Source of the DNA: Hydrangea macrophylla
Taxonomy: Eukaryota > Streptophyta > Magnoliopsida > Cornales > Hydrangeaceae
Assembly (NCBI GenBank): GCA_033977485.1
Contig: CM066984.1
Location: 48,782,600 to 48,846,599, forward strand
Reading direction: 5' to 3'
Length of the DNA stretch: 64,000 bases
A program made the position numbers and the translations under genes. The notes beneath the pieces were generated by a model. It made no database searches, was not told the origin of the DNA, and saw nothing but the letters and a program-made list of their open reading frames with translations. Positions 1 through 64,000 of this stretch are shown piece after piece; position 1 is the first letter of the stretch, and each line of letters opens with the position of its first letter.

Positions 1-1
1 A

Positions 2-244
2 AATGTAGTGATCTCTATACAGACTAATCCGGATGGACAAGGCAATGAAAGAGGGGTAGATGATGCAAAGCCATTCGAACTTTCAGAAGGACAAGGATTG
101 GTGACTCCCATTACTCCCGTACAGGTCTCTCTCTCTCCCTCCTCCTCTAAATCTCAGTCCCCTCACAAAATTACTCAGCAAGGACAGAGGAATAAGAAAA
201 ATAGTTCCTCAGGTAAAAGACGACACCCCTTTAAACGTACTTAA
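2..244 (+). CDS. LINE-A ORF1, C-terminal tail (partial)
   Basis: This is the low-complexity, Ser/Lys-rich end of a LINE ORF1 (RNA-binding, nucleocapsid-like protein), entering from outside the window. The frame is open from the first bases and ends in a basic tail (KRRHPFKRT). The DUF4283 and zinc-knuckle parts would lie upstream. Its stop overlaps the ORF2 start as TAATG (stop TAA 242-244, ATG 244-246). That layout is typical of stop-start reinitiation between LINE ORFs. The assignment rests on position and on analogy with the other ORF1 copies in the window. Confidence 0.7.
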   Translation, partial: NVVISIQTNPDGQGNERGVDDAKPFELSEGQGLVTPITPVQVSLSPSSSKSQSPHKITQQGQRNKKNSSSGKRRHPFKRT

Positions 245-3200
245 TGAATATCGGATGCTGGAATATTAGGGGCCTTAATCAAATTTCAAAACAAATGGAA
301 ATTTCCAAATTTGTTATTTCTAATCATATTGATGTGTTGGGAATTACTAAATCCAAAGTTAGAATGCCTAACCAAGACAATATTCAAAAAAGAATTCTTC
401 CTAGTTGGAATTTTGTCACTAATAGCCAACCAAATTCGGTGGATAGAATTTGGGTTGGCTGGAACCCAAACAAAGTTTCTTTGAATGTTTTGAAAAACAC
501 TAGGCAGCTTATTCATGTATCAATCCAAGATATTAATCTGTCTACCTCTTTTGAAGCTTCTTTTGTTTATGGTTTTAATACTATCCAAGACAGAAGAAGT
601 CTGTGGGCTGATATCAAGTCCATATCAGCCTCCCTTGGTCACATTCCCTGGATTACTCTTGGTGACTTCAACGCGGTTCTTAACTCTAATGAGAAGTTTG
701 GGAGTAATCCTGGGAAAGACCAAGGGACTGAGGAATTTAATGCGTGTGTGAATGCCTCTTGCCTTGTAGATCTTCGGTTCACAGGAATTTACTTCACTTG
801 GAGCACTAGTAGGTACAAGGAAAAGCTGGACAGAGCTCTAGTCAATCAAGATTGGCTAGACAAATTTCCCTCAGCCTATGCTCAGTTTCTCCCCTCTGGT
901 ATTTCTGATCATTCTCCTATCCTTGTGAAAATGGATAATTCTAGTAGAAGGAAAGGCCACACCTTTAAATTCTATAATTATTGGACCTCTTTGGAGAAAT
1001 TTGATGACTTAGTTAAAAACTCTTGGGCCAATAATGTTGAAGGCAACTACCAATTCCAGTTATGTAAAAAACTTAAGATTCTCAAAACGGATCTTAGAAA
1101 ATTTTCCAAAGATTCTATAGGTAGAGAAAAGTTGCATGCTGATGAATCTAGAGATAGACTAATGCAATGTCAAAGATTATTAGATGATCACCCGCATGAC
1201 TTAACCATAAAAGCTCTAGAACGTCACCTCATGGGTGTGTTTCTAGAAGCTATTCGCGTGGAAGAGGAAGTAATGCGACAAAAATCTAGAGTCCAATGGC
1301 TTGAAGCGGGGGATAAGAACACCACTTTCTTTCACCAATCCATCAGAAACCGTCGTAATAGAAAACGGATTGTTTCGCTCCTCCTTCCTAATGGAGAACA
1401 GACAAAAAATGACAGTGAAGCCCAACAGGAAGCCATTAGCTATTTTAAAACTATGCTTGGTACCCCTGCTGCTAACAATTACCCTGGTTACAGTGTTCTA
1501 AAGAATATTATTCATAAAAGGATCCCCACGGATGCTCTTTCTAGTATGGATAATATTCCTAGTGATCTCGAGATCAAAGAGGCAATGTTTAGCATCCATA
1601 GTAACAAAGCACCGGGTCCTGATGGTTATAATGCTCATTTTTTTAAAGAAACTTGGAATATTACCGGTACCCTTGTTACGCTTGCTATTAAAGAATTTTT
1701 TATCCATGGAGAACTTTTGGGAGAGTCCAATGCTACTATTATTGCCCTTATTCCTAAAATTTCAAATCCGTCTAAAATGGGTGATTTTCGTCCTATTTCA
1801 TGTTGCAACACCATTTATAAATGTATATCTAAAATCATTGCAAAAAGAATCCAACTTATCCTTCCCAATCTTGTGGATAATGCCCAATCTGCTTTTATCA
1901 AGGGTCGAAAAATTAGTGATAATATTCTGTTAGCTCAGGACCTCATGAGGGACTACCATAAGCCCTCGGGTCAACCCCGTGCAGCTGCTAAGGTTGATCT
2001 TATGAAAGCCTATGATAGTGTTAGTTGGAGGTTTCTGTTGGACTTAATTGACATATTAGGTTTTCCCCCCAAAATGCAACTCTGGATTAAAAAGTGTGTC
2101 ACAAGCCCTAAGTACTCCATCAACTTTAATGGGGAATCCATTGGCTATTTTGACGGTGCTAAAGGCCTTAGACAGGGTGACCCTCTTTCCCCCTACCTTT
2201 TTGTCCTTGTCATGGACACATTGAGCCAATTGATAAAACACAATATTTCTGAATCATCTCAATTTAAATATCATTGGAAATGTGATAAGATGAAGATATC
2301 CCATCTTTGCTTTGCGGATGACCTTCTTTTAGTTTTTTATGGGGATGAAGGTTCTGCTCAACTTATGAAAAATACGCTCAATCAATTCTATGATCTTACT
2401 GGCTTACTTGCTAATACTAGCAAGAGTTGTTTATTTACCTCTAGCATTGATGACAATATTGTTAATTCCATATGCCACATATTCCAGTTTACTATTGGAT
2501 CTCTTCCTCTTAAGTACCTAGGTGTTCCTCTAATAACATCTAGACTAAAGAAGGGAGATTGTCAGGAGCTTGTTAACAAAATTAGCTCTAGAATTACCTC
2601 TTGGACGTCTAAATGCCTTTCTTATGCTGGAAGAGTCCAATTAATTCATTCTGTTCTGACAGGTATCCAAAACTACTGGTCTAGTTTGTTTATCTTACCC
2701 AAAAGTGTTTTAAAAGAGGTTGAAAAGTTGTTAAGAAGATTTCTTTGGACAGGTGGCATTGAGAAAGCTCATGGGGCTAAAGTTGCTTGGGATCTTGTTT
2801 GCCGTCCTAAAAAGGAAGGGGGCTTGGGTTTGAAAAACCTTGTCCAACTCAACAAAACTCTGAATTTAAAGCATATCTGGTCCCTTTTCTCTTCTGGACC
2901 AAACTCTTTGTGGGTGGATTGGGTTAAAACTTATATTTTAAAAGACAAAAGCTTTTGGGTTGTTAAGGTGTCCTCCCAGAATTCTTGGTATTGGCGCAAA
3001 CTCCTTAATCTTAGAGACATGGCCAGGCCTCTTTTGAAACACAAAATTGGAAATGGTTGTGGTACCTTCTTATGGTATGATAATTGGCACCCTTTAGGCC
3101 CTCTCTTGGATAAATTTAGTCCTAGAGTCGTTTATGACGCTGCTATTCCCTTGAATGCGAAAGTTATGGATATCATAGTTGACAGGGATTGGCAATGGCC

Positions 3201-3855
3201 TCTCACTAACACGCTAGAACTCATGGAAATCCGTAACCACATGCTTGACCTCCCCCTCCCCTCTGATAATCATGATACTGCCTTGTGGGTTCCTTCTCCA
3301 AATGGGAAGTTTAATCTTGCCCAAACTTGGGACCACCTCCGAGTCGTTTGTCCTAAGGTCCCGTGGCATCGACTCATTTGGTTCCCAGGAAATATACCTA
3401 GGCATAGTTTCATCTCTTGGTTGGCTATTCTTAATAGACTATCTACTCATGACAGGATTTTCCACTTCACTCCTGGCCCCCTGGGATGTGTGTTCTGCCA
3501 TCAAGTTATGGAATCTCATGATCACTTGTTTTTTGGTTGCTCATTCTCTTCTTTTATTTGGCAGGAATTGATGCAAAGATTGGAGATTACTTCCCATGCT
3601 TCCTCTTGGAGCTCCGTTGTGGAATGGGCAGCTAGGACTTGGACAAAGAAAACTCCTAACCATATCATCCCTAAAATGTGCCTTGGGTTGGTGGTATATA
3701 GCATTTGGAAAGAAAGAAATGCTCGAACATTCAAATCTGAAGTTAAATCAAAGGAAAGGCTTCTTCAAGAGATCTATCTCCAAATAACTATACAGATCCA
3801 AATCAAGTGGAAGAATGACCCTCATCTCCCTAATTACATAGATAGATGGACTTAG
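244..3855 (+). CDS. LINE-A ORF2: endonuclease-reverse transcriptase, open over 1,203 codons
   Basis: ORF2 drives target-primed reverse transcription: it nicks DNA and copies the LINE RNA at the nick. The order is an APE-type endonuclease (about residues 1-225: CWNIRGLN, GDFN, SDHSPI), a reverse transcriptase (about 430-760: NKAPGPDGYN, MGDFRPISCCNTIYKCISKI, CFADD with FADD at 690-693), and a C-terminal zf-RVT domain (THDR, then C1082-X2-C1085 and ESHDHLFFGC). It is the only ORF2 in the window without a stop or frameshift. One key residue is wrong. The endonuclease motif read as TETKV in LINE-B and LINE-C is TKSKV here, so the metal-binding Glu is Lys36 (codon AAA, 349-351). The protein may be translatable but is probably unable to nick. 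Confidence 0.93.
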   Translation: MNIGCWNIRGLNQISKQMEISKFVISNHIDVLGITKSKVRMPNQDNIQKRILPSWNFVTNSQPNSVDRIWVGWNPNKVSLNVLKNTRQLIHVSIQDINLSTSFEASFVYGFNTIQDRRSLWADIKSISASLGHIPWITLGDFNAVLNSNEKFGSNPGKDQGTEEFNACVNASCLVDLRFTGIYFTWSTSRYKEKLDRALVNQDWLDKFPSAYAQFLPSGISDHSPILVKMDNSSRRKGHTFKFYNYWTSLEKFDDLVKNSWANNVEGNYQFQLCKKLKILKTDLRKFSKDSIGREKLHADESRDRLMQCQRLLDDHPHDLTIKALERHLMGVFLEAIRVEEEVMRQKSRVQWLEAGDKNTTFFHQSIRNRRNRKRIVSLLLPNGEQTKNDSEAQQEAISYFKTMLGTPAANNYPGYSVLKNIIHKRIPTDALSSMDNIPSDLEIKEAMFSIHSNKAPGPDGYNAHFFKETWNITGTLVTLAIKEFFIHGELLGESNATIIALIPKISNPSKMGDFRPISCCNTIYKCISKIIAKRIQLILPNLVDNAQSAFIKGRKISDNILLAQDLMRDYHKPSGQPRAAAKVDLMKAYDSVSWRFLLDLIDILGFPPKMQLWIKKCVTSPKYSINFNGESIGYFDGAKGLRQGDPLSPYLFVLVMDTLSQLIKHNISESSQFKYHWKCDKMKISHLCFADDLLLVFYGDEGSAQLMKNTLNQFYDLTGLLANTSKSCLFTSSIDDNIVNSICHIFQFTIGSLPLKYLGVPLITSRLKKGDCQELVNKISSRITSWTSKCLSYAGRVQLIHSVLTGIQNYWSSLFILPKSVLKEVEKLLRRFLWTGGIEKAHGAKVAWDLVCRPKKEGGLGLKNLVQLNKTLNLKHIWSLFSSGPNSLWVDWVKTYILKDKSFWVVKVSSQNSWYWRKLLNLRDMARPLLKHKIGNGCGTFLWYDNWHPLGPLLDKFSPRVVYDAAIPLNAKVMDIIVDRDWQWPLTNTLELMEIRNHMLDLPLPSDNHDTALWVPSPNGKFNLAQTWDHLRVVCPKVPWHRLIWFPGNIPRHSFISWLAILNRLSTHDRIFHFTPGPLGCVFCHQVMESHDHLFFGCSFSSFIWQELMQRLEITSHASSWSSVVEWAARTWTKKTPNHIIPKMCLGLVVYSIWKERNARTFKSEVKSKERLLQEIYLQITIQIQIKWKNDPHLPNYIDRWT

Positions 3856-4164
3856 TTTGTCACTGGTTTTGTAAGTTGTAGTTTGGTCTTTTGTGCCTTT
3901 TGCATGTTCATCTTTGTTGAGGGGGGCCCTTGGGCCTTTTTGATTTATTTCTAGGTTCCCCCTCTTCTTTTCGTTCATTGTTCTTTTGCTTGGATGGGCT
4001 CTCTTGGCTCTTGCCTTTTGATTGTCCCCTATCCTCTATGCATCACCTGGATGCCATTATTTGCACTTATTGTATATCCTGGGGTATGCCCCTTGTATTT
4101 TGTATAGTGCCGTTTGGCTTGTTCTTTTATTTATTCACCATTCACCGAAAAAAAAAAAAAAAAA
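3856..4164 (+). other. LINE-A 3' UTR and poly(A) tail
   Basis: This is noncoding. It holds the GGGG-TATG-CCCC inverted repeat (4,081-4,092) and ends in about 17 A's. The same layout closes the other LINEs here and is the likely recognition site for the element's own reverse transcriptase; that function is inferred from conservation. Confidence 0.8.
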
Positions 4165-4194
4165 TCAAATGTCAAACTCAGCTATATTAAACCC
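4165..4194 (+). pseudogene. LINE-C ORF1 sliver between LINE-A and LINE-B
   Basis: Thirty bases read as SNVKLSYIKP. This matches the region just upstream of the DUF4283 domain in LINE-E ORF1 (FRLSYVKPKD). The frame resumes after LINE-B at 10,817. The last 15 bases (AGCTATATTAAACCC, 4,180-4,194) are repeated at 10,817-10,831 as the target duplication of LINE-B. Confidence 0.8.
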
Positions 4195-5189
4195 GGTTGG
4201 AATTTTGGAATGCAGAGGGCCTTAGCCACATAGCTAGCACTATTGGGAGGCCTTTACATGTTGACCGAATGACAGCAACGTGTAGGAGAATCTCATATGC
4301 TCGGATCTGTATTGAGGTAAGTGCTGAGTTTGAATTGTTGAAAAATTTTGAGATTGAAGTCATTGACCCTATTACTAAGGAACCTGAGAGGATAGGCTTG
4401 ACAGTTGATTATCAATGGAACCCAGTTAGATGTGCTAAATGCAAACGGTTTGGCCATGATTGTGCTAGGGTCTACAATAACCAATCCCTCACTAAGACGA
4501 CCATTATCCCCACCAAGGTGAATTCTACTAAAAATGAGACCGATGGAGTTTGGATGGTGAAAGGAAAAGGAAAAGGTAAAAGGGAAGATACGGTTGATAC
4601 ATCCTCTAATGTGGTTGCCTCCTCAACAGATAAAGTGTCTACAGTTAGTATGTATACGGCTGATAATCAAACTGATTCTCCCAATGAAGTAGCTAACCTG
4701 CCTCATGAATGTCCTAACCTGGTTGAAAAGGATCTTACAGAGCCTATTCAACCTGTTCTTGATATTACCTCCCCCCTCAAGGGGATAAAAGGTTTTGCTC
4801 AAATCTCACCCCATTCCGTTCGGGTAACTGTCACCAATGGTAGTGATACCAGTTTCCTCAAACTGCATGGGCCCGAAGTTACTAAGAAAAATCAATACGC
4901 CTTACTGGAAGAGCTTGAATGTGAACACATTGATAAAGAGCTAAATGTTACCTATGATCAGAAGGGTGACCTACCCAGAGTTGACCTGGATGTCCTACCT
5001 ATAGCTCCTCATAAATTAGAGGAACTCACAAACACACAAGAAATTTTGGACAGTCCCACTGCCCTTGTTGCTGATCCTTCTACTGCCTCTTGTCAGCCTG
5101 AACCTGGTAAGCAGGATCTTTTGAAGAACCCATCCTCTGGCTCTTCAGGTAAGTTAACTCTTCCATTGCCAGTTATTAATGATATTTAG
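4195..5189 (+). pseudogene. LINE-B ORF1, 5'-truncated
   Basis: This is the C-terminal two thirds of ORF1. It starts late in the DUF4283 domain (FWNAEGLSHIASTIGRPLHV), followed by CRRISYARICIEV and the zinc knuckle CAKCKRFGHDC, then a long polar tail. It is open to its natural stop (VINDI, stop 5,187-5,189). The stop overlaps the ORF2 start by 11 nt (ATG at 5,179). No authentic start remains. The paralogous region in LINE-C (11,190-12,181) is nearly identical. Confidence 0.85.
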
Positions 5190-7344
5190 CTGCTGGAACA
5201 TTCGGGGCCTTAATCAGCCCTCTAGGCAATCCGAAGTTGCCAAATTTATCTACGAGAATAATATTGATATTTTGGGGTTAACCGAAACTAAAGTTAGACA
5301 GGCTAATGAAGATTTCATTAAAACCAAATGTTTTAAACACTGGAATTTTGTTACCAATAGTAGTCCGAATTCGGTTGGTAGAATTTGGGTTGGTTGGAAT
5401 GCTGATACTATTAATCTCACTATTCTTAGAATCACTTCCCAACTTATTCATGTTAGCATTGAAAAGGATGATAAATCCATTTCCTTTGAAGCCTCTTTCA
5501 TTTATGGTTTTAACACTGGCCAAGCCAGATTGGACCTATGGTCTGACCTAAGGTCCATTTCACAGAGTAATAAGACCACTAACTATATTGCACTTGGTGA
5601 CTTTAATGTGCCTTTAAGTCCAGATGAAGTCTCTGATGCAAACTTTGGTTGGAATAACGAGATGAAGGAATTTAAAAAGACTATTAATGAGTGTTGTCTA
5701 GTGGATCTTAGATATATAGGTGAACAATTTACTTGGAGTAACAGAAGGTATGGGAATGAAGATTTTACCCAAAGAAAACTTGATAGAGCTCTGGTCAATC
5801 AAGCTTGGTTGGATAATCTCAGCGATTCTTTCGCCCAATTCCAGGTTCCAGGTACCTCCGACCACTCTCCTATTGTTGTTCATATTGATAAAAAGCATTA
5901 TAGGAAAGGGAGGGCTTTTAAATTCTACAACTACTGGACTAAAATGGACTCCTATAATGATATTGTTCAGAATGCCTGGGATATTAATGTTGAAGGTATT
6001 GCCCAATTCCAACTTTGCCAAAAGCTCATAATCCTGAAAAAGGATCTCAAACAGTTTAGCAAAAGTACTCTTGGCCTTGAGAGGGTTAATGCTAACAAAG
6101 CTAGGGAGGAATTAAAGAGACTCCAAACCCTTTTAATCAGAGATCCTAACAACTCTGACCTCATTGATATGCATAATAAATCTTTGAAAACCTTTCATGA
6201 AGCTATTTGGATTGAAGAGGAAGTTCTCAAACAAAAATCTAGGATACAATGGTTAGAAGCTGGGGATAAAAATACTAGATATTTTCATATGTCTATTAAA
6301 GCTAGGAGGAACATGAAAAGAATTTTTTTTACTTGAAAAACCTAATGGGACTTTCACTTCCAACTGTAATGAAGCTAAAGATGAAGCTATTAGGTATTTT
6401 CATAGCTTGCTTGGCACTACCTCTAATCACTGCTATCCTGGTAAAGAAGCTCTTAGCAGTGTTATCCACAAAACAATTCCTGTTGAACTTATGGCTGAGT
6501 TGGATAGGATTCCTTCTGATATTGAAATAAAGAATACCCTCTTTAGCATGCAAAGTAATAAAGCTCCTGGTCCTGATGGTTATAATTCCTTTTTCTTTAA
6601 AAGCTCTTGGACTATTACTGGTCCTCTTGTTATTGCTGCTATTAGGGAGTTCTTTCAAAATGGAGAGATGCTTAAAGTTGCTAACACTACTCTTATTGCT
6701 TTAATTCCTAAAGTCCCTAATCCTACCCGGATGGGAGATTTCAGGCCTATTTCTTGCTGCAATACTGTTTACAAATGTATTTCTAAGATTATTGCCAATA
6801 GGCTTCAGTTGGTTCTCCCTAAATTAGTTGACCAAGCCCAATCTGCTTTTGTCAAAGGTAGGAAAATTAGTGATAATATCCTCCTTGCTCAAGACCTTCT
6901 TAGAGATTACCACAAACCTTTGGGTAAACCTAGAGTAGCAGCAAAGGTGGACATTATGAAAGCATATGATAGTGTTAGTTGGGAGTTTCTCATTGATATT
7001 TTGGATGTTCTTGGATTTCCACCAAATTTAAAGAAATGGATCATTGCTTGTATTACTACCCCAAAGTACTCTATCAATTTTAATGGTGAATCTGTGGGTT
7101 TTTTTGCAGGGGCAAAGGGGCTTAGACAAGGTGACCCTATCTCTCCTTATCTTTTTGTCCTTGTTATGGTATCCTTAGTCAATTGCTCCATAATTTTATT
7201 AATACGAGACCCTTTACCTATCATTGGAAATGTGATAAGCTTCAGATATCTCATCTCTGTTTTGCTGATGACCTTCTTATTTTGTTTAATGGAGATGAGG
7301 AAACTGCTATAGTGATTCAGGAAGCCCTTAACCAATTTTATCAG
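5179..7344 (+). pseudogene. LINE-B ORF2, 5' part (endonuclease and most of RT), frameshifted
   Basis: The endonuclease begins MIFSCWNIRGLN and keeps the TETKV Glu, GDFN and SDHSPI motifs. The frame breaks at a T-run near 6,328 and resumes for the RT (NKAPGPDGYN, MGDFRPISCCNTVYKCISKI, AKVDIMKAYDSVSWEF). It breaks again near 7,168, then gives CFADDLLILF before the H1 insertion at about 7,345. LINE-C lacks these particular frameshifts at the same positions. Confidence 0.88.
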
Positions 7345-9150
7345 TTTTTTTTTTCGGAAAAATGGTAAATAGAATCCAAAAAAAGGGCCATACCCTAGGA
7401 TATTACAATAAGCGCAACTATCATGCTACGAGAGCCAGACTAAACATTTGAAAAAGAGCAACAAGCACAAAGCATAGCAACATGGAATAATCCAAACACA
7501 AGAGACAACCAACAACCCAAAGCAAGAGTCCTCAGGATCGTTGTCGTCCTTTGGGCCGACTCCCGCTAAATTTCATCTTAGCTGCCTTCTTTTTCTGTCT
7601 GTTGGAGAGGGGACTACCCCTTAAAGGGGTCCCGTCCTCACTAGCTTGGCCAGAGTCACTAATACAGTCATCATCAACATCCACACTAAAGGGGAAGGTG
7701 GTGTCCTCTCTAGTCTCACCTCGAGGTACATCTGCATGGTAAGAAGAGCTAGCTTCGGGACAAGATGTCCGGTCACAGGGAGAAACAATGGTATCAACTT
7801 TGACAGGTTCAGGATCAGGATCTTCCAAAAGCTGAGAAAGGGCTTCAAACCGGTTATCCCTCACAGTCGGTTTTACCGAGCCATTCGCGCTTTTAGTACA
7901 GTCAGAAGAATGGTCATCAACAGTCTTTTTCCTTCGATCTTTTCCTGAAACAACTTGCCAGGTCCCCGTATCCTTACCATTTCTTTTGAGACGGTGACGA
8001 TCTTGATGGCTTAGTCTTGGAGACGCAGATCGAGAACAATCATGACCAAACTGGGAGCACTTTTTGCACCGAACCGGGGTCCATTGGTATTCCAAATTGA
8101 TCTTTGTTCTAATTGGATTGCCAGTCTCCTCATCTTCTGCCTCAATATGGAATTCATTGAAAAATTCGAAATCTGCAGAAACTTCAATGCAAACCCGAGC
8201 ATAGGTTATACGCCTTCTACTTGCAGTGATGCGATCAACACGAATAGGTTTCCCAATGAAACTAGAGATGAAACTGATTCCCTTTGGATTCCAGTATTCA
8301 AGTGGTAAACCGTAGAAGTTAACCCAGATTGGAACTGAATGAACCTCCTCGTTTTCAAAAGAGAGATGTGGCTTCCACGGCCGAAGAAGAAGAGGTTGAC
8401 CTGCCACAAACCATGGTCCTCCTTCTAAGATTGCATCCCTAGCTTCCGTACTAGAGAAAGAAAAAAAGAAACATCCAGAATCAGTGGCCAACGTATCAAT
8501 AAGGCCCTCATTAGCCCATAGCCGTTCAGTAACGTTAGAGACAAGGGAAAACGGAAGCTTCCTGCCTAGAAACCGGCCAACCAAGGTAGCAGTCCATTCG
8601 TCTTTCCCAGCTGCAGTTAAGTCTTTCGGAATTTTAAGAACAAGATCGTCCTCAGTCCCTCCATGGTCCACAAAATCCAAATTAAATTCCTTGTTATTTC
8701 CTGTGGAGTTGTTATAAATATCCAAATCAGATCCCAGCAAAGTTTGGGGCTTACTACGATCCTGACCCTCAGATTTGAATAACTCAGCCCATGACTTACA
8801 TTGGGCCCCACCAACTACATTGTGCTCCTGACCTTGTGTAACCCCCTTATGATAATGAGCAACTTTGTCCGAACTTGAAGCCTTTACAATGCGCAGGTCA
8901 TTCTCAAAATGACCTTTAAAATTACTAGAGCAAGTGGCTTTAAATTCCGAAGTGACCTCATAGGGAGAGGTCTTGACTTGAGACTCAGCAAGGACAACAT
9001 CCATCAGGTGCGCAGGATTGGACATGCCCGTGGGGTCCACAAGAAAGTGGCCAGCATGGAAAACATCTCCACAATGTAAATCCCGGGCCCTACCATGAGC
9101 ATGCATATGCTGAATTCCCAAATGAACACTACACTGATGAGGGGTGGGAT
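7345..9150 (-). mobile_element. H1: ORF1-only LINE (no ORF2), 5'-truncated
   Basis: It is read on the minus strand. It contains an ORF1 (9,121 to 7,532), then only about 190 nt of 3' UTR, then the LINE terminal block (TATCCTAGGGTATGGCCC, TTTACC, TTTTTCCG and A-tail at 7,345-7,354). There is no endonuclease or RT. The host ORF2 of LINE-B resumes at about 9,150 (CTCCAAGCTAATAATGC). A clear target duplication was not found, so the right edge is uncertain by some 10 bp. It shares its ORF1 C-terminus and 3' end with H2 at 52,361-55,313. Confidence 0.85.
7532..9121 (-). CDS. H1 ORF1: DUF4283/zinc-knuckle protein, open over 529 codons
   Basis: This is the LINE ORF1 protein, presumed to coat element RNA. 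Residues about 160-310 are the DUF4283 fold (ATLVGRFLGRKLPFSLV, ILEGGPWFVAGQPLLL, PIWVNFYGLPLEYWNPKG). RRRITYARVCIEVSA follows, then the knuckle C352-X2-C355-X4-H360-D-C362. A polar tail ends in FSGSRPKGRQRS. The first Met is only the first in the remaining frame, because the H2 copy has roughly 330 more residues upstream. The frame is uninterrupted, which is unusual among the ORF1 copies here and suggests a fairly recent insertion. Confidence 0.88.
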   Translation of the reverse strand: MGIQHMHAHGRARDLHCGDVFHAGHFLVDPTGMSNPAHLMDVVLAESQVKTSPYEVTSEFKATCSSNFKGHFENDLRIVKASSSDKVAHYHKGVTQGQEHNVVGGAQCKSWAELFKSEGQDRSKPQTLLGSDLDIYNNSTGNNKEFNLDFVDHGGTEDDLVLKIPKDLTAAGKDEWTATLVGRFLGRKLPFSLVSNVTERLWANEGLIDTLATDSGCFFFSFSSTEARDAILEGGPWFVAGQPLLLRPWKPHLSFENEEVHSVPIWVNFYGLPLEYWNPKGISFISSFIGKPIRVDRITASRRRITYARVCIEVSADFEFFNEFHIEAEDEETGNPIRTKINLEYQWTPVRCKKCSQFGHDCSRSASPRLSHQDRHRLKRNGKDTGTWQVVSGKDRRKKTVDDHSSDCTKSANGSVKPTVRDNRFEALSQLLEDPDPEPVKVDTIVSPCDRTSCPEASSSYHADVPRGETREDTTFPFSVDVDDDCISDSGQASEDGTPLRGSPLSNRQKKKAAKMKFSGSRPKGRQRS

Positions 9151-10604
9151 TAATTTCCTTGGCTCCAAGCTAATAATGCTAAAAGTTGCCTTTTCTTTTG
9201 TAATGTTGGGGAGGAAATAACTGAAAATATTCTTTCCACCCTCAACTTTGTGAAAGGTAATTTACCTGTCAGGTACCTTGGGGTGCCCCTTATTACTTCT
9301 AAGCTCAAAAAACAAGACTGTGAAGAGTTGGTTAGCAAAATTTGTGCTAGAATTAATTCTTGGAAGTCTAAATTTCTGTCTTATGCTGGAAGAGCTCAAT
9401 TGATTAATTCTGTTTTGACAGGTATTCAACTTTTTTGGTCTGGCATGTTTATTCTTCCCAAAGGAGTTCTCAAACAAGTGACTCAATTTATGGCTAGATT
9501 CTTATGGGCTGGTAACATTGAAATTAAACATGGTGCAAAAATAGCTTGGGATACAGTTTGTAGACCCAAGAAAGAAGGAGGTTTGGGGTTCAAGGATATC
9601 AATTTAACTAACACCATTTTGAACCTTAAACATATTGGAAGTATTCTTGATCCTTCCAATACCTCTCTATGGAAAAATTGGATCCACCTGCATATGCTTA
9701 AAAACAAAAGTTTCTGGCAGGTTAAAACTCCTTCCCAATGCTCGTGGTATTGGCGAAAATTATTAAAACTTCGATATATTGCTAAACCTTTGCTTATTCA
9801 TAGAATTGGGAATGGTGAGAACACTTATCTCTGGTTTGATAATTGGCTCCCTGTTGGGCCTTTGTTGGATAAATATACTGTCAGGATTGTTTATGATGCC
9901 GCCATTAACATTAATGCTAAAGTTAGTACCATTATTAGGGGTTTGGATTGGAATTGGCCTAGCTCTCACTCCATTGATCTGGATGAAGTTAGAACTATGT
10001 TCACCAACCTTTATAAACCCTCTTCTCTTCAGGACAAAGTTAGTTGGCAGGTCACTCCATCAGGTAAATTTAAATTTTCCCTTATTTGGGATCATTTAAG
10101 GTACCATCACCCCAAGGTTCCTTGGTATGACAGTGTGTGGTTTAAAGGAGGTACTCCTAGGTCGAGTATCATTCTTTGGTTAGCAGCTCATAACAGATTG
10201 TCTACCCATGATAGGATTTCTCTTTCACCCGTGGCCCCCTGGCTTGTGTTTTCTGCCACTCTCAGATGGAAACACATAATCACTTGTTTTTTTCTTGCTC
10301 TTACTCTTGTGGTATTTGGCAGGATATTATGCATAGGTGTGGCTTGACTTGGAATGGACAAGGTTGGAATGACACTTTGATCTGGATGGCTCAACACCTC
10401 AAAGGAAAGACGACACTTCATCAAATCCCCAAACTTTGCTTGGGAGTCACTGTATGGAAAGAGCGGAACAATAGATCCTTCAAACACATTTTTTGTCCCA
10501 AAGAGATTATCCTCAAGAGCTTAATATCTCAGATCCATGACCTCATAAGGGTTAACTGGAAGCACCACAGTAATCTTAATTCCATTCTTTGTAATTGGCT
10601 TTAA
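9151..10604 (+). pseudogene. LINE-B ORF2, 3' part (RT thumb region and zf-RVT)
   Basis: It resumes LINE-B after H1: VRYLGVPLITSKLKK, SYAGRAQLINSVLTG, WRKLLKLRYIAKPLL, then the zf-RVT region. A one-base loss near 10,226 shifts the frame, and the correct frame continues from about 10,266 to the stop at 10,604. Compared with LINE-C it also lacks 9 nt inside the conserved CLGVTVYGLWKERNN motif. Its C-terminus (WKHHSNLNSILCNWL) matches the LINE-C subfamily. Confidence 0.87.
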
Positions 10605-10816
10605 TGTCCTTCTTTTGTTGATGGCAATTGCTTTGTATTGATTTGTTTTTGGCTGTTTTGGGGTTAATCTCCCTTGATTGGTAGCTTTCTTTGCTACATG
10701 TTCCTTTTCAGAGCCCTGCTTCTATCTGTATATCATGGGGTATGCCCCTTGTACTTTTGTACATCCTTTTTTTGGAATCTATTTACCATTTTCCGAAAAA
10801 AAAAAAAAAAAAAAAA
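10605..10816 (+). other. LINE-B 3' UTR and poly(A) tail
   Basis: It carries GGGGTATGCCCC at 10,737-10,748, TTGTACTTTTGTACA, ACCATTTTCCG and about 20 A's. It is nearly identical to the LINE-C 3' UTR. Confidence 0.85.
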
Positions 10817-12181
10817 AGCTATATTAAACCCAAGGAGTTTTCGGATAGAAAACTGTTGAAACTCTCTGAGGATCTCACTACTCAGGGCAATAGGGCTTGG
10901 GACAATACACTTGTGGGGTATTTTACTGGCAAAAGGCTGCCCTACACTCTTGTTAAAAATGCTACTTCAAGACACTGGGCTAAAAAAGGATTGAATGACA
11001 TGCTTGCAACAGATTCGGGCCACTATATTTTCAAGTTCAACTCCAGTGAAGAAAGTGAAGCAGTGCTGGAGAATGGTCCTTGGCATGTTGCTGGACAGCC
11101 CATCCTTCTTTGAAATTGGCGCACTGGGATGGTGCTTGATAAGGAAGTCCCTGCTACTGTCGCTGTTTGGGTCCATATATATGGAATTCCGTTAGAATAT
11201 TGGAATGCCGAGGGTCTTAGCCACATAGCTAGCACGATTGGTAGGCCTTTACATGTTGATCGAATGACTGCTACGTGCAGGAGAATCTCATATGCCCGGA
11301 TCTGTATTGAGGTAAGTGCTGAGTTTGAATTGTTGAAAAACTTTGAGATTGAAGTCATTGATCCTATTAGTAAGGAACCTGAGAGGATAGGCTTGTCGGT
11401 TGAATATCAATGGAACCTAGTCAGATGTGCTAAATGCAAACGGTTTGGCCACGATTGTACTAGGGTCTACAATAACCAACCCCTCACAAAGAAGGCCATT
11501 ACCCCCAACAAGGTGAACACAAATGAAAGTGAGACTGATGGAGTTTGGATGGTGAAAGGGAAAGGAAAAGGCAAAAGGGAAGATATGGTTGATACATCCT
11601 CTAATATGGTTGCCTCCTCAAATGATGATGTGCCTACAGTTATTGTGAACAAGGCTGATAACCAAACTGATGCTCCCAATGAAGTTGTTAGCCTGCATAA
11701 TGAATCTCCTAACTTGGTTGAAAAGGGTCTTGAGCCTATCCAACCTATCCTAGAGATAACTTCCCCACTCAAGGGAATTAAAGGGTTTGCTCAAGTTTCA
11801 CCTCATTCTGTACAAATTACTGTTACCAATGGTAGTGATACCAGTTTCCTCCAGATGCATGGCCCTGAAGTTACTAAGAAAAATCAATACTCCTTACTGG
11901 AAGATCTTGAATGTGAACAGATTGATAAAGAGAAAAATGTTACCTTTGATCAGAAGGTTGAGCTACACAAAGATGGTCTGGAAGTCCTACCTATAGAATC
12001 TCAAAATTTAGTGGAAATCACAAACAGCCCAGGAATTCTGGACAGACCCACTGCCCTTGCTGCTGATCCTTCTACTTCTCCTGGTCAGCCTGAACCTGGT
12101 AAGCAGGACCTTTTGAAGAACCCCCCCTCTGGCTCTTCAGGTAAGTTAACTCTCCCCTTACCAGTTCTTAATGATATTTAG
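10817..12181 (+). pseudogene. LINE-C ORF1 (DUF4283 plus zinc knuckle), one nonsense codon
   Basis: After the LINE-B insertion the frame reads SYIKPKEF, then the DUF4283 domain (NTLVGYFTGKRLPYTLV, VLENGPWHVAGQPILL). A TGA at 11,111-11,113 interrupts it in frame. The same frame continues with PLEYWNAEGLSHIASTIG, CRRISYARICIEV, the knuckle CAKCKRFGHDC and a polar tail to the stop at 12,179-12,181. The ORF2 ATG at 12,171 overlaps by 11 nt, as in LINE-B. Confidence 0.88.
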
Positions 12182-12395
12182 TTGTTGGAACATTCAGGGC
12201 CTTAATCAGCCCACTAGGCAATCTGAAGTTGCCAAATTTATCTACGAAAATAATATAGACATTTTGGGGATAACTGAAACCAAAGTTAGACATGCAAATG
12301 AAGATTTCATTAAAACTAAATGTTTTAAGCACTGGAATTTTGTTACTAATAGTAGTTCAAATTCTGTTGGTAGAATTTGGGTTAGTTGGAATGCT
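12171..12395 (+). pseudogene. LINE-C ORF2, N-terminal endonuclease part
   Basis: It begins MIFSCWNIQGLN and keeps the endonuclease Glu in TETKVRHAN. It is cut by LINE-F after SVGRIWVSWNA. The last 19 bases (12,377-12,395) are the left target duplication. Confidence 0.88.
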
Positions 12396-13198
12396 TTTTT
12401 TTTTTCGGAAAATGGTAAATATATTCCAAAAAGGAGGATGTACAAATGTACAAGGGGCATATCCCAGGATAAAACAATGAGCTCAAAACATAAAAACCTG
12501 AAGCTAAACTAGCAGCAAGAACACAAAATCAAGGCCTGCCCAACCGGACACACAAAACACGAACTCAAAAGGTGGGCACGCAACAAACAACATACAAGAG
12601 CAAACAACTAGCTACTTGAAGGCAAAACCACCTTCCAAGGCCAACCTAAAAACACAAAGAAAAAGGAAGCCAAGAGACCCCCAGGGATCTTAGGTCCACT
12701 TACAAATAATCCTATCAAAATTTGAGTGGTTACTCCACTTCACCCTGATTTGTGCATTGATTTGGGAAATAAGGGTCTTCAGAAGAATTTCTTTAGTATT
12801 GGAGGTTTTCCTGAAAGACCGCTGGTTTCTCTCTTTCCATAAACCATAAACTGCCACTCCAAGACACATCTTGGGTATCACAAGTTGACTAGTTTTCCCT
12901 TTTAGCCTTTGAGCCATTGAATCCAGAATGTCAGTCCAGCTTTGACCTTGCCACTGCAACCCGCATCTATTCATCAGGTCCTGCCACACAAAGGTGAATG
13001 AGCATGCAAAAAATAAATGATCACGTGTTTCCTCATGCTTGTGACAAAGCATGCAAGCTAAAGGTCCTGGAGTAAACCTAGATATTCTATCATGCGTAGA
13101 AAGTCTATTCTGGGTAGCTAACCAAAGAATAACGCTTTGTCTCGGGATACACCCAGAAAACCACACCATGTTATACCATGGGACCGCTGGTTTCTCTC
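12396..13198 (-). mobile_element. LINE-F: 5'-truncated LINE fragment inserted in LINE-C ORF2
   Basis: This is a minus-strand LINE 3' end with a T-run at 12,396-12,405. The terminal block follows (AAATGGTAAATATATTCC, TGTACAAATGTACAAGGGGC). Then come the 3' UTR and the last part of ORF2. A perfect 19-bp target duplication TTGGGTTAGTTGGAATGCT flanks it (12,377-12,395 and 13,199-13,217). Its 5' end carries an 18-19-bp copy of an internal segment (12,817-12,835 repeated at 13,182-13,200). Confidence 0.93.
12690..13178 (-). pseudogene. LINE-F ORF2 C-terminus (zf-RVT domain)
   Basis: Only the last 160 or so codons are present: VWFSGCIPRQSVILWLATQN, LSTHDRISRFTPGPLACMLC, ETRDHLFFACSF, CLGVAVYGLWKERNQRSF, ending FDRIICKWT. 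The zinc-binding pattern (CMLC...H...C) is intact. The rest of ORF2 was never copied (5' truncation). It resembles LINE-B/C but is distinct from both. Confidence 0.88.
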
Positions 13199-16100
13199 TT
13201 GGGTTAGTTGGAATGCTGACACTATTAATCTAACTATTCTTAAAATCACTTCTCAACTTATTCATGTTAGTATTGAAAAGGATGATAAATCTCTTTCCTT
13301 TGAAGCCTCTTTCATTTATGGTTTTAACACTGGCCAAGCCAGATTGGACCTATGGTCTGACCTAAGGTCCATTTCACAGTGTAATAAGACCACTAATTAT
13401 ATTGCTTTAGGTGACTTTAATGTCCTTTAAGCCCAGATGAAGTCTCTGATGCTAATTTTGGTTGGAATAATGAGATGAAGGAATTTAAAAAGACTATTAA
13501 TGAGTGTTGTTTAGTGGATCTTAGATATATTGGTGAACAATTTACTTGGAGTAACAGAAGGTATGGGAAGGAAGATTTTACCCAGAGAAAACTTGATAGA
13601 GCTCTAGTCAATCAAACTTGGATGGATAATCTCAGCGATTCTTTTGCTCAATTCCAGGTTCCAGGTACCTCTGACCATTCTCCTATTGTTCATATTGATA
13701 AAAAGCATTATAGGAAAGGGAGGGCGTTTAAATTCTACAACTACTGGACTAAATTGGACACCTATAATGAGATTGTTAAGAATGCCTGGAATTTTAATGT
13801 TGAAGGTACTGCCCAATTCCAACTTTGCCAAAAGCTCAGATTCCTGAAAAAGGATCTTAAACAGTTTAGTAAACTTACTCTTGGCCAAGAAAAGATTAAT
13901 GCTAACAAAGCTAGAGAGGACTTAAAGAGAATCCAAACCCTTTTAATCAAAGATCCTAACAATTCTGTCCTCATTGATATGCATAATAATTCTCTGAAAT
14001 CCTTTCATGAAGCTACTTGGATTGAAGAAGAAGTTCTTAAACAAAAGTCCAGATTGCAATGGTTAGAAGCTGGGGATAAAAATTCTAGATATTTTCATAT
14101 GTCTATTAAAGCTAGAAGGAACATGAAAAGAATTTTTATGCTTGAAAAACCTAATGGGACTTTCACTTCCAACTGTAATGAAGCTAAAGATGAAGCTATT
14201 AGGTATTTTCAAAGCATGCTTAGCACTACTTCTAATCACTTCTATCCTGGTAAAGAAGCTCTTAGGAGTGTTATCCACAAAAAAATTCCTTTAGATCTTA
14301 TGGCTGAGTTGGATAGGATTCCTTCAGATATTGAAATCAAGAATACCTTCTTTAGCATGCATAGTAATAAAGCTCCTGGTCCTGATGGTTTTAACGCCTT
14401 TTTCTTTAAGAACTCTTGGACTATTACTGGTCCTCTTGTTACTGCTGCTATTAGGGAGTTCTTTCAAAATGGAGAGATGCTTAAAGTTGCTAATACTACC
14501 CTTATTGCTTTGATTCCTAAAGTCCCCAACCCTACCCGGATGGGAGATTTTAGGCCTATTTCTTGCTGCAATACTATTTACAAATGCATTTCTAAGATCA
14601 TTGCCAATAGACTGCAGTTGATTCTGCCTAATATGGTTGACCAAGCCCAATCTGCCTTTGTTAAAGGTAGGAGAATTAGTAATAATATCCTCCTTGCTCA
14701 AGACCTTCTTAGGGACTACCATAAACCTTTGGGTAAACCTAGAGTGGCAGCTAAGGTGGATATTATGAAAGCGTATGATAGTGTGAGTTGGGAGTTTCTC
14801 ATTGATATCTTGGATGTTCTTGGTTTTCCCCCAAATTTAAAGAAATGGATCATTACTTGTATTACTACCCCAAAGTACTCAATAAATTTTAATGGTGAAT
14901 CTGTGGTTTTTTTTTAAGGTGCTAAGGGAATCAGACAAGGTGACCCCATCTCTCCTTATCTTTTTGTCCTTGTCATGGATACCCTTAGTCAACTACTCCA
15001 TTATTTTTTTTTTTTTGGAAAACAGGTTAATACTAGACCATTTATTAATACTAGACCATTTACTTATCATAGGAAATGTGATAAGCTTCAGATATCCCAT
15101 CTCTGTTTTGCTGATGACCTTCTTATTTTATTTAATGGAGATGTGGAAACTGCTACAGTGATTAAGGAAGCCCTCATTCAATTTTATCATTTCACTGGAC
15201 TCCAAGCTAATAATGCTAAAAGTTGCCTCTTCTTTTGTAATGTTGAAGAGGAAATGACTGAGAATATTATTTCCACTCTCAATTTTGTGAAAGGTAATTT
15301 ACCTGTCAGGTATCTTGGGGTGCCTCTTATTACTTCTAAGCTCAAAAAACAAGATTGTGAAGAGTTGGTTAGTAAAATTTGTGCTAGGATTAATTCTTGG
15401 AAGTCTAAATTTTTGTCCTATGCTGGAAGAGCTCAATTGATAAATTCTGTTTTGACAGGTATTCAACTTTACTGGTCTGGCATGTTTGTTCTCCCTAAAG
15501 GAGTTCTCAAACAAGTGGCTCAAATTATGGCTAGATTCTTATGGGCTGGTAACACTGACATTAAGCATGGTGCAAAAATTGCTTGGGAAACAGTTTGTAG
15601 ACCTAAGAAAGAAGGAGGCTTGGGGTTCAAGGATATAAATTTAACTAACACTATTTTGAACCTCAAACATATTGGAAGTATTCTCGATCCTTCTAATACA
15701 TCTCTATGGAAAAATTGGATCCACCTATATATGCTTAAAAACAAAAGTTTCTGGCAGATTAAAACTCCCTCCCAATGCTCTTGGTATTGGCGAAAATTAT
15801 TGAAACTTAGACATATTGCTAAACCATTGCTTATTCATAGAATTGGGAATGGTGGTAACACTTCTCTTTGGTTTGATAATTGGCTCCCTATTGGGCCTCT
15901 GTTGGATAATTATACTGTCAGAATTGTCTATGATGCTGCCATTAACATTAATGCTAAAGTTAGTACCATTATTAGGGGTTTGGATTGGGATTGGCCTAGC
16001 TCTCACTCCATCGAACTGGATGAAGTCAGAACTATGTTCACCACCCTCTATAAACCCTCCCTTCGTCAGGACAAAGTTAGTTGGCAGGTTACTCCATCTG

Positions 16101-16651
16101 GTAAATTTAATTTTCCCCTTATTTGGGATCATTTAAGGAACCATCACCCCATGGTTCCTTGGTATGACAGTGTGTGGTTTAAAGGAGGTACTCCTAGGTC
16201 GAGTATAATCCTTTGGTTAGCAGCTCATAATAGATTGTCTACCCATGATAGGATCTCTTCTTTTACCCGTGGCCCCCTTGCTTGTGTTTTTTGCCACTCT
16301 CACTTGGAAACACATGATCACATATTTTTTTCTTGCTCTTACTCTGTAGGTATTTGGCAGGATATTATGCAAAGATGTGGTCTGACTTGGAATGGTCAAG
16401 GATGGAATGGCACTTTGCTTTGGATGGCTCAACACCTCAAAGGAAAGACGATTCTTCATCAAATCCCCAAACTTTGCTTGGGAGTTACTGTTTATGGGTT
16501 ATGGAAAGAGCGGAACAACAGATCCTTCAAACACATTTTTTGTCCTAAAGAGATTACCCTCAAGAGCTTAATTTCTCAAATCCATGCTCTCATAAGGATT
16601 AACTGGAAGCACCATAGTAATCTTAATACCATTCTTTGTAATTGGCTTTAA
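13199..16651 (+). pseudogene. LINE-C ORF2, main part (endonuclease end, RT, zf-RVT), frameshifted
   Basis: After LINE-F the frame resumes at WVSWNADTINLTI. A one-base deletion near 13,425 (just after GDFN) shifts it, and a long frame then runs 13,475-14,917. That frame covers SDHSPIV, NKAPGPDGFN, MGDFRPISCCNTIYKCISKI and AKVDIMKAYDSVSWEF. A T-run near 14,910 creates the next break. The last frame runs 14,975-16,651 and includes CFADDLLILF, VRYLGVPLITSKLKK, the zf-RVT pattern CVFC...ETHDHIFFSC and CLGVTVYGLWKERNNRSF, to a natural stop. The decay is mostly homopolymer slippage rather than substitutions. Confidence 0.9.
15003..15063 (+). repeat. Poly(T) plus GGAAAACAGG insertion and 18-bp tandem duplication in LINE-C ORF2
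   Basis: LINE-B at the same place (near 7,195) has only a short T-run before ATTAATACGAGACC. LINE-C instead has about 12 T's, GGAAAACAGG, then TTAATACTAGACCATTTA twice in tandem. The T-run followed by GGAAAA resembles the reverse complement of a LINE tail. The reading frame stays open across it. Confidence 0.6.
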
Positions 16652-16858
16652 TGCCTTTCTTTTGATGATGGCCTGTGTGTTGTATTGATTTGTTTTTGGC
16701 TGTTTTGGGTTAAACTCCCTTGATTGGTAGCTTCCTTTGCTACATTTTCCCTTTTTTTGTGCCCTGCTCCTTTTTGTATATACTGGGGGGTATGCCCCTT
16801 GTTCTATTGTACATCCTTTTTTGGAATATATTTACCATTTTTCTGAAGAAAAAAAAAA
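16652..16858 (+). other. LINE-C 3' UTR and poly(A) tail
   Basis: It contains GGGGTATGCCCC (16,787-16,798), TTGTACATCC, ACCATTTTTCTGAAG and an A-tail ending at 16,858. Confidence 0.85.
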
Positions 16859-16959
16859 CGTTCAATCACTCTTGTACCTTTAACCCCGCAACAAGTTTAT
16901 GACAATCAAGTGAGGTTACAAAAGGAGAGTGTTCAAAAAGGAGAGAAAGAGAAAAAAAA

Positions 16960-18695
16960 GTGAGTGAAAATTCGAGTGAAGAAAAAAGAGAGGCCGAGAA
17001 AATTGAGAGAGAAAAAAATCGAGAAGATTCGGCTAGAGAGATAAAAATAGAGAGAAAAACAAATTTCTATGCAAAAGCGAGTGAAATCAAAAGAGCAATG
17101 TTTCTAAATCAGCCAATGATTGTACTATTGTACCAGGAGGCAGTTTTGAACACTAACGAGATTGAGCCCATTTTGCCTAGTTCCGTTATTTCTCTTTTGC
17201 AGGAATTTGGTGACGTCATGCCCGAAGAGATTCCACACGGTTTGCCACCTACTCGAGGGATAGAACACCAAATTGACTTCGTACCTGGTGCTTCCATTCC
17301 AAACCGACCTGCCTATCGTGCTAATCCTGAGGAGACAAAGGGGTTGCAAAGGCAAGTGAGTGAATTGATGGAAAAGGGGTACGTGAGAGAAAGCATGAGC
17401 CCGTGTGTCATTCCGGTGATTTTAGTTCCTAAGAAGGATGGGACGTGGAGGATGTGCATTGATTGTCGAGCCATCAACAACATCACGGTAAAGTATCGAC
17501 ACCCTATTCCTCGCTTAGATGATATGTTAGATGAACTGCATGGTGCTTGTGTATTTTCTAAGATTGATCTAAAAAGTGGTTATCATCAAATAAGACTGAA
17601 AGAAGGAGATGAATGGAAAACTGCTTTTAAAACAAAACATGGTTTATATGAGTGGTTAGTGATGCCATTTGAATTAACTAATGCACCAAGTACATTTATG
17701 CGATTAATGAACCATGTCTTGCGTACTTTTATAGGCAGATTTGTTGTTGTCTATTTTGATGATATACTCATTTATAGCAAAAACTTTGATGACCATGTTC
17801 TACACTTGAAATCAGTTTTGGAAGTTTTGAGAAAGGAAAAGTTATTTGCTAACTTTAAGAAGTGCACTTTTTGCACAGATAAGCTAGTGTTTCTTGGATT
17901 TGTTGTTAGTGCCCAAGGAGTACAGGTTGATGAGGAAAAGGTTCGTGCGATTCGCGAGTGGCCAACGCCCACGAGTGTAGGCCAAGTTCGAAGTTTTCAT
18001 GGGCTTGCTAGTTTTTACCGGAGGTTCGTGAAAGACTTTAGTAGCATAGCTGCCCCGCTTACCGAAGTCATCAAGAAGAACGTTGGATTCAAATGGGAGC
18101 AAGAACAAGATAAGGCGTTTCAATTACTTAAAGAAAAATTAACTCATGCTCCGTTACTTGTTCTACCAGATTTTACTAAAACATTTGAAATTGAATGTGA
18201 TGCTTCAGGTATTGGCATAGGCGCAGTTATCATGCAAGGAGGACAACCAATTGCATTCTTTAATGAGAAATTGAGTGGGGCTACCTTAAACTACCCTACC
18301 TATGACAAGGAAATGTATGCGTTAGTCCGAGCATTGGAGACGTGGCAACACTATCTTTGGCCTAAGGAGTTTGTGATTCACACAGATCATGAATCATTGA
18401 AACATTTGAAGGGCCAACACAAGTTGAATAGGAGGCATGCGCGATGGGTGGAATTCATTGAGACATTTCCATATGTCATCTGTTACAAGCAAGGTAAGGA
18501 AAACATCATTGCAGATGCTCTCTCTCGCAGGTATGCATTGATTTCTACTCTTGATGCAAAATTGCTTGGTTTTGAACACATTAAAGAATTATATCCATTA
18601 GACCAAGATTTTCGTAAAGAGTATAGGAATTGTGAGAAAAAAGCATTAGGTAAATTCTTTAGGCATGAAGATTTCTTATTTCGGGAGAATAAGTT
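16960..18695 (+). pseudogene. GYP1 pol, 5' part: reverse transcriptase and RNase H
   Basis: The RT has the usual gypsy blocks: [54 protein letters not shown], the catalytic YFDDILIYS (about 17,752-17,778), then [11 protein letters not shown]. RNase H follows ([39 protein letters not shown]). The frame is open up to the LINE-G insertion at 18,696. Just upstream (16,859-16,959) the frame is shifted at an A-run. It was probably part of one gag-pol polyprotein. Confidence 0.9.
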
Positions 18696-18990
18696 TTTTT
18701 TTTCGGAAAATGGTAAATATATTCCAAAAAAGGGATGTACAAACTGTACAAGGGGCATACCCCAGGATAACTCAATAAGCTCAAGACAATAGGACAAGAA
18801 GCTAAACTAGCTACCTGACCTCAAAAATCAAAGACCTGCCTTACATGAAACAGAAACAACATTTAAAGGCAAACAAAATGCAACAAGAAGGCAAACCAAC
18901 CATTCAAGGCAAACCAAAAGAAAAAGAAAAAACAGCACAAAAGCCAAAAAGGACCCCACGGGCCGTTAGGACCAATTACAAATAATCCTA
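18696..18990 (-). mobile_element. LINE-G: 295-bp LINE 3' end inserted in GYP1 pol
   Basis: It is flanked by the 16-bp target duplication TTCGGGAGAATAAGTT (18,680-18,695 and 18,991-19,006). On the minus strand it holds only the last few ORF2 codons (RIICNWS, stop) and the 3' UTR with GGGGTATGCCCCTTGTAC and a short tail. It interrupts GYP1 just before the integrase zinc domain. Confidence 0.93.
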
Positions 18991-20309
18991 TTCGGGAGAA
19001 TAAGTTGTGTGTTCCTAATTGTTCATTACGCGATTTGTTAGTGAGGGAATCGCATGGTGGGGGTTTAATGGGACACTTTGGAGTTGCTAAGACACTAGCC
19101 ATCCTACATGAGCATTTCTTTTGGCCACACATGAAAAGAGATGTTGAGAGAATTTGTGGAAGATGTGTAACTTGTAGGCAAGAAAAATCTCGAGTGCAAC
19201 CCCATGGATTATACACACCACTGTCTATTCCTAGTGAGCCTTGGATTGATATCTCAATGGACTATGTGTTAGGTTTGCCTAGGACCAAACGGGGTAGGGA
19301 TTCGATTTTTGTGGTGGTAGATCGCTTTTCTAAAATGGCACATTTTATTTCATGTCACAAAATGGATGATGCATCACATGTTGCTGATTTGTTTTTTAGG
19401 GAGATTGTAAGATTACATGGTATGCCTAGAACAATTATTTCGGATAGAGATGCTAAGTTCTTGAGTTACTTTTGGAAGACCTTGTGGTGTAAGTTAGGGA
19501 CTAAGTTATTATTTTCTACTACTTGTCACCCACAAATTGATGGTCAAACTGAAGTAGTAAATAGGACTTTGTCAACTTTGTTAAGGACTATTATTCAAAA
19601 GAACATTAAAACATGGGAAGATTGTTTATCACATGTTGAGTTTGCTTACAATCGATCTATTCATTCTGCTACTAAATTTTCACTGTTTGAAATTGTATAT
19701 GGGTTTAATCCATTAACTCCGTTGGATTTATCGCCTTTACCTTTGACTGAACGTGTTAATTTAGATGGCCAAAGGAAAGCTGACTTTGTTAAGCAGATTC
19801 ATGAGAAAGCCAGACTCAACATTGAGCGACGAACAGAGCAATATGCCAAGCAAGCCAACAAGGGGCATCACAAGATGGTTTTTGAACCCTGAGATTGGGT
19901 TTGGTTGCATATGCGAAAAGAAAGATTTTCGGCTGAAAGGCGTTCCAAATTGCTGCCACGAGGAGATGGGCCTTTCCAAGTTCTCGAGCGGATCAATGAC
20001 AATGCTTACAAACTCGATTTGCCAGGTGAGTACAATGTAAGTGCTACTTTTAATGTTACTGATTTGAGTCCTTTTGATGTAGGTGATGATTTGAGGACAA
20101 ATCCTTTTCAAGAGGAGGGGAATGATGCAAATCATGGCACGTCTTCAAGGGAACCAGTTCAAATTCCAATTGGACCAGTTACGAGGGCTCAGGCAAAGAA
20201 GTTCAAAGAGACACTCAATGGGCTAATTCAAGAAGTTTGGTCTCAGGAAAATTCGTGGAGGCCTATGGAGCTTGGTCCACAAGATGTCTCAATCTCATTC
20301 AAGTTCTAG
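18991..20309 (+). pseudogene. GYP1 pol, 3' part: integrase and C-terminal tail
   Basis: The integrase has the HHCC zinc domain ([26 protein letters not shown]) and the D-D-E core ([30 protein letters not shown]). A premature TGA at 19,890-19,892 falls where related proteins read PGDWVW. The same frame continues through WLHMRKERF, LLPRGDGPFQVLERINDNAY and VTRAQAKKF to a natural stop at 20,307-20,309. The 17-bp tail insertion at 20,318 lies immediately downstream. Confidence 0.88.
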
Positions 20310-20351
20310 AAGAATAACTTTCCGAAAAAAAAAAAAGTTCTAGAAGAATAA
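20301..20351 (+). mobile_element. Micro-LINE insertion: about 6 bp plus A-tail with 17-bp target duplication
   Basis: AAGTTCTAGAAGAATAA occurs at 20,301-20,317 and again at 20,335-20,351. Between the two lies CTTTCCG followed by A's (20,318-20,334). TTCCG plus A's is the exact terminus of the LINEs in this window. The simplest reading is a target-primed insertion that stopped after copying the tail and a few more bases. The GYP1 stop codon lies inside the left duplication. Confidence 0.85.
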
Positions 20352-21010
20352 TCCAGCAATTCAAGATTGAAGTAAAATTTTAGTTTTGAATTTGATTGTC
20401 ATTTTTTTTCTTAATTGCTTAAATTGCTGAATTGTAGGCTTGCATGCCAAATATGGAACTTTCCTTATTCCTTTAGTTTCGTTTTATTTTAATTTTTGGC
20501 GAATTTATTTTGAGGCATAATATTTCGTAGGCTTATAGGGCCCAACTATAAGCCTCAGCTATTTAAACAGTTTTAGGGTTTGTAATATACAGTTTTGATC
20601 GTTAATAATATTGTGAGAGTTTTCTCTTTGGTTCTTTGAAGAACTATTCGAACTTATCAGATTTACTCTGTGGCGTTCATACCTGGACTTATCAATCGAG
20701 TTTTCCATCCTTGATTGTGGCGTCTACATCCTTTATACCAAGGTTCGCATCTGTTATAGGTGTTGGGTCGCGGTTTCCATTCGAATATGACAGTAGAACG
20801 GTCCGAGGCATTAATCGTGTTACGGGTTTCGTCATATTGTTGGCGTGGTTTGTATCATACACCAATCTCAAACAATTAAATGCAAATTTTAAAATCATGG
20901 TGCCATGGGAGATAGCGACTAAGCTTGCTACAAAAGGGTTAGTCGTACACACTTCCACGCATATATAACAATTGGAACCGCTAATTGATTCACACACTAC
21001 ATAAACTCTT
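20352..21010 (+). repeat. GYP1 3' UTR and probable 3' LTR or flank
   Basis: This AT-rich noncoding stretch follows pol. It includes a TATA-like CTATTTAAAC at about 20,560 and TTTAGGGTTTG. An LTR is expected here, but no second copy is in the window, so its ends cannot be fixed. The short open frames in it are not supported. Confidence 0.5.
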
Positions 21011-21598
21011 TATGCCATAGTCATATGGAATCTCACAACCATTTATTTTTTCAATGTTCTTATGCCTCTTTTGTTTGGCAGAATTTGATGAATAGGTGTG
21101 GGCTTATATGGAACAGAACCGATTGGGATACCACTGTTAGATGGATGACACAACAATGGAAGGGGAAGAAAATCCATCAAGCTATACCAAAAATATGTCT
21201 TGGGGTCACTGTCTATGGCTTGTGGAGGGAAAGGAACAATAGAACGTTCAGTGGCACATATACGCCCAAAGATCAACTACTGCAAAACTTTATTTCCCAA
21301 ATTAATCTCCAGATTAGGTCCAAGTGGAAACATCATCCCCAGCTTGATTTCTTTGCTTCACCCTGGACATAGCTTCTCTGTTTTGGAATTGTTTTCCATT
21401 TGTCACTATTGTTGTTTGATGTGCTTTTATGCTTCTGGGTTTTGGTTGATGCCATCTTGTTGATTGTATTCTATTTTGTTAGTGGCCTCTCCTGCCACTA
21501 GTCCTTTTACTGAGCTTACTGTTTATCCTGGGGTATGCCCCTTGTACTTTTGTACATTTTTTTGGAATATATTTACCCTTTTCCGGAAAAAGAAAAAA
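21011..21598 (+). mobile_element. LINE-I: 5'-truncated LINE 3' end
   Basis: It holds the last 120 codons of ORF2 (zf-RVT: CHSHMESHNHLFFQC; CLGVTVYGLWRERNNRTF; ending LDFFASPWT, stop 21,372). A 3' UTR follows with GGGGTATGCCCC (21,530-21,541), TTGTACTTTTGTACA and an A-rich tail. It groups with LINE-E and LINE-J. No clear target duplication was found. Confidence 0.85.
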
Positions 21599-22020
21599 CT
21601 TCACTGTCACAGTTCGATCCATCGAAGACCGTTCGAACGCTCGAACCTTCGATCGATTGAACACTGTTCAATCGCTTGAACTTTCTATTTCACAGAATGA
21701 TTTGAAAAAATTTACAGAATAATTTAAAATTAAAGCATATAATTTTTAAAATATTTAAAACTGTGAAAAGAACAAGCTGACAGAGAATCTGTCTCGACCG
21801 ATCGAAATCCATTCGATCGATCGAACATATCCAAAGTTCGATCGATCGAATCCAACATGCATCCAATGCAATCACAAATTTGTATTTTGCTGCAAAAATA
21901 CTGCAAAAATAGATCTGTGATGATGCAGTTTTGAAAACAGTTCTAAAATGAACATGCAAATCAAAACTAGTGTTCCAAAACGTATCTACAGATCCAAACA
22001 AGCGTGGCTCTGATACCAAT
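21599..22020 (-). mobile_element. Internal region of a minus-strand LTR element (no coding sequence recognised)
   Basis: This lies directly downstream, on the minus strand, of the LTR at 22,021-23,524 and its primer binding site. It contains several copies of the palindrome-like TTCGATCGATCGAA (near 21,651, 21,813 and 21,838) but no recognisable gag. It is cut by LINE-I on its left. Confidence 0.5.
22007..22018 (-). other. Primer binding site, initiator tRNA-Met type
   Basis: On the minus strand this reads TGGTATCAGAGC, the classic complement of plant initiator tRNA-Met. It lies two bases downstream of the LTR end (CCATCA). Confidence 0.85.
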
Positions 22021-23524
22021 TGATGGAAAAACTGGTTTAAATTAAAAGTTTAAACGTGTAGTGGAAAAGTCAAGTTATAAAAACTTATTGGTAGCCCAGG
22101 ATCTACTACCCGTCAATTCCATAGATGCGTACAGAGGGAGAGGAAATATACCTCAGGTCTTGAACCCAATTCTAAAAGCTTCTTTCTCCTTGATGGTGCA
22201 ACAACTTCCACTAGGCTGTCTTCACTCTTATGACTCCTGCAGATGCCTGCCAGAAGGAATGGGGTTGGTGGGAACCCTAATAGGGAGGATAGGGAAGGTT
22301 TAGGAAAACCTAAATAGTTTCTACAATTTCTACGTATAAAAACGAAGATTAAAAAACATTCAGTATGCAGCTGCCCTATTTATAGATTCCCATAACTGAC
22401 CTAACCTTCGAGCAATTGAAGTGTGTTCGATCGATTGAACCCTCGATCGATCAAATAACCCTCGAGCGATTGAACCTGCCTAGACTTCAATTGATCGAGA
22501 CTTCTTCGATCGATCGAACCTGCCTTGACATGATCCTCATGTGCCCTTCCAAGCTTCCTAGCAGAGCTAAGAGTAGGACCTCCTAGGCTCTTTATTGTTG
22601 GCTCAGACCAGTTTGTTAATTACCGTGACCAAACTCTTTGATCAGCAAACTAACTAACTGGTCAGTTAACATTTACTCCACTATAAAATGATAACTGAAC
22701 TCCAACGCAAAAGAACATATCTGAAGTGATAACTAGACTTGTATGTTGTACTAATGTCCCTCTACCTTCAGCATTCGTAATCATATTCAGGTAGTCGGAT
22801 AATTGTTACTATCAACCTGAATCATGATTACTTCTTGTATTCCTTGAGTCCCATTCACCTCTCATGATTACCAAACATGTTGATAACTCTTATCAACAAG
22901 ACTGTAGTACTCAGTAATCGACTTGGTGACATTCTCAAGGGAATGCTTACTCTGAAATAGAGGGTAGATTCTGTCTTGACAATATATGTTCACAACCCTA
23001 TGAACATGACATACCCAAGATACCCAGGTGTTGATCTTCTATAGACCTCACTGATTGGTAAGTCAAAGCAGCTATATCCACAGTATGTGTTCATAATTGT
23101 CGCAAGATTGAGAACACGTACCTTATACAAGTTATGAGTTCCTATCGACTATTGACAGTCTTGAGTGTCAATAGAAAAGCTCAGGTCCGTCAATGGACTA
23201 TAAGCACTAGCATATTAACTAAGAGTTACACTCTAGTGATTGAGATTAATTACTCCATCCAATGGTAGTTAATCATACTATAGTGTAAACCTAATGAGAT
23301 ATCCAGTCTCACCATCCACTGTGACAAGTTCTAAGTAACAAAGAACAGTAATTCATATCTCACTTGTACATATCTCATACATACACGAATTACTTCTATG
23401 ATACTTAAGGATAACAATCATCTTATGAAAGAAACATACATAACTAAATGTAAAGCCGATATCCATATATTAAAATGTCAATGTCTCATACATAAAGTAA
23501 TGGTTTGAGGGCATAAACCCAACA
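22021..23524 (-). mobile_element. Copia-type LTR, minus strand, about 1.5 kb
   Basis: On the minus strand it begins TGTTGGGTTTATGCCCTC and ends CCATCA, followed two bases later by the tRNA-Met primer site. TGTTGG plus a T-rich start is common in plant copia LTRs. It also carries TTCGATCGATCGAA-like motifs (22,420-22,530). It abuts a Tat/Ogre gag fragment on its right, into which it seems to have inserted. No second LTR is in the window. Confidence 0.72.
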
Positions 23525-23731
23525 CTATGGCGGTGGTACAACATGATGATTCGACAGTGGATTTCTAGTAACGTTCGAAGCTTTGACAAGAGGCTCTGAT
23601 ATTACCTTGTTATCAATGAGATCTTGAATTTCATATCTCAACCATGTGCGTCGATCCGTAGCATGGCCCTTTAATTGGTAAATTTTGCAATAGAGATTAA
23701 TTAGAAACACAACATCTCTATAGATATACAA
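23525..23731 (-). pseudogene. Gag C-terminal fragment of a Tat/Ogre-like element
   Basis: The 68-codon frame reads YCKIYQLKGHATDRRTWLRY, then EIQDLIDNKVISEP and NVTRNPLSNHH. This resembles the zinc-knuckle-to-protease linker of Tat/Ogre gag proteins (typically GH-T-D-C-W-L followed by KIQDLID and NPLPNH). The second knuckle Cys and the final Cys are absent (Arg in place of Cys), so it is a decayed copy. The identification is from memory of the family pattern, not a search. Confidence 0.6.
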
Positions 23732-23995
23732 ATCTCAGAGCCAATGTAATGTCCATATAGAGATGGCATAGTCCCAACATGATCATAGGGAACTCACAAT
23801 TAGGTTCAATTAAATGCAACTTAATCCCAACACAAAATGAATCCTAATTACAAGTATCAACCTACATGGATGAATGCATATTTACATGAACATAAACATG
23901 AACAAGAGTAAACTATGAACTATTCATTGATTTGGACCATTTAGCCTCTGGATTTAAGTTTAATTAATTATTATTAAAATATGGTTTAAGCTTCT
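23732..23995 (-). repeat. Fragment of LARD-family LTR, minus strand, left of LINE-E
   Basis: The reverse complement of about 23,830-23,990 matches the LARD 5' LTR near 49,540-49,700 (ACCATGTTTTAATAATGATT, TTCTTGTTCATGAACAT, CATCCATGT, TTGTAATTAGGA). Bases 23,983-23,995 (TGGTTTAAGCTTC) are the left target duplication of LINE-E. The other half of the fragment is at 33,783-34,472. Confidence 0.65.
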
Positions 23996-24229
23996 TTTTT
24001 TTTTTTCAGAAAATGGTAAATATATTCCAAAAAAAAGGATGTACAAATGTACAAGGGGCATACCCCAGGATAAGCATGAAGCACGAGCATGAGGACTGTG
24101 GCAAAGAAGCCACTCAAAATAAAAGGCAAGAACCAACACCAAGGTCCTTACAATGCAAAATCAATTCCTAATCCAGAGAAGAGGAGAAACAAAACCACAA
24201 CAAGAAGGAAAAACAAATAAAATAAAAAA

Positions 24230-26518
24230 CCTACTTAATTCCAAACACTAGCATGTATATCAAGTAGGGGTGATGTTTCCATTGAAGTCTAAATTGAATG
24301 TTGATTTGAGACACCAAGAGCTACAATAACTGTTCTTTAGGAGTGGATTTTCCTTTGAAGGTCCTAGAGTTCCTCTCCTTCCAAAGACCATAGACAGCAA
24401 CCCCAAGACAAATTTTGGGGATAGCTTTTTGAATGTTCTTCCCCTTCCAATGTTGTGTTATCCACTGGATAGTTGTATCCCAGTCTGTCCTATTCCATCT
24501 AAGCTCACACCTTTGCATCAAATCCTGCCAAATAAAAGAAGCATAAGTGCACTCAAAGAATAAATGGTTATGTGTTTCCATATGGCTATGGCAAAACACA
24601 CAAGCAAGAGGCCCATGGGTATAAGCATAGATTCTATCATGGGTAGCGAGTCTATTTTGGACAGCAATCCAAAGAAAAAATTGTTGTCTAGGAGTACAAC
24701 CTGAAAACCATACAATGTTGTCCCAAGGGACCACAGGGGCACCATCTCTAAAATGGGCCCAAATGTGTGCAAAAGAAAAACTCCCAGAAGGAGAGACGGT
24801 CCAAGAAATACTATCTGACAATCCAGTAGGCTTATACATAGTATTTAAGATGTTTCTAACTTCATTCAAGCCTATGGAGTTAGACAAGGGCCACCTCCAA
24901 TCATTGTTACTTATGATGGCCTCAACTTTAGCGTTAGAGTCAATTGCAGCATCGTAAGCAATCCTACTAGTATATTTTCAAACAAAGGACCAATGGGAAG
25001 CCAGTTATCAAACCAAAGGGAAGTATGTTTACCATCACCAATCTTATGGGATAGGATAGGTCTAACCATTTCCCTAAGTTTTAATACTTTCTTCCAATAC
25101 CAGGAACAATGGCTTGGGGCTTTAACTTCCCAAAAACTTTTAGTTTTAATCATGTACATGTGTACCCACTCTTTCCATAATGACTTATTTTTAGGATCAA
25201 GAAGGTTACCAATATGCTTTAAGTTCAGTAGGGTATTTGTGAGATATATATCTTTAAACCCCAGTCCCCCTTCTTTTTTTGGTTTGCAAACCTTAGCCCA
25301 AGCAATTTTGGCCCCATGGCCCTTCTCTGTGGAGCCAGACCAAAGGAATCTCATTAAAGCTTGATCCACCTGTTTAAGAACCCCTTTAGGGAGAATGAAC
25401 ATCCCTGACCAATATTGTTGGATCCCTATCAAGACAGATTGTACAAGCTGAGCCCTACCTGCATAAGATAAAAATTTAGATTTCCAGGAGGTGATTCTAG
25501 AACAAATATTGTTAATTAACTCAGCACAATGGCATTTTTTCAATTTAGTTGTAATCAAAGGAACTCCAAGGTACCTCATAGGTAAAGAACCTTTAGTAAA
25601 TTGGAGTACTCTCAGAATATCATTAGCCACTTGGCCTTCAATCCCATAAAAGAAGACAACTTTTAGCATTGTTTGCTTGAAGATCAGAGAATTCATAAAT
25701 TTGATTTAAGGTTTTTCGAACCACCTTTGCAGAATTAATATCACCATTAAGTAAGATAATTAAATCGTCAGCAAAGCACATTTAATTTATCACATTTCCA
25801 ATGATATTTAAACTGGTCATTTTGAATATTGTTGTGGAAAAGTTGGCTAAGAACCTCCATGACGAGAACAAAGAGATAAGGAGAGATTGGATCGCCTTGC
25901 CTAAGTCCTCTTGCACCATCGAAGTAGCCCACATATTCCCCATTAAAGTTAATGGAGTATCTAGGGGTAGTAACACAAGCAGTAATCCATTTTCTAAGCT
26001 AAGGAGGAAATCCCAAAATCTCAAGAATATCAAACAAGAATTTCTAATTAACACTATCATATGCTTTCATGAGGTCAACCTTAGCCGCAACTCTAGGTTT
26101 CCCACCACTTTTGTGATAGTCTCTAAGAAGATCTTGAGCAAGCAAGACATTATCACTAATTTTCCTACCCTTAACAAAAGCAGATTGTGCTTGATCAATA
26201 ATAGAAGGAAAACAAGATTGGAGCCTATTCGCAATTATTTTTGAGATACATTTGTAAATGGTATTACAACAAGAAATAGGTCTAAAGTCCCCCATTTTAG
26301 AAGGGTTGGGCACTTTAGGAATCAGAGCAATGATAGTAGCATTAGACTCTCTTAACATTTCCCCTGAATTAAAAAATTCTTGAATAGCTTCTATAACAGT
26401 AGACCCAACAGTCGGCCAAGAGTTTTTAAAGAAAAATGCATTAAAACCATCTGGGCCAGGGGCCTTGTTATTATGCAAGCTAAAAAAAGTGTGTTTAATC
26501 TCATCAGAAGTGGGGATC
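24230..26518 (-). pseudogene. LINE-E ORF2, 3' part (RT and zf-RVT)
   Basis: Read from right to left it has HNNKAPGPDGFNAFFFKNSW, SKMGDFRPISCCNTIYKCIS, AKVDLMKAYDSVN, then a damaged stretch around the CFADD motif (near 25,770). GVPLITTKLKK, SYAGRAQLVQSVLIG and WKKVLKLREMVRP follow, then zf-RVT with CVFCHSHMETHNHLFFEC and CLGVAVYGLWKERNSRTF. Several frame changes and a stop near 24,321 show decay. The solo LTR separates it from the 5' part between EDLDRI and NKAPGPDG. Confidence 0.88.
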
Positions 26519-26779
26519 TATAGACACCCCAATTTTGACCAACCGTCGAATTTAGGAGAGTGTCGCCTCCGTATCCGATGATAACAAGGATCGGAAGATT
26601 CGAAGTATTCCAAGCTCTTCAGAAAGTTCTCTAAAACGCGGTAAAATTTCACAGAAAAGAGAAAATACTAGGTATTTAAGAGAATTCAGGTATAAAACAC
26701 AATTTTCGGAAAAGATCTTCAAGAATAAATTGCTTTGAGAAAAAGGAAGAGCCAAAAAAGGAAAAGCTCAACAAAAGCG

Positions 26780-27075
26780 GCACACGGCAGATACCGCGGC
26801 ATTCACTGAATGCCGCACGGCAGTCAGTGAATGCCGGCCCGGCATTCACCAAATGCCGCCAACATTTTCTGACTGCCGTTATCTTTTAAAGTCCGTATTT
26901 TGCAGTGCAATACGTATGTGTATGCAGATAAGAACAAAAAACTGATAAAGTAAGACTGACAAAAACGCAGCAATCAATTAATTGCCGCGGCATTTGATGA
27001 GTGTCGCACGGCAGTCACGTAGTGCCGCGGCGGCATTCACAGAATGCCGCGACAGTTTCTTGACTGCCGCCCTGG
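26780..27075 (+). repeat. Cluster of CGGCATTC/GAATGCCG palindromes in LTR U3
   Basis: This is a run of GC-rich inverted repeats. The best, GCGGCATTCACTGAATGCCGC-like, spans 26,796-26,816 and is a perfect palindrome around one central base. Variants follow at 26,815-26,880 and again at 26,985-27,070 (CGGCATTTGATGAGTGTCG, CGGCATTCACAGAATGCCG). The cluster ends about 110 bp before the TATA box. Confidence 0.85.
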
Positions 27076-27180
27076 GCAGCAGTCTGTCTAAATTCAGAAA
27101 GTACACATTGTACCACCAAATGAGAGAATTACACCTGTTTTTTGCTCCGAAATTCACCAAAAATACCTGGTAATTTTGCC

Positions 27181-27188
27181 TATAAAAG
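27181..27188 (+). promoter_or_regulatory. TATA box of the solo LTR
   Basis: TATAAAAG lies about 110 bp downstream of the palindrome cluster. It corresponds in position to TATATAA at 48,044 in the LARD 5' LTR. Confidence 0.65.
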
Positions 27189-29399
27189 AGAAGGGATCTT
27201 CCTTGAAAGAGGGAGAATACAACAAGAGCTACCCACTACATACAACATCCATCACTCCACCAACATTTTTTGAGAGAAAAAAAGAGTTGAGAGAACTAGA
27301 AGAGCTTGGAAGATCTTCAAAGAAAAGAAAACTTTGAGGATAGTTTGGAGGTGATCCTCTAAACCATAAGTCATTTATTTACATTCTTTCTCTTTTAAAT
27401 CATTAATCCTCAAACTACTTTGTTTTCTTTTGTTTTATTTCTTTTGCTAATCATACTTCTTTCTTGAGACTCTTAGAGATTCTCAATGTCTCTTTTGAAA
27501 TCTCTTGAACATGATCTTTTGAATCCCATGTAGGCTTATGCTTCCCATGGGAGTCAAAGTTGATCACCACTTAATAGATGGATCCAAGTCCATACTCATG
27601 ATTTGGGTCCTCTAAACTTGATGTCTTGGGGAATCCTTTCTATATTCCTTTGAGACCCATGAGTAGTAGTCATGTCTCCATCTCCAATGACCATCAAATG
27701 GTAGGAGAATGTAGTTTTGAGTCTAAGCCCATCTCCATGGTTTAGATTCCTTATCTTGTAGATTCCATGAAGTCCATCCATACTTCACTTGAAATCTATG
27801 AAAAATAAAAGTTTTAGTCTCCAATGGCCATCAAATGGTAGGAGAAGTGGTTTGGTTTAACCCAACTTCATGGTTTAATAGTTGGGGTTACCAAATAAAA
27901 GTTGAACTTGACAAATGAAAACAGTGAGTTCACAAACTGTTTTTGATCAAAGATTTTTAGTTCGAAATCTAACCGTTGAAATCAAGTGAAACCAACGGGA
28001 AAGTGTCAATAACACAATGTTCTACCACTGAAATTTTTGTTTTTTGATTGTTTCGTGTTTAGAATGATTTGGTCATGAGTTTTGTGAAGTAACAATAATC
28101 TGTCCAGAATTTCAGAATAGTTTCAGAACAGCAAACTGGTTTTAAAATTGATAGATCAGAGCTCTAACCAAGTTTTCATGACCTCTAATAATTTTTTATA
28201 AGATCCTTAATGTGTCATGAAGGTTCCCTAAAAAGAATGAAGCAATTCGGATTTGTTTGCTATTTTTAAAAAATCATACAAGATCTCTGGACAGAGAGTT
28301 GTAAAACGCTGAGTGATGCCTAGTGTTTTCCACATTCCCGGAGATCTAACCGTTCAAACCTTGATTTTCTTTCTGGGTTAGAAACTAGACTAACAGAGGC
28401 ATAACATATCCAAAACGCGTTAAGATCCAACCGTTGGAAGTATTTTATTTCATTTTTTTAAGATCTGGTCTGCTCTCTATAATTCATAAAAAACTGCTAC
28501 TGTTTTTGTCTAATCTTATTTATTTCAACTCAAATGGTTCACTAATGTCTTGAGATTCAAATCATGTTTTGAATAATGATAATTTAGCTTAAATCCGGAG
28601 GTTAAGTGATCCAAATTAGTGAATAAATCCATGTTTCATTCTTGTTCACATTCACTCATCCATGTTCATCTAATGCCCATGATTAGAAATAGGTATTGAA
28701 TAAATTTGGATTTCATGCTTGTTAGATCTAAGCTAGGGAATAGGATTGATTATTTGACATCATATTATTATGTGAAGCATGTGGACTAATCTTTGTTTTG
28801 CAGCGCATTTGGGGTACAATTTCTCATCTCCCTTCTAGTTTATTTCATTCCTTGATTTTATTGATTTTTTAACCTCATGCGCGACACCTTAGAATTAGGA
28901 GCTTGCCTTATATGTATATATGATTAGAGACTTTTTTCTTAGGATTTTCTTTTGTTTGTATGCATCGCACGTTTAAATATCGCTGCTGGATCCCGGGTAA
29001 GTTCTCTTGTTCCTTATTGCATATCATATTGCTTGTTACTTGAAATATGTGATTTATGAATGATATTTTGGCCATTAGCAATTTTACACCCTTTGGACAT
29101 GTTTTTGTGATGTATACGTATATATGTATTAGTTGAGGGCATGCTTAGATTAATAAATTTGATTAAAAGGATGTTGAGTAGAGGCCTATCGCAAGATAGG
29201 ATGAGAGAGGGTGTTTTAGTCCGACGGGCTCCTTCCTCTCTCATTCCATAATCCCCGGACCTAGTTAATCTCTGGTTTCTAAAAGATCAGTTTGCTTTTA
29301 ATGGTTTCTTAATTCTCCTTTTAAAAAATTAAGTGGCGACTCATTTGTTTTTTAATTTGATTTTGAAAAGCTGTGGGTAAGAAAAATGCGATATCCACA

Positions 29400-30726
29400 G
29401 GATCCTATCAAGATCCTCCAAGAAATTCTCTGGTATTCTTTTATAGATAACCCTCCTCAGAGCTTCTATCCCAGGGTAATTGGTATTAGCAGAAGTACCC
29501 AGCAAATCTTTAAAATGCCATAAAGCCTCCAATTTTGCATCCTCAATGTTGCGAGTAAAGGAACCATCAGGTTTTTCTAGTTTAAAAATCCTTTTCCTAT
29601 TTCGCCTATTTTTGATATGTTGGAAAAAGTATTTAGAATTTTTGTCTCCTGTTTTTAACCATTGAACTCTCGATTTCTGTTTTAAGGTTTCTTCCTCAAT
29701 CCAAATTGCTTTCAGGAAATTAGATAAACATTGTTTCTGCTTGGAAACAAGAGAGGGGGAACACGGCCTATTGAGGAGGTCAGACTGAGCCTTTTTAAGG
29801 TCAATCCTAGCTTTATCAGCTAACAATTTTTCTTTTTAAACAAAAATTTTGCTAAATAGCTTTAACTCATGTTTAACCATTCTAAGTTTGTGGCAAACTT
29901 GATACTGATTTGTACCATTAACAGTAGTATTCCAAGCATTAGAAATAGTAGGATTGTAAAGATCAAGTTGTGTCCAATAGTTAAAGAATTTAAAAGCTTT
30001 ACCCTTCCTCCTAGAACATTTGTCAAGATAGAGGACAAGAGGGGAATGGTCAGATATACCTGGTTCATGGAAATGAGCATATGATTCAGAAAAATTGTCC
30101 AGCCAAGTTTGGTTTACCAGAGCCCTGTCCAATTTCCTTTGAGTATAGTCTGGTCTACCATATCTACAATTACTCTAGGTGTAAAATTCTCCCAGAAATG
30201 TCAAGTCAGTTAAGCAAAGAGAATTAACCACATTTCTAAAGTCGGAAATATCAGAGTTTAAACCAAATTCTGGATCAGAGACTTCAGTGGTGTTTAAGAC
30301 CACATTGAAGTCTCCAAGGATAACATGATTTATATTGAAATTAAATTGGGACTTTAATTCAGACCATAAGTTTTTCCTTTCCTGTCCTGTGTTAAATCCA
30401 TAAATGAAAGAAGCCTCGAATTGAACACTAAAATCATCATTTGCAATGTCAACATGAATTATTTGGGGAGAGACCCTAAGAACAGTGAGATTAATCTTAT
30501 CAGGATTCCACCCCACCCAAATTCTCCCAACAGAATTTGGGGTGCAGTTGGAGACATAGTCCCAGTCCTTAAAAATTTTCCGTTTTATATTTTCCTCATT
30601 AGGATACCTGACTTTAGTTTCAATAAGGCCAAGAACATCAATATTATTATCATATATGAATTTAGCAACCTCAAATTGTTTAAGGGGCTGGTTGAGGCCC
30701 CTAATATTCCAGGAGCACACAATCAT
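29400..30726 (-). pseudogene. LINE-E ORF2, 5' part (endonuclease and linker)
   Basis: The endonuclease starts MIVCSWNIRGLNQPLKQFEV at 30,726. It keeps the Glu in LIETKV, GDFN (VILGDFNVVLN) and SDHSPLV. Stops and a frame change occur near 30,175 and 29,836. The linker (EEETLKQKSRVQWLKTGDKN, RRNRKRIFKLEKPDG) runs up to the solo LTR. The ORF2 start overlaps the ORF1 end (stop at 30,701) by 26 nt. Confidence 0.88.
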
Positions 30727-32284
30727 TAAGAACGTTTATGAGATTGTTTCCTCTTACCTGAAGAACCCCTTTGCTTGTCCTTCTTTGAATGGTGAATATA
30801 TAGAGTGCCAGAAGAGTTAGGAGACTGACCTGAGTAGTTAATGGCAGTAGGAGTGAGAGCTTCCTCTGGTTGGTCATCAGATATGATCCCAAACCATGAC
30901 CTGGGTTATCTGATAATTCAGAGTTTTGGTGATGAGGAGCAGGCAGCAATTGAGCTGAGCTCTTATCTTCAAGGTATGTTTGCCCCTCACCTCTAGTTTG
31001 GGATTCCTGGTATACATTATCATCAGAACAGGATGGCTCGTTCGCACCAAGGACCTGTTCTGAGGCACTAGGGGTCTCAGCAAAAGGAGGATGCTGCTTA
31101 GGAGGAATAGAAACAGTGACCAAGAGAGGAGAATTGAGTACTATAGAGTCCCCACCAACTGGGTTAGAGACAGGAACCTCGGCATTCGGGTGGCAATCGG
31201 AAGTGATCACAGTAGATGCAGTTTCAGTATTTGCATCTAATACAGCAAACATATTATTTTGTGACTCCTTATTCTCTCTAAGAGATTTATCTTCCAAAGA
31301 AGACAGAGATGCCGAAGGACAATTATCCTGAGGTGGAAAGGAAGAAGAGGGAGTATTAGCAACCGAAGGATACATACCTGTTTCTCTACTTTCAGCATTA
31401 GTGTAGAAACCCTTGGATTTAATTTTCCAACCCCCTTCATTGTCCCCTTGAACATAAACCCCGTGGGTACTGGTAGAATGAACATGTGGCTGGGTTTGGG
31501 CCTTAGGTAATTTAGAACAGTCGTGACCAAATTTGGAGCATTTGGTACATCGAATTGGAGTCCATTGATACTCAATCGGGAGCGCAATTTGCTCCAATTC
31601 ACCACTGATAGGATCTTCAAACTCGATAATCAGCTCAAGAAGGATCTCATCCTTAGCATCAAGCTCAATACAAATTCGAGCAAATGATATTCTTCTGCAA
31701 GCAGTCGTAACTCTAGCGACATGGAGGGGCTTACCAATGGCACTTGCAATGTAGCTTAGACCTGTGGGGTTCCAATATTCAAGTGGGATATTGTAAATAT
31801 GGACCCAAACTGGAATTTTGGTTATTGCTTCCTTAGATAAAGTAAGCCCTGCATGCCAATTTTGAAGTATAATTGGTTGACCTGCAAGATGCCATGGCCC
31901 GCCTTCAAGAATGGATAAGCTCTCCTCGGCAGAATCGAATTTAAAGAAATAGAAACCATTATCGGTAGCAACCATGTCATTTAGGCCAGCTTTACCCCAC
32001 AGTCTGGTCCTAGCATTTTTAACAAATGAGAAAGGGAGTTTCTTCCCTATGAAGTAGCCAACAAGGGTATTCTCCCAAGCAAAACTGCCTTCTATGCGGA
32101 CTTCGTTAGGCATGGTTATAAGTTTCCTTTGAGGACCATCTTTTGGTTTGACATAAGATAAACGAAAATCTTTACCAACTGTAGGAGTAATAATAGAGGC
32201 CCAAGTTTTGGCCTGAGGAGAACCAGACCCATCTCCACTCTGAGCTGGGACAGAAGGATGACCCGGACTAACTTTGGGGCCCAC
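30701..32284 (-). pseudogene. LINE-E ORF1, C-terminal part with DUF4283 and zinc knuckle
   Basis: It is open over 527 codons. It has WASIITPTVGKDFRLSYVKP, then DUF4283 (ENTLVGYFIGKKLPFSFV, LEGGPWHLAGQPIIL, PVWVHIYNIPLEYWNPTG), CRRISFARICIEL, the knuckle CTKCSKFGHDC and a long polar tail. The ORF2 ATG (30,726) lies inside its end. It is shifted relative to the upstream ORF1 piece near 32,285-32,292, so the protein is broken. Confidence 0.88.
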
Positions 32285-32291
32285 AGAGGTA

Positions 32292-33622
32292 TCATTTTTT
32301 ATCCTGAGGTATCAATTTCTTGGGGGTAGGACACCTCAGCAACATCAAACCAGAACTTGCGGGCATAGTGGCTGAGCCCAAGTGCGCCAAATAGGTGGGT
32401 TGTAAGGGAGTAGGCATACCTCCCAAAGGATATGTAGCTATTGCGTTAGAAACACACTGATCAGCTGAGCTGTTGGCACTAGTAGTCAAACTCCCACTAG
32501 ACATGTGAGCCGGGTTTGAGGTGATAGCTGAGCCAGCAGTGGGCTCGGCAGCTTTGACAACATTCATTCCAGCTGGCTCATTTGAAAAGGCAAGAGGAAG
32601 TGTTGATTCCACGCGTGGATGGGGGTGGGTAAGCACTGGACCAAAAGCCAACAAGTTTTCGGAATTTGTGGCCAAGTGGCCAGAAACCATGTGCACATTT
32701 AATGAGTGTAGAGGGGTAGGTGTCCCCCCCATTTGACCGTTGGCCTGTGAGGCAGTTTCACGCGCCACAAACTCATTGGGAGTGGTTTTGGCTTCGTTAG
32801 ACGGATCAAAAGATGTGTATACATTATTCTTGGGGTTTGCACTAGGATCAAAAACAGGAACACTTGAAGAACAATCATCCCCATACTGTATTAACCCAGC
32901 ATTTTTGGACAGATTTAATGTAAGGCTCGGGAAATCAGTTCCTTCCAAGGCAAAAGAGAAGCTTTCCTTAACCCCAGTAGGAGTAATGCCTTGAGGAGAG
33001 GGTGTGAGTTGGACAAGATTTAAAGCAGTTGGTTGGGGAGCACCTGGGCAAATGTCAAAAGGCTATATCTGTGTGTCTTTCCAATTTATGCTTCCTCTAT
33101 AATTGCCTTTACCCCCCCCCCCCTACTACCATTAATCTTGAAAGGGGTTCTCCCAGCAAAGGTTCTTCCCCCATGATTGGGAACAGAACAAGGGGGAGTA
33201 ACCTTAGCTACATCCTGAGATTCCCTCCTCTCAGCAAGAAGATGTCTTAGCTGGGTGTTTTCTTCAATCAATCTGGAATTTATTCTAATGGATGCTTCAT
33301 AACCAACCTTGAGTGGGTGATCCAAAAGCAATCCTTCATCATCTTCCTCGGTTTCTGATCTAGGCTTGGTGCCTACTTTCTCATTGAACATCTGAGTATG
33401 AGTAGAAGAGCCCTGTAAGTCATCCTTAGCAACCAAAGATTCATTTTCCTTCATAGTAATACAAGCAGCTTTGAGGGAGGGTGGATCTGAGGTAGCAATG
33501 ACATCAACACTAGTGTTTGGTATGGCTGAGACATTTGAACTTTGACCACTCTTAGTTTCAGTAGCAGGATTTAAAACTCTCATAGCCTTAAATTTATCCA
33601 TCATTGAATCAATTGCAATCAC
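32292..33622 (-). pseudogene. LINE-E ORF1, N-terminal part, frameshifted
   Basis: The likely start is the ATG at 33,622 or shortly after (MIAIDSMMDKFKAMRV). A polar, low-complexity region follows in two frames (33,622-33,086 and 32,948-32,292). The switch lies near a run of about 13 C's at 33,111-33,123, which probably slipped. Plant LINE ORF1 N-termini are poorly conserved, so this is called from position. Confidence 0.75.
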
Positions 33623-33782
33623 ATTTTTAGAGAGAAAGACTAAATCAATTTAGAAGGAGAGATCAATCAGAAGATCACTCAAATTCTAGAGAGAAGATGG
33701 ACATTCTCTCTCTAAAGATGGACGAGTTTCGGTTCCCCTCAAGAACTTTTCTGACCACTCCCCTGTTATTACTTATGTTGAT
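33623..33782 (-). promoter_or_regulatory. LINE-E 5' UTR with hairpin shared with H2
   Basis: These 160 nt precede the first ATG of ORF1. On the minus strand it holds TAGAGAGAGAATGTCC followed by TTCTCTCTAGAATTT (33,686-33,714), an inverted repeat also found in the H2 5' UTR (52,376-52,405). L1-type LINEs carry an internal promoter in the 5' UTR, so this is the expected place for one. Confidence 0.65.
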
Positions 33783-33886
33783 TGGTTTAAGCTTCAGGTC
33801 ATGGAAAAGTCATTTGGGCCATTATTTGCAAAGTTTATCATATCTACAACATAATTTCAAAAATTACAGAGAAGAAACCTGAAATT

Positions 33887-33922
<36 letters not shown>

Positions 33923-34472
33923 GAAAAAAGGAAAGCATAGATCCAATGGTTTGATCTTAGCGAGTTTTGGACACAAGATGCCTCTGTGAGTCTAGTTTCT
34001 AACCTAAAAAGAAAATCAAAGATCAAACGGTTCAAACTCTTTGAATTGGGCAAAGACCAGACCTCACTCAGAATTTTACAACTCTCTATCCAGATATTTT
34101 GTATGATTTTCTAAAAATAGTAAACAAATCTAAATGATCCTAATCTTTTTAGGGAGTCTTATTGACACGTTTAAACTTCATCGAAAAAAAAATTCAAGTC
34201 AAGAATGTTTGATTTAAGGCTCTGATTCAGCCATTGTAAAAAGGTGTTACTGTTATGGTATTTTGGACAGAGAGTAGCTAGTTCACAAATCATAAGGCCA
34301 AACCATGTTGACTATGGAATTTTATTAAAACAAAAATTGTGGTGGTAAATATATGAGTTATGAACACTCTCCAATTGGTCTCATTCAATTACAATAGATC
34401 GTGATTTAATTAAAAATCCTTGATCAAAATTGGTTTATGAATTCACTACACCGTAGAGGTTAACTCATCCTA
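33783..34472 (-). repeat. Fragment of LARD-family LTR, minus strand, right of LINE-E
   Basis: It starts with the right target duplication (33,783-33,795). Its reverse complement follows the LARD 5' LTR backwards from about 49,560 to 48,900: CAGAGGCATC, TTTGATTTTCTTT, AACCGTT, CAGAGAGTTGTA, TGATCAAGG. An A-rich tract at 33,887-33,930 is extra. The fragment stops at the TEK 5' LTR start (34,473), whose insertion probably cut it. Confidence 0.65.
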
Positions 34473-34986
34473 TGTCACACCCGTACCAAAATTTCATAAG
34501 TTTTATCATGCATAATTGAATTTGTGAGTTTATCAATGTTATTTGATAATTAGGTTGAGGTTGACTATGAGTCAACGGTAAGGTGTCAATAAGGACGCAA
34601 GTAATTGGTAATCGAGATTTCAGTGGCATGAGTAAATGACATTTCTATGATTTAAATGTTATTTGACTTATATGGTAATTTATGAATAGTGAATTATACC
34701 TGTGTAGTATAATTTTCTAATAATTTCGATATTGTTATATATCATTTGGAGAACTATGGTGAGAACGTGAGTGTCACGTTATACAAAAGGTAGGTTGTAT
34801 AGAGATTTCATAGAATTTAGTTTTCGGACGTAATTTTGGATCCAAACAAGACTTAATAAAAAAAACTCTTGTAATTGGTGGTTTTCACTCATAAACGTAT
34901 AAAATGGACGTGTGCGAAGTTTCAGGAGTTAACTAGATGTTTGAGAAACATGCGGGGAAGTAAACGTGATTCCCGAAGAGTTCGTC

Positions 34987-34995
34987 TATAAATAG
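34987..34995 (+). promoter_or_regulatory. TATA box of TEK 5' LTR
   Basis: TATAAATAG is preserved identically in both LTRs (also at 46,529-46,537) in a colinear context, upstream of a GA-rich leader. Confidence 0.75.
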
Positions 34996-35874
34996 TAGTG
35001 GATGAAGTTGTCATTACTTACAAACTTCATATAATATCTTAAGAGAGGAGAGAGAAAAGGGAGATTTATCCTATGGGCTTTGCTACGATGATCGATGACC
35101 CTTCGCCTGTCTAAATTTCACCAAAATTCGTATTTGAACTCCCCAAGGTAAGGCCTATGTTTTGATAGTCTTTAGGCCACGTCTGGCTAAGTTTTTATAA
35201 ATTTCAAAATCTAGGAATTTGGAAAAAACGAGTGTAAACTTGTAAGTTTCGTGTAGGATCGGAGATTTGACGTTTACTCGGGCTTCTAGTCGTTCCCTCA
35301 ATGTTATACGACGATAGCTCAAGGTATGAATTTCTAGCCTATGTTATATAGGTGAAATATATGTTTTATATTTTGACGACGAAATTGTGATCCGGGCAAA
35401 ATTCATGCGTTAATTGTAGGCCCGTTAATTATGCACGCAATTAAAAGTGAAAAGCATGCCTACTTTTACGCGAGCACGTTGAGTTGTCTACATGGGTCAA
35501 AGGGGGGATTATGCAATTTCATGTCGGATATAAGCTTCTCGATGTTTGAGAATTTTAGTAGCGATGACTATTGTGCATGGTTGATAGACTTTTTTTTTTT
35601 TGAAAAACTGGTTAATTAAACGAAAAAAAGAGCCAAGGCACTGCACAAAAGTACAAGGGGCATACCCCAGGAATTACAATAAACACAAAGAAAGCAGCAA
35701 AAAAGCAGCAATAGGAGGGGCAGGAACAAGACCAAAACCTGAAAAAGCCCCAACCAAACAAGCTAAAGCACCTAGCAAACCATCAAAGGGGAACAAAGCA
35801 ACAAGCAAAAACCAAAAGAGACCAAAACATCCCAAAATCCAATACAAGTACAATTACAAAAGCAAAAAAAACAG

Positions 35875-37240
35875 TCATTTCCATCTTGCGATGTATTGAT
35901 GAAGGTGAGGATCATTCTTCCACTTGACTTGAATTTGAATGATAAGCTGGAGGAAAATATCTTGGAGGAGCATTTCCTTGGTTTTTGCTTCAAGTTTGAA
36001 AGTTCGAGCATTTCTTTCCTGCCAAATACTATAAATCGCTAAACCTAAGCACATCTAAGGAACAACATGTTTGGGAGTCTTTTGCTTCCAGGTCCTAGAT
36101 GCCCAATCCACCCAGCTGTCCCAAGAAGAGGCAGTTCGGGATATTCCAAGCCGCTGCATGATCCCCTGCCACACAAAAGTGGAGTAAGAGCAGTTGAAAA
36201 ATAAATGATTATGAGATTCCATACCTTTGTGGCATAGCACACATGCCAACGGCCCTAGAGTGAAACTAAATATCCTATCATGGGTTGATAACCTGTGGAG
36301 AAAAGCAAACCATAAAATGATACTATGTCTAGGTATATGACCAGAAAACCAAATAAGGCGATACCAAGGTACATTAGGATTAACTTTCCTCAAATTATCC
36401 CAAGTATGAGCAGAGGAAAATTGTCCATTGGGGGAAGGTAACCAAATAGCCACATCACAAGAACCAGAAGGAGGCGGAAGGGAATGTAAATTGCCTCTTA
36501 TTGTCATAAGATCAATAGTATTCGTAAGTGGCCAATTCCAAGCTTCTCCATTTATAACATCAGAAACTTTAGCATGAAGGTTCAAAGCAGCGTCATAAAC
36601 GACATGATGCCCAAATTTATCCAATAAAGGCCCTAAGGGGTGCCAATTGTCATACCACAGGGAGTTACAACCATTGCCAATTTTATGACACATCATAGGC
36701 CGAACAATATCTCTTAATTTAAGAAGCTTTTTCCAGTACCACGAACATTGGGAAGGAGGTTTAATAGCCCAAAAGCTTTTATACCTTTTAGCATGTAAGT
36801 ATTAATCCAACTAACCCAGAGAGACTTGCTATTGGAAGAGAATAGGGTCCAAATGTGTTTTAAGTTCAAAGCAATATATGTATATATATATATATATATA
36901 TTTTTTAAGTTGGACTAAGTGTTTAATGCCTAATCCCCCTTCCTTTTTAGGTTTACAAACTTGTTCCCACGACACCTTAGCACCATGAGAATGATCAAGT
37001 CCTCCAGTCCAAAAGAACCTACGCATAAGCATCTCAACATGTTTAAGCACACTTTTAGGTAAAATAAACATTCCAGCCCAATAATTTTGTATGCCTGCAA
37101 TAATAGATTGAATAAGTTGAATTCTACCAGCATAAGATAAGAATTTAGAAGTCCAAGAAAGTATTCTTGAACTAATCTTCTTAACTAATTCATCACAATC
37201 TCTTTTTTCTATCTAGAGGTAATAAGAGGAACTCCAAGGT
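35875..37240 (-). pseudogene. LINE-D ORF2, C-terminal third
   Basis: On the minus strand it covers AGRIQLIQ, MFILPKSVLKHVEMLMRRFF, EQVCKPKKEGGLGIKHLVQL, HKIGNGCNSLWYDNWHPLGP, then zf-RVT (LSTHDRIFSFTLGPLACVLC, ESHNHLFFNC) and ERNARTFKLEAK, ending YIARWK at 35,875. A (TA)n microsatellite (about 36,876-36,902) has expanded inside the coding stretch. An in-frame TAG follows near 36,054, and frameshifts occur near 36,790 and 37,200. Confidence 0.87.
36874..36906. repeat. (TA)n microsatellite
   Basis: Roughly 13 TA units lie inside the dead LINE-D ORF2. The encoded run of alternating Ile-Tyr interrupts the QLNKTLNLKH motif seen in LINE-A, so the expansion came after inactivation. Confidence 0.85.
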
Positions 37241-37664
37241 TGGTTGATAGACTTGGACTTGCCATGGAACGTGGGGATGCAATGTTGATAGACTTGGACT
37301 TGCCGTTACCGTATGGATGCGTATTTTTCTCCCTAGAGACTATTTGTTATGAATTGTGGAATTAGAGCATGTTTTGTCATATATTGCATATGTTAGAAAT
37401 TGTACACTCAGCATATAGCTGAGCAGTGGAGATTTACTCCATTGCAGGAGACAAGAAGAAAGGAAAGAAGAAGCGTGAGGAGTGAGACCGAGGGAACGAC
37501 GGGGATCCTTCTCTTGTATATGTTTTTTGTTTTCTTTTCCAAGTTTTGTAATAGCGAGCGTTACGAATAGTTGGAACTATGTAATTGACATGGAAGGCGT
37601 AATATGGTTTTATGATGTTGTAATAAGTACTAAAACTCTTTTTAGTTACTCTTTTTAATAAGTA

Positions 37665-38066
37665 ACAGGCAATCCCAAAGATTTGCCTAGGTGTTGCTGT
37701 CTATGGATTATGGAGGGAAAGGAATAAGAGGACGTTCAAAGGCTCTTTCATGCCACAAGAACAACTACTCCAAACTCTGGTCCTTCAAATTAATACTCAA
37801 ATTAGAATCCAATGGAAACAAGATCCACAACTAGAGTTTTTTGCTAGATTCTGGACATAATAGGGTGGTTGCTAGTTTGTCTTTGTTTTTTTTTTTGTGA
37901 TGTTTGACTGAAGCTTTTGGCAATCCTTCTCTAGTTGATTTTGTTGGTGGCTTTATTTGCCACTAGTCCTCCAGCTGTGCTTTATTGTTTATCCTAGGGT
38001 ATGCCCCTTGTACATTTGTACATCCTTTTTTTGGAATATATTTACCCATTTTCGAAGAAAAAAAAA
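37665..38066 (+). mobile_element. LINE-J: 3' LINE fragment in TEK 5' LTR
   Basis: It has the last 63 codons of ORF2 (AIPKICLGVAVYGLWRERNK, RTFKGSF, ending LEFFARFWT, stop about 37,860). The 3' UTR follows (AGGGTATGCCCC at 37,996, TTGTACATTTGTACA, TTTACCCATTTTCG) with an A-tail ending at 38,066. It groups with LINE-E and LINE-I. No clean target duplication was identified. Confidence 0.85.
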
Positions 38067-38674
38067 TGTTGTGATGAATCTGAACTCGTGGATTCGTGTT
38101 TTGAGTGTTTAACTTGTCAAACTCGTATTTTGGAGGCATGTAATGGAACTTTTATGTTTTAAATCCAAACAAGTCTTAACTCATTTTGTTATCGCTTCTT
38201 TCGATGGTTAGTAAGTGTTTTATATGTTCTCGCAACCTTGTTTGAATTGGGGAGTTTTGGATTGAAGAGTAGAAGTCGTGAAAGGATTTTAAGTGAGGGT
38301 TGTTTGACGCTTTAGGCAAAATTCTGCAGCATTGTGCAGGATTCTGCTAAAGGGTCATTTGACCAGTCGAGATGCCCCCTACTAGACTTCTTTTTCTATA
38401 TACCTTCTGGAAATATTTTAATTGTTTTGATTGGTTCTTAGGGTACCTTTGGGACCCTTTTTACCATATATTCATCCGATTTGATATATAACAACGTTTT
38501 CAAATTTATACAGATTTTACAACTTGGAGAGTAATGTTTCCTAAAGTTTTATACACTCAACGTTGTTTTAAAGTCTTTATTGCTACGTATGATTATTTAA
38601 TGAACTGGATAAGCCTTTATGGCATGCCACATGTCCTATTTCCATACGTTAGCGGGATGGGTCGTGACATTTAT

Positions 38675-38690
38675 TGGTATCAGAACTAGA
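38675..38690 (+). other. TEK primer binding site
   Basis: TGGTATCAGAACTAGA lies five bases after the LTR end. The first ten bases match the plant initiator tRNA-Met site (TGGTATCAGAGC). The GAGC to GAAC difference is another G-to-A change. Confidence 0.8.
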
Positions 38691-38873
38691 GGTAACAAAA
38701 CTTTGGGAACGTTCGACGTCGAGTGGAGTGTTGAGTGAATTGTCAAATGTTCTAGAATGCATCCATACATTGTAGAGATGTTTAATGCATATGTATGTTG
38801 TTTTACATACATGATATTGTTCTTATCACGCATGCATAGTGTTTATGCATCGAGATTAACAGGTTGATCAATC

Positions 38874-39563
38874 ATGGGTGACCGAGAATTATCACCGCAT
38901 ACGCGACGTATGAATGAAATGACAGAAATGATGGAGAATATGGGAGACATGCTCCGGAATATAGCAGAACGGTTACCTCCAACGCCTCCATTCGAGCTAG
39001 TACCGATAACCGTAGTGCATGCACCTAAGCATAGGGGTATGAGATCAATATCTAAACAATTTTCCAGAAAGAAACCGTTAGAGTTTCATGGGACTTCTGA
39101 TACGACAATGGCAAAGCATTGGGTTATGGACATGGAAAGGATTTTTCGATCTATCCCGATGACTAATGGAGAAAAGATTGAGAACGCCAGTGATATACTC
39201 AGAGGTGAGGCTCAGAACTGATGGGTGAATGTTCTAGATCAGGGAGCACCAATAATATGGGAAGGATTTAAAGCAAAGTTTAATCGTCGATTCTTCCCAA
39301 GGGCTGCTCTAAATGTAAAGAAGAGAGAATTTGATAATCTTCGACAGGGAGAGATGACTGTGACAGAATACACCTCAAATTATAATGCTTTATTAAGATT
39401 TAGAAAGGGATCGGTGTTGACCGAGGAAGATAGAGCAAGGAAATTTGAAGGAGGTTTAAGGGAAAATATTCGTTTGAGGGTAGAGACCTACGAACATTCA
39501 ACTATGGCAGCAGTGCAACAAATAGCGCTTGTGACCGAGAGTGGAATGGAAAGGTCGAGGTAG
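38874..39563 (+). pseudogene. TEK gag (capsid region)
   Basis: Capsid-like retrotransposon gag: MGDRELSPHTRRMNEMTEMM, KPLEFHGTSDTTMAKHWVMD, MERIFRSI, then FKAKFNRRFFPRAA, KKREFDNLRQGEMTVTEYTS and FEGGLRENIRLRV. A TGA at 39,219-39,221 interrupts it where the family has Trp. A frame change follows between 39,563 and 39,698. Confidence 0.87.
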
Positions 39564-39697
39564 AACCAGCTTGTTTGCACGAGGCTAGTTTCAGTGATGT
39601 TCGGAGGACCCCAATTAATATACCATTGTGTTCACTTTACAATAGACCACATACAGGTCGATGTTTTATGACGAACTTCTAGAACAAATCTCAAGGA

Positions 39698-40570
39698 ATG
39701 AATAATGCTAGCTTGGCACCAGATACGAGGGGCAAATGTTATGATTATGGGATGGTTGGACATCAATATAGAAATTGTCCGAGGAAGCATTCTCAGCAAG
39801 GAGCTAGTTCTATGGCTTCCAGTGGGTCGAAGCCTAGACAGATAATGACGGGGGGACAAAGGACAGAGCAACATCAAGGGAGGGCATACTGGATGAACCT
39901 AAGAGACATGGTTGCTTCAGAGACGTTGGTCTCAGGTATGGTGCTTGTGTGTTCACACTTAGCACGCATACTTGTTGACTCGAGATCTACGCATTCATTT
40001 GTATCGCATGCCTTTGTTGAACATTTGATTGTTAAATCAGCACCGTTAGGAGATGAATTGTCAATTAGTAAATCTATAATGACGTCTACGATATACAGGA
40101 ACTATGAAATCCATTTAGGCAAAAAGTTGATGACTGTAGATCTTATACCAATCGTTGTGAACCACTTTGACGTGATCTCAGGAATGGATTGGTTAGCCCT
40201 TAACCAAGCCACAATAGACTATGAACGGAAGGAGGTTAACTTTCGATCACCGGTGCATGGGAACTTTTGTTTCCAAGGGAGTGGGGTTACACCACCACCA
40301 TATTTGATTTCTGCTATTCGAGCGGGTAAGTTGTTGAGAAAAGGATGCAAAGGATTTTTGTGTTCAATGACTGACACGCCAGCTATTGAATTAAAACTAG
40401 AAGACATTTCAATAGTGCGAGAATATCCCGATGTATTTCCTGATGACTTGCCAGATGTTCTAATTGAGAGGGAAATTGAGTTCACCATTGAAATAATGCC
40501 AAACTCAAGACCCGTATTTAAGGCACCGTATAGAATGGCACCCATAGAACTGAAAGAGATGAAGGTTTAA
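39698..40570 (+). pseudogene. TEK gag zinc knuckle, protease and RT start
   Basis: The knuckle reads CYDYGMVGHQYRNC. Its second Cys is Tyr (codon TAT 39,746-39,748). The aspartic protease motif reads VDSRSTHSFVSHAF, so the catalytic D-S/T-G is D-S-R (AGA, 39,983-39,985). Both changes fit a single G-to-A. The frame then reaches the RT N-terminus (REYPDVFPDDLP, MPNSRPVFKAPYRMAPIELK) and stops at 40,568-40,570 (TAA). Confidence 0.88.
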
Positions 40571-42075
40571 CTACAAGAACTACTTGACAAATGTTTCATT
40601 CGACCTAGTATATCACCGTGGGGAGCTCTAGTGTTATTTGTGAAGAAGAAAGATGGTTCCATGCGTATATGCGTCGACTACTGAGAATTGAACAAGCTGA
40701 CAATTAAGAACAAGTACCCGTTACCCAGAATCGACGATCTATTTGATCAACTTCGTGGAGTGTAAGTGTTTTCAAAGATAGATTTGAGATCAGGCTACCA
40801 CTAGTTGAAGATAAAGGCCGAAGACGTTGAGAAAACTTCTTTCAGAACGCGCTACGGACACTATGAGTTTCTAGTAATGCCATATGGGGTTACTAATGCA
40901 CCAGCCGTATTCATGGATCTTATGAACTGAGTCTTTAAGGACTACTTGGATTTTATGATAGTATTCATTGATGATATTCTTATCTATTCACCGAGTGAGA
41001 TAGAACACGAGAACCACTTAAGGTTGATACTTCAGAGATTGCGAGAAAAGCAATTATTTGGAAAATTCAAGAAATGTGAATTATGGCTACGTAGCATTAC
41101 TTTTCTTGGTCATGTGATTGACAAGAATGGAGTTTCAATTGATCCTCGCAAAGTAGAAGCTATATCTAATTGGCAGAGGCAGACATCCGTATCTGAAATT
41201 CAGAGTTTCTTAGGTTTAGCTAGGTACTACCACAGATTCATAGAAAATTTTTCGAAGATTTCATTGCCTATGACAAAGTTGATAAGGAAAAGAATTATTT
41301 TTTAATGGAGTCAAGAATGTGAAGACAGTTTTTAAGAGTTGAAGGCACAACTAACGAGAGCACCTATTCTAACAATACCATCCGGGACTGATGGATTTGT
41401 GATTTATAGCGATGCATCGCATCAAGGGTTGGGGTGTGTACTTATGCAAGGTGGTAAAGTAATTGCCTATGCTTCTAGACAGTTGAAGACACACGAGGTG
41501 AACTATCCACCTCATGATCTTGAATTGGCCGCAGTAATCTATGCTTTGAAGATTTGATGACACTATTTGTACGGGGAGAAATGTGAGATCTTCATAGACC
41601 ACAAGAGTTTGAAGTACCTATTCATGTAGAGGGATTTGAACATGAGATAGAGAAGATGGCTAGAGTTGATGAAGGATTATGACCTTTCAATAGAGTATCA
41701 TCTAGGGAAGGCTAATGTAGTAGCAGACGCATTAAGCCGGAAGACGACAAGGAACTTAGCCGACGAGCTAACTCAACAAAAAGAATTAGTAAACGAAATG
41801 GGACGCTTAAAGTTGGACGTGATTCCAGAGACTAGTGGTGGCTTAATGATGGCAATCATAGCTCACCTAAACATCCTAAATGAAATCAAGGCAGAACAAT
41901 TTCACAATCTTTATTTATGCAAGATGAGAGATGAGATACCTTTGGAAAAATGATCGGGGCACCTTGGAACAAGGGGTATTAATGCTTGGGAATCGCTTAT
42001 GTGTACCGAATGTGAGAGACTTGAAGGAGCGACTTCTGGATAAGGCTCATAGTGCTAGATATTCAAGACACCTAG
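40571..42075 (+). pseudogene. TEK reverse transcriptase and RNase H with about nine in-frame stops
   Basis: The frame can be followed through [42 protein letters not shown], the catalytic FIDDILIYS (about 40,966), FLGHVIDKNGVSIDPRKVEA and FLGLARYYHRFIENFSKIS. RNase H follows ([27 protein letters not shown]). Stops fall at 40,682, 40,763, 40,802, 40,928, 41,303, 41,333, 41,555, 41,627 and 41,648. A frameshift near 41,945 precedes the integrase zinc region, which is cut by the solo LTR at 42,076. It is clearly non-functional. Confidence 0.9.
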
Positions 42076-44758
42076 TGTCACACCCCAACCCGCCTCGGGC
42101 GAGTTGGGATAGGTGTAACAAGCCCACACGTTCAAAACACCCTTAATTCATTAAGAAATACATAAATTGGACCTCATAAAACATCTTCTTTGACACAAAA
42201 CAGACTCAAGGGAAAAATGGTCATTAATAAAGTATAGCAAATTTTATATGGAAAGATAGCTCTTTGAGTTTCGGTTCCAACGCAAAAAACGGTGCGCGAA
42301 TCCGAGTTTTCTAGAATGAGATATGTCCATTTCCGTAAACGCCGTCAAGGCTGAATCTGAACCAGCAGATCGATCTGCCCCAGATCCGGATCGATCCAGT
42401 TTTAGCATAAAGTCATTTTCTGCAATTCCAGATGCCCCGGATCGATCCGCACATGACCCCGATCGATCCGGATCCTCCAGAATTGCTTTCTTGCTGCTAA
42501 AAACACCATATTTTAACTTCAAACCAACTCCAAACATAACCAAACTTTGGAAAAACATTAAGGACCCTTAATCAAAACACTTTTAAATGTTTTAAGACAT
42601 CAACATACTCATGTTACCAAAGATCATCAATCAAAATACATCAACTCCTCTTGTGATTCATAGTTCATCCCAAAATCCATGTTTCTCTCAATTACACACA
42701 CAACCCTTCTATATAAAGAAAACCAAGTTAAACTTACAATCAAAATCATTTAGGTTCTTCCAAGCTACTCTTAATACACATGACTTGTAACTAACAACCA
42801 TGACACATGTTTGCTATACAACCAAACACAAACCCCCAACTTGACATATTACAAACTTTCTCCAAACAAGAGTAAAAATGCTGTCAAAACTTGATGTAAC
42901 CATACCAAATCCCCATAGCCACATCCAAAACCATTTAGGAAATATTCCCAAGTGCCCCAAAACTTTACCCAAACATCATAAGAGTTTTCCCAACCATACA
43001 CAATCCATAGAATTCCAACTAGGAACCTTAATTTGCATTCAAGTTCATATTCTTAAAACATATACATAAACATTGATCCATAAGGAGAAACCAAGTTAGT
43101 TTCCAACAAAAGTTACCCAACTTGCTCAAGTCTCTCCCAACCACACCCAACTTGTGACTTGTAAGTATAACTCATAGCTTGGAGCATAATCTACAACATT
43201 ACCCAACTTAACATCTTATAAAGACTCTATAACACAAGGTGTTATACATTGACAATAGAGATACATGTTAAACATAACTAGCTAGACATATGAACATATT
43301 CATAACGACACAACTCCCACGCCCAACCCGTCGTGCGGATCATTTTCTCTCCTCGTCTCGTTTGGTACCTGCGATGGTTATTCAATAACCATAACAGAAA
43401 ATATATTTTCGTTTAAGCTTTCGCTTAGTGAGAGAACTAATCATGCTATTGGAATGCAAAGTATGTAAATGCAACAATCAATATAAACAACAACGTAACG
43501 ATCTCCGAAAAGTCAAGTCATTCCAGTCACCACCCCCGGGTCCTTCTCACCCCGCATCTTTCTCACTTTTAGCGCATATAGCGCCTCACACACTCTCTTG
43601 TGACCCCGAAGGCATCACCGGCATTTCATTGTGGTCGTCACCACGTCCTACTCATTGAGGACTTCCTATCCCTTACATATGGGACCTATAAATGGTGACC
43701 ACTGCTTGACTTCCCTTTGATCCATATAAGTACATAAGCAATTTCAACACATAAGCATAGCAATTTCATAATTTTTGACATGCTTTTATCCAAATTCAAC
43801 AACATATATGTACATGAGCATGAGTTTAGCAACTATGAGCAACAATTATCACACTAACATAACTAAACATCCAATTGAAGAATTAGAACACTCACCTCCT
43901 CAAATTGTTAGCAAATCAATCCTAGAAACCCCAATTCCTTCCAAGTTTTAGCTCAATTCTTAACCGGTGATAATCCTACACAAGTTTGGTACCAAGAACA
44001 TCGTTTATCAAAAACGGTTGCCGTAAAAACGTTGCCGAAAATGAAAATAAATTATGTGCATGTGATCCTCTTACCTCCACGAGTCCAAAAGTGGTCTCGG
44101 ATCGTGAATCCGACGCCGGACGACAAAGAAACGGCAAGAAACGTCGTCGAGAATTTCCGTCGCCGACTCGAGAGCTCTCCGTTCTCTTTTTCTCTCAATT
44201 TCCCAGATATAATGTCATTTAGGAGACACATATGCTAACATGCATATGTGTTGGCACAAGTGTTTACTATTTTCATTTACCTCCCCCACTTTTCTTTAAG
44301 TTTTATTATGAAACCCCCATGTTATTTACATTAACTACCCATCTTTTCTAAAAGGATTTAATCTAAGTCCCCCGTGGGTCCCAAACGTGGTCCCACATAA
44401 ATTATGAGGTTGCTATAAAACCTACCAGTTATCAAATTTATTCAAATACGCCCTCACATGGGTATCCAAATTGGTCCCCTTTCCTATCATAAGACATAAT
44501 AATATCAATAACCATTCAAACAAGTAATCATATAAGCACATAATGACATCAAAATGCAAATTATTTTAATTAGACCCTCATTGGGCCCCACTTTTATACC
44601 AGTCCCGTCTTTCACAGGACTTTCATATGTGCCCGCATTTGAGCACCTTTTCACATGTGGGTTCATAACCCCACCTTAAATCATCTCATGTATTAATTAT
44701 CTTTAATTAACACATATTAATATCACATTAACCTTCTTTTCCGGGTACGGATGTTACA
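42076..44758 (-). mobile_element. Solo LTR of another Ty3/gypsy family, inserted in TEK integrase
   Basis: It is flanked by the perfect 5-bp duplication CCTAG (42,071-42,075 and 44,759-44,763). The ends are TGTCACACCCC and CGGATGTTACA (TG...CA). Minus orientation is favoured. On that strand it begins TGTAACATCCGTACCCGG, similar to the TEK LTR start, and has a GAGAGAAAAAGAGAACGG leader near 44,190. It carries four GATCGATC sites at 42,369-42,468. No coding sequence was recognised. Confidence 0.87.
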
Positions 44759-44763
44759 CCTAG

Positions 44764-45978
44764 GAAGTAATAAGATGTATCAAAACTTGCGAGAAAACTT
44801 TTTTATTGGAAGGGTATGAGGCGTGAAATTGCTAAGTATGTCTTAGAGTGTTCGGCATGTCAGCAAGTCAAAGAAGAAAGACAAGTACCTGCGGGGTTAT
44901 TACAGCCACTGCCTGTGTCATAGTGGAAAAGGGATGAGATCATGATGGACTTTGTTTCGGGATTTCCACTATCGCCGAACAAAAATGATAAGATTTGGGT
45001 TATAGTTGATAGATTGACGAAGTCAGTTCATTTTCTACCGATCAAGACAACTAAACCTTCGAAGTTAGCTGAGTTGTATGTGAAAGAGTTTGTAAGACTA
45101 CACGGGGTTCCAGCTGTGATTATATCAGATCGCGATAGTAGTTTTACATCGAGGTTTTGGGGAAGTTTACAAAAATCTATAGGTATGAAGTTGAGTTTCA
45201 ATACCGCATTTCATCCTCAAATCGACGGACAATCAGAACGGATGTTACAGACATTGGAGGATATGCTTATATTATGTGTACTAGACTGTGGGAGTGATTT
45301 GGAGAAGCACTTGTCGATAATCAAATTTGCGTACAATAACGGGTTTCAATCTAGCATTGGTATGGCACCATATAAAGCTTTATATGGGCATAAGTGTCGA
45401 TCAATGGTTTGTTGGATCGAGGTTGGAAAAAGAAAGTTGTTAGGACCTGAACTAATAAAGGTGACTACTGAGAAGGTAAAGTTAATCCAAGAACGACTTA
45501 AGGAAGCTCAGAATCGTTATAAGAGTTATGCGGACTCAAAATGGTGACCGATGACATTCGAAGTAGGTGACTTTGTATACTTGCGAGTATCACCTTCGAA
45601 CGGCATTATTCGATTCGAAAAGAGGGAAAAACTGAATCCGAGATTCGTAGGACCTTTTGAGATCCTAGAAAGGGTAGGTCCAATGGCTTACCATTGTCAC
45701 CAGAGTTGGAACATGTGCACAATGTATTTCATGTGTCAATGCAGAGATGATGTATGACAGATACGAGTAAGATCGTAGTACCAGAACCATTATAGATTCA
45801 AGAAGACTTAACCTATATAGAACATCCAATAGAAATCTTGGATCGGAAAGAACAAATACTGAGAACGAAGACAATTCTAATGGTGAAAGTGTTATGGCAT
45901 AGTCATACGGTTGAAGAGGCTATATGGGAAAGTGAGGAAGAGATGAAGAATGAGTACCCGTACCTGTTTTATGTATGA
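44764..45978 (+). pseudogene. TEK integrase and chromodomain
   Basis: After the solo LTR the zinc domain ends with FYWKGMRREIAKYV-like and CSACQQVK text. The core has D-D-E: MMDFVSGFP, VIISDRDSSF and PQIDGQSERM. GAMDL-type C-terminal folding follows (FEVGDFVYLRVSP, LNPRFVGPFEILERVGPMAY). A chromodomain-like end (PIEILDRKEQ, VKVLWHSHTVEEAIWESEEE) stops at 45,976-45,978. Premature stops lie at 44,921 (TAG) and 45,545 (TGA), with a shift after 45,755. Confidence 0.88.
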
Positions 45979-46007
45979 GGTAAAGTTTGGGGACAAACTT
46001 CCTTTTT

Positions 46008-46018
46008 GGAGGGGAGAG
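46008..46018 (+). other. TEK polypurine tract
   Basis: GGAGGGGAGAG sits directly before the 3' LTR start at 46,020. It serves as the primer site for plus-strand DNA synthesis. Confidence 0.85.
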
Positions 46019-46019
46019 T

Positions 46020-47333
46020 TGTCACACTCGTACCAAAATTTCATAAGTTTTATCATGCCTAATTGAATTTGTGAGTTAATCAATGTTATTTGATAATTGG
46101 GTTGAGGTTGACTGTGAGTTAACGGTAAGGTGTCAGTAAGTACACGGGTAATTGGTAATCGAGATTTCAGTGGCATGAGTAAATGACATTTTTGTGATTT
46201 AAATGTTATTTGACTTATCTAGTATTTTATGAATAGTGAATTATACTTGTGTAGCATAATTTTATGGTAATTTCGATATTGTTATATATCATTTGGAGAG
46301 TTGTGGTAAGAACGTGACTGTCACGTTATATAAAAGGTATGTTATATAGAGATTTCACAGAATTTAGTTTTCGGACGTAATTTTGGATCCAAATAAGACT
46401 TAATCATAAACTCTTGTAATTGGTGCTTTTCACTTGTAAAGTTATAAAATGGACGTGTGTGAAGTAGGAGTTAACTAGGTGATTGAGAAACTCGCGGGGA
46501 AGTAAACACGATTCCTGAAGAGTTCGTCTATAAATAGTAGTGGATGAAGTTGTCATTACTTACAAACTTCATACAATATCTTGAGAGAGGAGAGAGAAAA
46601 GGGAGATTGATCCTATGGGCTTTACGACGATGATCGGCGACCCTTCGTCCGTCTGAATTTCACCAAAATTCATATTGAACTCCCCAAGGTAAGGGCTACG
46701 TTTTGATAGTCTTTAGGCCACATTTGGCTACTTTTTATAAATTTCAAAATCTAGGAATTTGGGAAAAATGCGTGTAAACTTGTAGGTTTTGGGTAGGATC
46801 AGAGATTTGGCATTTACTCGGGCTTCTAGTCGTTCCCTCAAAGTTATACGACGATAGCTCGAGGTATGAATTTCTAGCCTATGTTATATAAGTGAAATAC
46901 ATGTTTTATATTTCGACGACGAAATTGTGATCTGGGCAAAATTCATGCGTTAATTGTAGGCCCGTTAATTATGCACACGATTAAAAGTGAAAAGCATGCC
47001 TACTTTTACGCAAGCACGTTGAGTTGTCTATATGGGTTAAATGGGGGATTTATGCAATTTCATATCGGATATAAGCTTCTCGAGGTTTGAGAATTTTAGT
47101 AGCGACGGCTACTGTGCATGGTTGATAGACTTGGACTTGCCATGGCACTTGGGGATGCAATGTTGATAGACTTGGACTTGCCATTGGCATCGCGGTTTAA
47201 GACTTGGACTTGCCGCTACCGGATGGATGCTTATGTTTCTCCCTAGAGACTAATTGTTATGAATTGTGGAATTAGAGCATGTTTTGTCATATATTACATA
47301 TGTTAGAAATCTTACACTCAGCATATAGCTGAG
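46020..47333 (+). repeat. TEK 3' LTR, 5' portion
   Basis: It is colinear with 34,473-35,591 and 37,255-37,430 of the 5' LTR, without the LINE-D insertion. It includes TATAAATAG at 46,529. It contains an additional copy of the GACTTGGACTTGCC repeat near 47,201. It is cut at 47,334 by the LARD; the remainder would lie beyond the window. Confidence 0.9.
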
Positions 47334-47594
47334 TGTAGACACCCCAATTTTGACCGACCGTCGAATTTAGGAGAGCATCACCTCCACGTCCAATGATGAT
47401 AAGGACCAAAAGATTCGAAGTATTCCAAGCTCTTCAGAAAGTTCTCCAAACGCGGTAAAATTTTCACAGATTGAAATACCAGGTACTTAGGAGAGTTCAG
47501 GTATAAAACATCACTTTTGGAAAAAATCTTCGAAAATAAATTTCGTTAAGAAAAAGGAGGAAGGAAAAGACCTAAAAGGGGAAGTTCAACAAAA

Positions 47595-47940
47595 AACGGC
47601 ATACGGCAAAAGTTTGCGGCACTCAGTGAGTACCGAACAGCATTCGGTGAGTGCCGGACGGCACTCACAGAATGCCGGTCTGGCATTTACTCAGTGCCGC
47701 CGACATTTTCTGACTGCCGTTTGCATTTAAAGTCCGTATTTTGTGGTACAATACGTATATGTATGCGGATAAAAACAAAAAACTGATAAAGTAAGGTTGA
47801 CAAAAACACGGCAATCAATAATTTGGCGCGGCACTTACTGAGAGCCGCGCGGCAGTCATGGAATGCCGCCGCGGCTTTCACGGAGTGCCGCAGCGGCATT
47901 CACTGACTGCCGCAAAAGATTTTTGAATGCCGCCCTGTGC
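47595..47940 (+). repeat. CGGCAYTC/GARTGCCG palindrome clusters in LARD 5' LTR U3
   Basis: Two clusters of short inverted repeats (for example GTGCCGGACGGCACTC, CGGCATTCACTGACTGCCG). They sit in the same relative place as in the solo LTR (26,780-27,075) and the 3' LTR (63,820-63,930). They are GC-rich in an otherwise AT-rich LTR. Confidence 0.85.
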
Positions 47941-48043
47941 AGCAATCTGTCTATTTTCAGGAAGTACGTATTGTACCACCAAATGAGGCATTTACACCTC
48001 TCTTTTACTCCGAATTCACTGAAATTACCTAGGTATTTTTGTC

Positions 48044-48050
48044 TATATAA
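48044..48050 (+). promoter_or_regulatory. TATA box of LARD 5' LTR
   Basis: TATATAA lies about 108 bp after the last palindrome, followed by GGAGAGG and a GA-rich leader. The solo LTR has TATAAAAG at the same place. Confidence 0.65.
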
Positions 48051-50417
48051 GGAGAGGTATCTCCATTGGAGAGGGGACCAAGAGAAAAAAGAATATTGGG
48101 GGAATTTGAGAGGAATTTAGGAGAACTTTTGAGAGAAGAACATTTGGGTAGAAGAGAGAACATTGGGAAAAGAACTTGAAAGAAAAGCTTGGGAGATCTT
48201 CAAAATATAGAAGTTTGAGGATAGTTGGAGGTGATACTCTACTCTTGTTAGTTTTCTTTTATGGATTTAGAGCACTTGCTCTCTTAGTTTTCTTGATTTC
48301 ATTTCTTCTTTTTGTTTATACTTTTCTCTTGAGATTCTTGGAGATCTTCAATATCTCTCTTGAAAGCTCTTGAGTTTGATCTTTTGAATCTCATGTAAGC
48401 TTATGCTTCACATGGGAGTCAAAGTTTGATCATCACTTCACTTTTGTAAACAAATAGATGGATCCAAGTCCATATTCATGACTTGGATTCTCTAACTTGG
48501 AATTTCATGGGATCTTCTCTATATCCTCTTGAAGTTCATGAGCTAGTTCTTTGATTCTTCTTCTCTTTTTCTTGTTTATGCTCTTCTCTTGAGACTCTTG
48601 GGGATCTTCCATATCTCACTTGAATCTCATGAGTTTTATCTTTTAGTCTCATGTAAGCTTATGATTCACATGAGACTTAAAGTTGATCATCATTTTATTA
48701 AGAACAAGTAGATGAATCCAAACCCCTACCATGGTTTGGGTCCCCTAAGCTTGTGTTTTCATGGAGTCTCCATATATTCCTTGAAAACTCATGAGTTTTA
48801 GTCATGTCTTGATCTCCAATGACCATCAAAGGGTAGGAGAAGTGGTTTGGATTAAACCCACAACTTCATGGTTTAATAGTTGGGGTTAACAAATAAAAGT
48901 TGAACTTGACAAATGAAAACAGTGAGTTCACAAACTATTTTTGATCAAAGATTTTTGGTTCGAAATCTAACCGTTGGAATCAAGTGAAACCAACGGGAAA
49001 ATGTCACTAACTCAAAGTTCTACCACCATAATTTTTGTTTTAAGGAGATTTCATGTTTAAAGTGGTTTGGTCATGAGTTTTGCGAAGTCACTACAATCTG
49101 TCCAGAGTTTCAGAACAACAACACCCTTTTGAAATAAGCAAATCAGAACCTTAATCAAGTATTTGTGACCCAAAATAATTTTTTCTAAGTAGATTAATGT
49201 GTTAGGAAGCTACCCTAAAAAGAACAAAGCATTTCTGATCTTTTTGCTATTTTTAAAAAATCAAACAAAATCTCTAGACAGAGAGTTGTACATCTCTGAG
49301 TGATGTCTGGTGTTTGTCCTTTTCCCAGAGATCTAACCGTTGAAACTTTGATTTTCTTTTTGATTTGGAAACTAGACTCACAGAGGCATCTTTTGTCCAA
49401 AAGTCATCAAAATCAAACCACGGGAAGCATGCTTTTTATTTTCATAAAGTTCTGGTCTGCTCTCTGCAATTTTCAGAATTTTTTATGACAAATTTGACCA
49501 ACTTTGTAAATACTGGTCCAAATGACTTTTCTATGACCTAGGGCTCAAACCATGTTTTAATAATGATTAGTTAAGCTTGAATTCAAAGTTTAAGTGATCT
49601 AAATCACTGATTATTTCATAATTTATTCTTGTTCATGAACATATTCATCCATGTGGTTTGATGCTTGTAATTAGGACTTGTTTGCTTTAGATTTAATTAC
49701 ATTTGATGGATTTAAGCTAGAAGTCTAGGATTGTTATTTAAGATCCAACTTTATATATTGTATATCATGTGGACTAACCCTTTGTTTTGTAGCGCTATTA
49801 AGGTATGATTTCTTAAACTCCTCTTAATTTATTTTAATTTCTTGATTTTATCAATTTTCTTGACCTTTGTGCGCGACACATTAGAATTAAGATTTTGCCT
49901 TAAATGTATATATGTGGATTAGAGACTCTTTTCCTAGGTTTTATTTAATCGCATGCATTGCACGTTTAATATTCGCGGCTGGATCCCGGGTAAGTTCTCT
50001 TGTTTTTTAATGCATATCATATTGCTTGCTACTTGAATTACGTGGCTTTTGAATGATATTTTGTAAATTAGCAATTTTACACCCCTTGGACATGCTTTTG
50101 TAATGTATATCTATACGTATGTATTAGTTGAGGGCACATTTAAATTAACAATTCAATTAAAAGGATGTTGAGTAGAGGCCTATCGCAAGATAGGATGAGA
50201 AGGGGTGTTTTAGTCCGATGGGCTCCTTCCCTTCTCATTCCATAATCCCCGGACCTAGTTTAATCTTTGGTTTCTAAAAAGATCGGTTTGCTTTAAAAAT
50301 GGTTTCTTAATTTTTCCTTTTAAAAATTAAGTGGCGACTTATTTGTTTTGAATTTGAAATTTAAAAGAACTTTAAAAGAAAAAGCTGTGGGTAGGAAAAA
50401 TTGCGATATCCACAATC

Positions 50418-50435
50418 TGGTGACTCCACTGGGGA
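50418..50435 (+). other. LARD primer binding site, tRNA-Arg type
   Basis: TGGTGACTCCACTGGGGA lies three bases after the LTR. The complement of a plant tRNA-Arg 3' end would read TGGCGACTCCGCTGGGGA. The two differences are exactly the C of one CpG (C to T) and the G of the other (G to A). Confidence 0.8.
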
Positions 50436-52344
50436 TAGAACTCAGAATCTCTGGTTTCGCAGACCAGAATTCTGATTTTGGGTTCACTCAAGGATTAGAC
50501 TTGAAAGTATCATTTTAATCGAATTAATTAATTTTTGTGTGCCTGCTGCATTGCACTTGCATGTCTCGTCAGTCGATTGCACGGAACTATAACCTTGGAG
50601 GCTCGGGGCAACCCGGTCGGTCAAGTTATCATGGGACTGTGTGATCACCCTTGATCTCGTACCACGATTTGGCATATGAAGCATCCTATCGGATGTGTGT
50701 CAAGGGTCCCTTATTTGACCAAAACCCAGCCTTTGCATGGTAGCTTCTATAGAACCTTTCAAGTCTTAGGGAATGAATCCTTGATTAGGGTTATGTGCTA
50801 GGGAGTGTTGTATGCCTGGAAGGGATTACTTAAGATGATGACGATACTTACTTGATATATGATGTGTAAACTCTTAATCACTTTTGAACAATTCCTCTTC
50901 ATGTCCCATGACATTTGGGAATATGTTAGATGTTGATTATACGATTACATCTCTTGTATCATGTTTTGCTAAGCATCATTGGCCTTGTATGTATCCAAAT
51001 TCATGAAAAGTACGGTGATAATCCAATCATGTGATTCTTCTACCCAAAGAATTTTAAATCCATCTTTGAAAGCAAACGGATTTTTGCCATCTTTATTCCA
51101 AAAAATTTCAATCGCTTTTTTCAAAAAATCTTTGGAGTTCACTTTTTGATTAAAACTCCAAACTAATCTTTGTTAAGGTATATTTTCACATGATCATCTT
51201 CTAAGGAAAAATCAAAAAATTTGGGAATTGTTTTTGGAAGAAATGCTCTTTAAATGAATTTCAAAGCAAAATTTCAATCCAATCATCTTTATTGAGAAAT
51301 ATTTTTACATTCTCATTCAAAATCCTTGAGAATTGTTTTTGAAAGATCTCGTCATTTTAAGAAATGTCTTTCAAAAAATTTTGAACACCCGACCTTTGAA
51401 AGGGTAGTGAGGATCACAATGAGAGGTGAAATTGGCGCATTTGACATGAATGAGGATTTTATGTGCTTATGTGTTTTATGTGTTAGGATTAGTTTTTTTT
51501 TGTTTCTTTGGCATATAGGATAGGCACACACACACACATGCATTGCATCTGTGTGATATATGAACCGTTCATGAACATTTCACTAAGCATTTGCAAAAGA
51601 AAATGTGAAAAATAATAACAAGATGAACTTTCTTTTGAAACCAATCAAAATTGATTTAAAAAAAATGAAACATGACTGTAGGCGAGATAGCACCAAACCC
51701 ATAACAGTTTGGGTTGGCAATTCAAGCGTGAGAAGAGAGAAGATAATGATAAGGATTATGTTAAGGTTGATTAGCTTGTGGAGCTTAATGATTCAAAGAA
51801 GGGCCACTTAACTGAGAAATTGGCCATAGGATGGATACTGTTTCCGCAAACACGGGTGGTGAACCCGAAGTCTCAAATGATGCTAGTGAGGTGATAGTGT
51901 TTGGGAATATTGCTGCTGAAGCAAATGTGGATGCTCTTGGAAATGTAATAAATTGAAGATCATCTGTGACACTCCAATTGAGACCAAAGTCGAGTCTAGT
52001 CCAGTTTGTAATCAAGTAGGAGTCAAATGTCGAGTCCAGTCGAGTCTTCTAGTTAGTCTGTTATCGAGTTTATTGTCAAGTCTTCATCTAGTCAATCGAG
52101 TTAGGTGGTGTAATTCGCTGCTAGTTGAATAAAAGCGCATTCTGCTTGATTTAGTGTGCCAAGTCGTGAATGTATGGATCATCAAGCCAAAAAAAAAAAG
52201 AAGAAGAAAGAAAAAATCATGTTTTCAAACAATCATAGAAAATACTTTGTTAATAAATTTTTGCATTGAAAAGGATCCCCAAGTGATCAAAGAAAATTTT
52301 GTGCCAAAACCAAGGAGGAGTAGAGAATTGATTAGCTTTACTTT
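50436..52344 (+). other. LARD 5' internal region, no coding sequence seen
   Basis: This is AT-rich leader-like sequence. It contains a (CA)n run (51,524-51,538), a degenerate run of GTCGAG/GAGTC motifs (51,985-52,110) and an A-rich tract (52,187-52,215). The short frames (for example 51,605-51,811) show no domain, so no gag was identified. Confidence 0.6.
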
Positions 52345-52375
52345 AAGAATTTAAAGATGCAGTATAGGATGTATC

Positions 52376-52405
52376 CTAGAGAGAGAATGTCCTCCTTCTC
52401 TCTAG
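52376..52405 (+). promoter_or_regulatory. H2 5' UTR inverted repeat
   Basis: CTAGAGAGA...TCTCTCTAG forms a 9-bp stem around GAATGTCCTCCT. A closely similar element lies in the LINE-E 5' UTR (33,686-33,714, minus strand). Confidence 0.7.
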
Positions 52406-52427
52406 AAATTTAAGGGTCTCTCTACCT

Positions 52428-55125
52428 ATGGGTAAAAGAGAAAGAATTAAAAGATCTTCTCCATCTCACTCTACCTCCAAACTATCCCTTAAAGAACTCA
52501 AGCAGTTTGTATCTATTACTTCCAAAGATCATGCAGACTCTGTAGTCCTTGATAACCTCTCAGTTTATGAACACGAATCTGATGATGGTGGAGATCTACT
52601 ATCTAGATTTTGTACCACTCAAGATTATTGTGAGATTGCCAAAGCTAGGAGAACTAAAGATATAGATCAAGAAGCTCCCTATGTTGCTGTCCAAGAGGAT
52701 CCTGTGGTTTCTGAGCCTTCTTCAAATGGCACTTCCCCCATTGTTCCTCCCTCTCCTAATTGGTATGATGATATGCAAGCTCGTCTCTTGACATATAAAA
52801 GTAGGTTCACTTCTAAATCAGAGTTAAGCTCGGATCAACTGGGTTTGCCTAATGTTGCTGGTGTTCCATGCCAAGTTGCTGCTCCTCCCATCATTGCTAA
52901 TGATCCTAGTAATTTTGAAAACTTTCTCATGGATGTGGTGCAAGCTGAAAAGAAAGTTTTAAAAAAGAATGGGTTTGATCCAACTTATACTCCTTTTGAT
53001 ACTCCCATTCTGAAATCGTTTGAAACCAGTCTTGGCAGTGTTGGTAGCCGTGTGTTTAGCCCCAAACATGCTTCGAGTGGTGAGAACCTGGGGGTCTCTC
53101 CATACCAGGAGGGTCTTTTGGCTGGCCCATTTAACATCACAAAGGTTCAGAGCTCTGGAGCTAAGCTTGTCAGTCTGGGGCATGTCCATAGATGCGAAGA
53201 AGATGATGGTGTTGTTCTACACGCATTTCCTAGGGCGACTGGGCCTCTCATGCCTAAACATCTCACGTCTAGTATAGCAAGCAGTAGTGGGATAATATCT
53301 CACGCGACTGACACGTCTCAGTCTTTTCACATGGGTGCTTTGTTAGCTGGCCAAGGCGCTGTTTGTTCTGTCAACTCCCCGACTTTCATTGTTGTTTCAC
53401 CCACTGCCAACGTGTCACACATCCCCCAGACTTATGATGACCCTAGGCCCTACGCAAATAAACCTTTTGGTAAGGATGCGTCCCATACGGATGATAGCCC
53501 TAAAGCTGTTGGCAACGGGTCTCAAGGAGTTAAAGCTGTCCAGCCTTTATTAAATCTGTCGGACCTACAGCCTTATGTTGTCCCTCCAGCTGTCCATGTG
53601 TTGTCCCATCTAGCCACGTGTCATGATGGCTCCACCGATGGTTTTGTTACAAAAGATAGCTCCCATGCAGATGTAATAGAGCGTAAAGGTGGGCCTTGTG
53701 AGTGTTCACATGTGCCTACTATTGCCGAGCATGAGTGTGAAGGGGGTCTTGTTCGGCCTAAAGTTCATGGGATTAATTCGAGAGCTGACACGGACAATGG
53801 TTCAAAGAAAAAATTTAGCGAATTATTTGTTTCAAACCGTGGCATTGCTACTCAAGCAGATGGTGAGATCCCTGATACTACGAGTGCTACTTCATTATTT
53901 GATTTTCCGTTGGATTTTGTTCCTCATGGAACGTGATCGGATAATCTGATTCTTCATGTCCCGAAAGTTTTAATTGATGAAGGCAGTAATGAGTGGGGTA
54001 CTACTCTCGTTGGTTATTTCATTGGGAAAGGTCTTCCATATTCTCTTGTTACCTCCGCTACGGAACGGTTATGGGCAGATTATGGCATATTTGATACGCT
54101 AGCTATGGACTCGGGAATTTTCTTCTTCTCCTTCTCTAGTGAGATTCAGAGAGATGCGGTTCTCGAAGGGGGGCCATGGTACATTGCTGGACAACCCCTC
54201 ATTTTACAACCATGGAAACCCAGTCTGAGATTGGACAAGAAGGATATTCAGTCTATTCCTATTTGGGTTAATCTTTATGGCATTCCGTTGGAACTCTGGA
54301 ACCCAAAAGGTATAAGCTTCATAGCTAGCTATATTGGGAAACCATTACGTGTGGATATAGAATGACAGCACGCCGAAGACGTATATCACTTATGCTCGAG
54401 TTTGTGTTGAGGTGAGCAGTGATCTTGACCTTATCGATAAATTTGCTATTGAGATGGTTGATGGCAATGGGAAAACTATGCTTCTTGATATTGCTATTGA
54501 GTACCAATGGATGCCTATCCGCTGTTCTAAATGCTCCACGTTCGGTCACGATTGTAATAAGGTGGCAAGCCAGAAGTCGGGATATGGTATTCATAGAGCG
54601 AATCTAGCCTAGTCCTACCACCCCACTCCTAGTCTTAATCGTCATAATAGGTCAAAGGAGGTTGTTTGGCAAGTTGTAAGGAAGGATAAGGGGAAAAAGA
54701 TTGTTGAAGATGCTGACTTAGAAGGGAGCACGAGATTGTCTCCTCAACAACTTGAAACCAAAGATAGGGTTCGGAGTTTTGGTGTTGATGGATGTGCTAT
54801 TAGCTCTTCTGACCAGGAACATGTGATATTCTCTATTAACAACCTTCCTTCTATCTGTGAGAATAGGACCTCTACTGTTCCAATTGACAACTCCTTTAAT
54901 GGATTAATACCTTACGTGTATGACAGAGAAGACAATGGTCATCTCGATGTTTGCGACGGAAGCTCCGTTAACGAGGGATCCCATGAGGAAGATGATACTA
55001 ATGATAAAACCCCTGAGACAGCAGTTGCAAATGCAATCGACATTCTCATCTCAGGACACCAAAAGAAAAAGGGAGCGAAGATGTTATTCAGCGGTAGTAG
55101 GCCTAAAGGCCGCCACCGATCTTGA
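52428..55125 (+). pseudogene. H2 ORF1 with DUF4283 and zinc knuckle, degenerate
   Basis: It starts MGKRERIKRSSPSHSTSK, followed by about 480 polar residues unique to this copy in the window. TGA at 53,934-53,936 breaks the frame just before the DUF4283 domain. In the same frame follow GTTLVGYFIGKGLPYSLV, LEGGPWYIAGQPLILQPWKP and PIWVNLYGIPLELWNPKG. A 2-bp insertion near 54,358 shifts the frame. The knuckle CSKCSTFGHDC (about 54,525) and a TAG at 54,610 come next. The C-terminus SGHQKKKGAKMLFSGSRPKG (54,736-55,125 frame) matches H1. Total length would be near 900 residues. Confidence 0.88.
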
Positions 55126-55313
55126 TTGACTCAGTGTCAGGTTTAGGGATTGAGTCTTGTGGATTGCTCATCCCATGTTGTTATGTTATGCATGTTTGTT
55201 TCATTTCCATGTTTGATCTCGCATTCATAACATGTTTTTGCGCTTACTGTAATATCCTGGGGTATGGCCCCTTTTTTTGGAATTTATTCACCCTTTTTCC
55301 GAAAAAAAAAAAA
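55126..55313 (+). other. H2 3' UTR and poly(A) tail
   Basis: It is about 180 nt. The last 75 nt are nearly identical to the H1 terminus and include the diagnostic GGGTATGGCCC, where ORF2-bearing LINEs read GGGTATGCCCC. Confidence 0.85.
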
Positions 55314-55329
55314 AAGAATTTAAAGATGC

Positions 55330-57349
55330 TCTTGCTCAATCTTGAAAAGATAAACTCGGAACTTGAAGCTTGCTCACCATCCCCTTTTCTCAAATACCAA
55401 GCCTAAAAGATGAGCCCAACCAGTCCAAAGCCATAAACTTGGTCCTTGATGGTAGCCAGACATTTTAAATGAACTTTTCTTCCAAAAAAAAAAAGAAAAA
55501 GAATAAGAAAAAAAGAGAAAGTAAAAGGAGCTCGCTAGGATGAAAACCCGAAAAGGTGCCTAGGCAAAAGTTAGAGTACAAAAAAAAAGAAAAAAGAATA
55601 AGAAAAAAGAATAAGAAAAAAAAAGGAGAAAGGAAAAGGAGCTCGCTAGGATGAAAATCCGAAAGGGCACCTAGGCAAAAGTTGGAGCACAAATAAGATG
55701 CGTGTTGATTTCAAAAATCCTAATCCTAGCCAGTCAAAATCATGGAGAGAATAAGAGATAGTAAGGAAGAGAAAGGAAAGAAAAGAGAAAAGAAAAGGCA
55801 GAGAATAGATAAGATTAAGAATTCTTGAGCACTTCAAAGTAGATCATTGGAACATGAACTATCTCAAGACTTTGTGTTGTTCTAGAGAAATTGGAAATGA
55901 AAAGAGAGATTTGAAAGTATCAATTAAGCTCACAATTTTGTGAGAGGCTCAATGGCTAAGAGGGCATAAAACAATGCAAATATATCTTTGAGAAAAATAA
56001 AGAGTGATTTGGAGGGCTGATATTGCTTTGTGAATATAATAGAGTATGAATAAAACATGATGAGAGTTGTAAAGATTAACTGGCTAGTGAAAAGGTTAAA
56101 GAATCAACCGTCAAATAAAAAAAAAGAAGAAGAAAAGAAAAGAGAAAAGAGAATAAGGGAAAAAGTAGTTCATCATGCTACACAAAGGCTACCACAAGTG
56201 ACATGCACTCCCTAGACCCAAATGGCAACATGGCTCGGAAAGCCCACCAATTCTTGAAGCCTAATTCTTTCAAGACCTCCAGAGTACTTGAACTACGCTC
56301 GACCTGATTCCCACTCGGGGATACGTAGGCAACCTATCTGGTTCGGTCACCACCATCGTCATAATATGGTATGCTCTCTCAGGCCTTGGCCATATTACCT
56401 TGAACCTGATTCCTATTCGGGGATAAGTTGAATCCTTTGCGCATATGGTTATGTTCTTTTAAAACTAGGAGCAAACTTGCATTTGCCTAGGACCACATAT
56501 GTATTGCCGAACTAGGGGCAAACAAAGTTTGCCGATCAGCATTGGGACATCTCCCATCAGCCCGTCACATTCATGATGATTACCTCCAGATTGGGAGTAA
56601 ATGCATTGCAAGCATCCTATACCAACATGTTCTCAAGGCCCTTGGGGTGAGCCCGTTTGCCCTTAAGACTAGGGGCAAACTTCGTTTGCTAAAAGCCCTA
56701 TTTTACCTTTGAAGCAAGCCCCTGAGTCTCTTTCAAACTAGAGACAAACTTTGTTTGCCAAAATCCCTCTATGATAAAGACAAGTTCTCAGGTATTTGAG
56801 TTTGTTTTGAATGGACTGAAATAGAGTGTCTTTTGTTCTATAAGGTAAAGCACTAATTCGAAGCACACTCTAGATAGGCAAAGAATCAGCTAAATCGAAA
56901 AGGAGAAGTTTTCAAAGTTTAGATTTATCAGCAAAGCACTAAAATTGTAAACTGATGAATAAATGAAAGAGGTAAGTTGATACATGTATTCACGACGAAA
57001 GCACATCAGTTCAGAGTATGATTCAATCACCTTGTGTTTGTTGAGTCTGTCCTCGTCGGGTGAGTCAATAATGATCTCAAATGCATGGGTTTAAGATGAC
57101 GAATAAAGATTTGAAAAGTCTCCATAAGCATCCCACGAGCAATGCAAGTAGGAGTTTTAAACACTATCACAACACAATGCTAAAACTGGAAATATGAGAA
57201 TGGTCCAAGACTAGGGGCAAAGGTGACTTCCCTCTTTTGACACAATTATTGTGTTTCTGCCAAATGATCTGCAAGCGCAGAAAATCATGCTTTCCAAACA
57301 TCGCTAGGGTAGCGCAACTCCCTTCGTGACCCCATCAGCTCCGTTCAAA
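55330..57349 (+). other. LARD internal region between H2 and the tandem arrays
   Basis: No coding sequence is recognised. It has A-rich tracts and a block AGGAGCTCGCTAGGATGAAA present twice 111 bp apart (55,526 and 55,637). The block GAACTACG...GATACGTAGGCA lies at 56,290-56,331 and recurs near the 3' LTR. AAACTAGGGGCAAAC-type phrases repeat between 56,460 and 56,760. Such blocks lie downstream of pol in Tat/Ogre elements, to my recollection. Confidence 0.6.
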
Positions 57350-60060
57350 TTCTTTGAGTATGAGGACTCTCCATCTTTGTAAAATCAATTGATTGAGTCT
57401 GTGTGATTCCATTTGTATAAAAGTAAAGTTTGTTGAGTCTGTATGACTCCGTTTGTGTAAAAAGTGAATTTGTTGAGTCCGTGTGACTTTGTTCGAATAA
57501 AGAAATAAAATTTTGAGTCTGCGTGACCCCGACTTCGTGAAATATGAAATTTTGAGTCCGCATGACTCCGTATATGAACTTTTGAGTCTGCGTGACTCCG
57601 TTTGTGTAAAATGTGAATTTGTTGAGTCAGTGTGACTCCATTTGTATAAAATATGAATTTGTTGAGTCAGTGTGACTCCATTTATGTAAAATATGAATTT
57701 GTTGAGTCAGTGTGACTCCATTTATGTAAAAAAAAAAAACGAGTTCTTGAGTCCGCGTGACTCCATCTTTGTAAAATATGAATTTTTTTAGTCCATGTGA
57801 CTTCGGTTTTATAAAATGTGCATTTTCGAGTCCGTATGAATCCATGTTTAAGAGATGTGAAAATTTTCAAGATCATATGACTCTCTTTTTGTAAAATGTG
57901 AATTATTCGAGTCAGTGCGACTCCCCTTTGGAAATAGGAACTGCTTCAAGTCGAATCGACTCCCAACTTGGAAATGGGAATTGAGTTGAGTTGAGTTGAA
58001 CCGACTCCAGACTCCGGATTTTGAGAATTCGAATTTGTTTGGGTCTAATTAACTCCAGATTCATGAGTTTGAAATAAATTGAGTCTGATCGACTCCTAGT
58101 TTTGTGAAGAAGAAATTCTTTGGGTCCGATCAACTCCCAATTTTGTGAAGAGAAATTCTTTGAGTCTGATTGACTCCTAGTTTTGAAAATTGGAATTTTT
58201 GTTGAGGCGATTTGACTCCAATTTTGAGGTTTGAGATTCTTGTTGAGTCAAAATTGATTCTGATTAAGAACATTTGAAATGTTAACCCCCGATTTTGAAA
58301 TAAGAAATTCTTTAAGTCCGTGTGACTCCATTTGTATGAAAAGTGAATTTTTGTTGAGTCCGTGTGACTCCGTGAATTTCATTGAGTCCGAGTGACTCTG
58401 TTGTCGAAAAATGCAAATTTTGAGTCCGAATGACTCCATGATTGTAAAATGCGAGTTTTTGAGTCCTAGTGACTCCGTTATTGTGGAAATGTGGGTCCAT
58501 GTATCCAAATGACTCTTTTGTTTTAAAATGTGAATCTATTGACTCCTTGTATAAGAAAATTGAATTTTTGGGTCCACGTGACTCCCTTTGAATTTGTGAG
58601 TCTGCTTAACTCCGAATTTTGTTGGAATTGAATTCTTTGAGTCTAACCGACTCCGAACTTTTGAAAGTTTGGGCTAAAATGGATCTAACTATCGCTAGAT
58701 TTTAATGTTAAATTAAGTTGAAACTGATTGGTTCCCGATTGCGGAAATTAAAATCATTAAATCCGTCTGACTCCCGATTCATGAAAGTCTAACTTAGCAC
58801 CCGAGTTTAGAAATTGAATTGAATTGAGTTTGATTGACTCCTAATTCTAGAAAAATTCATTTAAGTCTGATTGACTCTAGATTTTAGAGTTTTTAAATAG
58901 AATTGAGTCTAATTGACTCTATTTTTTAATTTGAAATTCTTTGAGTCTGATCGACTCCCAATTTTAGATTTGAGTCTGATTGACTCTCGTTGTTGTGAAA
59001 TAAAATCCGATTCGAGTCCAATTGACTCCTGTTCTAGAAAATTGAAATGATTTTGAGTCTGTTTGACACCGACTTTAAAATTAGAAATTCTTTTGAGCAT
59101 GATTGACTCATGGTTTGAAATCGGGAATTCTTTTGAGTCTGATAGGCTCATGTTTTTGGAAATTAGAAACTCTTTTGAGTCTGGTTGACTCCCAATCTTG
59201 TGAAATAGAAATTCTTTGAGTTCGATTGACTCCCAATTTTGTAAAAATTCTTTTGTCCGATTGACTCCTGGTTTTGTCCGATTTTGCGAAATAGGTATTG
59301 AATCAAGTCTGATTGGCTCCTGATTTAGGATTTGAATTTGAATTTGATTTGAGTCAAATTGACTCTGGACTTGGTGAAATTGAATTTGTTTGAGTCTGGC
59401 TGATTCCTGAATTCAGAATTAAGTCGAAGTCTAGGCGACTCCTAATTTAGCATTTTTGAATTTGAACTCAAATTGAGTCGAATCGACTTTGGACTTAGTG
59501 AAATTGAGTTTATTTGAGTCTAACTGACTCTTGATCAAAATTTTGAATTTTTTTTTATGAAGCTCGATTGACTGCCAATTTTGGAAAATTGAATTAAATT
59601 GAGTCTAACTGATTCTCGATTTTGAAATTGAAGTGGATTTGAGTCCATTGGACCCCTAACTTTAGATATTTGAAGTAATTTAAGCCCATCGGACTCCCGA
59701 TGTAGAAATTTGAAATAATTTGAGTCAAGTACTAGACTCCGAATTTTGAAAGTAAATGAAATGAAATTTGTTTGACTAAGAAGGGAATTTGTTTGAGTCT
59801 AATGAACTCTCGATTTTAGAAAATCGAATTAAGTCTGAAAGACTCCGGATTTTTGGAATTGAACTAATTCGAGTCTGACTGATTCTAAAATTCTGAATTA
59901 AATTGAGTTAAGTCTGGTTGTCTCCAATTTTGAAAATTGGAAAGAATTTGAGTCTGTTCGATTCCAAATTTTGAAAATTAAAAAGAATTGGAGTCTGATT
60001 GACTCCAGATTTTGAAAATTGAAATGAATTTGAGTCTGATTGACCCCAAATTTAGAGCAA
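57350..60060 (+). repeat. Tandem array 1: about 40-bp degenerate monomers with GAGTC-N5-GACTC core
   Basis: Near 57,621-57,740 the period is exactly 40 bp (GTTGAGTCAG at 57,621, 57,661 and 57,701). Elsewhere monomers vary from about 30 to 60 bp. Nearly every monomer has GAGTC-N5-GACTCC, an imperfect 15-bp palindrome. Divergence rises towards 59-60 kb. Roughly 60-70 monomers are present. Open frames on the minus strand repeat the peptide VTRTQ and are a by-product of the repeat. Confidence 0.92.
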
Positions 60061-60154
60061 TCATATCTGACGAGGCCGAAGGGCTGCGGATCATTGTGAG
60101 AAAACATATCCGACGAGGCCAAAGGGCTGTGGATTTTTTAGAGCAAACTCACTC
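60061..60154 (+). repeat. Short 43-bp tandem duplication between arrays
   Basis: CATATCTGACGAGGCCGAAG (60,062) recurs as CATATCCGACGAGGCCAAAG (60,105), 43 bp apart. It bridges arrays 1 and 2. Confidence 0.8.
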
Positions 60155-63090
60155 GACACTGGAGTATAAGGCGCGAAGCGCATCTCAGTCTTTCAGCGTG
60201 CTACCTGATTCGACACCGGAGTATAAGGCGCGAAGCGCATCTCAGTCGATCAGATGATCTTTGAAAGACACCGGAGTATAAGGCACGAAGCACATCTCAG
60301 TCTTTTCAAAAGCGTGGTTCCTAATTCGACATCGGAGTATAAGTCGCGAAGCGTATCTCAGTCGATCAGGTGATCTTTGAAAGACACCGGAGTATAAGGC
60401 GCGAAGCGCATCTCAGTCTTTCAGCGTGCTTCCTGATTCGACACCGGAGTATAATGCGCGAAGCGCATCTCAGTCGATCAGATGATCTTTGAAAGACACT
60501 GGAGTATAAGGCGCGAAGCGCATCTCAGTCTTTCAGCGTGCTACCTGATTCGACACCGGAGTATAAGGCGCGAAGCGCATCTCAGTCGATTAGATGATCT
60601 TTGAAAGACATCGGAGTATAAGGCGTGAAGCGCATCTCAATCTTTCAGCGTGCTTCCTGATTCGACACTGGAGTATAAGGCGCGAAGCGCATCTCAGTCG
60701 ATCAGATGATCTTTGAAAGACACTGGAGTATAAGGCGCGAAGCGCATCTCAGTCTTTCAGTGTGCTACCTGATTCGACACCGGAATATAAGGCGCGAAAC
60801 GCATCTCAGTCGATCAGATGATCTTTGAAAGACACCAAAGTATAAGGCGCGAAGCGCATCTCAGTCTTTTCAAAAGCGTGGTTCCTAATTTGACACTCGA
60901 GTATAAGGAGCGAAGCGCATCTCAGTCGATCAGATGATCTTTGAAAGACACCGGAGTATAAGGCGCGAAGCGCATCTCAGTCTTTCAAAAAGCGTGGTTC
61001 CTGATTTGACACAAGGGTATAAGGCGCGAAGCGCATCTCAGTCGATCAGATGATTCTTGGAAGACACTGGAGTATAAGGCGCAAAGCGCATCTAAGTCTT
61101 TCAAAAAGCGTGGTTCCTGATTTGACACCGGGGTATAAGGCGTGAATCGCATCTCAGTAGATCAGATGATTCTTGGAAGATACTGGAGTATAAGGCGCGA
61201 AGCGCATCTCAGTCTTTCAGCATGCTTCCTGATTCGACACCAGAGTATAAAGCGTGAAGCGCATCTCGGTCGATCAGATGATCTTTGAAAGACACCGGAG
61301 TATAAGGCGCGAAGCGCATCTCAGTCTTTCAGCGTGCTTCCTGATTCGACATCGGAGTATGAGGCGCGAAGCGCATCTCAGTCGATCAGATGATCTTTGA
61401 AAGACACTGGAGTATAAGGCGCGACGCGCATCTCAGTCTTTCAGCGTGCTACCTGGTTTGACACCGGAGTATAAGACGCGAAGCGCATCTCAGTCGATTA
61501 GATGATTCTTGGAAGACACCGGAGTATAAGGCGTGAAGCGCATCTCAGTCTTTCAGCATGCTTCCTGGTTTGACATCGGAGTATAAGGCGCGAAGCGCAT
61601 CTCAGTCGATCAGATGATTCTTGGAAGACATTGGAGTATAAGGCGTGAAACGCATCTTAGTCTTTCAAAAAGCGTGGTTCCTGATTTAACACCGGAGTAT
61701 AAGGCGCGAAACGCATCTTAGTCGATCAGATGATCTTTGAAAGACACCGGAGTATAAGGCGCGAAGCGCATCTCAGTCTTTCAAAAAGCGTGGTTCCTGA
61801 TTTGACACCGGGGTATAAGGCGCGAAGCGCATCTCAGTCGATCAGATGATTCTTGGAAGACACTGAAGTATAAGGCGCGAAGCGCATCTCAGTCTTTTAG
61901 CATGCTTCCTGATTCGACACCAGAGTATAAGGCGCGAAGCGAATCTCGGTCGATCAGATGATCTTTGAAAGACACCGGAGTATAAGGCGCGAAGCGCAAC
62001 TCAGTCTTTCAGCGTGCTTCCTGATTCGACACCGGAGTATGAGGCGCGAAGCGCATCTCAGTCGATCAGATGATCTTTGAAAGACACTGGAGTATAAGAC
62101 GCGAAGCGCATCTCAGTCTTTCAGCGTGCTACCTGGTTTGACACCGGAGTATAAGACGCTAAGCGCATCTCAGTCGATCAGATGATTCTTGGAAGCCACC
62201 AGAGTATAAGGCGCAAAGCGCATCTCAGTCTTTCAGCGTGCTTCCTAGTTTGACACCGGAGTATAAGGCGCGAAGCGCATCTCAGTCGATCAGATGATTC
62301 TTGGAAGACACTGGAGTATAAGGCGTGAAGCGCATCTCAGTCTTTCAAAAAGCGTGGTTCCTGATTTGACACCGGGGTATAAGGCGCGAAGCGCATCTTA
62401 GTCTTTCAGCGTGCTTCCTGATTCGACACCAGAGTATAAGGCGCGAAGCGCATCTCGGTCGATCAGATGATCTTTGAAAGACACACTCATAAGGCGCGAA
62501 GCGCATCTTAGTCTTTCAGCTTGCTTCCTAATTCGACACCGGAGTATGAGGCGCGAAGCGCATCTCAGTCGATCAAATGATCTTGAAAGACACTGGAGTA
62601 TAAGGCGCGAAGCGCATCTCAGATTTTCAGCGTGCTACCTGATTTGACACCGGAGTATAAGGCGCGAAGCACATCTCAGTCGATCAGATGCTCTTTGAAA
62701 GACACCGGAGTATAAGGCGCGAAGCGCATCTCAGTCTTTCAAAAAGTGTGGTTCCTGATTTGACACCGGAGTATAAGGCGTGAAGCGCATCTCAGTCGAT
62801 CAGATGATCTTTGAAAGACCCCGGAGTATAAGGCGCGAAGCGCATCTCAGTCTTTCTGCGTGCTACCTGGTTTGACACCGGAGTATAAGGCGCGAAGCGC
62901 ATCTCGGTCTTTCAGCGTGCTTCCTGATTCGACACCGGAGTATAAGGCGCGAAGCGCATCTCAGTCGATCAGATGATCTATGAAAGTCACTGGAGTATAA
63001 GGCGCGAAGCGCATCTCAGTCTTTTCAAAAAGTGTGGTTCCTGATTCGACACCAAGGTATAAGGGGCGAAGCGCATCTAGTCAATTAGAT
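60155..63090 (+). repeat. Tandem array 2: 112-bp dimeric satellite (55 + 57 bp halves)
   Basis: Every half starts GACACCGGAGTATAAGGCGC and contains GCGCGAAGCGC (stem GCGC, loop GAA), then CATCTCAGT. Halves alternate between GATCAGATGATCTTTGAAA (55 bp) and TTTCAGCGTGCTTCCTGATT (57 bp). A third variant with TTTCAAAAAGCGTGGTTCC is about 60 bp. Starts at 60,212, 60,267, 60,328, 60,383, 60,440, 60,495, 60,552 and 60,607 show the alternation. About 52 halves are present and are highly similar. Confidence 0.95.
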
Positions 63091-63545
63091 GACTCTTGAA
63101 GAATGTCAGGGAATTAAGCATAGGAAGCGCATCTTTGACGGTTGTGACTTTCCCAGAATTGAATGACATCATAAGTAGAATGGCATTGGGTGCATTTTTG
63201 ATACTAAGAAAGAACAATATGTTGCTGAGACATTATATGGAGCACGAGATTGCTTAAGCACGTGCATCACGATAAGATAGGTGCATTCATCCGTATGACT
63301 ATTTGCGCCTGTGTGTGTTTGACCCTTGCCCGAACTACGTCTTGGTCTAATTTCTGAATGGATACGTAGGCAGCTCATCATCGAGCACGACCAGTGTGAA
63401 CCGTTGCCGCGCGCATGTTTTCTTTTACAACGCGTTTTGTTTTTCCTAAAACCGACGGTCAGGTCAAAAGTCATGTCTTCACACAAGCATTGACATTCAC
63501 TTACGGGACGCGTTGCCCCATAAGCTCTGTCAAAGAGGGGCAAAC
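63091..63545 (+). other. LARD 3' internal region and polypurine tract
   Basis: No gene is seen. It holds the second GAACTACG...GATACGTAGGCA block (63,332-63,372) and the polypurine tract AAAGAGGGGCAAAC (63,532-63,545) directly before the LTR. The minus-strand frame 63,169-63,543 has no recognisable domain. Confidence 0.75.
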
Positions 63546-64000
63546 TGTAGACACCCCGATTTTGACTGACCGTCGAATTTAGGAGAGCATCACCTCCACG
63601 TCCAATGATGATAAGGACCGAAAGATTCGAAGTATTCCAAGCTCTTCAGAAAGTTCTCTAAACGCGGTAAAATTTTCACAGATTGAAATACCAGGTACTT
63701 AGGAGAATTTAGGTATAAAACATCACTTTTGGAAAAAATCTTCGAAAATAAATTTCTTTAAGAAAAAGGAGAAAGGAAAAGACCTAAAAGGGGAAGTTCA
63801 ACAAAAAACGGTATACGGCAGAAGTTTGCGGCACTCAGTGAGTGCCGAACGGCATTCGATGAGTGCCGGACGGCACTCACAGAATGCCGGTCCGGCATTT
63901 ACTGAGTGCCGCCGACATTTTTTGACTGTCGTTTGCTTTTAAAGTTCGTATTTTGTGGTACAATACGTATATGTATGCGGATAAAAACAAAAAACTGATA
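63546..64000 (+). repeat. LARD 3' LTR, first 455 bp
   Basis: It starts TGTAGACACCCC and is nearly identical to 47,334-47,790, including the palindrome cluster (63,820-63,930). It is cut by the window end. Confidence 0.93.

Follow-up and report, generated by a model that had tools for sequence, protein, structure and literature searches.

Can a plant LINE that has lost ORF2 persist as a lineage of its own, or are such copies only the debris of complete elements? The question is raised by two elements, H1 and H2, in a 64,000-nt stretch of Hydrangea macrophylla DNA, which we call the window. An earlier note, made from the letters of this DNA, had described them as copies of one ORF1-only family resembling the mammalian HAL1 elements.

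The window is densely populated with L1 elements of plant type. ORF2 sequence, some of it interrupted, was found at 244–3855, 5179–10598, 12171–16645, 12693–13190, 21010–21369, 24261–30726, 35881–37212 and 37666–37857. Three elements that carry both ORF1 and ORF2 are needed for what follows:

4179–10812, plus strand: L1b, ORF1 and ORF2, host of H1 (limits approximate)
10817–16858, plus strand: L1c, ORF1 and ORF2, uninterrupted at the H1 site, a possible helper type (limits approximate)
23992–33730, minus strand: L1e, ORF1 and ORF2, with an interruption (5' limit estimated)

The 3' part of a minus-strand L1 (12395–13200) is nested in ORF2 of L1c; with H1 in ORF2 of L1b, this makes a repeated L1-type insertion into L1s. 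An L1 tail without an ORF2 match lies at 18694–18850 on the minus strand and overlaps the end of an apparent Gypsy-type pol frame (16960–18792).

H2 is the more complete of the two ORF1-only elements. Its parts are as follows:

52345–52360, plus strand: left copy of the target-site duplication, AAGAATTTAAAGATGC, read directly
52361–55313, plus strand: H2, a full-length ORF1-only LINE, with limits set by the perfect duplication
52377–52410, plus strand: 5' hairpin segment common to H2 and L1e, 31/34 identical
52428–55125, plus strand: H2 ORF1, decayed, grouping with P0011 and P0002/P0003 in the tree
55126–55315, plus strand: 3' UTR with GGGGTATGGCCCC, the terminal L1-type tail, and the A-run
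55314–55329, plus strand: right copy of the duplication, read directly

The two 16-bp copies of AAGAATTTAAAGATGC match perfectly, in agreement with the earlier description of H2 as a plus-strand insertion with a target duplication; the first two A of the right copy are common to the A-run. The duplication starts TTT/AAGAA, an L1-like target when judged by the consensus given in PMC2848041. ORF1 starts at 52428 and reaches its natural stop at 55123–55125, interrupted by a stop at 53934–53936, a frame break at about 54356–54385 and another stop at 54610–54612. A 176-nt UTR and then 14 A follow the natural stop. The 5' segment is identical at 31 of 34 nt to the stretch upstream of ORF1 in L1e, and a hairpin is predicted in this segment of both elements. 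H2 and L1e have both a 5' segment and a 3' tail in common.

H1 lies inside ORF2 of L1b and is truncated at its 5' end:

7345–9152, minus strand: H1, a 5'-truncated ORF1-only LINE in ORF2 of L1b (5' boundary uncertain by a few bases)
7532–9121, minus strand: H1 ORF1, 529 open codons, C-terminus FSGSRPKGRQRS
7345–7531, minus strand: H1 3' UTR and A-tail

The target site before insertion is visible in the uninterrupted relative L1c, and the 5' end of H1 was placed at about 9150–9152 by comparison with it. No target duplication of at least 5 bp was seen at H1 when the site was compared with L1c. The open frame of 529 codons had been reported earlier, and we found it unchanged. Pfam assigned this ORF1 to DUF4283 (residues 192–312, E = 1.2e-32) and matched no other family; the CCHC motif was read from the sequence, and the protein is of the plant DUF4283/CCHC type. 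A structure prediction for H1 from eight sequences gave a mean pLDDT of 36 and was set aside. The stop is followed by a 177-nt UTR and 10 A.

In both elements, then, the ORF1 C-terminus FSGSRPKGR(Q/H)RS leads directly into a 3' UTR of 176–177 nt and an A-tail. Relics of ORF2 were sought in H1 and H2 by tblastn with nine ORF2 pieces; no match was credible, the top one being 17 antisense residues in the H1 UTR (E = 0.013), and this upholds the earlier statement that no endonuclease or reverse transcriptase lies between ORF1 and the UTR. The two elements align at 74.7% over 257 columns (E = 2e-38); the alignment starts inside ORF1, crosses the stop and ends at the A-tail, with gaps of 1–2 nt before the A-run. 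Because the alignment runs through the stop with gaps this small, the ORF1-to-UTR junction is the same. A difference in junction position had been named in the earlier note as a possible refutation; the positions agree within 1–2 nt. A six-frame scan of the window did not find the C-terminal motif beyond H1 and H2. ORF1 of L1b ends in LPLPVINDI and overlaps the start of ORF2. Such an overlap is also present in L1c, and none is left in the H elements.

The coding sequences of H1 and H2 have moved far apart. Their DUF4283–CCHC cores are 61% identical, and over 209 core codons pS is 0.70, pN is 0.26 and dN/dS is 0.155, a rough ratio with dS near saturation. For the 161 codons after the core dN/dS is 0.40, equally rough with dS near saturation, and the last 19 codons show 9 synonymous vs 4 non-synonymous changes. 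These values describe ORF1 downstream of its 5' part, H1 being truncated there. Amino acids have been retained while codons changed, and ORF1 is under constraint. Since synonymous sites are near saturation, we take H1 and H2 to represent two old subfamilies within one lineage rather than a single young family. The earlier proposal of a single HAL1-like family remains the best reading in its ORF1-only part and gives way in its one-family part. The coding divergence also excludes one deletion copied by segmental duplication, a scenario that the earlier note had rejected as well.

The 3' ends connect the H elements both to each other and to the complete L1s. Within the window, TATGGCCC is confined to the tails of H1 and H2, which agrees with the earlier claim of a 3' variant of their own. 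TATGCCCC is present nine times, always in an L1 tail, and in eight of these tails it follows a recognisable ORF2 C-terminus:

4085, 10741, 16791, 21534 and 38000, plus strand: TATGCCCC sites
12461, 18759, 24062 and 35664, minus strand: TATGCCCC sites

All nine continue in some form into a TTGT...TTGT segment, which the H elements do not have. The last 38–50 nt of both H1 and H2 are matched at 84–95% by six of the nine other L1 tails. The tail at 21598 aligns with H2 at 73% over 89 columns and not with H1 at the 1e-5 threshold; for the L1a tail and the one near 35664, neither H1 nor H2 was matched at this threshold. The tail alignment itself took in eight other L1 tails, that is, all but the one near 35664 (minus strand). 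Six matching tails make mobilisation in trans by L1 ORF2p, acting through the common tail, the best explanation of how the H elements may have moved. A second tail hairpin, present in most L1s of the window, is absent from the H elements, so recognition by the window's own L1s is not certain.

Above the common tail, the UTRs of H1 and H2 are identical at 83 of 124 aligned bases (local-score z = 10.3, 60 shuffles), staying alignable against coding synonymous differences of 0.68. We compared all 36 pairs of nine elements (H1, H2 and seven others, leaving out the tail near 35664, minus strand). Only the near-copies L1b and L1c scored higher (z 35.2), and the next score below H1/H2 was z 4.8. This similarity argues that the H UTR comes from one ancestor; it has been either constrained or exchanged later between the H subfamilies. 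A conserved hairpin above the tail, suspected by eye, was dropped when folding did not recover it in H1.

The other L1 tails have features of their own. All nine carry a GGGGTATGCCCC-type hairpin. In seven of them the last 40–60 nt are nearly the same and the UTRs above are mostly unalignable, a pattern consistent with the stringent recognition of the 3' end that has been proposed for one lineage of plant L1s. L1a (4085, plus strand) and the minus-strand L1 near 35881 (tail at 35664, minus strand) end in another tail type, GTGCC...TTGGCT..., and the other seven are unlike it. Two tail classes thus occur among complete L1s within one window.

Protein searches retrieved 61 proteins, the first search scoring only the 7993 candidates with most words in common. 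Named matches come from plants, e.g. Dionaea, Camellia and Lactuca. Eight of the 61 end in the H C-terminus, seven strictly (P0001, P0002, P0003, P0010, P0011, P0013, P0016) and P0033 in the variant FSKSRPKGRHRA; P0004, P0008, P0009, P0019 and P0031 end before the motif region and are uninformative on it. The eight motif proteins, known here as proteins alone, have the source 'ena' and lie on contigs of 1748–3451 nt; they may come from few species. Subtracting the ORF from the contig leaves 313–774 nt in seven of them and 2233 in one, compared with 194–5543 nt for 12 hand-picked ORF1s lacking the motif (contigs of 1.8–7.3 kb). The motif remainders are not clearly smaller (one-sided p = 0.067), and the values of 313–774 nt fit ORF1-only elements without differing significantly from motif-less ORF1s. 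Scanning viral_contigs and genome_contigs with alignment A1 gave 23 and 20 pattern matches, respectively, none of them encoding a relative.

We built a tree from 48 of 66 core sequences, omitting ten with a short core, seven judged long-branched, and P0004, and rooted it at the midpoint. Its ten motif rows are H1, H2 and the eight database proteins. The H1 type is sister to the H2 type (100/100), and P0013, P0016 and P0033 make a third motif subclade (100/100). In the best tree, under the midpoint root, this third subclade falls outside a group (93/69) in which the other motif rows stand with ten motif-less ORF1s. The ten motif rows stand together in 4% of 200 bootstrap trees, and the AU test does not reject a single clade for all ten (p = 0.36). 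The motif may have had a single origin within one clade; alternatively, it was present in the ancestor and the motif-less group lost it. On this tree, H1, H2 and the eight proteins would form three subclades beside the ORF1s of complete L1s. An earlier 33-row tree that rejected a clade of nine motif rows (p = 0.0001) was discarded because it scored the cut-off P0004 and P0019 as motif-less. The first 40 or so residues of P0010 and P0016 are nearly identical and their cores are 49% identical; subclades may have exchanged 5' modules, or the stretch may be translated 5' UTR.

H1 and H2 probably belong to an old LINE lineage, non-autonomous but protein-coding, which kept ORF1, lost ORF2 and would obtain ORF2p in trans. 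The architecture, the common junction and tail, the one target duplication and the ORF1 constraint are direct observations, and the steps that follow are inferred. Full-length H copies would be transcribed from their own 5' end. The ORF1p, made up of DUF4283, CCHC and a basic lineage-specific C-terminus, would be translated and would coat its own RNA, presumably binding it in cis. Endonuclease and reverse transcriptase would be supplied in trans by ORF2-bearing L1s, whose ORF2p may recognise the last 40–50 nt in common and the A-tail of the H RNA and copy it at a TTT/AA nick by target-primed reverse transcription. Such a process leaves marks like those seen at both elements: in H2 a target site, a duplication and an A-tail, in H1 an A-tail and a truncated 5' end. 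Against an ORF1-only lineage stand the number of genomic copies seen (two, both in the 64-kb window), the lack of a visible target duplication at H1, and the three of nine other tails that match H poorly or not at all.

The case for ORF2 having been lost twice, by independent internal deletions or SpIRE-like insertions of spliced RNA at one set of conserved sites, starts from an unseen ORF2-bearing L1 with the same C-terminus and tail. The large coding divergence would then be no more than an ordinary autonomous lineage accumulates, splicing and reinsertion are reported for human L1 RNAs (PMC5860796), and the contig sizes of the motif proteins are compatible with ORF2. However, two separate losses would have had to produce the same junction within 1–2 nt despite near-saturated synonymous divergence. 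They would also have to come from a parent whose TATGGCCC tail variant is seen in none of the nine other L1 tails of the window and whose motif is encoded nowhere else in it. The ORF1 of L1b and L1c overlaps the start of ORF2 and the H elements keep no overlap, and SpIREs are themselves described as generally dead ends (PMC5860796). We regard separate losses as unlikely.

A host origin, in which a gene domesticated from an L1 ORF1 gave rise to H1 and H2 as processed copies that L1 reinserted like any mRNA, seems to us very improbable. A conserved coding sequence and C-terminus suit a gene as well as an element, but an mRNA has no need of the L1-type tail on both H copies or of the 5' segment that H2 has in common with L1e. 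Three deep subclades with poorly conserved N-termini are also more in keeping with a family of elements than with a single orthologous gene. Most L1 copies in the window are broken, and one could imagine that H1 and H2 are unrelated truncated fragments, alike by chance or through a common L1 tail only. This is refuted by the alignment across the stop codon (E = 2e-38 over 257 columns) and by the UTR score above the tail (z = 10.3), and we give it next to no credence. The probable reading is still a non-autonomous lineage with ORF1 alone. Its wider form is tentative, and we put it somewhat short of an even chance: an ancient plant lineage, marked by an FSG(S/N)RPKGRH C-terminus and the TATGGCCC tail, may have branched off at about the depth at which complete L1s split into lineages and lived long as a two-component system with L1-supplied ORF2p.

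Several known elements invite comparison. The ORF1 of mammalian L1 is of a different type from the plant DUF4283 ORF1, HeT-A is a telomere element of another clade that forms telomeric arrays without target duplication, and SINEs are non-coding. HAL1 is described as a non-autonomous L1 derivative with ORF1p as its sole product and several origins among mammals (PMC5753468). Like HAL1, the H elements have ORF1 without endonuclease or reverse transcriptase and end in an L1-type tail and A-run (with a target duplication in H2 only). One junction is common to the two copies in the window. The H elements differ from HAL1 in having an ORF1 of the plant DUF4283 type and not the mammalian L1 type, in their own ORF1 C-terminus and 3' UTR, and in looking like one old lineage, whereas the HAL1s are described as having several origins. 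HeT-A of Drosophila is described as a non-LTR element that encodes no reverse transcriptase and likely obtains the enzyme from TART or TAHRE (PMC5537684). H likewise has no reverse transcriptase of its own, but H2 has a 16-bp duplication at an L1-like target and H1 sits inside an L1. H would work like HAL1 or HeT-A and is a member of neither; the label HAL1-like is apt for the class of mechanism and not for membership, the ORF1 being of the plant DUF4283/CCHC type.

Sadhu of Arabidopsis is described as a non-autonomous, non-coding poly(A) retroposon whose movement is attributed to LINEs (PMC2848041), whereas H codes for an ORF1p under selection, with a 529-codon ORF in H1. SpIREs, human L1s shortened by a splice that lies inside the 5' UTR or joins it to ORF1 (PMC5860796), are likewise internally shortened copies, but the H junction persists across near-saturated coding divergence, which fits poorly with a dead end. 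ZmSINE2/3 and TS SINE are reported to have their 3' end in common with L1 and are inferred to recruit its enzyme; the maize L1/SINE pair, from a lineage in which the last 45 nt are conserved, sets a precedent in plants for recognition of the tail (PMC3747384). The H elements likewise have an L1-type 3' end, but carry ORF1. Overlapping ORF1 and ORF2, with a DUF4283 ORF1, are described for the poplar L1 Celine (PMC11288735), and the overlap is also present in L1b and L1c. Among the listed open-literature titles and abstracts, we found no plant equivalent of an ORF1-only LINE. Within that scope it is likely, but not established, that such a lineage is new in plants.

If the lineage is real, losing ORF2 while keeping ORF1 would be a stable strategy and not a mammalian or fly oddity. 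It would have arisen again in plants and lasted until the synonymous sites of its subclades were near saturation. Because ORF1 is under selection in a lineage without ORF2, encoding ORF1p would then pay, and the action of a plant ORF1p in cis on its own RNA would become testable. The tail that H and L1 have in common is a natural pair for testing specific 3'-end recognition by plant L1 enzymes.
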